64,000 nucleotides of DNA, taken from positions 434,001 to 498,000 of the forward strand of contig NZ_JAEHFJ010000002.1 of NCBI RefSeq assembly GCF_016406085.1, in the 5' to 3' direction. Below the pieces are notes generated by a model. It did no database searches. It saw only the letters and a list, made by a program, of their open reading frames with translations, and had not been told where the DNA came from. Both the position numbers and the translations under genes were made by a program. Positions 1 through 64,000 of the stretch are shown piece by piece. Every line of letters starts with the position of its first letter. Position 1 is the first letter of the stretch. This DNA is from Aureibaculum flavum (lineage in GTDB: Bacteria; Bacteroidota; Bacteroidia; Flavobacteriales; Flavobacteriaceae).

Positions 1-2
1 TG

Positions 3-44
3 ATCAGTTTAGATAAAAATGGCATCTTTTTTAAAACAAATTAA
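3..44 (+). CDS. Possible 3' end of an upstream gene
   Basis: An open frame enters from the left edge, reads ISLDKNGIFFKTN and stops with TAA at 42-44, about 50 bases before the next gene. The residues look like ordinary protein, but 13 codons are too few to identify or prove a gene. It may be chance. Confidence 0.22.
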   Translation: MSLDKNGIFFKTN

Positions 45-94
45 ACGAAGTCCATTTTTTAAAGTCTAATAATCCAATTCTATAATCTTTTAAA

Positions 95-2737
95 ATGAAA
101 AAAATATTTATGGCTTTCGTTTTTGCATTAATAGCATTTACGATTTCTGCACAGCACTTTATAACAGAAGGAAATGCTATTAGACATACTATTGCTGCTT
201 CAGTAAATGGGGAATCTGTATTGTTTATAGGAGAATTAGATGGAAGCGTCTCTTCGTATACGCTAGGAGGAGAACAACGCTGGCGAGTGGCTACCCATGA
301 TCCCGCTGTGCTTTTCGAAATTGAAGCTGCAGATATTAATAATGATGGTAATGATGATTTATTAGTTGCAAATGCCAACGGAAACATCTATTGTTACGAT
401 AGTTCAGGAAAACTATTATGGCAATTTGCTTCGGATCATAAAGTACGTTTTTCTGAAGTTGCAGTTGTTAAAAACAAAGGTAATGTTCAGATTTTTGCAG
501 GTGGAAATGATCGTACATTATATGAATTAGATACTAGGGGAAAGCTAGTTTCAGAAACGAAAACTGAAGGTGTTGTTAGAAAATTGGAAGCTGGTAATTT
601 TGTCAACTCAGAAACAGAAAGCCTTTTTCTAATGACGTACAGTTATGATAAATTCCGTTGGGAGTTTTTAGGGTTCATGGATGCCAATTCAAAAGTAGTC
701 ATTAAAAGCGTTGATGATAAGGAAAAGTATTTAAAAAAATTAACAAAAGCAATGGTTACTGATATTACGATTGCTGATATCAATGGGGATAAAAAAGACG
801 ACATCTTATTTTTTGGAGACGATAAGTTTAAACCTTTATTTACAGCTTTAGATAGTGACTTCAACATTATTGCAGAATATCAAGGCAATAATAAACAAAC
901 ACAGCGTTATGCACATTCTCAAGGAGCATTTTTACCAAGTAGAAATGAGATTATGTTTCAACATGGTGGTATTTTACTGGTTTTAGATAACAAAGGAAAG
1001 TTAATTAAATCATCAGGCGAACGTTATGGTAAAATGGTGTTTAGTGATTTTGCAGTCGAACAAAAATCGAATCAACTTATAGCTGGCGGAACTGTAGATG
1101 GAGGCAATGCGATTTGTTTTTATGATTTAACAAGAGATAATTGGTTTAAGACGAACCATAATAAAGAAGGCAGAATGCTCGAGGTCGAAAAAAATATTGC
1201 CACTCTTTATGAGCAAACACTAAATTTTAAATTACCTAGTTATCAAACTAAATCGGAAAAAGAATGGGTTATGATTACAAAAAGTAATACCGATTCTAGG
1301 CTAGAAAAACTAGATGGTGGAGATATTACATTTGTGATTCAAAAAGCACCTAAGGAATCTACTGATCGATCGCATTTAGTGGCAATTATGGGAGATGTTG
1401 CCTTAAAAAAAGATAAGCGTGGTAAATACCAAGATTCAAGAGAAGATATAATACAAATGGCTAGAGATTTTGAAGCAGAAGGTCAACCATTCACATTTTG
1501 GGCTGGTCATGGAAATGATCCATTTTATATTCAGATTGAAACTTTAGAGCAAATATTAGAAGTTGCACCAAATACCTGTTATGGTTTTGTATATGCAGAA
1601 ATGGCGAATGTTGAAGATCCTAGAGTTATTCATTATGTAAAGGAATATATGCCAAGACTTGCTAAGGCAATCCGGAAAAATAATAAGGCAAAACTATACT
1701 TTAGATATAAAAATATGTTTTGGGCTGCAACTTCACACTTACCATTATGGAAAGACATGTTCTTCTCAAAGAAATATAGCGATATTTTAGCACCTGCTTC
1801 TGAAGACACAAGTAATCGCACACAAGACTTAAATTTAGCAGGTCGTGTTGGTATGCATTCAGGAGGTTATGTAAATGATTATGCAATGCGACTAATTGAT
1901 GATAACCCTACAAGTTGGAGACCATTGTCGCCAGGCGGACAAAATTCAGTATCGCCATATTTAAGACAAGGCGTAATAATGGCAGCATATGGAGCAAGAT
2001 ATGGTGTGGTTTCTACAAGTGGTTTTGTAGAAGAACCTGGTTTAAACGTATTATTTGCTTTAATGAAATCTGGAGTACTTCCTATTGTTGAACCTGAAAA
2101 CATTCAGTCTATTGGTTCTTGGCTTCTTATAAAAGATGTAGATGAAGAATTGATTCATGGTGTAGATAATCATCATAAAATAGATCAATATAAAATTGAT
2201 GATGATAATGCAGTTTTTTCAGTTTCTCAAATGCATTGGGCAGGAACGAGTATTCCAGAATACGATTTCTCTAATGTAGCTTTAGGTGTAAAATACCGTT
2301 GGACCAACTACATGCCAGAATTACCCTATGGAATGGTACCAGTAGCACCCATAGAAAGTAAGATAGAATTAGAAAAAGCCAATGTGCCTTATTTTGTGTC
2401 TAATGCAAAAGTTGGATATGAGGGCGAAAACAAAGTATCAGCAGATCAATTTGGTGCTACTATTGTAAAAACGGTAGAAGCTGGCGAAAAGAAACTTAAT
2501 ATTGTTGTAAACGGAGCATCTTGGAGTGCCATTAAAATTGATGATTCTCACACCCGATTAATTATAGTAGATCAAGGATATCTTGATCCTCAAAAAAGAG
2601 AAGCTACGATAAAGTTTCAAAATAAAATGCCTGTATCGGCAACTGATATTTTGAGTAAAGAAAGTTTAAGGTTTGGAAAGGAAATTAAACTTACAATTCC
2701 AGCAGGTTCTATGCGATTTATTGATATTGCTTATTAA
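95..2737 (+). CDS. Secreted beta-propeller glycoside hydrolase, GH150 lambda-carrageenase-like
   Basis: The 880-residue protein starts with a signal peptide (MKKIFMAFVFALIAFTISAQ). Residues of about 25-380 contain propeller-type repeats with FG-GAP-like calcium loops (DINNDGNDD near 75, DINGDKKDD near 230), followed by a large C-terminal domain (about 430-880) without a common fold signature. This two-part layout and length match the lambda-carrageenases of family GH150, which are endo-hydrolases of beta-1,4 linkages with an N-terminal propeller. The context agrees: sulfatases, GH2, GH110 and the Leloir pathway follow within 25 kb. The assignment rests on recall of that architecture plus neighbourhood, not on a database match. 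It is probably periplasmic or secreted; no type IX sorting tail is visible. An alternative is an uncharacterised galactanase-like PQQ/FG-GAP protein. It is transcribed on its own and converges with the small EF-hand gene. Confidence 0.68.
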   Translation: MKKIFMAFVFALIAFTISAQHFITEGNAIRHTIAASVNGESVLFIGELDGSVSSYTLGGEQRWRVATHDPAVLFEIEAADINNDGNDDLLVANANGNIYCYDSSGKLLWQFASDHKVRFSEVAVVKNKGNVQIFAGGNDRTLYELDTRGKLVSETKTEGVVRKLEAGNFVNSETESLFLMTYSYDKFRWEFLGFMDANSKVVIKSVDDKEKYLKKLTKAMVTDITIADINGDKKDDILFFGDDKFKPLFTALDSDFNIIAEYQGNNKQTQRYAHSQGAFLPSRNEIMFQHGGILLVLDNKGKLIKSSGERYGKMVFSDFAVEQKSNQLIAGGTVDGGNAICFYDLTRDNWFKTNHNKEGRMLEVEKNIATLYEQTLNFKLPSYQTKSEKEWVMITKSNTDSRLEKLDGGDITFVIQKAPKESTDRSHLVAIMGDVALKKDKRGKYQDSREDIIQMARDFEAEGQPFTFWAGHGNDPFYIQIETLEQILEVAPNTCYGFVYAEMANVEDPRVIHYVKEYMPRLAKAIRKNNKAKLYFRYKNMFWAATSHLPLWKDMFFSKKYSDILAPASEDTSNRTQDLNLAGRVGMHSGGYVNDYAMRLIDDNPTSWRPLSPGGQNSVSPYLRQGVIMAAYGARYGVVSTSGFVEEPGLNVLFALMKSGVLPIVEPENIQSIGSWLLIKDVDEELIHGVDNHHKIDQYKIDDDNAVFSVSQMHWAGTSIPEYDFSNVALGVKYRWTNYMPELPYGMVPVAPIESKIELEKANVPYFVSNAKVGYEGENKVSADQFGATIVKTVEAGEKKLNIVVNGASWSAIKIDDSHTRLIIVDQGYLDPQKREATIKFQNKMPVSATDILSKESLRFGKEIKLTIPAGSMRFIDIAY

Positions 2738-2896
2738 AATGGAATAAATTATTTTCATTATGCGTATTCTGTACTTTAAAAAATATTAAAACAACAATCA
2801 AAGACTTAAGTAAGTCAAAATGATTGAGGTAAATTTTTTTACAAACCTATACTTACTGTACAAAAAAGCGATTCTAATTATAAAACATTAAAAAGA

Positions 2897-3202
2897 TTAG
2901 TTTTTCTTTTTACCTTTTTTCTTTCCTTTAGCTGTACCCTTAGCATTAAACTCTTCAAATGATAATTTTTTGTCTTCATTTGTATCTTTTTTTGCAAATA
3001 TTTTATCTGCATTAAAAGGATCTCCTTTTTTAGTTTTTTTACCATCATAAAAAACTGTCAATTCTTCTAGGCTAATAGACTTATCATTATTTGTGTCTGC
3101 TTTTTCAAATCTCTTTTTCACCTTAGCGTCAACTTCTTGAGCATAAGTTTGAGAAAATGCAAACATGGCTAAACCAGCAATAGTTAATTTTAAATATTTC
3201 AT
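2897..3202 (-). CDS. Small secreted EF-hand calcium-binding protein
   Basis: I place the start at 3202, not at an upstream ATG at 3253, because MKYLKLTIAGLAMFAFSQTY is a clean signal peptide and the upstream 17 residues would bury it. The mature protein of about 80 residues has two EF-hand loops, DTNNDKSISLEE and DTNEDKKLSFEE, each with Asp at 1, 3 and 5 and Glu at position 12. A lysine-rich tail (GKKKGKKKN) follows. It probably binds Ca2+ in the periplasm or outside. It lies convergently between the propeller carrageenase-like gene and the sulfatase operon. Many carbohydrate-active enzymes and their loops need calcium, so a buffering or accessory role is possible but unproven. Confidence 0.8.
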   Translation of the reverse strand: MKYLKLTIAGLAMFAFSQTYAQEVDAKVKKRFEKADTNNDKSISLEELTVFYDGKKTKKGDPFNADKIFAKKDTNEDKKLSFEEFNAKGTAKGKKKGKKKN

Positions 3203-3281
3203 TTCAATTGGTTTTAATATTAAAATCCAAATATCATTAAAATTACGATGCATATTACAAATAATTCTTAATTGCGTATGC

Positions 3282-3307
3282 GTAACTTAAACAATCGTTA
3301 CTGTCAA
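3282..3307 (+). promoter_or_regulatory. Candidate operator upstream of the sulfatase operon
   Basis: The divergent space between the EF-hand gene and the first sulfatase has an inverted pair GTAAC (3282-3286) and GTTAC (3297-3301). The right arm overlaps TTACTGTCAA (3298-3307), which differs by one base from the TTACTGTTAA direct repeats before the GH110 gene. A shared regulator binding site is possible. Short AT-rich matches of this kind also occur by chance. Confidence 0.25.
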
Positions 3308-3407
3308 TATAAAATTTACGCCTAAAGACATTTTCTAAACTTAAAGAAACAATTTTTTGATATATTCAGTAGATATTTACATTATCTAATTAAATATCCA
3401 GATACTA

Positions 3408-4802
3408 ATGACCATAAAAAAAATATTATTAAATGTTATAGTTATATCTGTATTTATATCTTTTACTTCTTGTAAGAATCAAAAACCGGATAACGAATCA
3501 AAAATAGACGTTGAATCAAAATCAGAGAAACCAAACATCGTATTGTTATTTATTGATGATTATGGTTGGTCAGATGTTGGATTTAGAAATAATACTTTTA
3601 ATACGCCAAATATTGATCAACTAAAAAAAGAAGGGTTAGATTTCAACAGAGCCTACATTCCTACACCTACATGTAGCCCGAGTAGATTGTCTTTGCTAAC
3701 TGGAAAGGAAGCTATAAGATTGGGTATGCCAAGGCATATCGCAATCGATCCTAATGATCCAGATGCAGAATATAATTTATGGCCAACAGATCCCGTTCAA
3801 CGGCCTTCACGTAATTATTTACCTCTTGAGGAGATTACCTATGCTGAACGGCTTAAAGAGTTTGGTTATTACAATTACTTCATTGGTAAATGGCATTTAG
3901 GTCATGCAGGACGTTACCCTACGGATCAAGGTTTTGACGAAGCCTACGGAACTACTAATGCAGGTCATCCCAAAAACTATTATTACCCATTTTTCAAACC
4001 TGATGAAGACCCAAAAGATTTTTTAAATTCAGGACCTAAAGAAGGCGATTATTTAACTGATGTATTAACCAATAATGCTGTTGAATTTATAAACGATTAT
4101 GACAAAAACCAACCATTTATGTTATCGTTCTGGTACTACTCGGTTCATGGACCGTCTATTGGTAGAAAAGATCTTCTTAAAAAACATCAAGACGCTGGTT
4201 TACAAGGTAAATATGCAGATCATGCCGCTATGGTTGAAGCAATGGATGAATCCATTGGACGCGTTAGAAAGGCATTAGAAGATAAAGGTATTGCGGATAA
4301 TACAGTCATTATTGTATTATCAGATCAAGGTGGAGCTTATACCAATGCACCTTTGAGTGGAGGTAAAAAAGGGGGTAATACATTGGGAGAAGGTGGAGCA
4401 AGAGTGCCTTTCATTATTAAATATCCTGGAGTTACAACCGCAAATACAGAAAGTGATATTCCTGTTCAGTCTATTGATTTGTATCCCACTTTAATTGAAA
4501 TAGCCTCAGGAAAAGAATACAAAGACAATCAAATTCAAGGGGTTAGTTTACTACCAATTTTAAAAGGTAATGATATTGAAAAACGAAACCTCTATTTCTT
4601 TAGAAGTTATGAAGACCAATATGCTGCAGTAATTTCAGGTGATTGGAAATTGGTTAAATACCATAGTGGAAAGTTTCAACTTTTCAATGTTTCAGAAGAC
4701 ATTAGTGAGCAAAATGAGTTGATAGGTACAGGATTGGAAATAGAAACCAAACTAAAAAAAGAAATAGCTGCTTGGGAAGCTGAAGCAGTTCCTCAATATT
4801 AA
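3408..4802 (+). CDS. S1-family formylglycine sulfatase (lipoprotein) 1
   Basis: The 464-residue protein begins with a lipoprotein signal ending FTSC (Cys22), so it is likely membrane-anchored in the periplasm or at the surface. The S1 sulfatase core is clear: metal-binding LLFIDDYGWSD (46-56), the maturation motif CSPSR with Cys89 that becomes formylglycine, GKWHLGH near 161, and VLSDQGG near 303. It should hydrolyse a sulfate ester on a galactan unit. The subfamily and the sulfate position (2-O or 6-O) cannot be read from the motifs. It is the first gene of a tight run: the next sulfatase starts 11 bases after its stop. A separate formylglycine-generating enzyme must be encoded elsewhere, as none is in the window. 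Confidence 0.93.
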   Translation: MTIKKILLNVIVISVFISFTSCKNQKPDNESKIDVESKSEKPNIVLLFIDDYGWSDVGFRNNTFNTPNIDQLKKEGLDFNRAYIPTPTCSPSRLSLLTGKEAIRLGMPRHIAIDPNDPDAEYNLWPTDPVQRPSRNYLPLEEITYAERLKEFGYYNYFIGKWHLGHAGRYPTDQGFDEAYGTTNAGHPKNYYYPFFKPDEDPKDFLNSGPKEGDYLTDVLTNNAVEFINDYDKNQPFMLSFWYYSVHGPSIGRKDLLKKHQDAGLQGKYADHAAMVEAMDESIGRVRKALEDKGIADNTVIIVLSDQGGAYTNAPLSGGKKGGNTLGEGGARVPFIIKYPGVTTANTESDIPVQSIDLYPTLIEIASGKEYKDNQIQGVSLLPILKGNDIEKRNLYFFRSYEDQYAAVISGDWKLVKYHSGKFQLFNVSEDISEQNELIGTGLEIETKLKKEIAAWEAEAVPQY

Positions 4803-4813
4803 ATAAATAGTTA

Positions 4814-6220
4814 ATGAAAAATTATAGATGGATAACCTTAGTATTATTGTTTGTTATAGCTCATAGTTCATGTCAAAATGATAAAAAAGAAATAGAAAGC
4901 AAGGCTCAAACTAAAAAACCGAATATTGTTTTTCTATTAGCCGATGATATGGGTTATGGTGAATTAGGAAGTTATGGTCAAAAAGAAATTAAAACACCAT
5001 TTTTAGATGAATTAGCTTCAAAAGGGATGCGATTTACTGATTTTTATGCAGGAACAGCAGTCTGCTCACCCTCAAGAGCAGTCTTAATGACTGGAATGCA
5101 CACTGGACATGTGAGTATTCGCGGAAATAAAGGGCAATATGAAGATAAATATGGTAGAGTACCGTTAAAAAAAACGGAAGTGATACTACCCGAAATGTTA
5201 AAAGAAGCAGGGTACCAATCTGCAATGATTGGTAAATGGCATTTAGGGATTCCAGAAGATATTTCAACTTGGGCAAAAGGAAGAGGTTTTGATTATGCCG
5301 TACAAGAACAATGGGGCGAGGACAAAAATGGAAAAGAAATTGACGAACGTGTGCATTGGGTGAATAACAATCAAGATTCAATATTCTACAACTACAATAA
5401 TTACTCCTGTTTAGATGAATTTAGAACTGATTTTGCACTTGATTATTTAGACAAAAAAGATAATGACAAACCTTTCTTTTTATATATGTCTTATAGAACA
5501 CCCCATGCACATGAATTTTTCTTAAAAAAAACAGATCTATATGCGGATAAAATAGAAGAATGGCCAGAAATAGAAAGGCGTCATGCTGCTCGAATTACGA
5601 TGTTAGATTCTCAAATAAAAAGATTGTTTGATAAATTAGAGGCAATGGGAGAGCTTGAAAATACGCTAATCATTTTTACGAGTGATAATGGTCCAACCAA
5701 TGAAAATCATCATAGTTACAAATTTTTCAACAGTTCTGGTAATTTAAAAGGGTATAAACGCGATTTATATGAAGGTGGAATTAGAGAACCCATGTTTGCC
5801 TATTGGAAAAATAAAATAAAAGCAGGTACCACAAGTAAACACCCAAGTGCTTTTTACGATGTAATGCCAACGCTTGCTGAACTTGCAGGAGTGAAACCAC
5901 CAACACAGACCGATGGTATTTCTTTTTTACCAACATTATTTGGTAAAGAAAATCAAAAGCAACACGAGCATTTGTATTGGGAAATTCAAGAAGGAGCTTC
6001 AGTAAAAGGATTTAAACAAGCCGCACGAATGGGTAAATGGAAAGCCGTTAGAATTGCAAATTCATACAAAACTGAATTATACGATTTAGAGAAGGATATT
6101 AATGAAACCCATGATTTATCATCTCAATTTCCAGAAATAGTAGAAAAAATGAATAATATCTTGAAAACAGAAAGTGTGAAAATGGAGCACTATCCGAATT
6201 CAGGAGGAATTTTTAAGTAA
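4814..6220 (+). CDS. S1-family formylglycine sulfatase (lipoprotein) 2
   Basis: A 468-residue arylsulfatase-A-like protein with a lipoprotein signal (Cys20 in AHSSC). Motifs in order: FLLADDMGYGE (40-50), CSPSR with the modified Cys84, GKWHLGI, and FTSDNGP. The region KGYKRDLYEGGIREP is typical of S1 enzymes around the metal site. It is closely spaced between sulfatases 1 and 3 (11 and 5 bases), so it is almost certainly co-transcribed. Its sequence differs clearly from its neighbours outside the motifs, so it probably attacks a different sulfate position, not the same one. Exact regiospecificity is inference only. Confidence 0.93.
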   Translation: MKNYRWITLVLLFVIAHSSCQNDKKEIESKAQTKKPNIVFLLADDMGYGELGSYGQKEIKTPFLDELASKGMRFTDFYAGTAVCSPSRAVLMTGMHTGHVSIRGNKGQYEDKYGRVPLKKTEVILPEMLKEAGYQSAMIGKWHLGIPEDISTWAKGRGFDYAVQEQWGEDKNGKEIDERVHWVNNNQDSIFYNYNNYSCLDEFRTDFALDYLDKKDNDKPFFLYMSYRTPHAHEFFLKKTDLYADKIEEWPEIERRHAARITMLDSQIKRLFDKLEAMGELENTLIIFTSDNGPTNENHHSYKFFNSSGNLKGYKRDLYEGGIREPMFAYWKNKIKAGTTSKHPSAFYDVMPTLAELAGVKPPTQTDGISFLPTLFGKENQKQHEHLYWEIQEGASVKGFKQAARMGKWKAVRIANSYKTELYDLEKDINETHDLSSQFPEIVEKMNNILKTESVKMEHYPNSGGIFK

Positions 6221-6225
6221 AAAAT

Positions 6226-7752
6226 ATGCGAATTCAAATTAATTACATCATTTCGAGTATTCTGATTATATCCTTAATGTCTTGCGGAGAAAAAAAAGCT
6301 GAAAAAGCGGAGGTCATAGAAAATAAACAGCCTAATATCATCTGGATTATGGCAGAAGATATGAGTACCGATTTGGCCTGTTATGGTTTACCGAATGTAA
6401 AAACACCCTATTTAGATAAAATGGCAAGTGAAGGTGTTCGTTTTGACAATGCCTTTGTAACCAACCCAATTTGCTCACCTAGTCGCTCTGCCATGATGAT
6501 TGGTACGCATCAAGTAAAAACAAATACTCATAACCATCGTAGCAATAGAGAAGTTCCTTTAGATAAACAGTTTACGCCTATGACTCAAAAATTACGAGAA
6601 GCTGGGTATACAACTATTTTGGGTAACCACTCCGTTATGAAAAAGGGACGTAAAATTGATGTTAATTTTAAACATGAACCCTTAGGAGCATGGGATGGAG
6701 AAACAAAATTTGGATTGTTTGATAAGTACGACAATTTTGAAAAAGCAGATGAACCTTTCTTTGCACAAATTCAATTAGTAGTAACGCATCGTGGTGATTG
6801 GTGGGATGAAGTTCGCGAAAAATCTAAACATCCTGTAAATGCAGATGCTGTTGAAATGCCTCCTTATATGGCAGATCATCCAGCCATTCGTTTGGATTGG
6901 GCTAAATATTTAGACCAAATAGAATACATGGATAATGAAGTCGGAATGATTTTTAAAGAGCTTGAACAAAAAGGAATGGCAGCTAATACTGTTGTTATTT
7001 TTATTGGTGACAACGGTCGTTGTAATATTAGAGGAAAGGGTTATTTGCATGACCCGGGATTAAGAATTCCATTGATTGTCTTTTACCCAGAGCAATTTAA
7101 AGGCGGTGAAATTAGAAAAGATGTGGTTAGTGCCACAGATATTACTGCTAGTATTTTAAATTTTGCTAAAATTGATATCCCTTCCTATATGACAGGACAA
7201 CCCATGTTTGATGCCAATTTTAACAGAGAATATGCTTATGGAGCACGTGATTTATGGGATGAAATTGAAGAAAAATCAAGAGCCATTACCTCTGATGAAT
7301 GGAAGTATATTAGAAACGATAAACCAGAGATTCCTTTTGATGCTCATCAAGCTTATTTAGAGTTTTATCGGCCTGCTGTTCATATCATGCGTCAACTTAA
7401 AAAAGAAGGAAAACTCACAGAGGAACAAAAATTCTTCTTTGAAGATTCTAAACCCGTTGAAGAATTATACAATCTAATAAATGATTCTCAAGAATTGGTC
7501 AATTTAGCTAACAATCCTGAATATGCCGATATATTGGTTAAAATGAGAGCAAAAACTAGAGATTTAGATAGCCTAATGAAGCCAGTAAGTGCTATTTACC
7601 AACCAAAATCTGTTCAAAGTACGGTGGATTTGGTGCAATGGATAATAGATGAACATCCAGATGTTCGTAAACAAATGGAAGACGGTGTAGAAGTTGGATT
7701 TAAAAAATGGGGAGCAATCTATAAAAAGTATCTAAAGAATAAAAAGAAATGA
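6226..7752 (+). CDS. S1-family sulfatase, heparan N-sulfatase (SGSH)-like (lipoprotein) 3
   Basis: A 508-residue sulfatase with a lipoprotein signal (Cys20 in SLMSC). The formylglycine motif CSPSR (Cys83) is intact, and WIMAEDMSTDLACYG (40-54) supplies the metal ligands. The usual GKWHLG block is replaced by GNHSVMKKGRK, as in the N-sulfoglucosamine sulfohydrolase-like branch of S1. The C-terminal portion (about 380-508) is longer than in the neighbours. Given the galactan context it more likely acts on an O-sulfate of galactose than on an N-sulfate. Its last four bases overlap the start of the GH2 gene (ATGA), implying translational coupling. Confidence 0.9.
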   Translation: MRIQINYIISSILIISLMSCGEKKAEKAEVIENKQPNIIWIMAEDMSTDLACYGLPNVKTPYLDKMASEGVRFDNAFVTNPICSPSRSAMMIGTHQVKTNTHNHRSNREVPLDKQFTPMTQKLREAGYTTILGNHSVMKKGRKIDVNFKHEPLGAWDGETKFGLFDKYDNFEKADEPFFAQIQLVVTHRGDWWDEVREKSKHPVNADAVEMPPYMADHPAIRLDWAKYLDQIEYMDNEVGMIFKELEQKGMAANTVVIFIGDNGRCNIRGKGYLHDPGLRIPLIVFYPEQFKGGEIRKDVVSATDITASILNFAKIDIPSYMTGQPMFDANFNREYAYGARDLWDEIEEKSRAITSDEWKYIRNDKPEIPFDAHQAYLEFYRPAVHIMRQLKKEGKLTEEQKFFFEDSKPVEELYNLINDSQELVNLANNPEYADILVKMRAKTRDLDSLMKPVSAIYQPKSVQSTVDLVQWIIDEHPDVRKQMEDGVEVGFKKWGAIYKKYLKNKKK

Positions 7753-10094
7753 AATATTTAAAAGGAATAGTATTATTGATAGTTGCAACTTTAACACTTC
7801 AGTTTTGTAAAAAAAATGACATTGTAGAAGCAACTCCTCTCAATGAGGATTGGAAATTTAGTAAAATTAATGAAACAGGAGCGTTAGATGAAAGTATTTA
7901 TTCGATTGCTTATGACGATTCTCAATGGGAAACTGTAAACTTACCACATACAGCCAATATTGAACCTTTAACTGTGAACAATCAGTGGCAAGGGATTTGT
8001 TGGTATCGTAAACGAATTACAATACCCAAAAGCGATAAGGATAAAAAAATATTCTTTGAGCTTGAAGCTGCTATGAATTATTCTAAAATTTGGATAAATG
8101 GCATCGAAGTTAAGGACCATCAAGGTGGTTATTTACCAGTTATAATGGACATTTCGAAATATGTAAAACCTGGAGCAGAGAATATTGTTGCCATACGATT
8201 AGACAATACTGATAATTTAGTTACTGGCCCAAAACCATTAAAACGATTAGACTTTAATATGTTTGGTGGATTATACAGAAAAGTAAACTTAACTACAAAA
8301 GAAAAAATTTACATCTCACATCCTGTGTTAGCAAATAAAATTGCCGGAGGAGGTGTTTTTATTACTTATCCTAAAGTTTCAGAAGCTGCCTCTATAGTAA
8401 ATATAAAAACACATGTTATTAATGAATATGAAAATTCAGAATCTATTGAACTTGTTCAAATTATTTTAAAAAATGGAAAGATAATACAAGAAAAGACATC
8501 TTCAAATATAGAGATTAAAGCAGGAAAAGATATTGAATTAACAGAGCAAATCACAATTGTTAATGCTGAATTATGGTCGCCAAAACATCCAAATTTATAT
8601 AGCTTAGAAACCAAAGTACTTCAAGATGGAAAAGTCATAGACCAACAAACAACAAACTTTGGTATAAGAGAATTTACTTTTGATGACAAGCATCAGCTTC
8701 ACATTAATGGTAAGAAAACATTTTTGAGAGGTGTTAATCGCCATCAAGAATATCCCTACATCGGTTATGCATTATCAGACAACGCACAATATAGAGATGC
8801 CAAGAAAATAAAAGATGGCGGTTTTGATTATATCCGTCTGTCACATTATCCACAATCTCCAGCATTTATGGATGCATGTGACGAACAAGGTCTTGTTGTA
8901 ATTGACGCCATAATGGGTTGGCAGTTTTATAATGATACCGAAGACTTTAGAAATTATTGTTATCAATCTGCAACAAACTTAATTAGAAGAGATAGAAATC
9001 ATCCATCTGTTTTGGGCTGGGAAGTATCGCTCAATGAAACTAAAGAGATGCCGGTTTATTTTATGGAAGAATTAAATAACATTACACATGCAGAATATCC
9101 TGGTGACCATGTATATTCATGTGGATGGAAGGATGATGTATATGATATTTACTTAGAAGCACGCCAACACAGAATATTGAGACCGCATCCCTATAAAGAA
9201 ATGCCAATTACAGTTTCAGAATATGGTGATTGGGAATACTATTCTAAAAACGCAGGTTTAAATCAAGATAAATTACCTAATGATGTGAGAACAGAAATGA
9301 GTAGTCGCCAAGCACGAGGTTATGGAGAAAAACGTATGATGCGTCAAGCTATTAATGTACAAGAAGCTCATAATGATAATTTAAGTACACGAGCTTATTC
9401 GGATAGTTATTGGGTAATGTACGATTATAATCGTGGTTATCATGATGATATAGAACGTTCTGGTTTGATGGATCTTTTTAGATTACCAAAACTAGCTTAT
9501 TATTTTTATCAGAGTCAGCGTGATATTGATGATGTCGCTGTGCTAAAACTTGCTACCTATTGGAATGATAAATCGCCAACGGATATAAAAGTATACTCAA
9601 ATACAGATGAAGTTGAGTTATACCTCAACGATGAATTAATTGCCAAACAGAAACCAGATTCAGGAAAGGATACTGAGAATTTAAAACATCCACCTTACAC
9701 ATTTAACCTAAATGAATTTAAACAAGGGACATTAAAAGCTGTGGGGTTTGTTGATGGGAAAAAAATCACTGAAGATATTGTAATTACACCTCAAAAACCT
9801 ACAAAGTTAAAAGTTTGGTTAGATGAAAGTGGTAAGACACCAGCTGCAGGTCAAAATGATATTCTTTTCTTATATGTTGCTGCCATAGATGATAATGGTA
9901 CTATAAATCCTGATTTTACTGAAACCATCACTTTAGAAATTAATGGAAGTGCAAAAGTGATGAATGTTGATGCCGTAAATGCAGAAGCAGGAATTGCAAC
10001 CGCAGTATTACAATTAGGTAATACTAAAGAAACGATAATTGTAAATGCAAATGCAGCAGGTTTGAGTGGAAACCATGAGTTTAAAATCGACTAA
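7749..10094 (+). CDS. GH2-family beta-galactosidase (lipoprotein)
   Basis: A 781-residue protein with a lipoprotein-type signal (Cys20 in LQFC). It shows the GH2 order: jelly-roll sugar-binding domain (about 30-185), immunoglobulin-like domain (about 190-300), then a TIM barrel opening with RGVNRHQEYPYIGYA. In the barrel, the segment WEVSLNE places the acid/base at Glu430 and SEYGDWE places the nucleophile near Glu491. C-terminal immunoglobulin-like domains follow (about 590-781). It should remove non-reducing beta-linked galactose. In the lambda-carrageenan model it would take the beta-1,4-linked unit after desulfation. It overlaps the preceding sulfatase by 4 bases. Marine GH2 members include other specificities, so beta-galactosidase is context-guided. 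Confidence 0.88.
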   Translation: MKYLKGIVLLIVATLTLQFCKKNDIVEATPLNEDWKFSKINETGALDESIYSIAYDDSQWETVNLPHTANIEPLTVNNQWQGICWYRKRITIPKSDKDKKIFFELEAAMNYSKIWINGIEVKDHQGGYLPVIMDISKYVKPGAENIVAIRLDNTDNLVTGPKPLKRLDFNMFGGLYRKVNLTTKEKIYISHPVLANKIAGGGVFITYPKVSEAASIVNIKTHVINEYENSESIELVQIILKNGKIIQEKTSSNIEIKAGKDIELTEQITIVNAELWSPKHPNLYSLETKVLQDGKVIDQQTTNFGIREFTFDDKHQLHINGKKTFLRGVNRHQEYPYIGYALSDNAQYRDAKKIKDGGFDYIRLSHYPQSPAFMDACDEQGLVVIDAIMGWQFYNDTEDFRNYCYQSATNLIRRDRNHPSVLGWEVSLNETKEMPVYFMEELNNITHAEYPGDHVYSCGWKDDVYDIYLEARQHRILRPHPYKEMPITVSEYGDWEYYSKNAGLNQDKLPNDVRTEMSSRQARGYGEKRMMRQAINVQEAHNDNLSTRAYSDSYWVMYDYNRGYHDDIERSGLMDLFRLPKLAYYFYQSQRDIDDVAVLKLATYWNDKSPTDIKVYSNTDEVELYLNDELIAKQKPDSGKDTENLKHPPYTFNLNEFKQGTLKAVGFVDGKKITEDIVITPQKPTKLKVWLDESGKTPAAGQNDILFLYVAAIDDNGTINPDFTETITLEINGSAKVMNVDAVNAEAGIATAVLQLGNTKETIIVNANAAGLSGNHEFKID

Positions 10095-10147
10095 TTTGCT
10101 TTTTAAATAATATCTCGAGGTCTGAAAACTTCAACATTTACAGGGGG

Positions 10148-10196
10148 TTACTGTTAATTTACTGTTAAATACATTTTATGTACGCGTATATACATA
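10148..10196 (+). promoter_or_regulatory. Candidate operator/promoter region before the GH110 gene
   Basis: Two exact copies of TTACTGTTAA lie at 10148-10157 and 10159-10168, 11 bases apart, so they fall on the same face of the helix. An inverted pair TATGTA/TACATA with an 8-base spacer (10177-10196) follows. The 159-base gap here is the first sizeable one after the sulfatase/GH2 run, so a second promoter serving GH110-susCD is plausible. Regulator unknown. Confidence 0.4.
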
Positions 10197-10253
10197 TGCT
10201 TTGATGAATTGAATGATATTTACTTCTGTAAAAGCACAATAAATCAAATTTTA

Positions 10254-12152
10254 ATGTCAATACATAAAAACATTACAAGAATTCTTCTATCAACGGTATT
10301 ACTTTTTAATCTCAGTTGTTATAGTCAACAAATGCCAAAAGGTGAAGTGGTAGAATTTGGTTTAGGTATTGCTGAAGATGCAACACCAGCTTTAGTATCA
10401 AGAATTCTAAAGGCTAATGAAAAACCGATTTCAGAAATAAAATTTGAAAAAGGAACCTATCATTTTTATCCAGACAAAGGTTTTGAAAAATTTTGCTACA
10501 TATCAAATCATGGTGACTTGATGGTAAATACACCTTTCCCAATATTTAATATAGAAAACTTAACTATAGATGGTCAAGGGTCTACGTTTATATTTCATGG
10601 AGTAATGATTCCATTTTTAATTGATGAAAGTAAAAATATAAGTATAAAGAATGTATCTATTGATTGGTACCAATCATTTCATAGTGAAGGGCTAATTGTA
10701 GCAAATGATGAAGTCAATAAAACTTTTGATATGCAAATTTCTGATGAATACCCTTATGATATCCGCAATGGTGAATTGTTTTTTATAAAAGAATATTATC
10801 AACATACCATTGGACAATCTATCTTATTTGATCCAAAAAGAAAAGCGATTTCTTTTGATACAGAATCCTATACAAATATTACTACAAAATCAAAATCGAC
10901 TACCACCAATAATTTAGATAATATTAAATACAAGTATGAATATGATAAACGCGATGTAGGCTATAAGAATATAGGTATTGAAAATCGTGTTACAGTTAAA
11001 GAATTAAAACCAGGATTGCTTCGAGTTTATGGTCACACTAAAAAAATGCTACCTGTAGGTCATATTTTGTCCATGAAAGGTGAACAGGGTTTAAATAGAG
11101 TCTCACCTGCGTTTAGCGTAAAACATACTAATGGGTTTAATGCTCTAAATGTAAATGTACATCATGCAGGAGGCATGGGTATTATCGCAGAAAATTCTGC
11201 GAATCTTATTTTGGACAATTTTAATGTTACACCATCCCAAGGACGAATGGTATCTACTACTGCAGATGCAACTCATTTTGTTGGTTGCAGAGGAAAAGTG
11301 GTATTAAAAAATTGCACATTTGAAAATCAATTGGATGATGCTTCTAATATCCATGGTACTTATCAAAAAATCGTTGATGTTTTAGATGAATATAGAATTG
11401 GTGTTAGAATGGGGCATCATCAACAAAAAGCTTTTGTAATCGGTCAACCTAATGATAATTTAGGTTTTGTTAGATTGAGTAATTCATTTTTCGCTTATCA
11501 AAAAGCTACAATAAAAAGTATTGAATACATTAATAATAGGTACCAAATTATAACGCTAAACGAAAAGTTACCCGCTGATGTACTACCAGGAGATTTAGTA
11601 GAAAACCTTGATGGGTATCCAAATTTATTAGTCCAAAACTGTACCATAAGAAATAACAGAGCAAGAGGTTTATTGATTTCCAATCCTGTAAACACCGTTA
11701 TTGAAAATAACTTTTTTAGTACTGAAATGGAGGCAATTTTAATACCGGTAGAAAGTGGTCATTGGTACGAATCTGGAAATGCAGCCAATGTTGTTATTAG
11801 AGATAATACATTTCAAGACTGTCAACATGGTGGAAAAGACCGTGGTGTAATTCGATTTGACACAGATGATGATAATAAGAATATAGCTTTTAAAAATATA
11901 GAAATTGTTGACAATACTTTTAATCAATTTGATAATCTAATTCTTGAGGTTACTAATTTGGACGGTCTTGTTTTTAAAGGAAATACTATTACCAATACAG
12001 AAACTTTTCCCCGACTTCACCCCCAAAATCCTGCTTTTAAAGTTAAACGTTCTAAAAATATAAAATTTCAAAACAATATTTATAAAGGCAAAGTAAAAAA
12101 TGAAGCAGTATTGGAAACGGATGAAACGATGTCGAATTTAAAATTTAAATAA
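10254..12152 (+). CDS. GH110 exo-alpha-1,3-galactosidase
   Basis: I choose the ATG at 10254 (632 residues) because it begins a normal signal peptide (MSIHKNITRILLSTVLLFNL); the frame extends 15 codons upstream. The protein is a right-handed beta-helix enzyme. FPIFNIENLTIDGQGSTFIF near 100 and GLLISNPVNTVIENN near 480 are GH110-like coil repeats. The GH110 catalytic aspartates are visible as Asp338 (TTADATHF) and the pair Asp361-Asp362 (QLDDASNIHG). Their 23-residue spacing matches what I recall for the characterised marine GH110 (D321, D344, D345). GH110 enzymes remove terminal alpha-1,3-linked galactose, the second linkage type of lambda-carrageenan. The gene stands 48 bases before susC. Confidence 0.9.
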   Translation: MSIHKNITRILLSTVLLFNLSCYSQQMPKGEVVEFGLGIAEDATPALVSRILKANEKPISEIKFEKGTYHFYPDKGFEKFCYISNHGDLMVNTPFPIFNIENLTIDGQGSTFIFHGVMIPFLIDESKNISIKNVSIDWYQSFHSEGLIVANDEVNKTFDMQISDEYPYDIRNGELFFIKEYYQHTIGQSILFDPKRKAISFDTESYTNITTKSKSTTTNNLDNIKYKYEYDKRDVGYKNIGIENRVTVKELKPGLLRVYGHTKKMLPVGHILSMKGEQGLNRVSPAFSVKHTNGFNALNVNVHHAGGMGIIAENSANLILDNFNVTPSQGRMVSTTADATHFVGCRGKVVLKNCTFENQLDDASNIHGTYQKIVDVLDEYRIGVRMGHHQQKAFVIGQPNDNLGFVRLSNSFFAYQKATIKSIEYINNRYQIITLNEKLPADVLPGDLVENLDGYPNLLVQNCTIRNNRARGLLISNPVNTVIENNFFSTEMEAILIPVESGHWYESGNAANVVIRDNTFQDCQHGGKDRGVIRFDTDDDNKNIAFKNIEIVDNTFNQFDNLILEVTNLDGLVFKGNTITNTETFPRLHPQNPAFKVKRSKNIKFQNNIYKGKVKNEAVLETDETMSNLKFK

Positions 12153-12200
12153 AAATTAATCTAATTATACTCAACAAATATTTAACTTAAAACTAATTTT

Positions 12201-15200
12201 ATGAAACAAAGAAAACTACTAACTAATAAATTATTGAGCAGGTATTTGTTCATTACTTTATTAATGTTATTACAAAGTAACATTTGGGCTCAAACTCAAG
12301 GTTTGACAGTTACAGGAACAATTACAAGTTCGGAAGACGGTTCACCAATTCCAGGTGCAACGGTGCAAATAAAAGGAACATTAACAGGTACAACATCAGA
12401 TTTTGATGGACTTTATTCAATTGAGGCCAAAACAGGAGATGTATTGATATTTAGTTTTATTGGTATGGAAAACCAAAATGTTACAGTAACGAAAGCAAAA
12501 TTAAATGTAATACTGGTACCGCAAGCCGAGAGCCTTGAAGAGGTTGTAGTGATAGGATATGGTACTGTTAAGAAAAAAGAATTAACAGGTGCCGTTGCTC
12601 AGGTAAAATCTGCAGATATAGATCAGTATGTAACCTCAGATGTTGCTTCAGCTTTACAAGGTCAAGTTGCTGGTGTTTCTGTGGTTTCTAACTCTGGAGA
12701 ACCTGGAGCACAATCAAGTATTCAAATTAGAGGGATAACTTCATTGACTTCAGGAGCAAATTCTCCACTATGGGTTGTAGATGGCATACCTCAAGTAGGA
12801 AATCCAGGTTTAAATATGAATGAAATTCAAACTTTTGACATTTTAAAAGATGCAGCATCAACAGCCGTTTACGGTTCTAGAGGAGCTGCAGGTGTTATTT
12901 TAGTTACCACAAAAAAGGGTAAGGAGGGTGTTATGAAAATTGATTTTACACATACTTATGGTGTTCAAAATCTAGCTGAAAGTGCTCCTTTAATGAATGC
13001 TAGTGAGCAAATAGCTTTTGAAACTGTAAAAGAGTCATTAGGTTTTGCAAATCATATTTCCATTTTGGATGCAAACCCAACATGGTATGATAATGATAAT
13101 GATTTTAGTCAATATGTATTAAATAATAATCCTACTACAACCAACTATTCTCTTAATGTTTCTGGAGGTTCGAATAAACTAACCTATAATTTTTCAGGTG
13201 GATATTTAAATACAGAAGGTACGTTAATAAATTCCTATTTAAAAAGATACAATGCACGTACTTCTACAACCTATACGACTGATAATTGGAAGATAAATAC
13301 AAGTATAGCTGTAACCCTTGAAAAAAATGAAGTCTCGAGTAATGGATTACTCGCAGTAGCTAGTCGTTACTCACCTTATTTCCCTTTGATTGATCCAGAT
13401 GCCGAAGCCATTTTCACTTCAGATGACGGACCTGTAACAACCCCTTTAAATAACTTGGCTCAAGCAATTAAAAGAGAGAATTTGTTTCGTAGAGATATTT
13501 TAAATGGAAGTTTAGATATTACACGTCGAATAACGGATGATTTGAGTTTCAATACACGTGTAGGAGTTTCTGTAAGAAATCAATTGCAAAAACAATTTGT
13601 CCCAGCATATACACTTGTAAATCCTGATGATTTTGATGATACGGAAACTGATCCGACAAAAAGTTTTGTGAATAGTGAAGCACAAAGATTATCAAAATTC
13701 AGTTGGGATGCTGGTTTGAATTACAACAAGAAATTTGGAGAACATACCATTGGTTTATTAGCAGCCGTAACGTTGGAAGAAGATACTTTTGAAGGTTTCT
13801 TTGGTCAAAAACAAGGGGTATCAAATAATGATATTAATGTATTGAACACTGCTACTATTAATCCAACAACAAATAGTTTATCTGGATACAACACCACTCG
13901 TGTAGGTACCTTAGGAAGAGTACAATACAATTACAAGGGAAAGTATTTGTTTTCAGTCTTAGGACGTTATGATGGTTCTTCTAAATTTGGACCTGACAAT
14001 CGTTGGGGTTTCTTTCCATCAGCTTCTGCAGCATGGAATGTGTCTGATGAGAATTTTTGGGAGCCTATCAATCATATTGTAAATAACTTTAAAATAAGAG
14101 CAAGTTATGGTGAAGTAGGTAATGATGCCATAGCGGATTATGTTTTTAGCAGTACCATAGGACAGGCTGCTGATTATATTTTTTCAGACAATGATGGATC
14201 TTTTAGTAATGGAACTGCAGTTAGAGATTATGCGAATGAAGTAGCAAAATGGGAAACATCAAAATCAATAAATTTTGGTATTGATTTAGGTTTTCTAAAA
14301 AACAAGTTTGTTTTAACGGCTGAATATTATAATACTAAAAAAGAAGATATGTTATTTCCAATTACGTATCCAAGTTCTTCCGGAGCTTTTAATCAAACAG
14401 GTAATGCCCCTTTCGATAATTTCGATCATCGAAACGTAGTATTAAATGTGGGTAACATGACTAATCAGGGTATTGAATTAGGAGCAAGATACAACCAGAA
14501 AATTGGAGAAAGTAACTTAAGGTTGAACGCTACTTTTTCTAAAAACACAAATGAAATTACAAGTATTTTTAATGATATCCCATCTATTCTTAATGGTAAT
14601 TCTGTTTTGGTTACTGGAGATAATCAGAATTCATTAATTACTGTTTTTGCAACAGGCTATGAGGCAGGTGCTTTCTTTATTTACGAGACGAATGGGGTCG
14701 TTCAAACAGATGCTCAGTTAGCAGACTATCAACAACTTGGAGGAAGAGAAAGTGCTCAAAAAGGAGATTTAATGTATGTAGATACAAACAATGACGGTCA
14801 AATAACCGCTGCGGACAAAGTTTATAAAGGAAGTGGGTTACCAGATTTTGAAATCGGCTTTAATATGAATTGGAATTATAAAAATTTCGATTTAGCCATG
14901 AATTGGTATGGAAGTGTAGGTTCAGAAATTATGAATGGTAACAAAGCAGTAAGTTATATTGCTGGTCGTCATCCAGATTTAAGTAACATGTGGACTGAAA
15001 ATAATTCTACTTCTAACATACCCAATTGGAGTGGAGCTAAGGGTGATATTAATCATAATGGAAATACTGATTATTGGTTAGAGAATGGCGATTATTTGAG
15101 GTTAAAATTAGTTACCTTAGGATACTCACTACCTAAAAACGTTTTAGAAAAAATAAACATTTCTAAATTTAGACTTTTTGTTTCTGCTCAAAATCCAATT

Positions 15201-15323
15201 ACAATTACAAATTATGATGGTTATGACCCAGAAATTGGGGGAAATGTTGCAAGTAGAGGGCTAGATGTCTCAAGATATCCAATTTCTTCTCTATACAGTT
15301 TAGGTGTAAACATCGGATTTTAA
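12201..15323 (+). CDS. SusC-like TonB-dependent outer-membrane transporter
   Basis: A 1040-residue protein with a signal peptide ending near NIWAQ. It carries a carboxypeptidase-D-like regulatory domain (about 35-110, VTGTITSSEDGSPIPGATV), a TonB box and plug region beginning EEVVVIGYGTVKKKELTGA, and a long beta-barrel ending in phenylalanine (LGVNIGF). It should import oligosaccharides across the outer membrane with TonB energy, together with the SusD lid encoded 19 bases downstream. Its place between GH110 and sulfatases makes a sulfated galacto-oligosaccharide the likely cargo. There is no N-terminal STN domain, so it is not itself a sigma-signalling transducer. Confidence 0.96.
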   Translation: MKQRKLLTNKLLSRYLFITLLMLLQSNIWAQTQGLTVTGTITSSEDGSPIPGATVQIKGTLTGTTSDFDGLYSIEAKTGDVLIFSFIGMENQNVTVTKAKLNVILVPQAESLEEVVVIGYGTVKKKELTGAVAQVKSADIDQYVTSDVASALQGQVAGVSVVSNSGEPGAQSSIQIRGITSLTSGANSPLWVVDGIPQVGNPGLNMNEIQTFDILKDAASTAVYGSRGAAGVILVTTKKGKEGVMKIDFTHTYGVQNLAESAPLMNASEQIAFETVKESLGFANHISILDANPTWYDNDNDFSQYVLNNNPTTTNYSLNVSGGSNKLTYNFSGGYLNTEGTLINSYLKRYNARTSTTYTTDNWKINTSIAVTLEKNEVSSNGLLAVASRYSPYFPLIDPDAEAIFTSDDGPVTTPLNNLAQAIKRENLFRRDILNGSLDITRRITDDLSFNTRVGVSVRNQLQKQFVPAYTLVNPDDFDDTETDPTKSFVNSEAQRLSKFSWDAGLNYNKKFGEHTIGLLAAVTLEEDTFEGFFGQKQGVSNNDINVLNTATINPTTNSLSGYNTTRVGTLGRVQYNYKGKYLFSVLGRYDGSSKFGPDNRWGFFPSASAAWNVSDENFWEPINHIVNNFKIRASYGEVGNDAIADYVFSSTIGQAADYIFSDNDGSFSNGTAVRDYANEVAKWETSKSINFGIDLGFLKNKFVLTAEYYNTKKEDMLFPITYPSSSGAFNQTGNAPFDNFDHRNVVLNVGNMTNQGIELGARYNQKIGESNLRLNATFSKNTNEITSIFNDIPSILNGNSVLVTGDNQNSLITVFATGYEAGAFFIYETNGVVQTDAQLADYQQLGGRESAQKGDLMYVDTNNDGQITAADKVYKGSGLPDFEIGFNMNWNYKNFDLAMNWYGSVGSEIMNGNKAVSYIAGRHPDLSNMWTENNSTSNIPNWSGAKGDINHNGNTDYWLENGDYLRLKLVTLGYSLPKNVLEKINISKFRLFVSAQNPITITNYDGYDPEIGGNVASRGLDVSRYPISSLYSLGVNIGF

Positions 15324-15342
15324 TAAATAAAAAATTTACAAA

Positions 15343-17130
15343 ATGAAAAATTTTAAAAATAAATTAATTGTTTTGATTGTAATGACCAGTTTTTTACAAT
15401 CATGTAGTGATTACTTGGATCAAGTTAATCCAAATGAAGTTTCTACTGATATCTACTATGCAGATCTTGAACAGTCTGATGCGAGTTTAACCGGTGTCTA
15501 TGGAGGTATGTTAGATACATATATCGTTAACGCTTGGTCAGAATCTTTACGTTCTGATTTGGCAATTCACTCTTTGCTTAGGTTAAATAACCCAAGACCA
15601 AATGCAAGAGTTACACCTTATTACGCTCATACTTATAACTCAGGCAGTTTTGATTTTAATAGACAATGGGATGCATTGTATCAAGTAATTTTTAGATCAA
15701 ATCAGCTAATTACTGGACTTGAAAGTATGGATGCTACTTTGAAAAGTAATGACCGTTGGACAGAACAAATGGGACAAGCAAGACTTTTAAGAGGCATGTG
15801 TCATTTTTATTTACACGCCATATATAATAATGGTGAAATCATAATACGTGATAAAGTTCCAGGAGAAATAAACGAAATTTCTAAATCTACATCAAGTTCA
15901 GAAGATGTAATTAAATTTTTCAGAGAGGATTTAGTATATGCTTACGATAATCTCCCTGCTGCTTTTGATGAGAAGTCTCGCGTAGACAAAGGTGTTGCTG
16001 CCACTATTTTAGGGACAAGCCATTTGTATGAGAAAGAATATGATCAAGCTATTGTTTATTTTGACGATATTATTAATAATTCTGATTATGGTTATGCCCT
16101 TTTAACAGGAGATGATGTAAAACTAATGTATACTCAAGCTGGAGAATTTAGTTCAGAATCAATTTTCGAGATTAATTACTCGGTTGCATTAAAGCCGGAA
16201 GAGTCTCAGTTTTACGAAGAAAGTTTTAATACTAGAAACGCGAGGTATTCTGCTCCAAATGGAAGAGGTGGAGGAGCTCCAGAACATTATGTTGCAGCTG
16301 CTTGGTTAACTGACGCGTATTCCACAGAATTTTTAGATCCTTTGGATGCAAGAAATACTGTTTTAGGGTATAATGGACGCGATAGGATCACGGATAATAT
16401 ATCCTTAAGAGCCTCCTCTATGATTGCACTGGTAAATGATGAACATACTGAGTATTATGATAAGCCTACAGCTGCAATTAGAGAAACTTTCAACAACAAT
16501 AAAATTTCAGCTTTTAAACAGTATACAAATCATGACATTACAGATCATGAAAAAAATGTTGGTAATTCCACATGGAAATCTGGTAAAAATGTAATTATCA
16601 ATCGCTTAGCAGATGTTTATTTAATGAGAGCCGAAGCCTATTTAGAAACGGGTAATATAACTGACGCACTAAGCGACATAAATACCATTCGTGAACGTTG
16701 GGCATTGGCATTGTTAGGGCCAGTTGTAGATGCAAGTAAAACGTATGTTATGAATGAACCTGTTACAAATTTACCATATACTGATGAAAATACTTTAAGA
16801 AAGCATTTAAGACATGTTGAACGACCATTAGAATTAAATGTTCAAGGTGTTTCTTCTAGGAATATAGATTTAAGAAGATGGGGTAATGCCCAAGCTAGAT
16901 TTTCAGAATTAAATGGAATGAAATATTATTTATCTGATTACGAGTATGTTAAAAATGATGGTGGAGCTACTGCAACAAGAAAGAATAGTTTGTTGACAAG
17001 ATCAGTTACTGGAAAAGAACTTTATTCTGATGGGGAAAATGAGTTTAAAGATGCTGCACAAAATTACAATGAATCGCGAGATTATAAACCGTTACCACTA
17101 AGCGAGACGGACAATAACACAAACCTATAA
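15343..17130 (+). CDS. SusD-like surface glycan-binding lipoprotein
   Basis: A 595-residue RagB/SusD-family lipoprotein (Cys21 in FLQSC) that follows SusC directly. It has the usual N-terminal segment YLDQVNPNEVSTDIYY, TPR-like helices (RLLRGMCHFYLHAIYNNG), and C-terminal ADVYLMRAEAYLETGN plus ERPLELNVQGVSSRNIDLRR. It acts as the hinged lid that captures oligosaccharide on the cell surface and hands it to SusC. A stem-loop follows its stop codon and may limit or stabilise the upstream message. Confidence 0.95.
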   Translation: MKNFKNKLIVLIVMTSFLQSCSDYLDQVNPNEVSTDIYYADLEQSDASLTGVYGGMLDTYIVNAWSESLRSDLAIHSLLRLNNPRPNARVTPYYAHTYNSGSFDFNRQWDALYQVIFRSNQLITGLESMDATLKSNDRWTEQMGQARLLRGMCHFYLHAIYNNGEIIIRDKVPGEINEISKSTSSSEDVIKFFREDLVYAYDNLPAAFDEKSRVDKGVAATILGTSHLYEKEYDQAIVYFDDIINNSDYGYALLTGDDVKLMYTQAGEFSSESIFEINYSVALKPEESQFYEESFNTRNARYSAPNGRGGGAPEHYVAAAWLTDAYSTEFLDPLDARNTVLGYNGRDRITDNISLRASSMIALVNDEHTEYYDKPTAAIRETFNNNKISAFKQYTNHDITDHEKNVGNSTWKSGKNVIINRLADVYLMRAEAYLETGNITDALSDINTIRERWALALLGPVVDASKTYVMNEPVTNLPYTDENTLRKHLRHVERPLELNVQGVSSRNIDLRRWGNAQARFSELNGMKYYLSDYEYVKNDGGATATRKNSLLTRSVTGKELYSDGENEFKDAAQNYNESRDYKPLPLSETDNNTNL

Positions 17131-17161
17131 CCGTAATAGGTAATTAATTTCTATTAAATAT

Positions 17162-17190
17162 ATATCCCATCTCCAAATGAGATGGGGTAT
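17162..17190 (+). terminator. Stem-loop after susD
   Basis: CCCATCTC (17166-17173) pairs with GAGATGGG (17179-17186) around a 5-base loop. Four outer pairs, one of them G-U, extend the stem to 12 pairs. It lies between susD and the next sulfatase. There is no strong T-run, so it may be a partial terminator or an mRNA-stabilising hairpin and not a full stop. Confidence 0.6.
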
Positions 17191-17264
17191 TATCTTAGAT
17201 TTGAGATAAATCAGGAGATAAAATTAGTATTGAAAATTTTATTTTAGCTTATCAAATTCAAAAT

Positions 17265-18830
17265 ATGAAAAACCTAAAACAATCATTTTTTTTAGCCACT
17301 TTTTTAATACTTGCTATAAGCTGTAAAGACAAACTCGCAGAAAAGGCAAATGATGTGGATACTACATCAAAGAAACCGAACATTATTGTCATCTATCTTG
17401 ATGATTTAGGTTATGGAGATATTAGCTCCTATGGAGCAACTGAGTTGCAAACACCAAATATCGATGCATTAGCTTCTGGAGGTATAAGATTCACAAATGG
17501 ATATGCAACATCAGCAACATGTACGCCTAGTAGATATGGATTGTTAACAGGAATGTATCCATGGCGAAATAAGGATGCTAAAATATTACCAGGTACTGCA
17601 CCACTTTTAATTAGCACAGAGCAACAAACCTTACCAAAAATGCTTAGAGGCCAAGGTTATCAAACCGCCATTGTTGGTAAATGGCATCTAGGGTTAGGTT
17701 CTGGAATTACAGATTGGAATGAACATATATCTCCTGGACCGAATGAGGTTGGATTTGATACGTCTTATATTTTGGCCGCCACCCAAGATAGAGTCCCAAC
17801 AGTTTATATAGAGAATGGAAATGTTGTTGGTTTAGATCCTGAAGATCCTATTTCTGTAGATTATAAGAATAATTTTGAAGGAGAACCTACAGCAATTTCT
17901 AATCCAGAAATGACAACTATGAAATGGCATCATGGTCATAATAATAGTATTGTAAATGGTATTCCAAGAATTGGTTTTATGAAGGGAGGAGATTCTGCGA
18001 AATGGAGTGATGTAGATATGGCGGATCATTTCTTGACTAAAGCACAAGATTATGTGAAAAATCATAAGGATAAACCTTTCTTTTTGTATTATGCCATGCA
18101 ACAACCTCATGTGCCACGTACACCACATCCACGTTTTGTAGGTAAGTCAGGATTGGGACCAAGAGGTGATGTTATTTTAGAAGCAGATTGGTGTATTGGC
18201 GAATTTATGAAAACTTTAGAAGAGGAAGGAATATTAGAAAATACGCTAGTCGTTTTTTCAAGTGATAATGGGCCCGTATTGAATGACGGATATTATGATG
18301 ACGCTGTTGAAAAATTAGGGAAACATGATCCTAAAGGAGGCTTAAGAGGTGGAAAATATAGCATCTTTGAAGCGGGAACAAGAGTCCCGTTTATCACCTA
18401 TTGGAAAGGTAAGATTCAACCAGCAACTTCAAATGCTATTGTTTGTCAAATGGATTTATTAGCATCTATGGCAGATTTAGTTGGCACGGAAGATTCAACT
18501 ACTGACAGTAAAGATTTACTTGAAGTTTTATTAGGTAAATCAGAAAAAGGAAGAGAAAGTTTAATCATTGAAGCCACAGGAAAAACCGCTTTACGACATG
18601 GAGACTGGTTAATGATACCTCCTTACAAAGGCAAAAATTTTAGAGAAAAAGTAGGTATTGAAGTTGGTAATATGCCAGAGTTTCAACTTTACAATTTGAA
18701 GGAAGATGTAGGTCAACAAAATAATTTAGCTATATCTAATCCTGAAAAACTAGCAGAAATGACCAAAATTTTTGAATTATTAAGAGGAGTAGATTTTGAA
18801 AAGGGTGTCAAAGAAGTCATCTTTAGATAA
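17265..18830 (+). CDS. S1-family formylglycine sulfatase (lipoprotein) 4
   Basis: A 521-residue protein with a lipoprotein signal (Cys20 in LAISC). The maturation motif is CTPSR (Cys86), a permitted variant of C-x-P-S-R. Metal and substrate motifs are YLDDLGYGD (44-52), GKWHLGL near 139, HHGHNN near 223 and SSDNGPV. It belongs to the arylsulfatase/GALNS-like part of S1 by overall look. It sits 15 bases before sulfatase 5, so the two share a transcript after the susCD hairpin. The exact position of the sulfate it removes is not visible. Confidence 0.93.
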   Translation: MKNLKQSFFLATFLILAISCKDKLAEKANDVDTTSKKPNIIVIYLDDLGYGDISSYGATELQTPNIDALASGGIRFTNGYATSATCTPSRYGLLTGMYPWRNKDAKILPGTAPLLISTEQQTLPKMLRGQGYQTAIVGKWHLGLGSGITDWNEHISPGPNEVGFDTSYILAATQDRVPTVYIENGNVVGLDPEDPISVDYKNNFEGEPTAISNPEMTTMKWHHGHNNSIVNGIPRIGFMKGGDSAKWSDVDMADHFLTKAQDYVKNHKDKPFFLYYAMQQPHVPRTPHPRFVGKSGLGPRGDVILEADWCIGEFMKTLEEEGILENTLVVFSSDNGPVLNDGYYDDAVEKLGKHDPKGGLRGGKYSIFEAGTRVPFITYWKGKIQPATSNAIVCQMDLLASMADLVGTEDSTTDSKDLLEVLLGKSEKGRESLIIEATGKTALRHGDWLMIPPYKGKNFREKVGIEVGNMPEFQLYNLKEDVGQQNNLAISNPEKLAEMTKIFELLRGVDFEKGVKEVIFR

Positions 18831-18845
18831 GGTCAATATCATAAT

Positions 18846-20321
18846 ATGATACATATGAGAGTTAAAGCAATATTATTAAGTACACTACTTTTAATAGCAT
18901 TAATTTCATGTGCTCAAGAAAAAAAAGAAAATCAAAAGGAAACTATAGTTGAAAATCAAAAGCCAAACATCATATACATTTTAGCTGATGATATGGGGAT
19001 TGGCGATTTAGGATCTTACGGACAGACAATTATCCAAACGCCGAATTTAGATAAAATGGCGGCTAATGGAATGCAATTTACACAACATTATAGTGGAGCC
19101 TCAGTGTGTGCACCTTCGCGTTCTACGTTAATGACTGGTCAACATACAGGACGTACACCAATTAGAGGTAACAAACAATTTATGCCGAATAAAGATGGTC
19201 AAGTTCCACTTCCTGCAAATAGTGTAACGCTAGCAGAAATTTTGAAAGAAAAAGGCTATGTCACAGGTGCGTTTGGAAAATGGGGACTTGGTTTTAATGA
19301 AGGTGATCCAAATAATCAAGGTTTTGATGAATTTTATGGCTATAACTGTCAGCGTCTAGCCCATAGGTATTATCCACCATATTTGAATCATAATCAAGAA
19401 ATTGATTCATTAGAAGGTAATGACTGGACTAATAAAGTTACTTATGCTCCAGATAAAATTCAGGAACATAGACTTAAATTTATAGAAGACAATAAAGACA
19501 AACCATTCTTTGCATACATTTCTTTAGTATTGCCACATGCAGAGATTATCTCTCCTAACGATTCCATCTTTAAATTATTCGATGGTAAGTTTAAAGAAAC
19601 GCCATATACTGTAGATAATAAATACACGTCAGATTATGGTCCAGATATAGTATTACATGAGTATGCTTCAGTAGAAAAGCCTTTAGCAACCTATGCATCT
19701 ATGATAACTAGAATCGATGCTTATGTAGGTCAGATAATAGATAAGGTAAATGAATTAGGTCTTGCAGAGAATACCATTATTATGTTTGCAAGCGATAATG
19801 GCCCTTCTCCAGAAGGTGGTACGAATCCTGACTTTTTTAACAGTAATGGTAAATTTCGAGGTTATAAAAGAGATTTATATGAAGGCGGAATTAGAGCTCC
19901 ATTTATAGTAGTTTGGCCTAATAAAGTAAATGAAGGAAGTATCTCTAATCACGTTTCAGCATTTTGGGATGTATTACCAACAATAACTGAAATAACAAAT
20001 GCAAAAAATCCAGATAATATTGATGGGATTTCATTTTTGCCATCTTTATTGGAAGTTGAAAATCAAAAACAACACGAGTATTTATATTGGGAATTTAATA
20101 TAAAAGGAGGAAGAAAAGCAATTAGAAAAGGTGTTTGGAAAGGTGTTTGGTATAAAATGAACACCAAAAACCCTAGTGCCTTTGAACTTTATAATTTAGC
20201 TGATGATGTTTCTGAAACCAACAATGTTGCAGATCAGCATCCAGAAATTGTTGCTGAATTTCAAGAAATATTGAGAGAAGCAAGTACTGAGTCAGAATTA
20301 TTTCCTTTTAATACTGATTAA
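18846..20321 (+). CDS. S1-family formylglycine sulfatase (lipoprotein) 5
   Basis: A 491-residue lipoprotein (lipobox ALISC). Two in-frame ATGs three codons apart (18846 and 18855) are both possible starts. The formylglycine motif is CAPSR (Cys88 from the first ATG). The metal motif LADDMGIGD and ASDNGPSPEGG are normal, but the usual GKWHLG reads GKWGLG, so the first His of this block is a Gly. GYKRDLYEGGIRAP closely resembles the same region of sulfatase 2. It probably desulfates a galactan unit. The altered block may shift substrate choice. It is the last polysaccharide gene before galT. Confidence 0.91.
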   Translation: MIHMRVKAILLSTLLLIALISCAQEKKENQKETIVENQKPNIIYILADDMGIGDLGSYGQTIIQTPNLDKMAANGMQFTQHYSGASVCAPSRSTLMTGQHTGRTPIRGNKQFMPNKDGQVPLPANSVTLAEILKEKGYVTGAFGKWGLGFNEGDPNNQGFDEFYGYNCQRLAHRYYPPYLNHNQEIDSLEGNDWTNKVTYAPDKIQEHRLKFIEDNKDKPFFAYISLVLPHAEIISPNDSIFKLFDGKFKETPYTVDNKYTSDYGPDIVLHEYASVEKPLATYASMITRIDAYVGQIIDKVNELGLAENTIIMFASDNGPSPEGGTNPDFFNSNGKFRGYKRDLYEGGIRAPFIVVWPNKVNEGSISNHVSAFWDVLPTITEITNAKNPDNIDGISFLPSLLEVENQKQHEYLYWEFNIKGGRKAIRKGVWKGVWYKMNTKNPSAFELYNLADDVSETNNVADQHPEIVAEFQEILREASTESELFPFNTD

Positions 20322-20365
20322 ACATTCATATTAACATATTAGCTTTCAAGAAACCTATAATAATT

Positions 20366-21382
20366 ATGCAATCACAACTAAAAACACATCCGCATCGTAG
20401 ATTTAATATTTTAACAGGAGAATGGGTGTTAGTTTCACCACACAGAACAAAAAGACCTTGGCAGGGTAAAACGGAAACGTCTGCAAAAAAAGAGGAGATT
20501 ACCTACGACCCAAAATGTTTTCTTTGTCCTACCAACACAAGAATTAACGGTGAGGTGAATCCAGATTATAAAAACACCTATGTTTTTAAAAATGATTTTG
20601 GAGCTCTTTTAGAAGACACTCCACTTTTTGAATACAATGAAGGCTTACTTCATGCGGAAGGTGAAAAAGGAATTTGTAAGGTGATCTGTTTTTCGCCAAA
20701 CCACTCGCTAACCATTCCTGATATGGAGATTGATGATTTGGTTACAGTAGTTGACACTTGGAAAAACGAGTTTACAGAATTGGGAAATGATAAAGATATA
20801 AACTATGTGCAACTATTTGAAAATAAAGGAGCTATCATGGGATGTAGTAATCCACACCCACATGGGCAAATATGGGCACAACATTCCATTCCTACAGAAG
20901 TTCAAAAAAAGACAACCGCACAAAAAAACTATTTAGAAAAGAACGGTACAGGATTATTACAAGATTATATCGAGCAAGAATTAAAGGAAGATGTTAGAGT
21001 AATCTCACAAAATGAAAGTTTTGTAACGCTTATTCCCTTTTGGGCCGTTTGGCCTTACGAAGCTATGATTGTACCTAAACGACAAATGACAAACATACTA
21101 GGATTAACAGATAAAGAAAAGAGAGATTTTGCAGAGCAATTAAAAACGCTAACGCAAAAATATGATGCTCTTTTTGACACTTCTTTTCCTTATTCATCGG
21201 GTATACATCAAGCACCAACAGACGGGGCCTATTATAAAGAATGGCATTGGCATATGAGTTTTTATCCACCCTTATTACGTTCAGCAACTGTAAAAAAATT
21301 TATGGTGGGATATGAAATGTTTGCCATGGCTCAACGAGATATTACTGCTGAATCAGCAGCGGAACAATTAAAATCACTTTAA
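20366..21382 (+). CDS. galT: Galactose-1-phosphate uridylyltransferase
   Basis: A 338-residue cytoplasmic enzyme exchanging UMP between UDP-glucose and galactose-1-phosphate (Leloir pathway). The catalytic HPHGQ at 164-168 has the nucleophilic His at 166, the same spacing and number as in the E. coli enzyme. CFLCP near 51-55 is the zinc/structural site, and HWHMSFYPP near the C-terminus is family-typical. Its stop is two bases before galK. Placing it inside a polysaccharide locus shows that free galactose is the end product of degradation. Confidence 0.96.
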   Translation: MQSQLKTHPHRRFNILTGEWVLVSPHRTKRPWQGKTETSAKKEEITYDPKCFLCPTNTRINGEVNPDYKNTYVFKNDFGALLEDTPLFEYNEGLLHAEGEKGICKVICFSPNHSLTIPDMEIDDLVTVVDTWKNEFTELGNDKDINYVQLFENKGAIMGCSNPHPHGQIWAQHSIPTEVQKKTTAQKNYLEKNGTGLLQDYIEQELKEDVRVISQNESFVTLIPFWAVWPYEAMIVPKRQMTNILGLTDKEKRDFAEQLKTLTQKYDALFDTSFPYSSGIHQAPTDGAYYKEWHWHMSFYPPLLRSATVKKFMVGYEMFAMAQRDITAESAAEQLKSL

Positions 21383-21384
21383 AT

Positions 21385-22524
21385 ATGGAAGAAATAGAAT
21401 TTAACCCAAGTAACTGGGATCTCATAATAGATTCCCCAGGTAGGATAAACATTATTGGTGAACATACTGACTATAATCATGGTTTCGTATTACCCACTGC
21501 TATAGATAAAAAAATCCAATTTAAATTTAAAAAAAATGGCAGTTTAAACACCTGTTCTATTCATAGTAATAATTTCGATACTGGCTTTAGTTTTGAACTC
21601 GATGCTGTTGAAAAAAGTGAAAAACAATGGGAAAACTATGTGTTGGGTGTTATTTATGAAATACAGCAGCTGACTGATAAATTACAAGGATTTGATTGTG
21701 TTTTAGATAGTGATATTCCTGTTGGTTCAGGTATCAGTTCATCAGCAGCTTTAGAATGTGGGTTGGCTTTTGGTTTGAATGAATTGTTTGATTTGAAGTT
21801 GTCAAAGCTGACCATAGTAGAATTGTCTCAACGAGCAGAGCATAATTACGTAGGAACCAAATGTGGTATCATGGATCAGTTTGCATCTGTTATGAGCAAG
21901 AAAGACCATGTTATTCTTTTAGACTGTCAATCCTTAGATTATGAATATGTCCCTATTAAAATAGAACCTTTTAAAATTCTATTACTCAATACAAATGTTT
22001 CGCATAATTTGGCTTCGGGAGAATATAACATTAGAAGAAGTCAATGTGAAGAAGGTGTAGCGGTAATAAAACAAAAATATCCAGAAGTAGATACTTTACG
22101 CGATGTTTCTAAAGACCTATTAAATGAATTTAAAGACGAACTTTCTGAAGTTATTTTCAAAAGATGTACCTATGTAGTTGAAGAAAAAGAACGTGTTTTA
22201 AACTCCGTAGCAGCCTTAAAAAAATCACTTCTACATAAGCTAGGTGAAAACATGTATAAGACTCATGAAGGCTTACAGAATTTATATGAAGTGAGTTGCC
22301 CTGAATTAGATTTTCTGGTTGATTTTTCTAAAAACTATGATGAAGTAATTGGGGCAAGAATGATGGGTGGTGGTTTTGGTGGATGCACCATTAATATTAT
22401 TCATCAAGATGCTGTTGAACCATTCATAAAAGAAGCCTCGAAAGCCTATTTTGATAAATACAAAATTAAACTTACTGCATTTGAAGCGATGCCGAATGAA
22501 GGGACTAGTATTAAAAACACATAA
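21385..22524 (+). CDS. galK: Galactokinase
   Basis: A 379-residue GHMP kinase phosphorylating galactose at C1 with ATP. The galactokinase signature GRINIIGEHTDYNHG (19-33), the ATP loop PVGSGISSSAAL (112-123) and the third motif MMGGGFGGCTIN near 330 are all intact. It is slightly shorter than the E. coli protein (382). It lies 2 bases after galT and 14 bases before the transporter gene, so the block is one operon. No galM mutarotase gene accompanies it. Confidence 0.97.
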   Translation: MEEIEFNPSNWDLIIDSPGRINIIGEHTDYNHGFVLPTAIDKKIQFKFKKNGSLNTCSIHSNNFDTGFSFELDAVEKSEKQWENYVLGVIYEIQQLTDKLQGFDCVLDSDIPVGSGISSSAALECGLAFGLNELFDLKLSKLTIVELSQRAEHNYVGTKCGIMDQFASVMSKKDHVILLDCQSLDYEYVPIKIEPFKILLLNTNVSHNLASGEYNIRRSQCEEGVAVIKQKYPEVDTLRDVSKDLLNEFKDELSEVIFKRCTYVVEEKERVLNSVAALKKSLLHKLGENMYKTHEGLQNLYEVSCPELDFLVDFSKNYDEVIGARMMGGGFGGCTINIIHQDAVEPFIKEASKAYFDKYKIKLTAFEAMPNEGTSIKNT

Positions 22525-22538
22525 AAAAAATATTAATT

Positions 22539-24191
22539 ATGACAGCAAATTTCGGATTTTGGGATTATTTTATTTTTATAGCTTATGCATTACTTATTTT
22601 AGGTGTTGGACTTTGGGTATCCCGTGACAAAAAAGGACATCAAAAAAATGCTGAAGATTATTTTTTAGCAAGTAAATCTTTGCCATGGTGGGCAATTGGT
22701 GCTTCCTTGATTGCAGCGAATATTTCTGCTGAGCAATTTATAGGGATGTCGGGCTCAGGTTTTGCTTCTGGATTAGCCATTGCCTCCTATGAATGGATGG
22801 CAGCATTAACTTTATTAATCGTTGGTAAATATTTCTTACCCATTTTTATAGAAAAGGGGTTATATACTATTCCCGAATTTGTTGAAAAACGTTATTCTAC
22901 GAATCTTAAAACCATTTTAGCCGTATTTTGGATAGCATTATATGTATTTATTAACCTAACAACAGTATTATATTTAGGAGCTTTAGCGTTGGAAACCATA
23001 ATGGGTGTTCCTATGATTTATGGAGTATTAGGTCTTGCACTCTTTGCGGCTGCATATTCACTTTATGGTGGTTTATCAGCGGTAGCATGGACAGATGTTA
23101 TTCAGGTAGTATTCTTAATATTGGGAGGTTTGGTTACAACTTATTTAGCCTTAGATACAGTTTCAGGAGGAAACGGATTTGTGGCGGGGCTTTCAAGAGT
23201 TTACGAAGAGGTGCCAGAACGGTTTGCTATGATTTTAGATGAGTCAAATCCTGAATATAAAAATTTGCCAGGTATCGCCGTATTAGTTGGTGGTATGTGG
23301 GTTGCAAATCTTTATTATTGGGGTTTTAATCAATATATTATTCAGAGAACATTAGCTGCTAAATCTTTAAAAGAAGCACAAAAAGGAATTTTATTAGCCG
23401 CATTTTTAAAATTATTAATTCCATTAATTGTTGTAATTCCAGGTATTACCGCTTATGTAATGATAAATGATCCAGAAATTATGGCAAACCTTGGTGATGC
23501 CGGTCTTAAAAATTTACCGTCATTAGAACAAGCTGACAAAGCATACCCTTGGTTATTACAATTTTTACCAACAGGACTTAAAGGTGTGGCATTTGCAGCG
23601 TTAGCCGCCGCAATTGTTTCCTCTTTGGCATCAATGTTAAATTCAACTTCTACAATATTTACCATGGATATATACAAACAATATATTAACAAAAATGCAA
23701 GTGATAAAAGCACTGTAGGTATGGGAAGAATTTCTGCTGGTGTAGCCTTAATAATTGCGGCATTATTGGCTCCTCAATTAGGTAATCTAGATCAAGCCTT
23801 TCAATTCATTCAAGAATATACAGGTATTGTTAGTCCTGGTATTTTAGCTGTCTTTATGCTAGGTTTATTTTGGAAAAAAACTACAAATAAAGCAGCGATT
23901 ATTGGTGCGTTAGCTTCCATACCAATTGCAATGTATTTTAAAGTTGCTCCGAATGGATGGTCAAATAGTTCTGTATTTGTTGATGTTCCATTTATGCATC
24001 AAATGGGATATACTGTTTTGCTGACGATGGTCGTAATAATTATAGCCAGTTTAATACAACATAAAGGTAAAGATGATGAGAAAGGAATTGATATTAAAAA
24101 AGGCTTGTTTAAAACCAGTCCATTATTTAATATTGGGGCATTTGCTGTAATGATAATCCTTGTACTATTGTATTCTGTTTTTTGGAATTAG
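22539..24191 (+). CDS. Sodium/solute symporter (SSS family), probable galactose importer
   Basis: A 550-residue inner-membrane protein with about 14 hydrophobic helices and the SSS pattern: an N-terminal helix (YFIFIAYALLILGVGLWVS), the unwound helix region LIAANISAEQFIGMSGSGFA, and VAWTDVIQVVFLILGG. The stretch WGFNQYIIQRTLAAKSLKEA is characteristic of SGLT-type sugar carriers. It likely imports galactose with Na+ from the periplasm, suiting a marine cell. It sits between galK and galE. Other monosaccharide substrates are possible. Confidence 0.9.
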   Translation: MTANFGFWDYFIFIAYALLILGVGLWVSRDKKGHQKNAEDYFLASKSLPWWAIGASLIAANISAEQFIGMSGSGFASGLAIASYEWMAALTLLIVGKYFLPIFIEKGLYTIPEFVEKRYSTNLKTILAVFWIALYVFINLTTVLYLGALALETIMGVPMIYGVLGLALFAAAYSLYGGLSAVAWTDVIQVVFLILGGLVTTYLALDTVSGGNGFVAGLSRVYEEVPERFAMILDESNPEYKNLPGIAVLVGGMWVANLYYWGFNQYIIQRTLAAKSLKEAQKGILLAAFLKLLIPLIVVIPGITAYVMINDPEIMANLGDAGLKNLPSLEQADKAYPWLLQFLPTGLKGVAFAALAAAIVSSLASMLNSTSTIFTMDIYKQYINKNASDKSTVGMGRISAGVALIIAALLAPQLGNLDQAFQFIQEYTGIVSPGILAVFMLGLFWKKTTNKAAIIGALASIPIAMYFKVAPNGWSNSSVFVDVPFMHQMGYTVLLTMVVIIIASLIQHKGKDDEKGIDIKKGLFKTSPLFNIGAFAVMIILVLLYSVFWN

Positions 24192-24213
24192 TACTATTTA
24201 TACATAAATTAAG

Positions 24214-25242
24214 ATGAAACAAAAAATTATTATTACGGGTGGTACAGGTTATATTGGTTCACATACTACTGTAGAGTTTATTACAAAAGGATTTAATGTA
24301 GTCATTGTTGACAATTTGAGTAATTCTGATATTTCAGTACTAGATAGAATCAAAGAAATTACGGGTACCAAACCAGAATTTGAACAAATTGACCTTACTG
24401 ACAATGAAAAGACTAAATCGTTTTTTGAACGTCATAAAGATGTAAGTGGAGTTATTAATTTTGCTGCATTAAAAGCAGTAGGTGAAAGTGTACAAAAACC
24501 CATACTATATTATCAAAATAATATAAACATTTTGCTGAATGTCTTAGAAAATATGGAAACCCATGGAATTTCCAATTTAATATTTTCTTCATCAGCAACC
24601 GTATATGGCTTACCAGAAACGCTACCTATTACAGAAAATGCCCAAACTAAAAGACCAACATCTCCATATGGGAATACTAAAAAAGTTGCGGAAGAAATTA
24701 TAGAAGATTTATCAAAAGTTTCTGAATCACTCAATGCTATTTCTTTAAGGTATTTTAATCCAATAGGAGCTCATAATTCTTTAAAAATAGGAGAAGCACC
24801 CAGTGGAATCCCGAACAATTTAATGCCCTTTATTACCCAAACGGCAGCTGGTGTAAGAGATGAGCTGAAAGTGTTCGGTAATGATTATGATACACCCGAT
24901 GGAACTGCAGTTAGAGATTACTTGCATGTTGTAGATTTAGCCAAAGCTCATGTTTTGGCCCTTGATCGACTATTGCATAAACGTTCAAAATCGAACTTTG
25001 AGGTCTATAATTTGGGAACAGGTATTGGGTATTCCGTTTTAGACGTTATACAATCTTTTGAAAAAACAACTGGATTAAAACTTAATTATTCTTTCGATCA
25101 ACGAAGAGAAGGTGATGTTCCGCAATTATATTCAAACCCATTAAAAGCAAATAAAGAGCTTCAATGGAAAGCAACATTATCATTGGATGACATGACACTT
25201 TCTTCATGGGAATGGGAGCAAAATTTAAGAAAGAATAATTAA
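24214..25242 (+). CDS. galE: UDP-glucose 4-epimerase
   Basis: A 342-residue extended short-chain dehydrogenase. The NAD-binding loop is GGTGYIGSHT (9-18), the catalytic Ser is in SSSATVYG (125-132), and the YxxxK pair is Tyr152/Lys156 (SPYGNTKK). It interconverts UDP-galactose and UDP-glucose, closing the Leloir cycle with GalT. It is the last gene before the strong hairpin terminator at 25362-25395. Confidence 0.96.
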   Translation: MKQKIIITGGTGYIGSHTTVEFITKGFNVVIVDNLSNSDISVLDRIKEITGTKPEFEQIDLTDNEKTKSFFERHKDVSGVINFAALKAVGESVQKPILYYQNNINILLNVLENMETHGISNLIFSSSATVYGLPETLPITENAQTKRPTSPYGNTKKVAEEIIEDLSKVSESLNAISLRYFNPIGAHNSLKIGEAPSGIPNNLMPFITQTAAGVRDELKVFGNDYDTPDGTAVRDYLHVVDLAKAHVLALDRLLHKRSKSNFEVYNLGTGIGYSVLDVIQSFEKTTGLKLNYSFDQRREGDVPQLYSNPLKANKELQWKATLSLDDMTLSSWEWEQNLRKNN

Positions 25243-25361
25243 GAAAATATGGACTTACCCCCTACTTTCTTTAATGACACTAATTCTTAGTAAATGAATA
25301 TACTTTCCGCTTAAAAACCGCAAGTACTTTCATCAAAAATTAAATTGAAGTTGAATGCTAA

Positions 25362-25395
25362 AAAAGTCGCCCAAAAATAATTGTAGGCGACTTTT
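25362..25395 (+). terminator. Rho-independent terminator of the galactan/gal operon
   Basis: AAAAGTCGCC (25362-25371) pairs perfectly with GGCGACTTTT (25386-25395) over a 14-base loop. The A- and T-rich flanks make it a potential terminator in both directions. It lies 120 bases after galE. Confidence 0.85.
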
Positions 25396-26069
25396 AAATA
25401 AAAAACTAACTCAAATAATTTTTTTAATTATATCAAAAACGATATTCTAAAACAAAGTTATTAATTATACATAATTGAATGTGCTTCTCAATATATTTTG
25501 TGTATTTCTCAATACATCTTTTCAATTTTCTATAATTTAAATTTATTCCAATTGTTGCAATAGAAGATTAAATATTCAATTTAATAAAAAAACAAATCAA
25601 ACTTTTGAAAAGATAAAAACTTAGCATTTATTCTTGTTAAAAAATAATATACGGAATAGCACTAATGCAACAAAATAAGGATAATGTTGCCATTGGTTTT
25701 TGGTATAAATGCAACCGAATTTCATGAAGAATTGAGGGTGTAAATTTTACTTTTTCCGCAACCTTTTTTGTAAATTAAAGGATGAGAAATGAAAAGCGAT
25801 ATAACACTCATTTTGACAATAAGATGAAGCAATATGAACGGTTGTTTTTGATGCCGTTTTTGATTGTTAAGGAATTGATATTGCTTATGGTGAGATTTTT
25901 GAAATGGGTTAAGAGAGATTAATTAAAATTATAGCTCTTTTTAGAAACTTGCTTGTCATCTCTAGTCTATTTAACCATACTTTTTAAGACATTTTTTAAC
26001 TTAACATTATAATTGAATTGAAGTAATAATACAATTATTCAAAAAATCAATTTATTTAATATGTTAGAA
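25396..26069. other. AT-rich intergenic region with one possible small gene
   Basis: About 670 bases between the galE terminator and the sigma-factor gene. I see no long frame, RNA gene or repeat family in it apart from the 46-codon frame listed separately. The segment 25720-25780 has the short G+C islands GAGGGTG and CCGCAACC that could belong to a promoter or leader. Confidence 0.5.
25782..25922 (+). CDS. Possible small basic membrane-associated protein (46 aa)
   Basis: ATG at 25782 opens a 46-codon frame preceded by AAATTAAAGG. It has a charged N-terminus (MRNEKRYNTHFDNKMKQYER), a hydrophobic stretch (LFLMPFLIVKELILLMV) and a basic end (RFLKWVKRD). This charge-hydrophobic-charge pattern looks like a real small amphipathic or membrane protein and not random translation. 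It has no recognised family. It stands between the galactan operon and the fecI-like gene, and conservation would be needed to accept it. Confidence 0.4.
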   Translation: MRNEKRYNTHFDNKMKQYERLFLMPFLIVKELILLMVRFLKWVKRD

Positions 26070-26672
26070 TTAATAATATTTAGATTTCAATTGCTTATTG
26101 TTAAATAGGATAATGAGAATATTGCTTAATTTACCCCCACATTTTTTCCGAAGTATTGAATATGCCTTAGAGATATGACCTTCAACAGTTTTAATTGAAA
26201 TATCAAGATATTCAGATATTTCAATATTAGTAAGCCCTTCTTTTTTACTTAACAAAAATGTTTTTTTACATTTAGGTGGTAAATTGGAGATGCCATCATT
26301 AACAAAGTCTATCTTCTTTTTTATTAGTTCAGAATTGTTTTCATCAATACTTTCATTTAAAGCTTCAATATAAGTGCGTTCTAAAAGGGAGATGGCTTTT
26401 GTCTTATGATAATCATTTATAAATTCATTATAAGTTGTTTTGTAAAGAAAGTTTTTTATAGAAAAATCAGGATTTAAGCGTTTTCTGAATTTCCATGTTC
26501 TTAAGAATACGTTTTGAATTATGTCTTGAGCACTAGCATTATCATTGGTAAGACTTAAAGCATAAATATATAAGGGTTTGTGATAATTAGTGACCAAGTA
26601 TGTATAAGCATTTTCGTTGCCAATCATAAGTTGCTCAATCAATTTAGAATCATCTTTAAATGAAAATAGCAT
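26070..26672 (-). CDS. ECF-type RNA polymerase sigma factor (FecI-like)
   Basis: A 200-residue sigma-70 family factor with region 2 (YKTTYNEFINDYH and the ASAQDIIQNVFLRTWK segment) and region 4 (LPPKCKKTFLLSKKEGLTNIEISEYLDISIKTVEGHI), the latter a full helix-turn-helix. It should direct transcription of a target operon when released from an anti-sigma factor. It is divergent from a FecR-like gene across a 136-base promoter region. The STN-type SusC downstream of that gene completes the classic three-part surface signalling chain. Confidence 0.93.
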   Translation of the reverse strand: MLFSFKDDSKLIEQLMIGNENAYTYLVTNYHKPLYIYALSLTNDNASAQDIIQNVFLRTWKFRKRLNPDFSIKNFLYKTTYNEFINDYHKTKAISLLERTYIEALNESIDENNSELIKKKIDFVNDGISNLPPKCKKTFLLSKKEGLTNIEISEYLDISIKTVEGHISKAYSILRKKCGGKLSNILIILFNNKQLKSKYY

Positions 26673-26808
26673 AGATAAAATTTACAAATTCATATTTTTT
26701 AGAGCATAAATATCTTAATTTAATAATTAAAAGTGAAATATTTTTTTACAAAAAGGAAGGGTTATTGACTTTTGTATTGTAATAGGTAATAAAGAAATCA
26801 AAATAAAG

Positions 26809-27978
26809 ATGTCTGTGCAAATTGAAAAAATAATAGTGAAATACTTAAATCAGTCAGCTACGGCTCATGAATTGGATTTACTTTTTGAATGGATTAAGCT
26901 ACCTGAGAATAAGAAATTATTTAGTGAGTTTGTACAAATGCATTATGCCATAACTTATAATATGAATGATCCAGACCATAAAAAAACACTTGCAGAACTA
27001 CTTTTTGTAATAAAAAAGGAAAAATCATTAGCTTATAGAATAAGAAATAAAATAGGTTATAGATATGCAACGGCTGCTATGATCATTGGATTGATTTTTT
27101 CTATTTACTTATTTAAGGACCAGGTATTTCATAATAGAACAGCGAATAAAGAACCTATCATTGTAAATAATGAAATTAACCCTGGTATAAATAAGGCGAT
27201 ATTAACTTTAGATAATGGCTCACAACTCACATTAGAGAAAGGAGATACTTTACATACACAAAATGCGGAGAGTAATGGTGAGGAACTTATTTATGAAGCA
27301 AAACAGAAAAATGTTGGAGAAGTTGCATATAATTATTTGACCATACCGCGGGGGGGATATTTTTTTATTAAACTTTCGGATGGAACTAAAATATGGTTAA
27401 ATTCAGATTCAAAATTAAAGTATCCTGTAAGTTTTAATAAAGGAGAAACTCGAAAAGTTGAATTAGTTTATGGTGAAGCCTTTTTTGATGTTTCTCCTAG
27501 TACTATTAATGGAGATTCAAAATTTGTAGTAATTAATGAATCTCAAGAAATAGTGGTTATGGGAACAGAGTTTAATGTTAAAGCATATGAAGATGAATCT
27601 AATATTTATACAACCTTAGTTGAAGGTAAGGTATCTGTAAATTTTAGTAATAGTCAGCAAATTCTTATTCCGAACCAACAGTTAAATTATGATGTGGAAA
27701 CAAAAAAATCATTGATAAAAAAAGTAGATGTTAGTAATGAAATATCATGGAAGGAAGGCCTATTTAATTTTAATGGTAAATCATTACGAGAAATAATGAA
27801 AGTTTTATCAAGATGGTATGATATAGATGTAGTTTTTGAAAATGAACAAATTAGCGATGAGGAATTCGTGGGAAGTTTAAGTAAAGACCAAAATATTGAA
27901 GATATATTATCTAGTATTAAGAATTTTGGAATAATTAAAGAATATAAAATTATTGAAAAAACAATAATCTTGAAATAA
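26809..27978 (+). CDS. FecR-like anti-sigma factor
   Basis: A 389-residue protein with an N-terminal cytoplasmic part (1-85), one membrane helix at about 88-105 (AAMIIGLIFSIYLF) and a periplasmic FecR domain. The periplasmic part includes IPRGGYFFIKLSDGTKIWLN near 180 and VMGTEFNVKAYEDE near 250, followed by a C-terminal DUF4974-type domain (GKSLREIMKVLSRWYDIDV). It holds the FecI-like factor and receives the signal from the STN domain of the SusC encoded next. The gene is 96 bases before that SusC gene. Confidence 0.95.
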   Translation: MSVQIEKIIVKYLNQSATAHELDLLFEWIKLPENKKLFSEFVQMHYAITYNMNDPDHKKTLAELLFVIKKEKSLAYRIRNKIGYRYATAAMIIGLIFSIYLFKDQVFHNRTANKEPIIVNNEINPGINKAILTLDNGSQLTLEKGDTLHTQNAESNGEELIYEAKQKNVGEVAYNYLTIPRGGYFFIKLSDGTKIWLNSDSKLKYPVSFNKGETRKVELVYGEAFFDVSPSTINGDSKFVVINESQEIVVMGTEFNVKAYEDESNIYTTLVEGKVSVNFSNSQQILIPNQQLNYDVETKKSLIKKVDVSNEISWKEGLFNFNGKSLREIMKVLSRWYDIDVVFENEQISDEEFVGSLSKDQNIEDILSSIKNFGIIKEYKIIEKTIILK

Positions 27979-28074
27979 ATAAAAAAAGGGAACGAAGTTT
28001 TGAAATTTGACGGTATCAAACTCCGCCCCTCCACTATGTATTAATTAAATGTTTAACTAACACCATGCAAATTT
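27979..28074 (+). promoter_or_regulatory. Leader between anti-sigma gene and STN-SusC gene
   Basis: This 96-base gap holds an imperfect inverted repeat, AGTTTTGA near 27995 against TCAAACT near 28016, followed by CCGCCCC. The latter is unusually G+C-rich for the region. It could be an attenuator or the site of an ECF-driven promoter. No standard -10/-35 can be assigned with confidence. Confidence 0.3.
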
Positions 28075-31000
28075 ATGAAAATTAAAATTATCAATATTCG
28101 TTTCCTACGTGGAAAGCGGTATTTAACAATGATTATGAGAACTTTTATTTTTTTATTATGTACATCAGTTTTCGGACTCACTTCAGATATTGCTTTTTCA
28201 CAACAAAAAGTAACTATTAATGAAGACCAAATGGTTACAATTGATAAAGTATTTGAAATTATTAAAAAACAAACAGACTATCGTTTTATCTATCCCAAAA
28301 AACTTTTTGAAAACAAGCCTAAGTTACAACTGAAAAAAGGAATTATAAAAGTTGAAGATTTGCTTCGATTGAGTTTAATAAGTAATGATTTGAGTTTTGA
28401 ATTATCAGAAAACAATAATATTATTATAAAAACTGCTAAAAAAAGTAAAAACACGAATGCTTCTGTAATAGTTCAAGAAATTCAGATAACTGGGAATATT
28501 AAAGATATAAACGGAGTGCCATTAATAGGAGCGAACATAATTGAAAAGGGTACTACAAATGGAGTCGTTTCAGATTTTGATGGTAATTTTTCTATAAAGG
28601 TTTCAAACGCGAATGTTACATTAATTGCTTCTTACATTGGGTTTATAACGAAAGAGATTATAGTTAGTGATGAGAAAAATATAACCATTATACTTGATGA
28701 AGATGCTAGTAAACTTGATGAAGTAGTTATTATTGGTTATGGTCAAGTTCGTAAAAAAGATGCGACAGGTGCTGTTGTCTCCATAAAACCTGAAGAAAAT
28801 AATAGAGGTAGTGCAACAAAAACTACAGATTTGTTATTAGGAAAGGTAGCAGGTTTACAAATTACGATGCCGTCAGGAAGTCCGAGTTCAGATGGTACCA
28901 TTCGAATAAGGCAAGGAGCATCCCTAAATGCTTCTAATTCACCATTAATTGTTGTTGATGGAATAGCAGGTGAAAGTTTTAATCAACTAAATAGTGATGA
29001 TATAGAGAATATTACGGTTCTAAAAGATGCCTCTTCAACTGCAATTTATGGTTCACGTGGAGCTAACGGTGTAATAATAGTTACCACAAAAAGGGGTAAA
29101 GCTTCATTCGACGGAAAATCTGTTTCTCCTTCTTTTAATTATCGTGGTGATTTTTCAATTAATAAAAATATTAAAACTTTAGATGTTTATAATGCAGATG
29201 AATTTAGAACTGAGTTTTTAAAAAGATATCCAGATTTGGGTTCAGTGCTAGGGGATAGTGATACTGACTGGCAAAAGGAAATTTACAGATTAGGTTTTAC
29301 ACAAAAGCATACTTTTTCGGCTACTGGAGCACTGCCGTATGTACCTTATCGTGTTTCTTTAGGTTATCAAAGTGATAAGGGAACAATTAAGAATTCTAAG
29401 AAAGATTTAGCTACTGTTGCTATTAACCTTTCTCCAAGTTTCTTAAATGATCATCTTAAAGCAAATATTACTTTTAAAGAAACTTATAGAAATGTACCAG
29501 AAAGTTCAAGCCCAGTAGAATCTGCTGCATTTATGGATCCAACAGCTCCTGTTTATGCAACTTATCCAAATAATATGGGTCTTGGGTATTATATGTTTGG
29601 GGCAGATGAAATGGGTACATTACCAACAGATACTTCAAACCCGGTAGCATCAATAAACTTGGCACGTGGAGAATCTAAAAATTACCGCACGGCAACAAAT
29701 TTTAAACTAAGTTATAATATTCATGGGTTTGAAGATTTAACATTAACTGCAAATTTAGGTATCACTGCAAATGATTATTCTAGTTCTAGAAATGTATTAG
29801 ATAATTCTCCTAGTACATGGGGAGGTTATGGAGGAACAGGGATAGGTATATATTCTTCAAATGATTCATATTCTAAGATTTCTATTCAAGAGTACTATGC
29901 CAACTATAAACATACTTTTGCTGATATACATGCTCTTGATGTAACATTTGGGCACACTTATGAGAAGTATTATAGTAGATATGAAAATTCACCTGTATTA
30001 ATGAATGATAACGATGAAGTTTATGAAATAGGTTCTTCTGGGGCTTCAGAACGAGCTTTAATGTCCTACTTTGGACGTGCCAATTATAACTTAAACGATA
30101 GGTATTTATTTACTTTCACAATGCGTGCAGATGCCTCGTCAAGATTTGCTCCAGAAACGCGATGGGGATATTTTCCATCAGGTGCATTTGCCTGGAAACT
30201 TAATGAAGAAAAGTTTTTAGAAAATATAGATAACTTATCTAGTTTAAAACTTCGATTAAGTTATGGTCAAACAGGACAGCAAGATATTAATAACAACTAT
30301 GCATATCAGGCATCATACCGCTCGTCTACGGATGATTCACGATATAGATTTGGAGATGTTTTTTATACAACCTATCGTCCAAATGCCTTTGATCGCAATA
30401 TTCAATGGGAAGTGACATCTACCTATAACTATGGACTAGATTGGGGTATTAGCAATAATCGTATATATGGTAGTTTAGATATTTATAAGCGTTTTACGGA
30501 TAATTTATTAATGGAAGATGTGAGAGTTTCGGCAGGTAGTAATTTTTCGGACACCTTAGATCAGAATATTGGTGAGATGGAAAGTAATGGTGTTGAATTT
30601 TCATTGGGTGCAATTCTTCTAAGAACAGATGACTTAGAATGGTCTGTGAATGCAAATTTCGCATATAATAATTCGAAAATAAAAAAATTAACGGTTTATG
30701 ACGGTGCTCCTGAAGATACATATATAAAAACAGGAAGTATAGGTTCTAGTCGATACTCACAAATTCATAAAGTAGGTAACACACCTTATACTTACTTTTT
30801 AGCAAAACAGGTTTATGATGATGAAACGGGAAAACCTTTAGACGGTGTATTTTATAATCCTAATTATGACGCTAGTGTTAGTGGCTCTGAAGAGTTTGTA
30901 TATGATGATGCGAATGATTCTAACAAGTTTGATACAGGAAAAAGTTCTTTAGTACCTTATTATGGTGGTTTATCGACATCTGCTAGATATAAGGATTGGG

Positions 31001-31386
31001 ATTTTGGATTAAATTGTCATTTTGCCTTTGGACAATATGTGTTTTGGGAAACAGCTTCTCGTGGATCAAACGAGTCGCTATATGACAGTTATGGATTGAA
31101 TCCTAAAAACTCTCTTGATAATACACCAGAATGGTCTCAAGAACATCGTTTTTCTGATTATTGGTTACATAAAGGAGATTACTTTAAGTTAGATAATATT
31201 ACGGTAGGATACACGATGTCAGAACTAATAAAAGACGCTGGTTCTTTAAGATTATCTTGTGGTGTGCAGAATGTTTTAATGCTTACTAAATACCCTGGTA
31301 TAGATCCAGAAGTTTACAGTGGTATTGATGGTTCAAGTTACCCTCGACCTAGAATGTTTATGTTCACGGCAAATCTAAAATTTTAA
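28075..31386 (+). CDS. SusC-like TonB-dependent receptor with N-terminal STN signalling domain
   Basis: A 1103-residue outer-membrane protein. A long signal region (the second or third ATG, near codon 19 or 21, could also be the start) ends near IAFSQQ. A secretin/TonB short N-terminal (STN) domain follows at about 55-115 (TIDKVFEIIKKQTDYRFIYP). Next are a carboxypeptidase-D-like domain (about 137-220), a plug beginning DEVVIIGYGQVRKKDATGA and a barrel ending TANLKF. The STN domain contacts the FecR-like protein, so this transporter both imports a ligand and reports it to the sigma factor. The substrate is unknown. The nearby secreted phosphatase suggests a phosphorylated (or sulfated) glycan or nucleotide source. 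Confidence 0.95.
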   Translation: MKIKIINIRFLRGKRYLTMIMRTFIFLLCTSVFGLTSDIAFSQQKVTINEDQMVTIDKVFEIIKKQTDYRFIYPKKLFENKPKLQLKKGIIKVEDLLRLSLISNDLSFELSENNNIIIKTAKKSKNTNASVIVQEIQITGNIKDINGVPLIGANIIEKGTTNGVVSDFDGNFSIKVSNANVTLIASYIGFITKEIIVSDEKNITIILDEDASKLDEVVIIGYGQVRKKDATGAVVSIKPEENNRGSATKTTDLLLGKVAGLQITMPSGSPSSDGTIRIRQGASLNASNSPLIVVDGIAGESFNQLNSDDIENITVLKDASSTAIYGSRGANGVIIVTTKRGKASFDGKSVSPSFNYRGDFSINKNIKTLDVYNADEFRTEFLKRYPDLGSVLGDSDTDWQKEIYRLGFTQKHTFSATGALPYVPYRVSLGYQSDKGTIKNSKKDLATVAINLSPSFLNDHLKANITFKETYRNVPESSSPVESAAFMDPTAPVYATYPNNMGLGYYMFGADEMGTLPTDTSNPVASINLARGESKNYRTATNFKLSYNIHGFEDLTLTANLGITANDYSSSRNVLDNSPSTWGGYGGTGIGIYSSNDSYSKISIQEYYANYKHTFADIHALDVTFGHTYEKYYSRYENSPVLMNDNDEVYEIGSSGASERALMSYFGRANYNLNDRYLFTFTMRADASSRFAPETRWGYFPSGAFAWKLNEEKFLENIDNLSSLKLRLSYGQTGQQDINNNYAYQASYRSSTDDSRYRFGDVFYTTYRPNAFDRNIQWEVTSTYNYGLDWGISNNRIYGSLDIYKRFTDNLLMEDVRVSAGSNFSDTLDQNIGEMESNGVEFSLGAILLRTDDLEWSVNANFAYNNSKIKKLTVYDGAPEDTYIKTGSIGSSRYSQIHKVGNTPYTYFLAKQVYDDETGKPLDGVFYNPNYDASVSGSEEFVYDDANDSNKFDTGKSSLVPYYGGLSTSARYKDWDFGLNCHFAFGQYVFWETASRGSNESLYDSYGLNPKNSLDNTPEWSQEHRFSDYWLHKGDYFKLDNITVGYTMSELIKDAGSLRLSCGVQNVLMLTKYPGIDPEVYSGIDGSSYPRPRMFMFTANLKF

Positions 31387-31403
31387 TTAAAAGCACAAAA
31401 ACA

Positions 31404-33128
31404 ATGAAAAATAATATATACATAAAGATTTCACTTATAGCTCTCTTTCTATTTTCTTCTTGCGAAAAATTAGATTTACAACCAATATCATCAACTTCAT
31501 TATTAGAGGATGAAGTTTATTCAACTTATGATGGTTATTTAGGTGTATTAGCAAAATGTTACGCATCATTTGTGCTTCAAGGCCAAGGAGATGGTGACGT
31601 CGATATTTCTAAAAATGGAGGAAGAAGTACATTTAACCGTGCCCTGTATTATTTGCAAGAATGTCCAACTGATGAAGTTTTATTTCACTCATCAAGTGGA
31701 AATGGAACTTGGACTATGATTACAATGAATTGGAACCCAGCCACGGAGATTGTTGGTAATATGTATTATCGACTTTGGATTTCTGTTGCACTTTGTAATG
31801 AGTTTATTAGAAAAACAGAAAAAGACGTTATGGAGGAGTATGGTGTTTATAACGAGGCTAAAAATGATGTTGGTCAATGGCGTGCAGAAGCACGATTTTT
31901 GAGAGCTTATTGTTATTACCTTCTTTGTGATCTATATGGTTCAGTAGGTTGGGTAGATGATTCGTCTCCCAATGGAACATATCCGGTACAGAAAACTAGA
32001 ACTGAAATATTTAATTATGTCGAAAGTGAATTACTGGATATTGAAGATCAGTTAATGCCAGCAGATAAAAAAGTATTTGGTCGAGTTAATCAAGTGGCTG
32101 CTTGGTTTGCCTTAAGTCGATTATATTTAAATGGGGAGATTTATACGAAAAAAGATTACAATGAGCAGGCATATATATACTCTAAAAAAGTTATTGATAA
32201 TTCAAATTTTTCGTTAGCTCCTAATTATATTGAAAACTTTTTGAAAGATAATGATGGTAGTCCAGAAATTATTTGGGCACAACCGCATGATGCTGATAAT
32301 AGTCAGAGTAGTGGAGGAACAAATTTTTTAATTAAATATTCGAGTCATAAATTTATGATAAATCAAGGATTGGAGTTGGGTATTACAAATGACAGTCCGT
32401 GGAATATAAATGGACGTTTAAAAACCAACTTAGTTAATAAATTTGATCTTGACGATCAACCTTTTGATCCTTCCGACCCATGGTGTGATAATAAAAAAGA
32501 TAAACGAGCTTTGTTTTATGGAGGACCACTTACCGGTGATCAAAGTAAATCACCAGTTCAACCACATCTGAAGGAAACTTGGAGAGAAGGCAAGTCTTTT
32601 GAAAAAAATATTACTCTTGGGTATACCTTTACAAAATGGAGAAATGTAACTAAAGATAGAATGAGTGGGGAAGAGCAAAGAGAATCGTACGTAAGTGTAG
32701 CATATCCAATGTTTAGAAAGGCCGATGCTTATCTTATGGCGGCAGAAGCTATTCTGCGTGGGGGAGGAGGCTCTAGGACAGAAGCATTAAATTATGTAAA
32801 TGAAGTACGGAACCGTGCTTATAATTCAGGTAATTATTTTTCAAGTAAAAATATTGCTAATGGAGCTATTTCTGATAATGAATTAAACCTCGATTTTATT
32901 CTTGACGAACGAGCCCGGGAATTATGGACTGAATGTGTAAGACGTACGGATCTTATTCGTTTCAATAAATTTACAAAGGGATATAATTGGGATTGGAAAG
33001 GTCAGGAGACATCTAATAATACAGATCATGAAGGTAAAGATGTTGATGATAAGTACAATCTGTATCCCATTCCACAAGATGACATACTGTATAATCCAAA
33101 TTTAACTCAAAATCCAGATTATATGTAA
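31404..33128 (+). CDS. SusD-like surface lipoprotein
   Basis: A 574-residue RagB/SusD-family lipoprotein (Cys20 in FLFSSC), 17 bases after its SusC partner. Typical elements are RAEARFLRAYCYYLLCDLYGS, ADAYLMAAEAILRGGGG, EVRNRAYNSGNY and DERARELWTECVRRTDLIRF. It captures the ligand of the STN-SusC at the cell surface. It differs strongly from the SusD in the galactan locus, so another substrate is expected. Confidence 0.95.
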   Translation: MKNNIYIKISLIALFLFSSCEKLDLQPISSTSLLEDEVYSTYDGYLGVLAKCYASFVLQGQGDGDVDISKNGGRSTFNRALYYLQECPTDEVLFHSSSGNGTWTMITMNWNPATEIVGNMYYRLWISVALCNEFIRKTEKDVMEEYGVYNEAKNDVGQWRAEARFLRAYCYYLLCDLYGSVGWVDDSSPNGTYPVQKTRTEIFNYVESELLDIEDQLMPADKKVFGRVNQVAAWFALSRLYLNGEIYTKKDYNEQAYIYSKKVIDNSNFSLAPNYIENFLKDNDGSPEIIWAQPHDADNSQSSGGTNFLIKYSSHKFMINQGLELGITNDSPWNINGRLKTNLVNKFDLDDQPFDPSDPWCDNKKDKRALFYGGPLTGDQSKSPVQPHLKETWREGKSFEKNITLGYTFTKWRNVTKDRMSGEEQRESYVSVAYPMFRKADAYLMAAEAILRGGGGSRTEALNYVNEVRNRAYNSGNYFSSKNIANGAISDNELNLDFILDERARELWTECVRRTDLIRFNKFTKGYNWDWKGQETSNNTDHEGKDVDDKYNLYPIPQDDILYNPNLTQNPDYM

Positions 33129-33199
33129 TTTGTTAAATGTATTTTGAAGTTATAGATAGTATTTACAATTAGCATTATAAGTAAGGTTAAAAATATTTT

Positions 33200-33234
33200 A
33201 ATAGATAGGGTAGTGTCATACTATTCTATCTATT
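33200..33234 (+). terminator. Stem-loop after the second susD
   Basis: Bases 33200-33214 pair with 33220-33234 over a 5-base loop, giving a 15-pair stem with two G-U pairs when read on the + strand. It lies 72 bases after the susD stop and upstream of the phosphatase gene. T-richness after it is modest. It probably separates the susCD transcript from the phosphatase gene. Confidence 0.6.
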
Positions 33235-33368
33235 ACTTAACCTGTTTTTATATACATATTACATTACTCCGTTTTCTAATTATTAAAGGCTCATGCTTTG
33301 CCTTACTACTTCAAAAACTAAAAGATTAGACGGATTCTATGAATAACTTTATTAAAAATAATAGAATA

Positions 33369-34784
33369 ATGAACAGAAGAAAATTTTTCAAAAACGGATC
33401 GCTTCTTACGTTAGGAGCAACTTTATTAAATCCTATCAATGTTCTTGCCAGTGGTACCAATAATGATTTAACATTTAGAGGGAAAAAAGCTAAAAATATA
33501 ATTATAATAATTAGTGATGGGATGAGTATAGGTACCTTAAATATGGCGGACTTATACCTCTCGAGAAAGACTGGGATGGGGACTAATTGGTTACAACTGT
33601 ACAAGGATAATCTGGTAAGTAGAGGGTTAATGGATATGGCTTCAGCAAGTTCTATCGTAACAGATTCTGCCGCTGCAAGTTCTTCATGGGGTGGAGGTGA
33701 ACGTGTATATAGCGGTTCTATAAATATGGGCACCAAAGGAGAAGCTCATATGCCATTATGGCAAAAATTTAAGAGTGTAGGTAAAAAAGCTGGGTGCGTA
33801 ACAACTGTATCGATTACTCATGCTACTCCAGCAGGATTTTGCGTAAATGAAAAGTCGCGACACGCTCAAGATAAGATAGCAGAAAAATACTTAGAGCAGA
33901 AATTTGATGTAATGATGGGGGGTGGTGATAATTATTTTTCTTCAGAAAAAAGGAAAGATAAAAAAGATATGTATGCTAGTTTTATATCTTCCGGATATCA
34001 AGTAGTTAAAACTAGGAAGCAGATGATGGGGGCGGAAGATAATAGACCTATTCTAGGTGTCTTTGCGGATGATGGCTTACCTTATTCAATAGATAGAGAG
34101 AACAGTAAAGAACTACTGCAAAATGTTCCAAGTTTAGCTGAAATGACTCAGAAAGCAATAAGTTTGATGAAAGATCATTCTGAAGGGTTTGTACTTCAAG
34201 TAGAAGCAGGAAAAGTAGATTGGGCAGCACACGGAAATGATATTTCGGGTCTTATTGGAGATCAGGTTGCTCATGATGAGGCCATAAAGGTAGCTATTGA
34301 TTTCGCAACTAAAGATGAAGAAACTTTAGTGATTATAACCACAGATCATGGTAATGCAAATCCAGGTTTAATTTACGGTAATGAAGCTAATGATAATTTT
34401 GATTCAATTCAACATTATAAACATACCAATGATTGGATTTTAAAAGGTTTAGGAAAAGAAACTTCTATGTCTCGAATAAAAGAACGTGTAAAATATGCCA
34501 ATGATGTTATACTATCTGATGATGAGGCGAAAAAGTTATTAAGTTATTATACCGATTTAAAAACTGAAGATGGATTGTACAATCCCAGACATCTACCTTT
34601 TAAAGTATTAGCAGAAATTCAACAACAACATAATTCGGTAGGTTGGATTAGTATGAAACATTCAGCTGATTATGTAGAATTAGCAATGTTTGGACCAGGA
34701 AGCCAAATGCTAAAACCATTTATTAAAAACACAGAGTTACATTATTTTATGCTAGAAGCGGCAGAAGTTGAGAATAATTTTTAA
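33369..34784 (+). CDS. Tat-exported alkaline phosphatase (PhoA family)
   Basis: I place the start at the ATG at 33369 (471 residues), which opens a twin-arginine signal, MNRRKFFKNGSLLTLGATLL. The frame extends 10 codons upstream. The PhoA-type site is clear: ISDGMSIGTLNMAD (metal Asp50), VTDSAAASSS with the nucleophile Ser100, QVEAGKVDWAAHGND, and TTDHGN for zinc/magnesium ligands. It hydrolyses phosphate monoesters outside the cytoplasm; promiscuous sulfatase activity is known for the superfamily. It lies downstream of the STN-SusCD genes behind a hairpin, so it may have its own promoter. Confidence 0.93.
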   Translation: MNRRKFFKNGSLLTLGATLLNPINVLASGTNNDLTFRGKKAKNIIIIISDGMSIGTLNMADLYLSRKTGMGTNWLQLYKDNLVSRGLMDMASASSIVTDSAAASSSWGGGERVYSGSINMGTKGEAHMPLWQKFKSVGKKAGCVTTVSITHATPAGFCVNEKSRHAQDKIAEKYLEQKFDVMMGGGDNYFSSEKRKDKKDMYASFISSGYQVVKTRKQMMGAEDNRPILGVFADDGLPYSIDRENSKELLQNVPSLAEMTQKAISLMKDHSEGFVLQVEAGKVDWAAHGNDISGLIGDQVAHDEAIKVAIDFATKDEETLVIITTDHGNANPGLIYGNEANDNFDSIQHYKHTNDWILKGLGKETSMSRIKERVKYANDVILSDDEAKKLLSYYTDLKTEDGLYNPRHLPFKVLAEIQQQHNSVGWISMKHSADYVELAMFGPGSQMLKPFIKNTELHYFMLEAAEVENNF

Positions 34785-34863
34785 AAAGAATAATTTTTAT
34801 TTTACATCGCCATAAGTTAAAAGTTTACAGTTTTACATTTGACTGTAGTTTTGAGTTAGTAGG

Positions 34864-34892
34864 AAAGCGGAGCATGTCTCCGCTTTTTTTTT
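34864..34892 (+). terminator. Rho-independent terminator after the phosphatase gene
   Basis: AAAGCGGAG (34864-34872) pairs with CTCCGCTTT (34878-34886) around CATGT, followed by a run of T to 34892. It ends the + strand transcription and sits between convergent genes. Confidence 0.92.
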
Positions 34893-34914
34893 ATAAAAAG
34901 GAAAAGGTGTAATC

Positions 34915-35457
34915 TTACCAAAATTTCCACCAAGGTTTTAATTCTAAATTTGTTGATTTCATCTTTTTATTTGGTTTTATAACTTTCACAAAATAAAAAT
35001 CGTTTAAATCTAACTCTATAAAATGATAAGTTTCTAGCTTTTTATTTAATTTTTTTACACGACCTCCAAAATCAAAATTATAATTCTCATTATTTTCATT
35101 AGCAACACTAACTTCATCTACGCCAGTTTCATTCTTTGTCATAAACAATTGGATCCAATTTCCTGTTTTGAATACTAGATCATCTGTTATGTTTTTGACT
35201 TGATAAAACCCTCTAATTTTAGGTTCAAAATTATCCAATTCAATGGGGAGGTATAGGTAATTTACAAAATATGAAAATCTATCAAAATCAGGCAAATTTG
35301 TAAAAACGATTGAATATAAATCAGAGTTGTCTTTTTTACGATAAAGATTGATTTCGTCTGTAAAACCTGTGTCAGAATAAAGGTTTGCTAAGTCTTGAAG
35401 TGCTTTTAAAAGATCACTTTCTTTTACGTTTTCAACATAAATATAATTATCCTGCAT
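34915..35457 (-). CDS. Hypothetical protein, 180 aa
   Basis: I do not recognise a family. The protein has no signal peptide or membrane helix, is rich in aromatic and acidic residues, and ends in the aromatic cluster PWWKFW. The composition (balanced charges, few low-complexity runs) suggests a folded cytoplasmic alpha/beta protein. A 34-codon frame overlaps its start. It precedes, on the same strand, no other gene before the terminator of the phosphatase. Its upstream neighbour is the endonuclease-fold gene of the possible defence pair, 184 bases away, so membership in that locus is possible but unsupported. Confidence 0.75.
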   Translation of the reverse strand: MQDNYIYVENVKESDLLKALQDLANLYSDTGFTDEINLYRKKDNSDLYSIVFTNLPDFDRFSYFVNYLYLPIELDNFEPKIRGFYQVKNITDDLVFKTGNWIQLFMTKNETGVDEVSVANENNENYNFDFGGRVKKLNKKLETYHFIELDLNDFYFVKVIKPNKKMKSTNLELKPWWKFW

Positions 35458-35551
35458 TGGTCGTGAGTTTTAATAATTCTGCTTCCATTTGAGAAACTGC
35501 CCTAAACACCTTTAACAGTTTGTTTTTGTATGTATTTTTCTTATTCACCAT
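35447..35551 (-). CDS. Possible small coupled protein (34 aa)
   Basis: ATG at 35551 opens a 34-codon frame (MVNKKNTYKNKLLKVFRAVS followed by QMEAELLKLTTNAG) whose stop overlaps the start of the 180-aa gene by 11 bases. The basic N-half and amphipathic C-half look protein-like, and the overlap would couple translation. No family is recognised, and it may be a spurious frame. Confidence 0.35.
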   Translation of the reverse strand: MVNKKNTYKNKLLKVFRAVSQMEAELLKLTTNAG

Positions 35552-35641
35552 AACATATTTATATCTGTATTTTGGCTCTACCCGATATGTCTACAAATTA
35601 TTATTTTTATTGATTGGATTATCAAATTGTATTACAATTTC

Positions 35642-36745
35642 TTAATTCAACTTGCTTCTTAAAAATTCATCAGTAGAATCAATTTTTATTTCTATCCATA
35701 TTGGATTGTGGTCAGAAATTTGATTTCGTTTCCAGTATTGATGGTAGTATTTTTCAAATGTTTCATCAGAAACTAAAGTAGATGGATCATCTTTATGTGC
35801 TAACATAAAATTATGATATGCCTTTCTCTTATCTTCTGTATAAATTACCTCAAAAGGCTTGTATACGTTTCCTTTTTCTTTACCATTTTCATCCTTTACT
35901 AAATGAAAAAAGGTTTTATCAACATTTAGAAATATTCTATCATATACCTCTGTTTCGCTTACATTAGTAACCTTACCAATTAAATTTTCAGCTTCTCTAA
36001 AATCCGTTTTGTTAATGATGTCGACAATATCGTCATCGTTCTTATAAAGGTTTGTATCGCCAAGCATAATTAAATTTTCATTCCAAAAGTGCTGTCTTTT
36101 TAGTTTCTCTTTTATGGCTTCCATCAAGAGTCGAACTTCTTCTTTTCTAAATTCCTTACTTGCATCTCCTTTGCCTGGTTGCAAATGAATGTTTAATAAA
36201 GAAAATGATTTCCAACCTGCTATAAATCCTGTTATTGCTGGTGATCTTTTAAGTTGTTTTATTGCTGAGTCTTTGGTCAATTTATCCCAAAGTACTATTT
36301 CACCTGATAATCCAGAAGGTTTTACTTTTCGCTTATCAAATATGTATGCGAAGCGTTCTTTATTCCCATCGGTTCCTTCTGTTATATCCGTTATGGTATA
36401 GCTCCAATTACTTCCTAATAATCTCATGATGATAAACAAATCATCTAAACCTGATTTGATTTCCTGAATAGCTACCAAATCAAATCTATTAATTACTTCT
36501 GCGATATAAAAATAGGATTCGGGAATGCGTTCTTTTAAATGGCCGAACTCTTTAATATTCCATGAAGCCAACAGTAGACTCGAATCGGCATTTTTACTTG
36601 GTATTTTTTCATCTAAATCAGCTCTTATATCAAGAACATCTTTAATGATTCGTTTTCTATCTGAATTGTTTAGTGATGGAAAAATTAAGGCGTAATCAAT
36701 TTTTTTATCGTCAGATTGTGGTCGAAGGTCGTTGTACCAAGGCAT
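35642..36745 (-). CDS. Endonuclease/exonuclease/phosphatase-fold protein
   Basis: A 367-residue protein with the DNase-I-like (EEP) metal site spread over the usual motifs: LASWNIKEFG (Asn63), LVAIQEIKSG (metal Glu95), LLNIHLQPGKGD, IMLGDTNLYKNDDD and ISDHNPIWIEI. A helical N-terminal extension (1-55) precedes it. There is no signal peptide, so it is probably a cytoplasmic nuclease. It follows the giant STAND gene on the same strand after 114 bases, which suggests co-expression. EEP nucleases also occur as stand-alone housekeeping enzymes, so an effector role is inference. Confidence 0.88.
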   Translation of the reverse strand: MPWYNDLRPQSDDKKIDYALIFPSLNNSDRKRIIKDVLDIRADLDEKIPSKNADSSLLLASWNIKEFGHLKERIPESYFYIAEVINRFDLVAIQEIKSGLDDLFIIMRLLGSNWSYTITDITEGTDGNKERFAYIFDKRKVKPSGLSGEIVLWDKLTKDSAIKQLKRSPAITGFIAGWKSFSLLNIHLQPGKGDASKEFRKEEVRLLMEAIKEKLKRQHFWNENLIMLGDTNLYKNDDDIVDIINKTDFREAENLIGKVTNVSETEVYDRIFLNVDKTFFHLVKDENGKEKGNVYKPFEVIYTEDKRKAYHNFMLAHKDDPSTLVSDETFEKYYHQYWKRNQISDHNPIWIEIKIDSTDEFLRSKLN

Positions 36746-36859
36746 AATAGAGTGGTTTTAAATTAAAAATACATTAAATTCTTACAAATTGCTACAATTT
36801 CTATTTAAAAATTTAAAAACCCTTCGATTAGGCTTGTATGAATTATGGATAGCGATTTA

Positions 36860-39800
36860 TTAAGTAGGTATTTCATTTACTTTATAATCGGAATTTTTCT
36901 CATTAATATATGTGTCATAATTGGATTGTATAAACTTCAACTCTCTTTCAATTCTTTTATGTTGGTACAATTTTTTATAACCTAAAGCTTTTTTTAGACG
37001 TTCGAATCCTTTCTTTGTGATAACTACGAACCATCCATTTCCACTTTCTGAATGCAAGTTTCTACTGTTATTATATTCTTCCCCTGACTGCCAATAAATT
37101 GATTCAACTACTACATTATCTTTTTCATCTAACCACCTAAAGTATCCATCAGGACTTAATTTTAATTCCATATGTTGGGCTAATCCTCTGTTAAAGGCCA
37201 ACCAATTTCTTTTTTGATTGAATGTCATCAACCAATTATAGTAGGTAATATTATTCGTAAACTCTCCATATTCATAATTCTCATAATAGCATTTAGAAAT
37301 TGTAGAAAATATGAGATTAGATTTAATAGCATTATCAAAACTATCAATAAAGGATTGTCTATCTTCCCTTACATGTCCATCGCCCTGACCTTTAATTGTT
37401 GCCGTCTCCGCAAGTATAATTAAGTCTCCAAAAACAGAAAATTTAAGAGTTTCATCTAAGAGCTCTTCCGTAATTTCATGTGCCCATTTCCTGTCTGCTG
37501 ATGGTGCATAATTGTCTTTTTTTAGGATGGATGATATAAATTTTGGTTTTTCTTGTGGTTGAATTAAATATATTGATTCATCAAATATATTTGAGATATA
37601 ATCAGCTAGCTCTGTCTCAATTTTTCTGAGCTCTACCAATTCTTTCAAAACTATCATCATTCCATTAATTACAGACTGACTTCTTGGCCTTAAATATGTA
37701 GTTCTTACACCAAACCTATTATTAAATAAATTTCTTAATTCTTCTTCAGACAAGTTTCTATACCATTCTGGAATAATCATATTTTTAGAATGTTGCTTTA
37801 CTCTTGTAGCTAAGTTAATTAATTCATAATCAGTTTGATCGGTTATTAACTCAAGTTCTTTTTTATATATCCAAACATATTCGATGGGGTTATCGGTATC
37901 GGGCAAATAACCTGTTTCACCAATTCTATCAAATCGAACATCTTCACTCAAAATCAGGCTTCTTGAACCATCAAGTTTTAACGAATATGTCAGTGGTTCT
38001 TTTTTTGATTTAACTTCATACAAGTTTTGAGAATTAACTTTCATCCTTTCAAGGACTCTAATTGAAATAGAATGAATATCATATCTATCATGATTTAACA
38101 TGTTGACTATTTTACTATTAAAATCTGTTAAAAATTCAACATCAATCAAGCTTATTCCCGCCACAAGCTTAGTGAATGTATAATAATATTCTTTCTTGTA
38201 TATCTCGGTCAACAATACTTTGATTAAATTTTTGTTCTCATGAAAGTCATTTAATAAGATTTCAATAATAAAATCATCAAACCTAGAAGGTATTTCTATC
38301 AAAAAAATTATAGTTCGATAGAGCAATTCTTCATTAGTTAAACCACCATCTATTTCAGGTGTGCCTTCTGTTATATAGTGAGATTTTAAAAGTTCGTTTT
38401 TGTATTTATAAATTTCTTTATATATATCCTCAATTTTAAGTTCCTCTGACATCAGTTTGAATACGGAATCATACTTTCCAATTAAAGATTCATGATTAAT
38501 ATTAAAGTTATAAGAAAAATCTTTTATAGCTTCATTTTGAACGTATTCTTTATCGTCAATTTTGTGATATAGACTAAATGCTTTCATTCTTATATCATTA
38601 TCATAAACTTCATCCCAACTGTTATGTTTGGATTGATTGAGAGCATTTTCTATGAGTTCTTTTGTTTTCCCCGAATCCCCCTTATCATAGAAAATTTGTG
38701 CATATTTTATCAAATCAACACTACTATAATTTTTAATCTTTAACAATGATTTTAATTGTTCTAAATTTAGACTTGGAGAAAGGTTCTCAATAATAATCAG
38801 CCAATTAAAATATCCATGGTTTTCCTCTTTACTTATTAATTCGACTAGATGATCATAATCTTTAATAACTTCTATTACTTCATCCTTAGAATATGAAGTT
38901 CCGTCTTTAAGTGTTAAATACGAACTAGAATCTTTATCTTTTTTAATAATTTCAATATTCAATCCAATTTCTTCTAAATCAAATCCCTTTACAAGTGAAT
39001 AATCTTTTAGTTTCAATAAGTAATCATCTCTATGTTCAAGAATTGTGTAGATTTTAATATCCTTAATTATCTTTTTTAATTCAGAAGTTGATAAATCAAG
39101 CTTTAATAATTTAAAAAAGAAACTTTCTCTGTTATAATGGTTATTATCAAATGCTAAAACCAATCTGATGTATAACGAAACAAAAAGTGTTCTCTTTTTA
39201 GGGAATTTTTGAAGAAAATATTCTAAAAGAATTTCAACTCCATCATTAAGTTCAACTAGCCCCTCCATAAGTAAGTATTTGAACATTTCAAATCCATTAC
39301 CCTTGTCGAGTGAATAAATAAAAATTTCTTTGGCAGGTGTACGGGAACCTGAATTTACTTTTTGATAGATTGAGTCTAACCTATCTAGGTAATATTTTAA
39401 TTCATTAGAATCAACTTCTTCAAATTTTCCCAACCAACTAACCAAATAATCAATTTGATGATCTTTTTCTCCCCTCACATCGAGTGAGATTTCCATCAAA
39501 TGATTTAAAATTTCTTTTCCTTCATTGATTCTTCCTAATAGAGCCCATAGTTTGACTTGAAAAACACCTTTATCAATCCTGTCAGTATTATACCCATCTT
39601 GAAAAATTGAAGTATTAAGCCTTATTAGATGTCTTGTACACCATTCATCATTTTTTTTACTCTTTATTACCCATTCTAGCACTTCTTGCTGTTTGTTTTC
39701 TTTCCAGTACTTTTCGTTTTTATTCCACTCAATAGAAACTTCGGAAAGAATCTCATTAAATAATTCATCTGACACTTTTAAAGAGAGCTTCAATATAAGA

Positions 39801-42800
39801 TTTATTATATCTGCTTTATTTTCATGAATTGAATATTCATGGCCTTTTTCAGTTATATGATTATGAAAATAATGGAATATTTGCTTAATCCTATAAACAA
39901 ATTCAATTGAGGCTTCTTTACTTTCAAGATGGATATATGCGTATGATTTTCCTAATTCTGCATATTCATTGCAAAAAGCTGTTAAATAAAGGTTTTTTAA
40001 ATCTGGAACAAAAGAGTTGGTATTGGTTAAGAATTTTTGATAAATTATATAATATAACCTCGAATAATTAAAAACATAGTTGTACAAATCATAATGATCA
40101 ATTGAACTTCCTTTGTCCTTATTTATAGGTGCTGTTAATTTTTCAAACACCAACTTGCCTCTTTTTAAATCCTTGTTAATTAACACTTCAAATAGAGCTA
40201 ACCTTATATTAATCTTATTGTTTTTAGTCACATTCCACTTTGAAAGTTCGTTTTTACAATAATTATAAAAATCATCATCATCATCAAGGTTCCAAACAAT
40301 CTTAAAATAACAATAAAACAATTCATCTTTTGTCCCTATATCATTAACTATTGATATAAGTTCTTTGAGACCTTCCCAATCTTTTGCATCAATTCTTAAT
40401 TGTAAAATCTCATATATCGATTCTGACAGAACATCTCTACCTTCATCTGCAGGAAACTCTTTTACAACTTCGAAATTTTTCAATTTTTCAAAAATTTCAC
40501 TTAAAGGGTTGAAGACGCTTGAAGCCTTCGCCCATGTAGACATCAATTCAACTTCATCTATTTGATATACTGAATCTCTGGTTATTTTTCTTGAAGACAC
40601 TTCCTTGACATTGTTTAAAATGAATGTAGGTTCCGCTTTTCTGAAAATTTCCAAGGATAATTCTGAATAACCTTTTTGATATAACAACAACGAGTAATCT
40701 AATGCAACTTCTTTTTCTACCAATAATTCAACGCTATTGTAAATGAAAGAATTAGCCAAATCTATCATTGATAATTTATGATAACTTTCGTAATGTAAAC
40801 TTGGTGTGAAATTATTTATTCTTTGTCTAAGTTCGTATTCTGATAGAGAACAAATAAGTAGTGTTTTTAAACTTTTTATTAAACCACCTGCTTGAGCGAC
40901 CAATTTAATATCATCATTTATATATCTAGTGTTTCTATATTCAAACCATTGTTCTCTAAAGTACTCTTGAGAAATTGTTTCGACAATTAAACCATACTCT
41001 TTTGCTTCAAATAAATGATAAATAATATTCCACTTGTATTCATCATTAATATCTTTAATTCCTTCATATATTTTTAAATGAAAACTTATGTTTAAATCAC
41101 TATCATATTCTTCTGAGAATATATCTTTTGATGTTTCTTCAATTAGAAACTCTTTAAAGCTGTTATGAAAAAATTGCCATAAATTTCCTTTTTTGAAGAA
41201 ATAATGCTCTGACATTTTTTTTGCCTCTTCAGCTTCTTCTCTTGAAAAATTGAAATTTGATAATAATTTCACATCTATATATGAATATCTAAATCGTGAG
41301 AGAACCCCAAGCAATTCAACAAACCTAACTTTTGTTTTAATATTATTCCAAAATATTCTATACTCATCATAAATATCTCCACTAAAAATATTCTCATTTA
41401 TGATTTCATCAACTTTATCAAAGCCTTTACTAAAAAATGCCTCTATTGTATACCTCAGAAATAATGGATGCCCTTTTGAATTAGTAAAAAGGTTTTCTAA
41501 CTGATTTTGATCTAGTGTTATATCATATGACTTTGTAAGATTGTCAACTTGTTCCTTAGAGAAAGGTTTAATAGTAATAATTCTTTGTTTGTTTATAAGA
41601 TCAAGCTTGATTCGTTGAGGAAGATCATCTAATCTTTCAATAGTTCTTGTGCCAAGAATAAAATATACGTTTTCAGGAATTTGTTCTGGTAATGGAAGAA
41701 TAGATATTAAGCTTTTGTTTATCTTCTGCTCCCTTTCTATATGATCTAATCCATCTATTAAAATAAATGTTTTAACTCCACTTTTAGAAATTTTATTCAG
41801 TTCTTCTTTAAGGTGTTTTTGCAAGTCTTCAATATCGTTAGTAGGTAATCTATCTTGTATTGAGGCTCCTTTTTCTCTAATTTGAACTAATAAATCTTTT
41901 AAGAATATTTTTGCTTCACCTCTATAACCTGAATTATAGTTCATATCCTTATTTACATAGGCATAATACTTTAAAACTCTATGGTCGCAATCATTTAACC
42001 ATTTTGTTAATAAGGTCGATTTACCTGAGCCTGCATTACCTATTAAGGCAATATAACCTTGATTGTCAATGGAAGCTAATTCGTTTAGTCTACCAACGGT
42101 TTCCTTGATCGGTTGATAATGTAACTCATCAACGAAAAAAGAATGTCTAAAATGAGTTTCATATCTATATCCAAGACCGAAATCAGTAAGAATGTTATCT
42201 TTAGTTAATTTTACATTTCCTTTACGACCAATAATTTCAAATATTGACTTTGTAATTTTATCAATATCTTCCTTTCTTTTTCTCCAGGTGTAATTATCGA
42301 TGATTTGATTCTCAATAGTATCGTGTTCAAAAATGAATTCAAAATCTATTATAAATTGAATTAAGTCAATTTCATCGGCATTTGTCAATGTCTTTAACTC
42401 TTCAAAAACGGGTTGCCAAGCTAATGGGATATTTTCAAGATTATACTTGCCTGATTTTATTTTATTCCAAAAATTCGAGCAAAACTTTTTAAATGAAGGT
42501 TTAGAAGCACCTTTATATGCAGTTATTCTGTCATCTTCAGAAGGACTTTGTGTAGTAACAATTTTAGCTTCTAGAATATGGTTAGGGTATTGAGTCTTTA
42601 TTTTTAACCAACCTTTAAATGACCCTTCTAAAATACTTTCTGTTTCTGAGAAGATAAAGGATGAATATGAAAATTTTGAGGAAGAAATATTTTTAACTTG
42701 ATAAGCTATTATTTTGTTCTCTAAACCAATTAAGACGTCATCTAACTTTCCAACTTCACTGCTTGCTAATTCAACCCATTCGATTTCATCATTTAAAAGA

Positions 42801-42892
42801 TAGTCATAAATTTTGGTTGCAAAAATCTCATACTGTTTATAATATCCAGAAATAGCCGCAACTTCCCCTCCATTATTTATATTTAAATTCAT
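36860..42892 (-). CDS. Giant STAND NTPase with N-terminal PD-(D/E)XK nuclease-like domain (Avs-like)
   Basis: A 2010-residue cytoplasmic protein. Residues of about 8-145 fit a Cap4/DUF4297-type PD-(D/E)XK nuclease: GYYKQYEIFATKIYDYLL, then VELASSEVGKLDDVLIG with the acidic pair Asp51-Asp52, then AYQVKN with Lys67. A STAND/NACHT-type NTPase follows, with Walker A GNAGSGKST (285-293), Walker B FILIDGLDH (376-384) and the arginine-bearing LGTRTIERLDDLP near 425. The last 1400 residues are helical repeats likely to form a target-sensing solenoid. This nuclease-STAND-solenoid order is that of the antiviral STAND (Avs) proteins, which bind a phage protein, assemble and cut DNA. The C-terminus does not obviously match a known Avs type. 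Its codon use and A+T content resemble the rest of the window. Confidence 0.85.
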   Translation of the reverse strand: MNLNINNGGEVAAISGYYKQYEIFATKIYDYLLNDEIEWVELASSEVGKLDDVLIGLENKIIAYQVKNISSSKFSYSSFIFSETESILEGSFKGWLKIKTQYPNHILEAKIVTTQSPSEDDRITAYKGASKPSFKKFCSNFWNKIKSGKYNLENIPLAWQPVFEELKTLTNADEIDLIQFIIDFEFIFEHDTIENQIIDNYTWRKRKEDIDKITKSIFEIIGRKGNVKLTKDNILTDFGLGYRYETHFRHSFFVDELHYQPIKETVGRLNELASIDNQGYIALIGNAGSGKSTLLTKWLNDCDHRVLKYYAYVNKDMNYNSGYRGEAKIFLKDLLVQIREKGASIQDRLPTNDIEDLQKHLKEELNKISKSGVKTFILIDGLDHIEREQKINKSLISILPLPEQIPENVYFILGTRTIERLDDLPQRIKLDLINKQRIITIKPFSKEQVDNLTKSYDITLDQNQLENLFTNSKGHPLFLRYTIEAFFSKGFDKVDEIINENIFSGDIYDEYRIFWNNIKTKVRFVELLGVLSRFRYSYIDVKLLSNFNFSREEAEEAKKMSEHYFFKKGNLWQFFHNSFKEFLIEETSKDIFSEEYDSDLNISFHLKIYEGIKDINDEYKWNIIYHLFEAKEYGLIVETISQEYFREQWFEYRNTRYINDDIKLVAQAGGLIKSLKTLLICSLSEYELRQRINNFTPSLHYESYHKLSMIDLANSFIYNSVELLVEKEVALDYSLLLYQKGYSELSLEIFRKAEPTFILNNVKEVSSRKITRDSVYQIDEVELMSTWAKASSVFNPLSEIFEKLKNFEVVKEFPADEGRDVLSESIYEILQLRIDAKDWEGLKELISIVNDIGTKDELFYCYFKIVWNLDDDDDFYNYCKNELSKWNVTKNNKINIRLALFEVLINKDLKRGKLVFEKLTAPINKDKGSSIDHYDLYNYVFNYSRLYYIIYQKFLTNTNSFVPDLKNLYLTAFCNEYAELGKSYAYIHLESKEASIEFVYRIKQIFHYFHNHITEKGHEYSIHENKADIINLILKLSLKVSDELFNEILSEVSIEWNKNEKYWKENKQQEVLEWVIKSKKNDEWCTRHLIRLNTSIFQDGYNTDRIDKGVFQVKLWALLGRINEGKEILNHLMEISLDVRGEKDHQIDYLVSWLGKFEEVDSNELKYYLDRLDSIYQKVNSGSRTPAKEIFIYSLDKGNGFEMFKYLLMEGLVELNDGVEILLEYFLQKFPKKRTLFVSLYIRLVLAFDNNHYNRESFFFKLLKLDLSTSELKKIIKDIKIYTILEHRDDYLLKLKDYSLVKGFDLEEIGLNIEIIKKDKDSSSYLTLKDGTSYSKDEVIEVIKDYDHLVELISKEENHGYFNWLIIIENLSPSLNLEQLKSLLKIKNYSSVDLIKYAQIFYDKGDSGKTKELIENALNQSKHNSWDEVYDNDIRMKAFSLYHKIDDKEYVQNEAIKDFSYNFNINHESLIGKYDSVFKLMSEELKIEDIYKEIYKYKNELLKSHYITEGTPEIDGGLTNEELLYRTIIFLIEIPSRFDDFIIEILLNDFHENKNLIKVLLTEIYKKEYYYTFTKLVAGISLIDVEFLTDFNSKIVNMLNHDRYDIHSISIRVLERMKVNSQNLYEVKSKKEPLTYSLKLDGSRSLILSEDVRFDRIGETGYLPDTDNPIEYVWIYKKELELITDQTDYELINLATRVKQHSKNMIIPEWYRNLSEEELRNLFNNRFGVRTTYLRPRSQSVINGMMIVLKELVELRKIETELADYISNIFDESIYLIQPQEKPKFISSILKKDNYAPSADRKWAHEITEELLDETLKFSVFGDLIILAETATIKGQGDGHVREDRQSFIDSFDNAIKSNLIFSTISKCYYENYEYGEFTNNITYYNWLMTFNQKRNWLAFNRGLAQHMELKLSPDGYFRWLDEKDNVVVESIYWQSGEEYNNSRNLHSESGNGWFVVITKKGFERLKKALGYKKLYQHKRIERELKFIQSNYDTYINEKNSDYKVNEIPT

Positions 42893-43018
42893 TAAGTACT
42901 AATTTTAAAAAGATATAAATTTAGGCAAATTACACTATATATTTACATCAAAAAACGTTATGTTTTGATTCATAAATAGTTATTACACAATTTCATCAAA
43001 ATAGTTAACATTATAGTT

Positions 43019-43201
43019 CTAGTATTTTTCTAGCCATTTATACAAATTTAATAAAGACATTCTGTAATTTTCATTTTTTGTAGTAACCTCAACGTTTGTC
43101 AATTCTTCTTTTAGTAAACCCATGTTTTTTATAAAAGTTTCTTTATCCATTTGAGAGAACATTGTTTTGATAACGGCTGTATTTGTTTTTTTAAAATCCA
43201 T
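43019..43201 (-). CDS. Possible small protein upstream of the STAND gene (60 aa)
   Basis: A 60-codon frame (MDFKKTNTAVIKTMFSQMDK at the start, LLNLYKWLEKY at the end) on the same strand, 126 bases before the STAND gene. It is hydrophilic and helix-rich with no signal or membrane segment. Protein-like composition and its place directly upstream of the giant gene favour a real gene, perhaps a regulator or partner. No family is recognised. Confidence 0.5.
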   Translation of the reverse strand: MDFKKTNTAVIKTMFSQMDKETFIKNMGLLKEELTNVEVTTKNENYRMSLLNLYKWLEKY

Positions 43202-43230
43202 TTAGACACAATTTTTTAATTAATAAATCT

Positions 43231-43931
43231 TAGGCAACCGAAACGAGGAAGCGATAGTATCTAGCAAATCCCTTTGCTTTACTATTGCGATGCGTAAATT
43301 GCCTAACGGTTTATTATGATGAGGAACAGGTTAACAGGTTGAGCGAAGCGAACCACTATAAAGGCGAAGCCGCCGGCGAGTGCCAGAACCGACACACAAC
43401 ATTGTTTAATCTTAAAAGTTGTGTGCCACAATTAGACTTTTTTGGCGATTTTATTGCGTAATACACGGTTTTCAAAAAGGCTTTTTCAGACTTTTTTAAA
43501 AACGTGTTTTACCTGCCAGCTAAATTCAGGAATCTGTTTTGGGTAACTATTATTTAAAAAGAACCTCAACATAAACTGCCAAAATAGATTTTGAATTTAA
43601 AAGCTCTTTGCCCGATCAAGCATTGAGGGCAATGTGCTTTTTGGCTTGCAATAAAAGTGACGAAAAAGTCTATGCAGTAGGTTCTGGCAAATGCAGGCGA
43701 GCCCAATTAAAGAGCGGTTACACCCAATAAAAATCTCGTGCGTTAGCACACCTTAAAGGGTTTGGGTGTAAAAGTAGCTATGGGTGAGCACCAAACATTA
43801 CACAGTGCAAGAAACGAATGGATTGTGCCGACCGAAGGCGAGGCATAAGGAATGGTGCAAGGCAAATTTCCAATTTGACGGCACGTTTTTGTACAGGGAT
43901 ACTGTTTGGTGCGAACACCGCTTAACCTGTT
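43231..43931 (+). ncRNA. Candidate large structured non-coding RNA
   Basis: No frame of useful length exists here, G+C is visibly higher than in the flanks, and many perfect inverted repeats nest inside each other. The pairs are: 43231-43237/43299-43305 enclosing 43251-43259/43280-43288 and 43264-43268/43273-43277; 43325-43334/43922-43931 (10 bp, closing almost the whole unit); 43382-43390/43680-43688 (9 bp); 43393-43400/43418-43425; 43608-43613/43627-43632; 43718-43727/43762-43771 (10 bp) enclosing 43738-43741/43746-43749; 43788-43797/43903-43912 (10 bp) enclosing 43825-43830/43879-43884. One pair is G-U only on the + strand, which mildly favours that orientation. I see no signature of RNase P, tmRNA, a group II domain V or a retron. 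Confidence 0.6.
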
Positions 43932-44137
43932 AGCGTGTAGTGCAACGGAACGGGAGCGACCTTTGGGAGCGAGAGAGAAACACTATTAGTATTCGTGACT
44001 ATAAGGTTTTATCCCTCGCTTTAGAAGGTTCGTAACTCACGTTGAGACTTCCTTAATCGAGTTGAGGAGCTTTATTTTTTACTAATAATTAGATTAGTAA
44101 AAGACATGGTTTCAACGCTAGGAAATATAATTAACTA
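43932..44137. other. Intergenic remainder with a dispersed repeat copy
   Basis: After the structured element come further G+C-rich bases (GGGAGCGACC, GGGAGCGAGAGAG) and, at 44055-44073, AATCGAGTTGAGGAGCTTT. This is an 18/19 match to 50790-50808 and belongs to the short intergenic repeat family described there. No gene is seen. Confidence 0.5.
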
Positions 44138-47100
44138 TTAGAAAGTTATACTGCCTACTTCAATTTCTTCTTCTTCCTCATCAAGTCTTAATATTGAAAT
44201 GTTCTTAGATTCATTTTCTTTTCCATAATTTCGATAGATGGTTATTTTTAAAATTGTAGGGCCCGATATTTTTTGAACATTGTCTGTAAAATAATCTATT
44301 GAAATTTTGTATTTTCCTTTTATCGCATTTTTTAACATGAATTCTTCTGGACCATAACCTTCGGTTAGATCTTCAGACATATGTCCGCCAATTTTTGTTT
44401 CGTTGTTTTTATAATAGGCCTCTTCTTTATTAGGATCTATTACCCACAAATCAAGATCTGTTTCTTTATGATTCCAATCTACTACTATTCTAATATCCAC
44501 AGGTAATTTTTTAAACTGTTTTCTAAATGATTTTTTTAGTTTTAATTTCTTACCATATTTATTTACTAATCTAGATAATTCGATATAAGCCACATGCTCT
44601 ATTCCATAGAATAACTCTTCTTCATCTTTTTCAAGAAGGTCTCCGTTATATATTTTATATAGTAAATCGTAGCTTTTTTTGAAATTACCTATTTCTTCAT
44701 ATGCTAAGGCTAAGTCTCTATATGACTGGGGCTCTTCAGGTCTGAGTTCTAATATTTTTTCATATACCAATACTGCCATTTTGTATTTTTTAAAATATTC
44801 CAATTTATAGGCAAGAGCTTTCATTAGTTCATAATTATCCAGCTCTATTTCCATTAGATTTGTCAGTACCGTTATTGCTATTTCTGAATTTCCTTTTTTA
44901 TCAAAGAAATCGGCTACATCTAAATAAAATGTAGGAATGTTAGCATATTCATCTCTTATTTTTAGATACCTATTATAAGCATCTTCAACAGTCTTTTCTT
45001 CTTCAAGTATTTTGATATAGGGTTCATCAGGATTCCAAGGTTGTAATTCCGTTTTACTTGATATTTTTGTATTGAATTCCTGAATGGATTCTGAGTTGTT
45101 TTCTACTCCTTCTTTTGTCGTAATCAATATAACACCATTAGCTGCTCTAGCTCCATAAATAGCAGATGCACTTGCAGCTTTTAGTACACTCATCGAATCA
45201 ATATCTTCAGGGTTTAAAGTACCCATGGGGCTTACCTCAACTACTACACCGTCAACAACATATAGTGGTTGTGATGTTTCTATTGAACTCGCTCCCCTTA
45301 TTTGTGTAGTCTCTGAAGCTCCAGGTGCATAAGTGACGTTTACACCTGTGACTTTTCCAGATAGAGCATTAGAAACTACAGTAGAGACTGAAGCAGTTAT
45401 TGATGCTTTTCGCTGTGATCCATAACCCACAACGACCACTTCATCAAGATTATTAGCACTTTCATCTAGTTTAATATTTATCTCATTTGTATTTTCAACG
45501 ATATAATTCGTTGTATCAAAACCTATAAACGAAAATTCAAGCTCATCATTTTGATTTGCGTTCAATGCAAATTTTCCATCAAAATCGGTATTTGTACCAT
45601 AAGTAGTTCCCTTTACAACAACATTTACACCTGGTAATGGTAATCCGTCACTTGCCAACACTACACCAGAAATTATATTCTTTGTTGAGTCTAACTGCAC
45701 ATTATTATTAATTGTAGCTACATCATTTGTTTCTCTAGAATTATTTTGAGGTTGTAAAGGTTCTTCCTCAACTTCTGTTTCTGTAGTTTGTGGTGTTGAT
45801 TCTTGTGGTGTGGTGTTAGCGACCTTTTTTTTAGTTTGATCTCTATTCCTTTTAGGAAATTTAGTTTTATACCAAGTTAAAATATCTTGATAGTCTTCAA
45901 AAATTTCTTCTTTTCTTTCTTGAATATCTTCTAATTTCCAAGCAATTTCTTCTTCTTTATACTTTACCAACTCTTTGTATTGTTGCTTCAGTTCTGCTGG
46001 TGGTTCAATTTGATATTTTACATAGTCTTCAATTCTATCTAGAATTAACATTGATGTAAAATCTGTCATTAAATGATACTGTTTGGCTAGTGAAATGATG
46101 GACTCTTTATTTTCTTCCTTATGTTGATTTAAGAATGCTAGTTTTTTCTTTGCCCATAATCTTTTTACCAACTTATTTTCATTATTCGCTTTGATATCTA
46201 TTTTGGAAGTTTCCGTTACTTTTCCGTTATATCCAAATAGTAACTCAATACTCGTATTTTTTTTGAATTTACCACTTATAGAAAAGCTAGAATTTACATT
46301 TGTGTTCTTTTTCGGATATACTTCAGTGACATTATTGGATGGTTTAATTCCTAAGAACTGGAAAGTTTCTTGTTTTAAAATATTGATTGCGTTTGTATCT
46401 GAAAGTCGAGCTAGATTGATATAATTAGCTCCAGATTTAGTAGCAATAGCTTCTAACAGTTCATGGTTTGATGATGTCATGGCATTCAAACAATATGTTG
46501 GACTATTTTTAGATAATTTAAAATCACCTAAATTGGACAAACCATCAGAGAACAATAACACCTCGTCCGTTTTATTCAATTTGGTTTTACTCAAATCAAA
46601 AGAAGTACCACCATCATAATGAATTGCTCTTATTTCATTTTCTAGGCTATCCATATTACCCTTAACAATTGAAAACGACTTGTTCTTACTTATAGAGTTG
46701 TTAATAGAAATAAATTGTATCTCAACATTCTCTAAATATTCAACATACTCTTTTAGTATCCTGATTTCTTTTTCAAGATTTCGAAATCGCATCGATAAGG
46801 ACGCATCCCATACAATTGTGATTTGTTTCGGTTTTACTTTTAGTCTTGTTTTAGGTGTACTTGTTTTATAGCTATAGAAGTATTCTTTATACGTGGCTAC
46901 ATTTTCTTTTGATGTATTCGTAGGTATTTCAATTGTTACGGATTCATTAGGGATATGATTCTTTTTACTTATTGTAGATAAGTAGGCGTTTCCGATTAAC
47001 TGAAAGTCTGTATTCTTATAGTTTTCGGTGTTTATTTTTGGGATGTCTCCATTATCGGGAATCATTAAGGTTAATGAAAACGAATCTAAGGTTTCTTTGA

Positions 47101-47587
47101 TGTTTAAAGGCAAAACATATTGTAACGTATTATCTGAAGTGTACAATTGTTGCTCATAGGTAATGACGATTTGTTTGTGCTTTTTTGGTAAGATTGGATA
47201 CACTCTTGCTTTATAATTATTGCCTTGTGTTTTCTCTAATAATCCAGGATCAATATTTTGTCGTACCGTATTTTCAAAAGCGACTCTCGCTAATTCTTTT
47301 TCCACGATTACGGCATCACGTAAATTTCCATTTACCTCCATGGCAAAATTTGATACCGATTGGCCTTGTCCTAAAGGAAAAGCTAATTCACCTTCTAAGG
47401 TTCTATCTAACTCGTTATAGAACTTCATATCATAGGTTGTGGTTGCTGTATTTCCTATAATATTTACATTAACTTTTAAGTCTGTCAATTTTAAGGTGCT
47501 TTTATCTTTGAGGAGAACTTTGGGAGCTTCTTGAGTAAACGCAATAGCATTTAACATTAGAAAACTAAGTATGATTAATTTTTTCAT
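44138..47587 (-). CDS. VIT-vWA protein with embedded TonB-receptor plug, TPR and DUF2135 domains
   Basis: A 1149-residue exported protein (signal peptide MKKLIILSFLMLNAIAFTQ). The domain order is: VIT (about 25-150, ELAFPLGQGQSVSNF); von Willebrand A-like (about 256-410) with the metal motif DASLS at 261-265; a charged linker (580-630); a carboxypeptidase-D-like regulatory domain (637-710, SGVVLASDGLPLPGVNVVVK); a SusC-type plug (712-826, DEVVVVGYGSQRKASI to ANGVILITTKEG); TPR helices (about 850-1010); and a C-terminal DUF2135 domain (about 1030-1135, DLDLWVIDP). The plug is not followed by a beta-barrel, so it cannot be a transporter. Its function is unknown. VIT/vWA proteins usually mediate surface or periplasmic protein contacts. 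It is monocistronic. Confidence 0.85.
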   Translation of the reverse strand: MKKLIILSFLMLNAIAFTQEAPKVLLKDKSTLKLTDLKVNVNIIGNTATTTYDMKFYNELDRTLEGELAFPLGQGQSVSNFAMEVNGNLRDAVIVEKELARVAFENTVRQNIDPGLLEKTQGNNYKARVYPILPKKHKQIVITYEQQLYTSDNTLQYVLPLNIKETLDSFSLTLMIPDNGDIPKINTENYKNTDFQLIGNAYLSTISKKNHIPNESVTIEIPTNTSKENVATYKEYFYSYKTSTPKTRLKVKPKQITIVWDASLSMRFRNLEKEIRILKEYVEYLENVEIQFISINNSISKNKSFSIVKGNMDSLENEIRAIHYDGGTSFDLSKTKLNKTDEVLLFSDGLSNLGDFKLSKNSPTYCLNAMTSSNHELLEAIATKSGANYINLARLSDTNAINILKQETFQFLGIKPSNNVTEVYPKKNTNVNSSFSISGKFKKNTSIELLFGYNGKVTETSKIDIKANNENKLVKRLWAKKKLAFLNQHKEENKESIISLAKQYHLMTDFTSMLILDRIEDYVKYQIEPPAELKQQYKELVKYKEEEIAWKLEDIQERKEEIFEDYQDILTWYKTKFPKRNRDQTKKKVANTTPQESTPQTTETEVEEEPLQPQNNSRETNDVATINNNVQLDSTKNIISGVVLASDGLPLPGVNVVVKGTTYGTNTDFDGKFALNANQNDELEFSFIGFDTTNYIVENTNEINIKLDESANNLDEVVVVGYGSQRKASITASVSTVVSNALSGKVTGVNVTYAPGASETTQIRGASSIETSQPLYVVDGVVVEVSPMGTLNPEDIDSMSVLKAASASAIYGARAANGVILITTKEGVENNSESIQEFNTKISSKTELQPWNPDEPYIKILEEEKTVEDAYNRYLKIRDEYANIPTFYLDVADFFDKKGNSEIAITVLTNLMEIELDNYELMKALAYKLEYFKKYKMAVLVYEKILELRPEEPQSYRDLALAYEEIGNFKKSYDLLYKIYNGDLLEKDEEELFYGIEHVAYIELSRLVNKYGKKLKLKKSFRKQFKKLPVDIRIVVDWNHKETDLDLWVIDPNKEEAYYKNNETKIGGHMSEDLTEGYGPEEFMLKNAIKGKYKISIDYFTDNVQKISGPTILKITIYRNYGKENESKNISILRLDEEEEEIEVGSITF

Positions 47588-47756
47588 GGTTAGTGAGTTT
47601 TTAATTTAAAGTAAAACTCATCATTAATTATTGAATAAAAAATGAGAAATGCGTGAAGTGGTCATTTAAGTTAGGGAAACGACCAAGACACAAAGTTATT
47701 AAGAAGATTAACTAAAAAGTATATGAGAAAAGGACAGGTTAAAATTATGAATATTG

Positions 47757-50552
47757 TTACAACTGCTTAATGATTTTAGATTCGAAGATTAGATTTCCTG
47801 ATTTTATTTTCAAAACATAAATTCCTGAGGAAATGTTGCTAATATCGATTTTATTCGTTCCACTAAAATTTTTTAGTTTTTTACCGGACATGTCATATAA
47901 TGTAACTTCATCAATAATGTAATCATTCAATTTAATGTTAATATGGTTTTTGGTAGGATTAGGAAACAATAGAATTTTGTTTTTTTTAGTTACTACATCA
48001 GAATAATCTGCAACAGCTAAAACATCATCAAGGTTGTATTTTCTTATGTAACCTCTTGCCCACGAATACCATTGAAAGGTAGATATTTGATTTCCGATTG
48101 AACCAGTTGTTATTAAATATCCATCTTTGTCTTGTTGAGAATACCAATGTCCAACATATCCATCTATATACAAAAGTTCGGTCATCTTAGAATTTTCATC
48201 AAAAACTCTTACGGTATTATCAAATGTTCTAGCGTATAATATATTATTTTTAAATTTACTTAAATAAGAACCAACACCCGACATCTCGAAAGAATTATTG
48301 CTGGAAAATAAGCTTAAATCAGCATTATAAACTTTGGAATATTCGTTTTTTAATCTCACGAATATTTTACCATTATCTAAAACTAGTAAATCATAAATTA
48401 CGATTGAGGTAGTGTTTGAATTGTATCGATTATCGAAAGTTAATTTGTGCAACCTATTGTTACCAGAAATACTGTAAGATATTGTTCCGAACAAAAGGTC
48501 TCCGTTTTCACTTATATTAGGAAATCGAACGTCGGACTTGGGACTTAAGTGCAATGATCTTTTAAATATAAGGTTATCTAGATTATACAAATACATGCTA
48601 GGATCATTTAAATTGAAATCTGAGTTCATATAAAAATAGACCTCACCTGCATTACTCACAAATCCTTTGGTGTAATAAAGCCGGTCGTATTTATAACTTT
48701 CAATCAAATCACCGGAATTGCCATCCAATTTGTATATGGTGGTATAGAAATTAGCAGAATCACCAGATGGGAATGATTTAAATGTAGCAAGATATATATC
48801 GTTATTATTTACAATAAGATCTGCAGAAAGAACACTATTTATTTTGAATACAATTTCACCTTCAGGTGAAATTTTAATAAGTGTATATTGATTTTCAATA
48901 TCGGGATCTCCATCATTTTGAACATTTGCATAAATATTATTGTTACTGTCAATTTTCAGTAAATTATCTCTACCACTATTTATTATACTGTAGATTTTAG
49001 GAATTTCTAAATTCCATAACAAATTTAAATTTGAATCAAATTTGTATACATAACTGCTCGTAGGTGAGATGACAGAGCCAATAAAATAGGCTCGAGGACC
49101 CATTTTTTCCGTCACAAACACTACATAATTGTTATCATCATCAATTAACACCTTTTGTTGAAAGGACAAGGAAGTGCCTCTTCCAGAAAACTCATAGTTA
49201 TTTATGATTGTTGAACCTTCTATTTTTTCAGCAATGATGTCTAACTGTGAATCAAGTTCTGATTCTGGGAACATTTTACCTAAACGTGTACCCATTGCTA
49301 TTATATTATTGTCATCAACCTTTGAAAAATTCACTAATGAATACGTATCTGAGGTATTAAATGACCTAATAAAATTTAAATCGCTTGAAAATAGGTTTAT
49401 ATTTGAATTACTAGTAGTTAAATAAAAACTACCATCAATATTTGTTGTCAAATTTGTTGTTAAGAAGTCATTTTTTTTTGCCTTAGTTTGTAATTCATTA
49501 GTATCGTTAACAGTTAAAAACTCTGTTGAGTTATCATTTAAATTGTTAGCAACTATAATGTGCTCGTTTTCTTCATTAATAAATGTATCTATTAAATAAT
49601 AGTCATCTGATACTGATGTTGAAACTATATATATTAACCCCGTGACTGCATCTATTTTAGCAACTTGTAGTGTGTGAGTGTAGAATGGATCATATACCCC
49701 TCCAAACACATTAGGACAAGCTAAATATATATTTTTATTATTATCAATTGTCATGTGAACGTTGTCTGATAATATGGTACTGTTAAAATAAGTTACAAAG
49801 TCATTATCAGATATTTCTAGTGATGATTGATTGGTGCTATTCGTTAGCCGATGTAATTCATAGGTAAACAAATAGTTAACTTCATCAATTAGTTTTTTTG
49901 TAAGTAAATAATAAGTACCATCCTTGATTATACCAGTTACCCCTTGATTGGGAATTATTTTTTCAAATGAACTTATGGTATTACCATTGCTATCAATTTT
50001 CAAAAATTTAAATATGTTTGTACCAATGTTTACATTAATAGGCTCATAGACTAAGTCGATTGACCCGTCATTGTTTAAATTAGCGTTTAGATAGGAATAA
50101 TCTGTAAAATCGGAACCGTCTAAAGCACCGATAATTTTGTTAAACAATAAATTACCGTTTACATCATATTTTATTATAAAGATAACGCCGTTTGATCTGG
50201 AGGATTTTAAAGAGCTTCTGCCTATTACATACAATTCATTTTGTTCTGAAACGAAGGTTTTAAATGGTACGTCATAGGATAAGTCAGTAGGTATAGAATA
50301 TGTTTTTGACCATACCTTATTTAGGTTAGCATCCAGCTTTATAGAAATAATATCATTGAAAGTAGTATCTTTTTCTGTGGTACCAATAATTAAACTATTG
50401 CCATTACTATCTATATGTGAAAACATACCAATATCTCTATTTGTATGATGGTTTAATCCGAAATTATTACTTGCTATTGGTTCTTCAAAATCTTGTGCTG
50501 ATAGAGATAATTGAATAAAAAAAATAAATAGAATAAGTAAGTGTTTTTTCAT
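47757..50552 (-). CDS. Secreted repeat (propeller-like) protein with type IX secretion sorting domain
   Basis: A 931-residue protein with signal peptide MKKHLLILFIFFIQLSLSAQ, many SNGN/DxNGN-type repeated strands across 30-850 (for example KIDSNGNTIS, KIDSNNNIYAN, KISPEGEIVFKI) typical of SBBP/NHL-like propellers, and a C-terminal T9SS type A domain (about 860-931). That domain has LLFPNPTKNHINIKL, VTLYDMSGKKLKNF and SSGIYVLKI. It is exported by type IX secretion and attached to or released from the surface. No catalytic site is evident. A binding or adhesion role is likely. It is separated from the VIT gene by 169 bases. Confidence 0.85.
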   Translation of the reverse strand: MKKHLLILFIFFIQLSLSAQDFEEPIASNNFGLNHHTNRDIGMFSHIDSNGNSLIIGTTEKDTTFNDIISIKLDANLNKVWSKTYSIPTDLSYDVPFKTFVSEQNELYVIGRSSLKSSRSNGVIFIIKYDVNGNLLFNKIIGALDGSDFTDYSYLNANLNNDGSIDLVYEPINVNIGTNIFKFLKIDSNGNTISSFEKIIPNQGVTGIIKDGTYYLLTKKLIDEVNYLFTYELHRLTNSTNQSSLEISDNDFVTYFNSTILSDNVHMTIDNNKNIYLACPNVFGGVYDPFYTHTLQVAKIDAVTGLIYIVSTSVSDDYYLIDTFINEENEHIIVANNLNDNSTEFLTVNDTNELQTKAKKNDFLTTNLTTNIDGSFYLTTSNSNINLFSSDLNFIRSFNTSDTYSLVNFSKVDDNNIIAMGTRLGKMFPESELDSQLDIIAEKIEGSTIINNYEFSGRGTSLSFQQKVLIDDDNNYVVFVTEKMGPRAYFIGSVISPTSSYVYKFDSNLNLLWNLEIPKIYSIINSGRDNLLKIDSNNNIYANVQNDGDPDIENQYTLIKISPEGEIVFKINSVLSADLIVNNNDIYLATFKSFPSGDSANFYTTIYKLDGNSGDLIESYKYDRLYYTKGFVSNAGEVYFYMNSDFNLNDPSMYLYNLDNLIFKRSLHLSPKSDVRFPNISENGDLLFGTISYSISGNNRLHKLTFDNRYNSNTTSIVIYDLLVLDNGKIFVRLKNEYSKVYNADLSLFSSNNSFEMSGVGSYLSKFKNNILYARTFDNTVRVFDENSKMTELLYIDGYVGHWYSQQDKDGYLITTGSIGNQISTFQWYSWARGYIRKYNLDDVLAVADYSDVVTKKNKILLFPNPTKNHINIKLNDYIIDEVTLYDMSGKKLKNFSGTNKIDISNISSGIYVLKIKSGNLIFESKIIKQL

Positions 50553-51164
50553 AGCGATCTGGGTTCCTTTTCGTGTCTAAATTAAGAATTTAATAGATAG
50601 AGTAGTGTGTTGAATCGTATTTTTTCTTTATTTCAAATATTATTTGGATATCTAATTGAGCTTTAGGCAAACTCCCTCCGTCTACAATGATTTAGTTAAA
50701 CTGTATTATTTGTATTCGGTTCAATTTTAGTATATTTAAATACTTAACCCATGCCTCAGCTGACCCACAACTCACATTCTGTCCTTCTCAATCGAGTGGA
50801 GGAGCTTTGTGTGTGACTACAATTTGGCGTTAGCGTAAATCCCTCCGTCTTCTGACAAAAGTCAGAATCCACCTCCCTTTGATTAAAGGGAGGAGCTTTT
50901 GTGTGTTGCTTTTATTTAAATTCTTTCATAACTTCAAAAACAAACCTAATGAGCTTCGCTCGGTATTTATTATAATACACCCCTAAAGTCCCCTCAAGGG
51001 GACAATCCTTCTAATCAAAATATCGTTTGAGCTTCGCTCGGTATCTTCAATGAAACTTATTTTCATTTCGATAATCCTGGAGGAGACAATTGTTCTAGAA
51101 AGCATTTCGTTAGAGCTTTGCTCGGTATCTTCTAGGTGAGGAGCTTTGTGTAATGCTCATGGAC
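50553..51164. repeat. Intergenic region packed with short repeats and palindromes
   Basis: About 610 bases without a gene. Three copies of GAGCTTYGCTCGGTAT lie at 50951-50966, 51029-51044 and 51113-51128, spaced 78 and 84 bases, as degenerate tandem units. A palindromic unit at 50977-51006 contains GTCCCC-TCAA-GGGGAC and recurs with one mismatch at 52807-52836. GGAGGAGCTTT-type copies lie near 50798 and 50889 (beside a CTCCCTTT/AAAGGGAG hairpin), and a related GTGAGGAGCTTT copy lies near 51136. Such palindromic intergenic repeats are frequent in flavobacteria. They probably fold in RNA or mark past transposition. Confidence 0.7.
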
Positions 51165-52469
51165 TTAATTTGGTAGTTTGAAGAAGAGAATTTCACCGGT
51201 GAAGTGAATGTTTGAAACTACTTCTTTGTTTTGGAGTTTTTCTAAATCGTCATGGAGTTTTATTAATGATTTGGAACGTTTTGGAAAAGCTGATTCTAAA
51301 TAGTTTTCTAGTTTTATAATTTGATTTTGTGTTTTGTTATAATCAAAATTGTTTAATGAATTACTTTGAAGTAAATTGATAAGTCGGCTTAACTTGGCTT
51401 TGGAATAGTAATATTTGTTGTTGCTATATTGTAGGTTATCTTCTTCTAATTGTATCTTGTAGGATAGGTCTCTAATTTGATTTTCTAATTGATGGTTTAA
51501 ACTGTCTTTGTAGGATGAAACAAAATGTAAATTGTATTCATTCTCCAGGTCAAAATACGTTCCTCGACTGAGCTTTTCTTTGGTAATTACCTCAACGGGT
51601 TGATTGACAAAAATTTTTCCCTCCGCTATAAATTTATTCGCTAATACATTGTTTATACTGTCTAAAGAAATGTTTTCAAAACTAATAGTTTTTACAGATA
51701 ATGCTTCTTTCATTTTTTTTGGAGTTAATGCGTTGATTATTTGCCCTTGTCTGTCTTCTGACAAATGAATTAGTGTATCTCCAAGTATGTAACATTGAAA
51801 TAAATCGGCAAAGATTAAATATCCCGTTCCTTGATAATTATTTTGAAATACATTAAAATCGTACTTAACATCTAAAAGGGTATTTGATTTTTCAAATTCC
51901 CGATGTAAGTGTGTGATGTCATTGAACTTTTTATTGTAGGTAAACCAGAATCCGTCTTTAAAGAGATCTTGTAAAAAGATTGTTGACAATGAAAAGATGA
52001 ATAATACGATTCCTTCTTGTTTCATATTTCCTGTTCGAATTCTGAGTTCTACATTGGCAGGAATTACACAGGGGTTTCTGTAAAAAGGATAAAACAATGG
52101 AATTCCTTGAATGGTAAACATATCTAATAAGAAATGAGAGAAAATGGCAAAGAATACGATTAAAGATAGTTTATGATTATCATCACCAATCATTTGAAAA
52201 TGTTCTAGCATATATACTATTGTAGTAACCAATCCTAAAAATATAGCACTATGTGTGATTGTACGGTGACCGTATTTTACACTAATCCATCTTGCAAGTG
52301 GATATACGGCTTTGCCGATGATACTTTTGGTGTGGTCTATGTCTGGCAATAAACTGCAAATGATAGTTGCAGTAATAAACATTGGGTTCTCGAAAATATT
52401 GGTATTCCACAGTGAACAAAAAATACCTGTTATGACAATTCCTCCAGCTAAATGATTGGGTGCTGTCAT
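51165..52469 (-). CDS. YdjM-family (LexA-binding, metal-dependent hydrolase-like) membrane protein
   Basis: A 434-residue protein. The N-terminal 190 residues match the YdjM/PF04307 family: MTAPNHLAGG (His6), SLLPDIDHTKS (38-48), GHRTITHS (67-74) and HFLLDMFTIQGIPLFYP, set among about four membrane helices. These His/Asp residues could form a metal site. The C-terminal half (about 200-434) is an extra soluble region with coiled-coil character near 335-400 (LENQIRDLSYKIQLEEDNL), longer than usual for the family. The start codon overlaps the upstream gene stop by one base (TAATG), so the two are coupled. The family has phospholipase-like proposals but no settled function here. Confidence 0.85.
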   Translation of the reverse strand: MTAPNHLAGGIVITGIFCSLWNTNIFENPMFITATIICSLLPDIDHTKSIIGKAVYPLARWISVKYGHRTITHSAIFLGLVTTIVYMLEHFQMIGDDNHKLSLIVFFAIFSHFLLDMFTIQGIPLFYPFYRNPCVIPANVELRIRTGNMKQEGIVLFIFSLSTIFLQDLFKDGFWFTYNKKFNDITHLHREFEKSNTLLDVKYDFNVFQNNYQGTGYLIFADLFQCYILGDTLIHLSEDRQGQIINALTPKKMKEALSVKTISFENISLDSINNVLANKFIAEGKIFVNQPVEVITKEKLSRGTYFDLENEYNLHFVSSYKDSLNHQLENQIRDLSYKIQLEEDNLQYSNNKYYYSKAKLSRLINLLQSNSLNNFDYNKTQNQIIKLENYLESAFPKRSKSLIKLHDDLEKLQNKEVVSNIHFTGEILFFKLPN

Positions 52470-52762
52470 TAAGCATTCTGTAATTGATAATGGTTGCTGT
52501 CTAATTCTTTTATTTCTCCTATCAATATTCCGGTATAAGAGACTTGACTCAGATACACTTGTTTGACCACAAACATTTTGGGTTTGATTCTTAATTTGGT
52601 ATCATCAAGAATTATCTTGTCACCCATTGAAGGTTTTTTAGAAGTTTGTAATTGACCTATTTCCTTGTCATTCTGATCAACTAATCTAAAGTTGAAAAAT
52701 AAGTGGTCTGTGTGTTCTGTTACTATTCCGTAAACTGTTTTGTAAATCCATTTTTTGTACAT
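52469..52762 (-). CDS. Hypothetical small protein (97 aa) coupled to the YdjM-like gene
   Basis: No family recognised. It is a soluble, strand-rich protein (MYKKWIYKTVYGIVTEHTDH at the start) with a central KPSMGDKIILDD turn that could be an OB- or SH3-like barrel. It overlaps the next gene by one base, so it is probably translated with the YdjM-like protein and may bind it. A repeat-bearing gap of 111 bases separates it from the recombinase-ATPase gene. Confidence 0.7.
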   Translation of the reverse strand: MYKKWIYKTVYGIVTEHTDHLFFNFRLVDQNDKEIGQLQTSKKPSMGDKIILDDTKLRIKPKMFVVKQVYLSQVSYTGILIGEIKELDSNHYQLQNA

Positions 52763-52806
52763 GACTTATAAATTTTAATTTGTTAATATTTTGGTGCTGC
52801 CTAAAA

Positions 52807-52836
52807 ACACCCCTAAGGTCCCCTCAAGGGGACAAT
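52807..52836. repeat. Dispersed palindromic repeat, second copy
   Basis: This 30-base unit contains GTCCCC-TCAA-GGGGAC and differs by one base from 50977-51006. Both are followed some 50-75 bases later by ACAATTGTTCT (near 51086 and 52861). It lies in the gap between the 97-aa gene and the recombinase-ATPase gene, where the hairpin may end or attenuate the upstream transcript. Confidence 0.75.
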
Positions 52837-52873
52837 TTCTACCAATAATATTCGGTTAGGACAATTGTTCTTT

Positions 52874-54400
52874 TCATATGAATCGTTTTGATAATCTTCG
52901 TAATAAAGGCCTTGAGACTATTAATAAAATGAGACCGATAGAGCCAATGAATCGTAATGCAGGTTCGTCTAGTTCTCTGCTCATGTATCGCATGGCTGTG
53001 ATGATTCCCAGGAACAACACAATCATAAATGTCATATCGAATTCTTGTAATGCACCTACATGTTTAATAGATCTAATCTTTTCATTTGATAAGAGTGGTT
53101 CTTTACGGTATCGATGAATCATTTCTGTAATTGCTCTTGGGTTTCCGTGGGTTTGTTCATAGATATGGTTTCTGAATAGTTCCCAGTTCTCGACTTCTAA
53201 TCCGCCGGCTAATTGTTGAATCAGTTGCATACTGTATTTGCGATTTAGCGGTGTTAGTTTTAAGATTTCGAAATCCCATATAAATGAAGTATCGATTGCT
53301 TTTACTGCACGAGCTCCAGCAATAATTACAAATGCATTGGCCAGTCGTTCTATCGTTTTCTTGGCATTGGGTGTCACTCTGGTAATATCATCTATGATTA
53401 AAACATATTCTTGCGGCTCTACCGATGAGATGATGCTGTCGCAAAGATGCAAGGTGTTTTCTCGCTGTATTTTCTTTTTCACCTCATCTAGTGTGAAGTC
53501 ATTCCATAAGTAGGAAATAACGGTCTGTTTGTCTTTATAGAGATAAAGTAATATTTGAACTAATGATTTTTTAATACTTTCCGTATCATCTAATCTCAAT
53601 ATCTTTTTATCGGTTTGAATATTTTCTAACAAGTGTGACTTTCCTGTACCTATAGGCCCAATTACAATTGTATTTACCCCTTTGTTTGCATTGGTATTTA
53701 GTAGTTCTAATTCTTTATTTCTGCCAATGGTGAAATAAGATTCCGTTACATCGAGATTAATTAGTTTAGGTTTTTGGTCATTGTTAAAGCGTTGTTTGAT
53801 TTTTTGCCAAATGGTTGGTGGCTCTTTGGTAACTTGATTAATACGTTCTTGTAGTTTCTTCGTTGGTATGTTTGCATAAATTAGTGTTGTGTCATAAGAT
53901 TCATGGCCTAGCATTTCTTTAATTTCTTCTAGTGAAGTACCCGCTGCCAAATGATGCGTAGCAAAAGTATGTCTCAACGTATGCGGATGTACCTCATCTA
54001 AATCAATATTTGTTGTGATACGTTTTACCATTTTCCAAACGGTTTCTCTTCTTACATGGCCAAGCTTACTATTGCTAGGAAATAAAAACACATCCGGTTG
54101 CATTTGTAATTTAGATTGGTTTAAGTATTCCCCTAAGACGATATACAAGCGATCGGACAATGGAATTGTTCTTGACTTTTCTTTTTCCTTTTTCTTTAGT
54201 GATTTGACTTTAACTGTCCGTTGTTTGAAATCGAAGTTCTTAAGCTGAAGGGAAATGGTTTCAGATACCCTCATACCGCAATCGAGCATTAAGAGAATCA
54301 TAAGCTTATGCTTTTTGTTTTTGATATTGATCAGTAGCTTTTGTGTTTCTGCTTTACTGATAAAATTAATATTGTTATTCTTCATCTTCTTTAGTTTCAA
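52874..54400 (-). CDS. Tyrosine recombinase catalytic domain fused to P-loop ATPase with C-terminal membrane helices
   Basis: A 508-residue fusion. Residues of about 10-190 are a complete tyrosine-recombinase catalytic domain: Arg44 (GMRVSE), a Lys in the beta-hairpin near 65-75, HTLR (His140, Arg143), GHESYDTTLIY with His166 and the nucleophile Tyr175. The usual N-terminal core-binding domain is absent. Residues of about 220-430 are an AAA/STAND-like ATPase with GPIGTGKSH (248-256) and VLIIDDITRV (near 329-338). Two membrane helices lie at about 453-471 and 481-496. Strand exchange coupled to an ATPase at the membrane is the literal reading; I know no standard family with this order. The start could be Met1 or Met6. 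The former overlaps the upstream gene by 26 bases. Confidence 0.88.
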   Translation of the reverse strand: MKLKKMKNNNINFISKAETQKLLINIKNKKHKLMILLMLDCGMRVSETISLQLKNFDFKQRTVKVKSLKKKEKEKSRTIPLSDRLYIVLGEYLNQSKLQMQPDVFLFPSNSKLGHVRRETVWKMVKRITTNIDLDEVHPHTLRHTFATHHLAAGTSLEEIKEMLGHESYDTTLIYANIPTKKLQERINQVTKEPPTIWQKIKQRFNNDQKPKLINLDVTESYFTIGRNKELELLNTNANKGVNTIVIGPIGTGKSHLLENIQTDKKILRLDDTESIKKSLVQILLYLYKDKQTVISYLWNDFTLDEVKKKIQRENTLHLCDSIISSVEPQEYVLIIDDITRVTPNAKKTIERLANAFVIIAGARAVKAIDTSFIWDFEILKLTPLNRKYSMQLIQQLAGGLEVENWELFRNHIYEQTHGNPRAITEMIHRYRKEPLLSNEKIRSIKHVGALQEFDMTFMIVLFLGIITAMRYMSRELDEPALRFIGSIGLILLIVSRPLLRRLSKRFI

Positions 54401-55037
54401 TATTGTTCATGAGTACGTCTAACTTTTCTTTTAAAGTCATTACCTGAAATTCTTGTGAGAGTTTACTTTGCGATTTAATTCTATTTTGAAAGTTTTTAAT
54501 TTTTATGATTAATCCGTCAAGGCTTCCGTCAATGTTTAATAATGCATTATGATAGGTTTGCTTTATTTTCAAATAGGATTCTAAATTGATTTTTGTGTGT
54601 TCGAATTGGGACTTCTTTAATTCGAAGAGTTCTGTTTTTAGTTTTAGGCTGTTTACTTCCGTTTCTAAGTTTTGCATTTCAAAAATCAATTTTAGATAAT
54701 CGTTTTCTAAACGGACAAGCTCATTGTCCATCTGGTTCTTCATGGATTCTTTTAACTTTTGAATTTCAATTAGATTCCGCTGTTTCTGTTGGTGGTAATT
54801 ACTAAAGTTGGAAAGTGAGATTCCGATGTTTACACTACTATTGTCAATGTCATAATTAACAGATGGAAGCAAACTTAACCATGCGGTACCCGTTTTGCTT
54901 TTCGTCAATTTGGTTAATGTATCCATTCGTTGCAATTGATGGTTTTTGTAATCTTGAATAATGCTGTCAAACTCTATTTGAGCAGTAGAAGTCCAACTGA
55001 ACATTAAGGCCAATATGAAGGTTATTGTGACTTTCAT
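54375..55037 (-). CDS. TolC-like periplasmic/outer-membrane coiled-coil protein (half-length)
   Basis: A 220-residue protein with signal peptide MKVTITFILALMFSWTSTAQ. A short strand-forming segment (LSLLPSVNYDIDNSSVNIGI) is followed by two long helices (about 85-135 and 140-195), the pattern of one repeat of an outer-membrane efflux protein. Full TolC proteins have two such repeats and about 420-480 residues, so this is half-size and may oligomerise differently. It overlaps the DnaC-like gene by 4 bases and the recombinase gene by up to 26, a strange partner set. Its role in the element is unknown. Confidence 0.7.
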   Translation of the reverse strand: MKVTITFILALMFSWTSTAQIEFDSIIQDYKNHQLQRMDTLTKLTKSKTGTAWLSLLPSVNYDIDNSSVNIGISLSNFSNYHQQKQRNLIEIQKLKESMKNQMDNELVRLENDYLKLIFEMQNLETEVNSLKLKTELFELKKSQFEHTKINLESYLKIKQTYHNALLNIDGSLDGLIIKIKNFQNRIKSQSKLSQEFQVMTLKEKLDVLMNNIETKEDEE

Positions 55038-55687
55038 TTTCGTTTGTCTTTAGAGGATTTGTCAAATGCTATGAGATTGAACATTTCACGCATACGAGAA
55101 CGCACCCTATTGCCATACCACGCTTCTAATTCATTTGCATTTAGATTGGTTGTTGCATGCGTAATTACTTTTTTCTGTACCCAGATATCATATCTGCTTA
55201 AAAGGATTTCGCCTAATACATTACATTCATTTCCGTAATGTTTGACATAGCGTTCTACTCCCAAATCATCAAAACAATATTTACCAGTCCCACTATGTTG
55301 CTGAATGGTTTGGTGTCCGTTTTTATAGAAATCGAAAGAGACGTTTCTAGAAGTAATTAGTTTGTATCGCTTCTTTATTGGCAATAAGAACTTTACCAGA
55401 TTCATTAAGGCAGTTTTACCGCAACCGATTGGACCTGTAAGTAAAATGCCTTTATTGATATCCATATGATTTACTTTACAGCTGTGCTCATCTCCAATCA
55501 TGTAAATGACCAATTTGTAAATGATATATTTATCTTGTGGGTCTAATTCGAAATAACTACCATAGCGTAACTTTCCTTTGGCGGTTATAAAGTTTAGGAC
55601 TTTATCAAAATCGTAGTGAATATTGTCACCTTTAATTTTGCCAAGAATGTATTCGTTTTCGGGTTCTTTTATTTTATAGAGGCTCAT
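55034..55687 (-). CDS. DnaC/IstB-like ATP-binding protein (helicase loader type)
   Basis: A 217-residue AAA+ ATPase with Walker A GPIGCGKTA (near 86-94), Walker B YCFDDLGVE, a sensor-1-like THATTNLNANELEA and an arginine-rich sensor-2-like RVRSRMREMFN. This pattern is that of helicase loaders used by phages and mobile elements. It follows a replication initiator-like gene with a 14-base overlap, and the two would load the replicative helicase at an element origin. Confidence 0.85.
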   Translation of the reverse strand: MSLYKIKEPENEYILGKIKGDNIHYDFDKVLNFITAKGKLRYGSYFELDPQDKYIIYKLVIYMIGDEHSCKVNHMDINKGILLTGPIGCGKTALMNLVKFLLPIKKRYKLITSRNVSFDFYKNGHQTIQQHSGTGKYCFDDLGVERYVKHYGNECNVLGEILLSRYDIWVQKKVITHATTNLNANELEAWYGNRVRSRMREMFNLIAFDKSSKDKRK

Positions 55688-56360
55688 GATACTCTTTATT
55701 TGTTGTTGCGTTTAAGTTGTGTTGCTTTTGAACAAGTGATGTACTTGTTGAATGCTGTTTTTGTTCGTTTGCTTTTATCATCCAATTTCGAGCTGCCGCT
55801 TGCCAATCTTTCATGTCCGTTTTACCACCTACTTTCCAACCATTAGATTCGTAGTAGTTGAAAAATTTTTGAGCTTCGATTTTTGAATTTTCTTTTTTAA
55901 AAAAAAATTGAATAACCTCCTCTAAATTTTGTGGTTGCCGTTTGTGTTTATACTGTTTATTGTTTGTATATGTTTTAGAACGTACTAGTGCTTGTTCAAT
56001 ATCCGAACGGTAGTGTGCTAGAGCTTGTTCATTATCCGATCGGTAGTGTATCAGTGCTTGTACAGGACTTGTGTCTAAATTGAACATGTTGACCAAGCTT
56101 CCTTTGAATGGATTATGGCTTGGTAAGTATTCCAAATATTCCCATTCATGTAAATTTTTAATACACTTATGATAGGTTGCCAAAGACCCAATTTTAGAAA
56201 GTTTCATAATTTCTTTTCTAGAAATTGAAACTGGGTTTTCGAACCGATTGAGATTCCAATATTGAAATAAAGCGATGTACATACTTACATGTGTTGGATT
56301 TAATCTATTGTCAACAACAAAGCATTCCATAGCTGCTGTTAACAGTTTGATATAGTTCAT
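55674..56360 (-). CDS. Replication initiator-like winged-helix protein with internal repeats
   Basis: A 228-residue protein. The N-terminal part (1-100: LNPTHVSMYIALFQYWNLNR, SISRKEIMKLSKIGSLATYH) is a winged helix like DnaD-type or phage replisome organiser proteins. Residues of about 103-125 repeat QALxHYRSDxE, encoded by 33-base tandem repeats. The C-terminal section contains FFNYYESNGWKVGGKTDMKDWQAAARNW, a motif common in Bacteroidota phage and plasmid replication proteins. Two bases separate it from the HTH gene, and it overlaps the loader gene by 14, forming a replication operon. Confidence 0.8.
   Translation of the reverse strand: MNYIKLLTAAMECFVVDNRLNPTHVSMYIALFQYWNLNRFENPVSISRKEIMKLSKIGSLATYHKCIKNLHEWEYLEYLPSHNPFKGSLVNMFNLDTSPVQALIHYRSDNEQALAHYRSDIEQALVRSKTYTNNKQYKHKRQPQNLEEVIQFFFKKENSKIEAQKFFNYYESNGWKVGGKTDMKDWQAAARNWMIKANEQKQHSTSTSLVQKQHNLNATTNKEYHEPL
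55990..56066. repeat. 33-bp tandem repeats inside the replication gene (iteron-like)
   Basis: Two 33-base units (55990-56022 and 56023-56055) and a partial third begin with GCTTGTTCA and share TATCCGA-CGGTAGTGT. They keep the reading frame and encode the HYRSD repeats. Direct repeats within an initiator gene can be its origin, as in phage lambda O. Function not shown. Confidence 0.7.
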
Positions 56361-56362
56361 TG

Positions 56363-56638
56363 TTAAGCATTATTAATTCTGTTCTTTTCTAGGATTTTGG
56401 AAATGTCTTCGTAATCGTAATAGAGTACGCCGCCCATTCTGGTATAGGGAATGGTTCCGTTGATGCGTAAGTTTTGTAAAGTGCCTGGGGAGATTCCGAG
56501 ATACTCTTTAACCTCAGCGGATTTCATCCACTTTTTAGGATTGCTTTGCGGATTGTCTTGTAATAATGTTTTGATTTCATCGAGTAATTCTAATTTGAAT
56601 TCGAGAAGATCTTCTGTAGTAATAATTGTAGCTGCCAT
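56363..56638 (-). CDS. Helix-turn-helix DNA-binding protein (excisionase/MerR-like, HTH_17)
   Basis: A 91-residue protein. The C-terminal two-thirds is an HTH_17 domain: KSAEVKEYLGISPGTLQNLR, then the wing GTIPYTRMGGVLYYDYEDI and a closing helix SKILEKNR. These small proteins act as excisionases or regulators of Bacteroidota elements. It is the first gene of the replication operon, followed after 2 bases by the initiator-like gene. The upstream 320 bases carry strong inverted repeats that it could bind. Confidence 0.85.
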   Translation of the reverse strand: MAATIITTEDLLEFKLELLDEIKTLLQDNPQSNPKKWMKSAEVKEYLGISPGTLQNLRINGTIPYTRMGGVLYYDYEDISKILEKNRINNA

Positions 56639-56963
56639 ATTTTGAATTGTTTTTTAAAACAAAGTCGCCATTGGTTTTCATTTTTAAATGACGACTTTGA
56701 ACTGATTTAGTTCACGAACTTTACTATTTTAATACATAGGAGTTCATGAATCTGCGATTTGACTTTCGTTTGGCAAATATGTGGCAGGTTGTTGGGTTTT
56801 GTTCACAAGGTGAACCCAACTTGGGTGATTTTTATTTACGGTAAAAAACAAAAAAACACCTATTTTTTAGTGTTATTTACCACTAAATAGGTGTTGTAAT
56901 TGGAATTAAAATAGTAACAATTGGTGTTATTTGATTTCCCAAGTTGGGTTCAACTTGGGAAAT
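56639..56963. promoter_or_regulatory. Control region with nested inverted repeats between rteC-like and HTH genes
   Basis: GAACCCAACTTGGG at 56812-56825 has a perfect inverse at 56938-56951, 14 bp each. Between them an AACACCTATTT arm near 56858 pairs with AAATAGGTGTT at 56885-56895. The region is about 325 bases and contains the promoter of the HTH-replication operon. The arrangement could be an origin, a transfer site or regulator binding sites. Confidence 0.5.
56935..56962 (-). terminator. Hairpin terminator-like palindrome after the rteC-like gene
   Basis: TTTCCCAAGTTG (56935-56946) pairs perfectly with CAACTTGGGAAA (56951-56962) over a 4-base loop, directly after the stop of the RteC-family gene on the - strand. 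It is also the right half of the larger inverted repeat of this region, so it may double as a recognition site. Confidence 0.65.
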
Positions 56964-57800
56964 TTAAGCATCATAATCATCCATTTTTTTTAGTAAGGAT
57001 TCTTTTAATTTTTCAAGAAACATTGTGCGTCCAGTTTTACGCATTTTAATATCTAAGAAGGTTCTGTAATAATCACCTAGTTCAACATTGAAAATGGTTT
57101 CAGTTAATGCTACAATATCTTTGATATTGGCAGCTCCACTGTTAATTGCACCACAACTATGTAAGGCATAGACGAGTTCTGTTAGAGCTACTTTTGAGGA
57201 TGTCCAGGTTAGGCCCGAATTTTTTACTGTGGTATTTGTGTTCAACGTCAATGGAATTGACAAACGCATCAATCTATTTTGTAGATAAACTGCAAATCTA
57301 TCAAAGCTTATTAGTTTGCTTAAAAGTGTATCTCTCGATGTACAAAACTTGGGCGGACAGTAGTAATTACCTCTGTTAATCACCGGCAAGTCATTATAAT
57401 GTGATCTGGTAAAATACAATATATCAGAATGTGTATTGCCTTCTTTGAAGTATTGGACAAATTCAAAATGATAATTGAAAAAAGTATTGACTAAATCTAT
57501 TTCTTTTGTTAGATACCTTTCTTGTTTTTTTTTACCCAATTTAGGAAAATGTAATTCAAAAGATTTAATCTCGCTAGAATAAATTAACTGACTTAGAGGA
57601 ATGACTTTAATTCTTTTAAAGAAATTAACCTCATCAGATTCATTGTTGAATGATGATTGTAAAATCATTTGATGCATTTCATGTAATATACCTCTACATA
57701 ACACAATGGAAAGCGAAGATTGTTTTATGATATCCGTATGCTCCTTGGCAATTTTATTTAATTCTACATGTAGTTTTTGGAGTAATTTTTCAAATTCCAT
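56964..57800 (-). CDS. rteC: RteC-family regulator of mobile elements
   Basis: A 278-residue soluble protein matching the RteC family known from Bacteroides conjugative transposons, where RteC activates excision genes. Family features include the N-terminal helical part, FFNYHFEFVQYFKEGNTHSD, YFTRSHYNDLP, a Cys/Pro cluster near YYCPPKFCTSRD, and LTWTSSKVALTELVYALHSC, followed by a DIKMRKTGRTMFLEKLKESL end. Homologues are common beside integrases in flavobacteria without tetracycline genes. It is separated from the HTH gene by the inverted-repeat region and probably has its own promoter. Confidence 0.85.
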   Translation of the reverse strand: MEFEKLLQKLHVELNKIAKEHTDIIKQSSLSIVLCRGILHEMHQMILQSSFNNESDEVNFFKRIKVIPLSQLIYSSEIKSFELHFPKLGKKKQERYLTKEIDLVNTFFNYHFEFVQYFKEGNTHSDILYFTRSHYNDLPVINRGNYYCPPKFCTSRDTLLSKLISFDRFAVYLQNRLMRLSIPLTLNTNTTVKNSGLTWTSSKVALTELVYALHSCGAINSGAANIKDIVALTETIFNVELGDYYRTFLDIKMRKTGRTMFLEKLKESLLKKMDDYDA

Positions 57801-58139
57801 AGGCGGTTAATTTTGGTGACTTGATTTGATGAAAATCAAATCTATGTTCCTAAAATCTAATGAAGCGTGACAGAAATGTGAATTAACAATGTTAGCGACA
57901 AAGATTTAGTAAAAATTTAACAAAAATTGTGCCTAAATGATGTGTTTTAGTGATAAAAGTAAATGTATTCAAAAAATTGTTAATTATTTACTACTGAATA
58001 TGTAAATGATTTATAGATTGTATTTTTTTTATTACTTCATATTTTACCATCTACACCTTTAAATTTCTAAATAAAAGAAGCAACCTTTTGAAAAACACCT
58101 TGTTTTTTTGTTAAGAATTATGGATTTAACGGACTCATT

Positions 58140-58394
58140 TTAGGTAAAATTAAATTTTCTTATGTACCATTCATTAAGTAGGTTATTTTTGTATTTAATC
58201 GAGATATCAGATTTTACTAATAAATCAAGATATGTTTTACCTTTTAAATCTACTTTCCCTGTTCCTGTAGTTCCCTTTATTCTGAGCAAATACACTCTTC
58301 CCCGAAAATAATGGATTTCCCTTTCTCTACATTCTTTAGGATAAGTACGCTGTTGATTTTCAAATTTTCGTTGCGGTACAAGCGTATGGAATTT
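58140..58394 (-). pseudogene. Gene remnant, C-terminal fragment (about 84 codons)
   Basis: A - strand frame bounded by stops and without a start codon at its head reads protein-like text: KFHTLVPQRKFENQQRTYPK, later YFRGRVYLLRIKGTTGTG, ending NEWYIRKFNFT. Codon choice resembles real genes. No family is recognised. It is probably the tail of a deleted gene. Confidence 0.45.
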
Positions 58395-58400
58395 TTAAAC

Positions 58401-58542
58401 AAACGATAATTTTACTGGTTTATTTATTTATCTTGAAGATGATGATGATTTAGTATTGCTCAAAAGAAACATAGATGAAGATGAACTTATAAATACAATC
58501 ACTAATACTAAAGAGTTAAATAGTGTGTTTTTAAAAAAATAA
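58401..58542 (+). pseudogene. Gene remnant, C-terminal fragment on + strand (about 46 codons)
   Basis: A + strand frame without a start reads DNFTGLFIYLEDDDDLVLLK, then RNIDEDELINTITNTKELNS and VFLKK before a TAA stop. Its acidic, regular composition suggests a gene end. It abuts the remnant on the opposite strand, so a junction lies near 58395-58401. Confidence 0.4.
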
Positions 58543-58586
58543 TTATCACCATAAATTATGTTATAAGACTTTTGTCAATCAGCATA

Positions 58587-59843
58587 TTACTTGTGGAAAG
58601 CTTCAGCAACAGCAATCGCTATTTTCTCAGCCATTAAAGGGGGAACGGCATTACCAATCATCTTATAATTGCAACTCATTTTTTCTTTAAATTCAAAATC
58701 AGTAGGGAATGATTGAATCAGTGCAGCTTCCTTGACAGTTATACTTCTCGCTTGGTTTGAATCAGGATGAATAAACATCAATCCATCTTTGTACAAATGT
58801 GCAACAATTGTCTGAGAAGGTCTGTCCCATTCCAAGTTTCTATATTTAGCATGTTTAGAACTCTTTCCTAAGAGGGAATTATAAAATTTAACTCGCTCAT
58901 TTACAGGTCGTTTATTCATTTTTTTTAAGATCCACTCCTCAAATATTTTAATATCACGCTCATTATGAAATCTTGGCTTATGATTTTCTTCTATAGTTTC
59001 GTCTTTATCAACTGGTACATAAGATATTTTTCGACCATTCATTATTACTATTTCTTTACTAGGTTTGAACCGAGGTAAATGACTTATAGCTTGCCTTAGA
59101 GTTACAGGAGTTTTTATTTTTTGACTATCAATTTCAGTATAGATAGTTTGTAAATTGAAATTATTAGTTTTAGAGGCTCTTCTTATTCCTACAATGATGA
59201 CTCTTTCTCGTTTTTGTGGAACTCCAAAATCACTAGCAGACTGTACAACACTTTTAAGTTCTTCAGGTTTTTTTATGTCATATCCGTGCTCATCGAAATA
59301 TTCATAAATTCTTTTTGTAACTTTTTTATCTCCAGGACAAGCACTTAACATTCCTGGAACATTTTCAAATACAAATACGGATGGTTGAAACTCCTCAACA
59401 ACTTTGGTAAAGCTTTCGAATAGATAATTTCGGTAATCATCTTTCATTGAGTTTTTATCCTGTGTTCTACCCGCAATAGAGTATGCCTGACAAGGAGGTC
59501 CTCCTATTACAAGGTCTACTTTTCGCTTACCAACGAGTCCTTTTAATCCATCCTTTTGGACTTCAATGTGATTGGTACCCCCATAGCTTTTAACAGTTTC
59601 GTCTTTCCAGTTGCCATTGATCAATTCTTCGGTTTTCTGAATATCAAAATGTAGGACTCTTTTTAAAGCATCCTCATTAGTATGCTTCCATTTTTTCTCT
59701 AGTCTAGATCTAAGAGTTCTCACCATTGGAATTTCCCATTCAACGTGGGCAAGAGCATCATATTTACCTGACATAATAAATCCTTCAGATAAGCCTCCGC
59801 AACCTGCAAACAAATCAATAAAAGTTAATTTTTTATTTTTCAT
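58587..59843 (-). CDS. DNA (cytosine-5-)-methyltransferase 2 of pair
   Basis: A 418-residue C5-cytosine methyltransferase. Motif I is DLFAGCGG (10-17), motif IV GGPPCQ with the catalytic Cys118, motif VI ENV (160-162), motif VIII VPQKRERVIIVG, then a target-recognition region (about 225-330), motif IX RPSQTIVAHLYKDG and motif X IGNAVPPLMA. It transfers methyl groups from S-adenosylmethionine to cytosine C5. It overlaps the upstream methyltransferase by 11 bases and is the last gene of the cluster. Its recognition region differs from the partner, so a different sequence or the other strand of an asymmetric site is expected. Confidence 0.95.
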   Translation of the reverse strand: MKNKKLTFIDLFAGCGGLSEGFIMSGKYDALAHVEWEIPMVRTLRSRLEKKWKHTNEDALKRVLHFDIQKTEELINGNWKDETVKSYGGTNHIEVQKDGLKGLVGKRKVDLVIGGPPCQAYSIAGRTQDKNSMKDDYRNYLFESFTKVVEEFQPSVFVFENVPGMLSACPGDKKVTKRIYEYFDEHGYDIKKPEELKSVVQSASDFGVPQKRERVIIVGIRRASKTNNFNLQTIYTEIDSQKIKTPVTLRQAISHLPRFKPSKEIVIMNGRKISYVPVDKDETIEENHKPRFHNERDIKIFEEWILKKMNKRPVNERVKFYNSLLGKSSKHAKYRNLEWDRPSQTIVAHLYKDGLMFIHPDSNQARSITVKEAALIQSFPTDFEFKEKMSCNYKMIGNAVPPLMAEKIAIAVAEAFHK

Positions 59844-61263
59844 CTTGCTTAATACGGTCTAATACATTTTTAAACTCTTCTGCAAAAATACCTCCTAACA
59901 ATGGTGGTACAGCATTTCCTATTTGTTTTAGCTGATTTCTAGTACTTCCTGTAAAGAAATACCAATCTGGGAAAGATTGTATTCTAGCAGCCTCTCTAGG
60001 TGTAATACTTCTAGGATGTTCACCAGGGTGTACATATGAATTTCCATCTGTTTCTAAATGAGCTATTATTGTTTTTGAAACACTTTCAGGGTTAAGTTTA
60101 AAATATTTATCACCAAATCCTTTTACTTTTTTATTCCCATTTTTATCGATAATAACCCCATAAGTAACTTTTGAAAGTGCTTCTTCATTCACAGGATCAT
60201 TTAGGTATTTTCCTGCTACAAGATTTTTATAAATAAATAAATCTCGCTCATTATGGTATCTTGATTTATGGTTAAACAAATACTTAGGTGTTATTAATTT
60301 ACCGTTATACGTATTAATAGAGTTAAGGTATTTATTACTGCTACTTTTACTTATTAATTTACTGTAAGGTTCATCAGAAATGTTCTTTCCGAAACAAACC
60401 CTCATATTACTAAATGGAACTTCTGCGTCCTCTTTATAATTGTTAGGTTTAGGATTCGATTTTATCTGAGGTAAATCGTAAATCACATCTTTTAATTTTA
60501 ACGAATCCTGTTTTGTTTTAATAATTTCTTCAAAAATATCAGATGCATTAATATCATATTTTTCAGACAGGTCTTTTCGCACTCCAATAAAGAAAATACG
60601 TTCCCTGTTTTGGGCAAGACCAAAATCTTTCGCATTTAGGATATGAGAAGAAGCATTATAACCAAATTTTCCTGTATCTGTTAATGATTTTTCAATCAAA
60701 TCCCTATAGCCTGAAGCAGAAGCTAGACCTTTTACATTTTCAATCAATATAAGTTTCGGCGATAGTTTTTCTGCAAATTTTAAATAATATTTAAAAAGCT
60801 GATTTCTTGGGTCGTCAATAAATCCCTTGGTTCTTTCCTCTAAAGTAGCTTTTTTAGAACGACCTATCATAGAAAATCCTTGACAAGGAGGACCGCCAGC
60901 AAGAACATCTATGTGATTTATGTTCGAAAGAATATTCTTTATAATGTCATTATCCTTAATAGGAGGAACCTTTTCTCGAAGCTCAACTTCTTTATTCGTT
61001 TCTATAACCATATGTCCCTGCATATCATAAGTCACTTCACCGTTGCCTAAATGTTCGTAAAGTTCTTTTATATCTCCAAGAATCACACGTTCTTGATTAG
61101 TTTCAGGATGTGTTTTTTTTAGGTTTTTCTTAAAAGTATTTAAGGCCGGTTCAGCAATATCATTCGCTAATTCAAGGTGAAAACCTTTGTTTCCGAACCC
61201 AATTGAAAGCCCTCCTGCACCAGCAAATAAATCTATATAATTGTATGTTTTTTCTCTACTCAT
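59833..61263 (-). CDS. DNA (cytosine-5-)-methyltransferase 1 of pair
   Basis: A 476-residue C5-cytosine methyltransferase. Motif I is DLFAGAGG (11-18), motif IV GGPPCQ with Cys127, motif VI ENV, motif VIII LAQNRERIFFIG, motif IX SKTIIAHLETDGN and motif X IGNAVPPLLGG. It has an insertion at about 65-105 after motif III and a long recognition region (about 240-400). It lies 137 bases after the AIPR gene and 11 bases into the second methyltransferase gene. It likely protects host DNA from the nuclease components encoded upstream. Confidence 0.95.
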   Translation of the reverse strand: MSREKTYNYIDLFAGAGGLSIGFGNKGFHLELANDIAEPALNTFKKNLKKTHPETNQERVILGDIKELYEHLGNGEVTYDMQGHMVIETNKEVELREKVPPIKDNDIIKNILSNINHIDVLAGGPPCQGFSMIGRSKKATLEERTKGFIDDPRNQLFKYYLKFAEKLSPKLILIENVKGLASASGYRDLIEKSLTDTGKFGYNASSHILNAKDFGLAQNRERIFFIGVRKDLSEKYDINASDIFEEIIKTKQDSLKLKDVIYDLPQIKSNPKPNNYKEDAEVPFSNMRVCFGKNISDEPYSKLISKSSSNKYLNSINTYNGKLITPKYLFNHKSRYHNERDLFIYKNLVAGKYLNDPVNEEALSKVTYGVIIDKNGNKKVKGFGDKYFKLNPESVSKTIIAHLETDGNSYVHPGEHPRSITPREAARIQSFPDWYFFTGSTRNQLKQIGNAVPPLLGGIFAEEFKNVLDRIKQDEK

Positions 61264-61400
61264 AGAAGCCTTAAAAATACATTGATTCTTCCAGGGTAAA
61301 AAGCCTTTTTGTTAAAAAACATAAAAAGCCTAACTAACCTAAAATCAAATTATTAAAAATAAAGGTGATAGTATTCTTGTTTTACACCAAAAATAAAAGA

Positions 61401-63572
61401 TCAATTTAAATCTAAAAGATCATCTTTTAAAACTTCATTAAATACTCTATAAAGATCATCTAAATATATTTTCAGATCGGTAAATTTCTTTTTTATAATT
61501 ACACCATTTTTGTTATTGCAATCAATAAGATATAATTTATATGTTTTAGGACTAATTTCTGTCAGTTTAGAATTTGGTCTAAAATGACCTTTCATTAAAC
61601 TAAGATGTCTTCTACCATATAGAGACATCCCATCTTTCATATTTGTTTCGATTTCATTTTGCATTCGACTATGAAGCTGCCTGTATCGATCAGGTGAAAA
61701 AATAATTTTATTCATTTCTTTCACCATTAATTCATACTTACTATCTAAACTAAATTCTTTAGATGTGTTTTTTTTGATTTTCTTAGGGACACATACGGGT
61801 AATAATTCGGTAAATTTTTCTATTTTATTCCAATCTACTTTTGTTAATATTTTATCCCAAGAATCTTTCTTTTTACAAGCTTCATCCAATCGTCCATCAT
61901 CTAAGTTTTCAAGTAAAAGCTGATTTATATAGGTCAAAAACGCTTTAATACTCAACTGTGGTATTTCATCTAGTTTATTATTATCCCATACCGCTTGAAA
62001 ATCAATAGTCTTATTTGTTTTAGACAAGAATTCTTGAACTAAAGATATAGAATATGCTAGTACATTTTTTCTGATTCTTCCAATTGCATTCTTTCCTGCA
62101 CCATACCTTGTTTTTAATAATTTATAAAAAATAAAAGACCCGACTAGGTTAGAATAATATTCTTCGCCTATTTTTTTGTTTTCAATATCAAAATAATCCC
62201 TTAAGAAATTATATCTTTTTTCCGCACTAGCAACAGAAATAAATGGTTCTATTTTTTTTCCTATTGCACAGAAGTATAAAATTGTTAAATCTGATTTTTC
62301 TATTTTATTACTTTGAGGAAAAAGGTTTACAAAGTAATTTACGTTTTTACTTAGATTTTTTTCAAGTGAATATTGGCCTCTTGTACGTTCAAAGTAATAA
62401 TAATTGTTTGAAGCAGGACTTCTGAACTTTTTAGAACAAGTGTGCAAATTGATTAAAAATTCTTCATTACTTGATAAATCTGATTGTTTTACTGCATTTT
62501 GAAGGTTACTATTTTTTGCAATTGTTGATTGTATCTTGACTGAATCAATATTTCTTCTGATTTCAGTTATTTTTGCCATAACATTCACCTTGTCTAAATC
62601 AACATTTACCTTAGTTTTTTTTGCTTCTTGAGAGGCAAAGAAAATCGAAGATGTAGTTTGTCCACCGTTTACAATTTGAAAATTTTTAAATGTTTTAACA
62701 GATTTATCTTCATTTAAAATTATTTCAGATACAGTTATACATAGCCCGTTATTATAAGCTAAAAACATTTCTGGTGCATTTATTAAAGTATCTTTTATTC
62801 CTTTATTTACTTTAATTCTACTAGATAAAAACGACCTTACATTACTCTCTAATAATCGACCACCAAAATCACTATAGATATTATAAAGAAATTCACCAGG
62901 CAAGATAGTGATAGCTGTACCATAACTAGAATTTCCTATCTGTGGTTTAAGAACATTTATCGGTTTACTATAAAAATCTTCTACTTCAATATCTAAATTT
63001 TGATTACTTTTATGAAGTCTTTCCAACTCTTTTATGTCATAAATTCTAAAATTGTAATCAATATCAGAATCGTAATCTGGTTTTGAAATAATCCTAGTGA
63101 CGTCTACTTCTTTTTTGTTTACTGCTGTATTATTAGTTAATAAATAACAATCTATTTTTACAATATTATTTTTTATCCCTGCTTGAAACTCTCTATTTAA
63201 TGCAGATAAAATATTTGCTTTGGGAATATTATATTCATCATGTCTAATAACATAATTTAAAACCCTATATAACTGTTTGAAAACTTGTTCAACATCTTTT
63301 AAATTTAATTTCCCTGCTTCATCAAAATTATTATAATTTGCAACAAAAAGAGATAAAACAGTTTCATTTTCATTTATACAAAAACCATTAATTTTTAAAT
63401 TTCTTCCACCATCATTTTCTTTAAAAAAGGGGGAGTGTTCAAAACTAGAAATCAATGAAGAATCTGTTAAATATTCTGAAACAATTTCACAAAAAGATGA
63501 TTCGCCATTTAATTGAGGGTCTTGTGAAATTTTCTCCTCTATTAATGATTTTAATGTTCCAAAATAACTCAT
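61401..63572 (-). CDS. AIPR-family protein (abortive infection phage resistance)
   Basis: A 723-residue cytoplasmic protein of the AIPR family (PF10592). The family core is visible as NVRSFLSSRIKVNKGIKDTL near 246-265, APEMFLAYNNGLCITV, FQIVNGGQTTSSIFFAS and DLSSNEEFLINLH. AIPR proteins occur in abortive-infection and restriction-like clusters; many are thought to carry a divergent nuclease. The start overlaps the DUF4420-type gene by 4 bases. With a PD-(D/E)XK protein and cytosine methyltransferases it forms a recognisable restriction-like cluster. Confidence 0.9.
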   Translation of the reverse strand: MSYFGTLKSLIEEKISQDPQLNGESSFCEIVSEYLTDSSLISSFEHSPFFKENDGGRNLKINGFCINENETVLSLFVANYNNFDEAGKLNLKDVEQVFKQLYRVLNYVIRHDEYNIPKANILSALNREFQAGIKNNIVKIDCYLLTNNTAVNKKEVDVTRIISKPDYDSDIDYNFRIYDIKELERLHKSNQNLDIEVEDFYSKPINVLKPQIGNSSYGTAITILPGEFLYNIYSDFGGRLLESNVRSFLSSRIKVNKGIKDTLINAPEMFLAYNNGLCITVSEIILNEDKSVKTFKNFQIVNGGQTTSSIFFASQEAKKTKVNVDLDKVNVMAKITEIRRNIDSVKIQSTIAKNSNLQNAVKQSDLSSNEEFLINLHTCSKKFRSPASNNYYYFERTRGQYSLEKNLSKNVNYFVNLFPQSNKIEKSDLTILYFCAIGKKIEPFISVASAEKRYNFLRDYFDIENKKIGEEYYSNLVGSFIFYKLLKTRYGAGKNAIGRIRKNVLAYSISLVQEFLSKTNKTIDFQAVWDNNKLDEIPQLSIKAFLTYINQLLLENLDDGRLDEACKKKDSWDKILTKVDWNKIEKFTELLPVCVPKKIKKNTSKEFSLDSKYELMVKEMNKIIFSPDRYRQLHSRMQNEIETNMKDGMSLYGRRHLSLMKGHFRPNSKLTEISPKTYKLYLIDCNNKNGVIIKKKFTDLKIYLDDLYRVFNEVLKDDLLDLN

Positions 63573-64000
63573 TGTAAATTAATTAACGTATTAATACTAT
63601 CTTCTAATACTTTTTGTTCTTGAAGATTAAGAACATATTCTACTCTTTTAATTGCTTTAGATATATCTGCTCTGGCTAATTTCGGAAACCCTGAGTCAAT
63701 ATTATAGAGATTTGGCCCATTAATGATTTGAAATCCAAAATCTATATATTCAATCTCTGCTTCCGCTAAATAACCCACATCTAATAATAAGCCCTCAAAC
63801 TCAAATTTAGCATCCAAATCATTTTTTAACAGTCCTTTAATATCTTCAACTAGATTAGGTAAAGACTGAAACGATGAATTTTCACTTATTCTATGCCTTT
63901 TAAGTTGATAAACAGCTAGAAATAATCGTTCTAAACCACTACAATCTAATTGATACTCGTTATTTATTTTAACTTCATATTGATTATTCGAGGTAGTACA
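63569..64000 (-). CDS. PD-(D/E)XK motif protein (DUF4420-type), cut by the window edge
   Basis: The frame is open from the right edge of the window to a stop at 63569, so only the C-terminal 143 residues or so are seen. A shorter reading starting at a TTG (63817) is not needed. Visible features are YQLDCSGLERLFLAVYQLKR, FEGLLLDVGYLAEAEIEYID, then FQIINGPNLYNIDSGFPKL, the typical end of DUF4420 proteins, which bear a PD-(D/E)XK nuclease domain. The N-terminus and catalytic residues lie outside. It overlaps the AIPR gene by 4 bases. Confidence 0.8.
   Translation of the reverse strand, partial: CTTSNNQYEVKINNEYQLDCSGLERLFLAVYQLKRHRISENSSFQSLPNLVEDIKGLLKNDLDAKFEFEGLLLDVGYLAEAEIEYIDFGFQIINGPNLYNIDSGFPKLARADISKAIKRVEYVLNLQEQKVLEDSINTLINLQ

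What the first reader, a model, noticed from the sequence alone, without database searches (positions are those of the whole stretch)
43231..43931. Unrecognised large structured RNA element beside the STAND gene
At least ten perfect or near-perfect helices of 6-10 bp are nested or closed by a 10-bp long-range pairing (43325-43334 with 43922-43931), including two 9-10 bp long-distance pairs. The stretch is markedly G+C-richer than its AT-rich surroundings and has no coding frame. That is the profile of big ornate bacterial RNAs (compare GOLLD, ROOL, OLE in size class), but I do not recognise it as any of these. It may be part of the defence locus, a regulator, or an RNA-based mobile element.
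Basis: partly seen in the sequence, partly recalled or inferred. Interest (0 to 1): 0.82.

Follow-up and report, generated by a model that had tools for sequence, protein, structure and literature searches.

The report
New giant RNA in Flavobacteriales islands
The stretch looks like a gene for a large, elaborately folded RNA that the Rfam database does not list; relatives sit on changeable genomic islands of many flavobacteria, and in some of them a second, unrelated giant RNA takes its place between the same neighbours.

Summary
The finding holds. Window 43333-43931 (+) is a divergent member of a large structured RNA family (A) not in Rfam 15. A model of its core finds 50 places in 40 of 397 genomes sampled from the window's family, and three genomes of a second family. 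In 37 full-length copies (497-1,095 nt), 92 of 152 consensus pairs change on both sides with pairing kept: 531 such cells, against 70-100 slid and at most 181 permuted. G-U exceeds A-C on the + strand (348 v 51). Copies lie in islands with changing defence or metal cargo, usually near DUF6266 or a 251-aa unknown protein (38 of 44 loci). Unexpectedly, the 32 strong DUF6266 hits in 199 genomes have either A or a second, sequence-unrelated giant RNA, B (19, two partial), in the same slot. In one comparison flanks 95.6% and 87.2% identical surround A in one genome and B in the other. Transcript, function and protein partner are not shown. The STAND neighbour looks incidental.

The parts
43333..43931 (+). 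family-A large structured RNA element, window copy
   Evidence: DNA match of its core to other genomes, best E 1.2e-17, 82%; R1 89.5 bits (the window core is one of the 20 sequences R1 was built from); aligned with 36 other full-length elements
43333..43345 (+). 5' arm of closing helix P1 (AACAGGTTGAGCG)
   Evidence: pairs with 43919-43931 in the minimum-energy fold; corresponds to the GCAGGTAAT arm of relatives
43919..43931 (+). 3' arm of closing helix P1 (CGCTTAACCTGTT)
   Evidence: sequence; one search repeats I3 and I4
43382..43390 (+). GCCAGAACC, pairs with 43680-43688 GGTTCTGGC (9 bp)
   Evidence: I2; in the alignment it lies about where relatives have GC..GC and GGGT..GCCC pairs
43443..43457 (+). 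long-range helix with 43648-43662
   Evidence: I1; consensus helix of 14 pairs, 6 with changes on both sides
43693..43788 (+). most conserved core: helix 43711-43715/43777-43781, helix 43718-43727/43761-43771, and GGGTGAG
   Evidence: (14 of 17 pairs change on both sides in 50 sequences)
43782..43919 (+). 3' domain closed by GGGTG (43782-43786) with CACC (43916-43919), containing 43788-43800/43900-43912
36860..42892 (-). STAND-type NTPase, best PADLOC match Avs1b; cargo neighbour, not part of the RNA
44138..47587 (-). VIT / carboxypeptidase-regulatory / Plug / DUF2135 protein, convergent neighbour 3' of the RNA

Best explanation
Window 43333-43931 is a gene for a stand-alone large noncoding RNA, the window's copy of an undescribed family. 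SHOWN: a conserved, covarying fold on the + strand; sharp ends at a closing helix; location in changeable islands; alternation with a second giant RNA (B) between the same flanks. INFERRED: it is transcribed from just upstream of GCAGG and acts in trans as a folded RNA, alone or as an oligomer, or with the DUF6266 / 251-aa protein of the same island. Because the RNA and the protein module are the constant pieces, homologous recombination in them can swap the defence and metal genes between and beside them, so the RNA also works as an anchor for cargo exchange. The window copy lacks the protein module: neither protein lies within 7 kb upstream, and no DUF6266 was found in its genome.
For: No Rfam match at gathering score; at E<=5 only a few matches far below their gathering scores. 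Covariation: A2, 50 sequences, 150 cells with both-side change v 5-21 slid (alignment fitted to the model); MAFFT alignment A1, 5 of 17 pairs; full length 531 cells v 70-100 slid and at most 181 in 100 permutations; 28 copies under 90% identity still give 397 cells in 88 pairs. Strand: G-U 348 v A-C 51, consensus energy -208.6 (+) v -174.6 (-). Sharp 5' end and 3' end. First downstream gene converges on it in 32 of 36, as expected for an independent transcript. A -7-like box TAnnTTTG scores highest at offset -12 of 52 offsets in 31 upstreams, 3.03, next 2.84, mostly about 2.1 (weak). Association: 38 of 44 A loci with >=4.5 kb upstream have the 251-aa protein or DUF6266; 32 of 32 strong DUF6266 hits have A or B, 0 of 17 examined of the 26 weak ones. 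Exchange: RNAs 94-98% identical with unrelated immediate flanks on one or both sides.
Against: No transcript was seen. Reverse-strand folding of the window is as extreme. The promoter signal is weak and no -33 box stands out. G-U excess on one strand would also fit a folded single DNA strand. The protein link is by neighbourhood only, mostly 1-4 kb away, DUF6266 usually on the opposite strand, and 6 of 44 loci, the window among them, lack it. The only structural clue to a partner is a low-confidence generic beta-sandwich.
Confidence: 0.72

Rival explanations
1. The conserved fold is of single-stranded DNA, not RNA: a transfer or replication site (oriT or single-strand-origin like) or a folded recombination site of the island, and B is another type of the same site.
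For: Islands carry recombinases, a DnaC-like helicase loader gene in the window and its relatives in 5 other loci, and tRNA ends in some; cargo changes at its ends; strand-specific G-T/G-U excess fits one DNA strand too.
Against: 152 (A) and 200 (B) consensus pairs, far more than in DNA sites that I recall; A and B are unrelated in sequence although they share neighbours; no constant relaxase or integrase gene was seen beside it (clusters; capped lists).
Confidence: 0.15
2. A cis-acting leader or regulator of the adjacent cargo genes.
For: In 16 of 37 loci the nearest upstream gene is divergent and starts 22-73 nt from the RNA's 5' end, so its promoter must lie close to or inside the element.
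Against: Neighbours change on both sides; the first downstream gene is convergent in 32 of 36; the nearest upstream gene is on + in 13 and on - in 24 of 37.
Confidence: 0.07
3. A non-autonomous mobile DNA repeat whose terminal inverted repeats are P1.
For: Precise ends, patchy distribution, 1-4 copies per genome, nearly identical copies in different genera with different flanks (L052/L056, 98.4%, different upstream sides).
Against: One place in 34 of the 40 positive genomes; recurrent neighbour module (38 of 44); strong internal compensatory change. Target duplications and excision were not tested.
Confidence: 0.05
4. A degenerate group I or group II intron or other known ribozyme.
For: Size, and B is split by about 1 kb of inserted sequence in L229, as introns can carry genes.
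Against: No intron model reached threshold in the Rfam scans.
Confidence: 0.03

Closest known systems
GOLLD RNA
   Same: Large, ornate, function poorly understood; tRNAs sometimes in its linker, phage-encoded (PMC12286853, main and discussion sections read)
   Different: No Rfam model match; A and B gave no match in phage records, and a core pattern of A none in viral contigs
ROOL RNA
   Same: Similar size class (recalled, about 600 nt); ornate; forms an RNA-only nanocage (PMC12286853 abstract)
   Different: No Rfam model match; oligomers not tested here; neighbours differ (recalled)
OLE RNA
   Same: About 600 nt, intricate structure with conserved segments, part of a ribonucleoprotein (PMC9723947, start of abstract seen in the listing)
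   Different: No Rfam model match; OLE is in Gram-positive bacteria, these in Flavobacteriales
Integron attC sites (recalled)
   Same: Folded element at gene-exchange boundaries
   Different: A is several times longer, has a strand-specific covarying fold and was not seen in tandem arrays
Flavo-1 RNA (RF01705)
   Same: Bacteroidetes RNA of unknown function (table in PMC2864571, passage seen); one copy lies about 0.8 kb from the tRNA beside DUF6266 in L230
   Different: 76-position model; no match to A or B

Membership tests
GOLLD / ROOL / OLE | match to the family's covariance model | tested here: not met
   cmscan against the 4227 families of Rfam 15, gathering and E<=5: none of these three listed
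large ornate bacterial RNA (kind, not a family) | hundreds of nt, many covarying helices, long-range closing pairs | tested here: met
   for A; for B (weaker, copies more alike)
large ornate bacterial RNA (kind, not a family) | stable abundant transcript | not testable with these tools
   no RNA-seq available
large ornate bacterial RNA (kind, not a family) | homo-oligomer or nanocage | not testable with these tools
   needs cryo-EM or mass photometry
group I / group II intron | Rfam intron model match | tested here: not met
   for A; 81, 136 for B
integron attC | short folded site (recalled, up to about 150 nt) | tested here: not met
   element 497-1095 nt in 37 copies
integron attC | integron integrase in the neighbourhood | tested here: inconclusive
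   window recombinase is fused to an AAA domain; neighbour families were seen only as capped lists, 25 of 93 and 25 of 59
phage or plasmid element | present in phage, viral or plasmid collections | tested here: not met
   blastn of the window copy and L066 (A) and L227 (B): no match; core pattern of A in viral contigs 0
mobile DNA repeat (MITE-like) | target-site duplication and empty sites | not tested
   an A/B swap was seen between the same flanks

The most novel reading that the evidence does not exclude
A mobile island module of Flavobacteriales has one slot that, in its complete form, must hold a giant RNA: either family A or the sequence-unrelated family B, beside DUF6266 or the 251-aa protein. 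The two RNAs are interchangeable 'alleles' of one function, forming an RNA particle or RNA-protein machine with that protein that serves the island (spread, dominance over other islands, or control of its defence cargo), the way rival toxins or replicons replace one another in one locus.
Probability: 0.35. Interest if true: 0.92.

Novelty: new variant of a known kind. Interest (0 to 1): 0.83.

Why it matters
The three large ornate RNA classes solved in PMC12286853 have functions that 'remain poorly understood' (its main section). Two further families, with a recurrent candidate protein neighbour and a natural swap between them, give comparative material and named hosts (Lutibacter, Bizionia, Winogradskyella, Hanstruepera, Mesonia and others) in which the role of giant RNAs can be tested directly. 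They also mark cargo slots in flavobacterial islands and so point to defence genes.

Tried and rejected
DNA search of the window element in its genus gave only itself; relatives appeared at family level through a 96-base core. Ten short hits (23-52 nt: L013, L015-L020, L025, L026, L028) were dropped before the first alignment; 19 were kept. Link to the STAND gene not supported. Link to one cargo protein not supported: apart from the module and HTH clusters (0-5), no protein cluster occurs in more than 8 of the 50 loci (frames within 7 kb). The Pfam and PADLOC tallies used one representative per cluster and list 25 families each, so they show variety, not frequency. Phage origin not supported. 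Structure of the 251-aa protein: mean pLDDT 68; best Foldseek E 1.6e-3, generic beta-sandwich domains, not informative. The DUF6266 job had not finished when last asked. PDB sequence searches gave only chance-level matches. Of the 50 places 13 were left out of the full-length set: L094 (no 3' motif) and 12 without the 5' motif, some at contig ends. The five non-Bacteroidota titles among the 80 loci listed (Eremiobacterota, Thiobacillus, Cupriavidus, Dehalococcoidia, Cohaesibacter) look like chance pattern matches; not checked. A third RNA at weak DUF6266 loci: short shared non-coding stretches only, not followed.

Full report
1. Observation. The segment is G+C richer (0.39-0.43 against 0.25-0.30), has no frame over 58 aa from a start codon and folds with z -8.6, but the other strand also does (z -9.5), so energy does not settle the strand. 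The better closing helix is 43333-43345/43919-43931.

2. Relatives. DNA search gave the element once in its own genome and in 0 of 16 other genus members. In the family 28 of 397 genomes, the own one included, matched something, the good matches on query 494-589 = window 43693-43788. The window and 19 relatives were aligned over this core (A1). RNAalifold found two nested helices and a 2-pair stem, 5 of 17 pairs with both-side change. Model R1, built from A1, found 50 places in 40 of 397 family genomes, own genome included. R2, built from the 50, found 3 of 394 across the phylum, all in the same family, and 8 of 296 in the order, 3 of them in a second family f59; both counts include the own genome. 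Large samples were scored with strict filters and few candidates per genome, so these are lower bounds. A core pattern in the named genome collection gave 81 stretches; of the 80 loci listed all but five are Bacteroidota by title (Lutibacter, Bizionia, Winogradskyella, Hanstruepera, Mesonia, Psychroflexus, Crocinitomix and others). It gave 0 in viral contigs. Phage and plasmid records gave no match for the window copy, for L066 (A) or for L227 (B).

3. Anatomy. The 5' end is sharp: [G/A]CAGGTAATC in most, followed by CGAGCCG-C-GCGAG-TGAGCAAGGGTG. The 3' end is GAACACC-TTATTACCTGC in most. The two ends form P1, GCAGGTAAT/ATTACCTGC; in the window AACAGGTTGAGCG/CGCTTAACCTGTT. Length 497-1095 nt in 37 copies (window counted there as 605). 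Ten ~960-nt copies give 212 consensus pairs, about 44% of the nucleotides (summed). Over 37 copies the consensus has 152 pairs; 92 have at least one both-side change and 93.1% of cells pair; 531 both-side cells against 70-100 when partners are slid by 1-3 columns and at most 181 in 100 permutations; 28 copies less than 90% identical still give 397 cells in 88 pairs. P1 covaries in 3 of its 9 pairs (8 cells). On the larger core alignment A2 (50 sequences, fitted to the model) 14 of 17 pairs and 150 cells change on both sides, against 5-21 cells when slid. G-U 348 against A-C 51 and a lower + strand energy (-208.6 v -174.6) favour the + strand.

4. Surroundings. I fetched stretches of 3.4-16 kb around the 49 other places. 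On the 5' side there is usually a small module: either a 251-aa protein without Pfam match, often with DUF5675 and a small ~80-aa protein, or DUF6266, often with DUF6943; an HTH_17 protein in some. 38 of 44 loci with at least 4.5 kb upstream have the 251-aa protein or DUF6266; L060, L087, L092, L099, L100 and the window do not. Cargo between this module and the RNA, and beyond the RNA, varies: AbiEii, RloB/AbiL, type I restriction, CARF-PDDEXK, Septu PtuA, ApeA-type, DUF4238, PIN, heavy-metal efflux. The first downstream gene converges on the RNA in 32 of 36 cases. A tRNA gene lies near the module in 7 of 60 loci scanned; in L082 an integrase-like gene, matched by phmmer, lies between tRNA and module. 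In the window, the left flank is 98% identical to G002 up to position 36760 and then departs. Right of the RNA follow a recombinase-AAA fusion, a DnaC-like ATPase and a gene of unknown function, both with homologues in four other loci and one further weak match to the ATPase, two cytosine methyltransferases and an AIPR/MzaE protein, so this is an island here too.

5. Cargo exchange. Of 74 pairs of loci whose elements align over at least 300 nt at 78% or more, 3 share both immediate flanks, 8 only the upstream one, 5 only the downstream one and 58 neither. Some of these RNAs are 94-98% identical: L054/L055 (96.8%) and L052/L056 (98.4%) share only the downstream side, L053/L055 (94.7%) and L058/L059 (95.6%) neither; L055/L057 (93.0%) share only the upstream side. 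In the pairs read closely the breaks fall at the RNA ends. Homologous recombination inside the RNA or the module would produce this; a site-specific step is not required, but not excluded.

6. Second RNA. PF19781 (DUF6266) was searched in 199 family genomes: 58 places, 32 above 290 bits. Thirteen of the 32 have an A place within 4 kb. The other 19 (L225-L243) have no A: R2 with filters off on 13 of the 19 gave one chance-level match (12.8 bits, E 0.9), and blast on all 19 only 24-nt matches in one. Ten of them share long flanks on both sides with A loci (L226, L227, L234-L237, L240-L243). Between the flanks is another element, family B, 581-906 nt in the copies measured except L229, which spans 1,767 nt with its insertion. 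B sequence is in all 19, although L232 has only the 3' part and L239 only the 5' part in the fetched stretch. B is unknown to Rfam too (sub-threshold matches only inside B). In 14 copies it has 200 consensus pairs, 96.6% of cells paired, 35 pairs and 80 cells with both-side change against 8-17 slid and at most 34 in 100 permutations; G-U 381 v A-C 7; -276.6 v -220.1 kcal/mol for the two strands. The B copies are more alike than the A copies, so its covariation is weaker evidence. R3 finds B in 22 of 254 family genomes, 27 places, and once within an A stretch, in L069. Direct swap: L242 (B) against L054 (A) is 95.6% identical over 930 nt upstream and 87.2% over 1363 nt downstream, starting 21 nt after A's end; L054 has in addition a cargo gene before A. 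As a control, 0 of 17 examined of the 26 weak DUF6266 hits have A or B (two stray matches of 39 and 35 nt). In L229 B is split by about 1 kb of inserted sequence.

7. Mechanism. Shown: conserved RNA-type fold on one strand, sharp ends, island setting, alternation of A and B. Inferred: a trans-acting RNA expressed from just upstream of GCAGG (a -7-like box scores highest at offset -12 of 52, weakly), working alone or with DUF6266 / the 251-aa protein, and serving as a constant anchor for cargo exchange. The predicted fold of the 251-aa protein is a beta-sandwich domain behind a low-confidence N-terminal half, without informative neighbours.

8. Known kinds. GOLLD, ROOL and OLE are the nearest in kind (abstract, main and discussion sections of PMC12286853 read), not in model. 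The searches 'DUF6266', 'GOLLD, ROOL, noncoding RNA', 'Flavobacteriaceae, structured noncoding RNA, genomic island', 'DUF5675, DUF6943, DUF6266', 'large noncoding RNA, Bacteroidetes, comparative genomics, covariation', 'ornate, noncoding RNA, defense islands' and 'Flavobacteriales, ncRNA, large structured, Rfam' (132) were seen as listings, with passages of PMC2864571 and PMC10671443; none of what I saw describes A or B. Most subscription papers and preprints are not held. I therefore call A and B new families within the kind 'large ornate bacterial RNA', with a new feature, the shared slot.

Noticed in passing
L225-L243 (for example L227:4792-5522 +): Second, sequence-unrelated giant structured RNA (family B) in the slot of family A, beside DUF6266.
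   Followed up: yes
L229 about 5455-6505; L239 after about 5523: Family B interrupted near its position 350-390 by about 1 kb (L229), or not resumed in the fetched stretch (L239), so the RNA itself may host cargo.
   Followed up: partly
window 36860-42892 (-): 2010-aa STAND-type protein, best PADLOC model Avs1b (E 2.6e-24, residues 269-630 only).
   Followed up: partly
window 52874-54400 (-): Phage-integrase domain (residues 13-178) fused to an AAA / weakly NB-ARC-like ATPase domain; looks an unusual fusion.
   Followed up: no
window 58587-63572 (-): Two cytosine methyltransferases and an AIPR protein matching MzaE: further defence cargo of the island.
   Followed up: no
window 43230-43306: Separate hairpin seen by eye (TTAGGCAA...TTGCCTAA) just upstream of the RNA, outside the conserved element.
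   Followed up: no
window 36760: Left flank 98% identical to genome G002 ends here; G002 has an integrase-like gene (read by eye) about 2.7 kb beyond its EEP gene at this site.
   Followed up: partly
L258:2956-3167 and L266:1737-1948: 212-nt non-coding stretch 79% identical near weak DUF6266 paralogues; possibly another RNA.
   Followed up: no
L069:8163-8260 (-) and L069:13461-13606 (+): RNA A and RNA B in one island, reading outwards from the DUF6266 / 251-aa protein block between them.
   Followed up: partly
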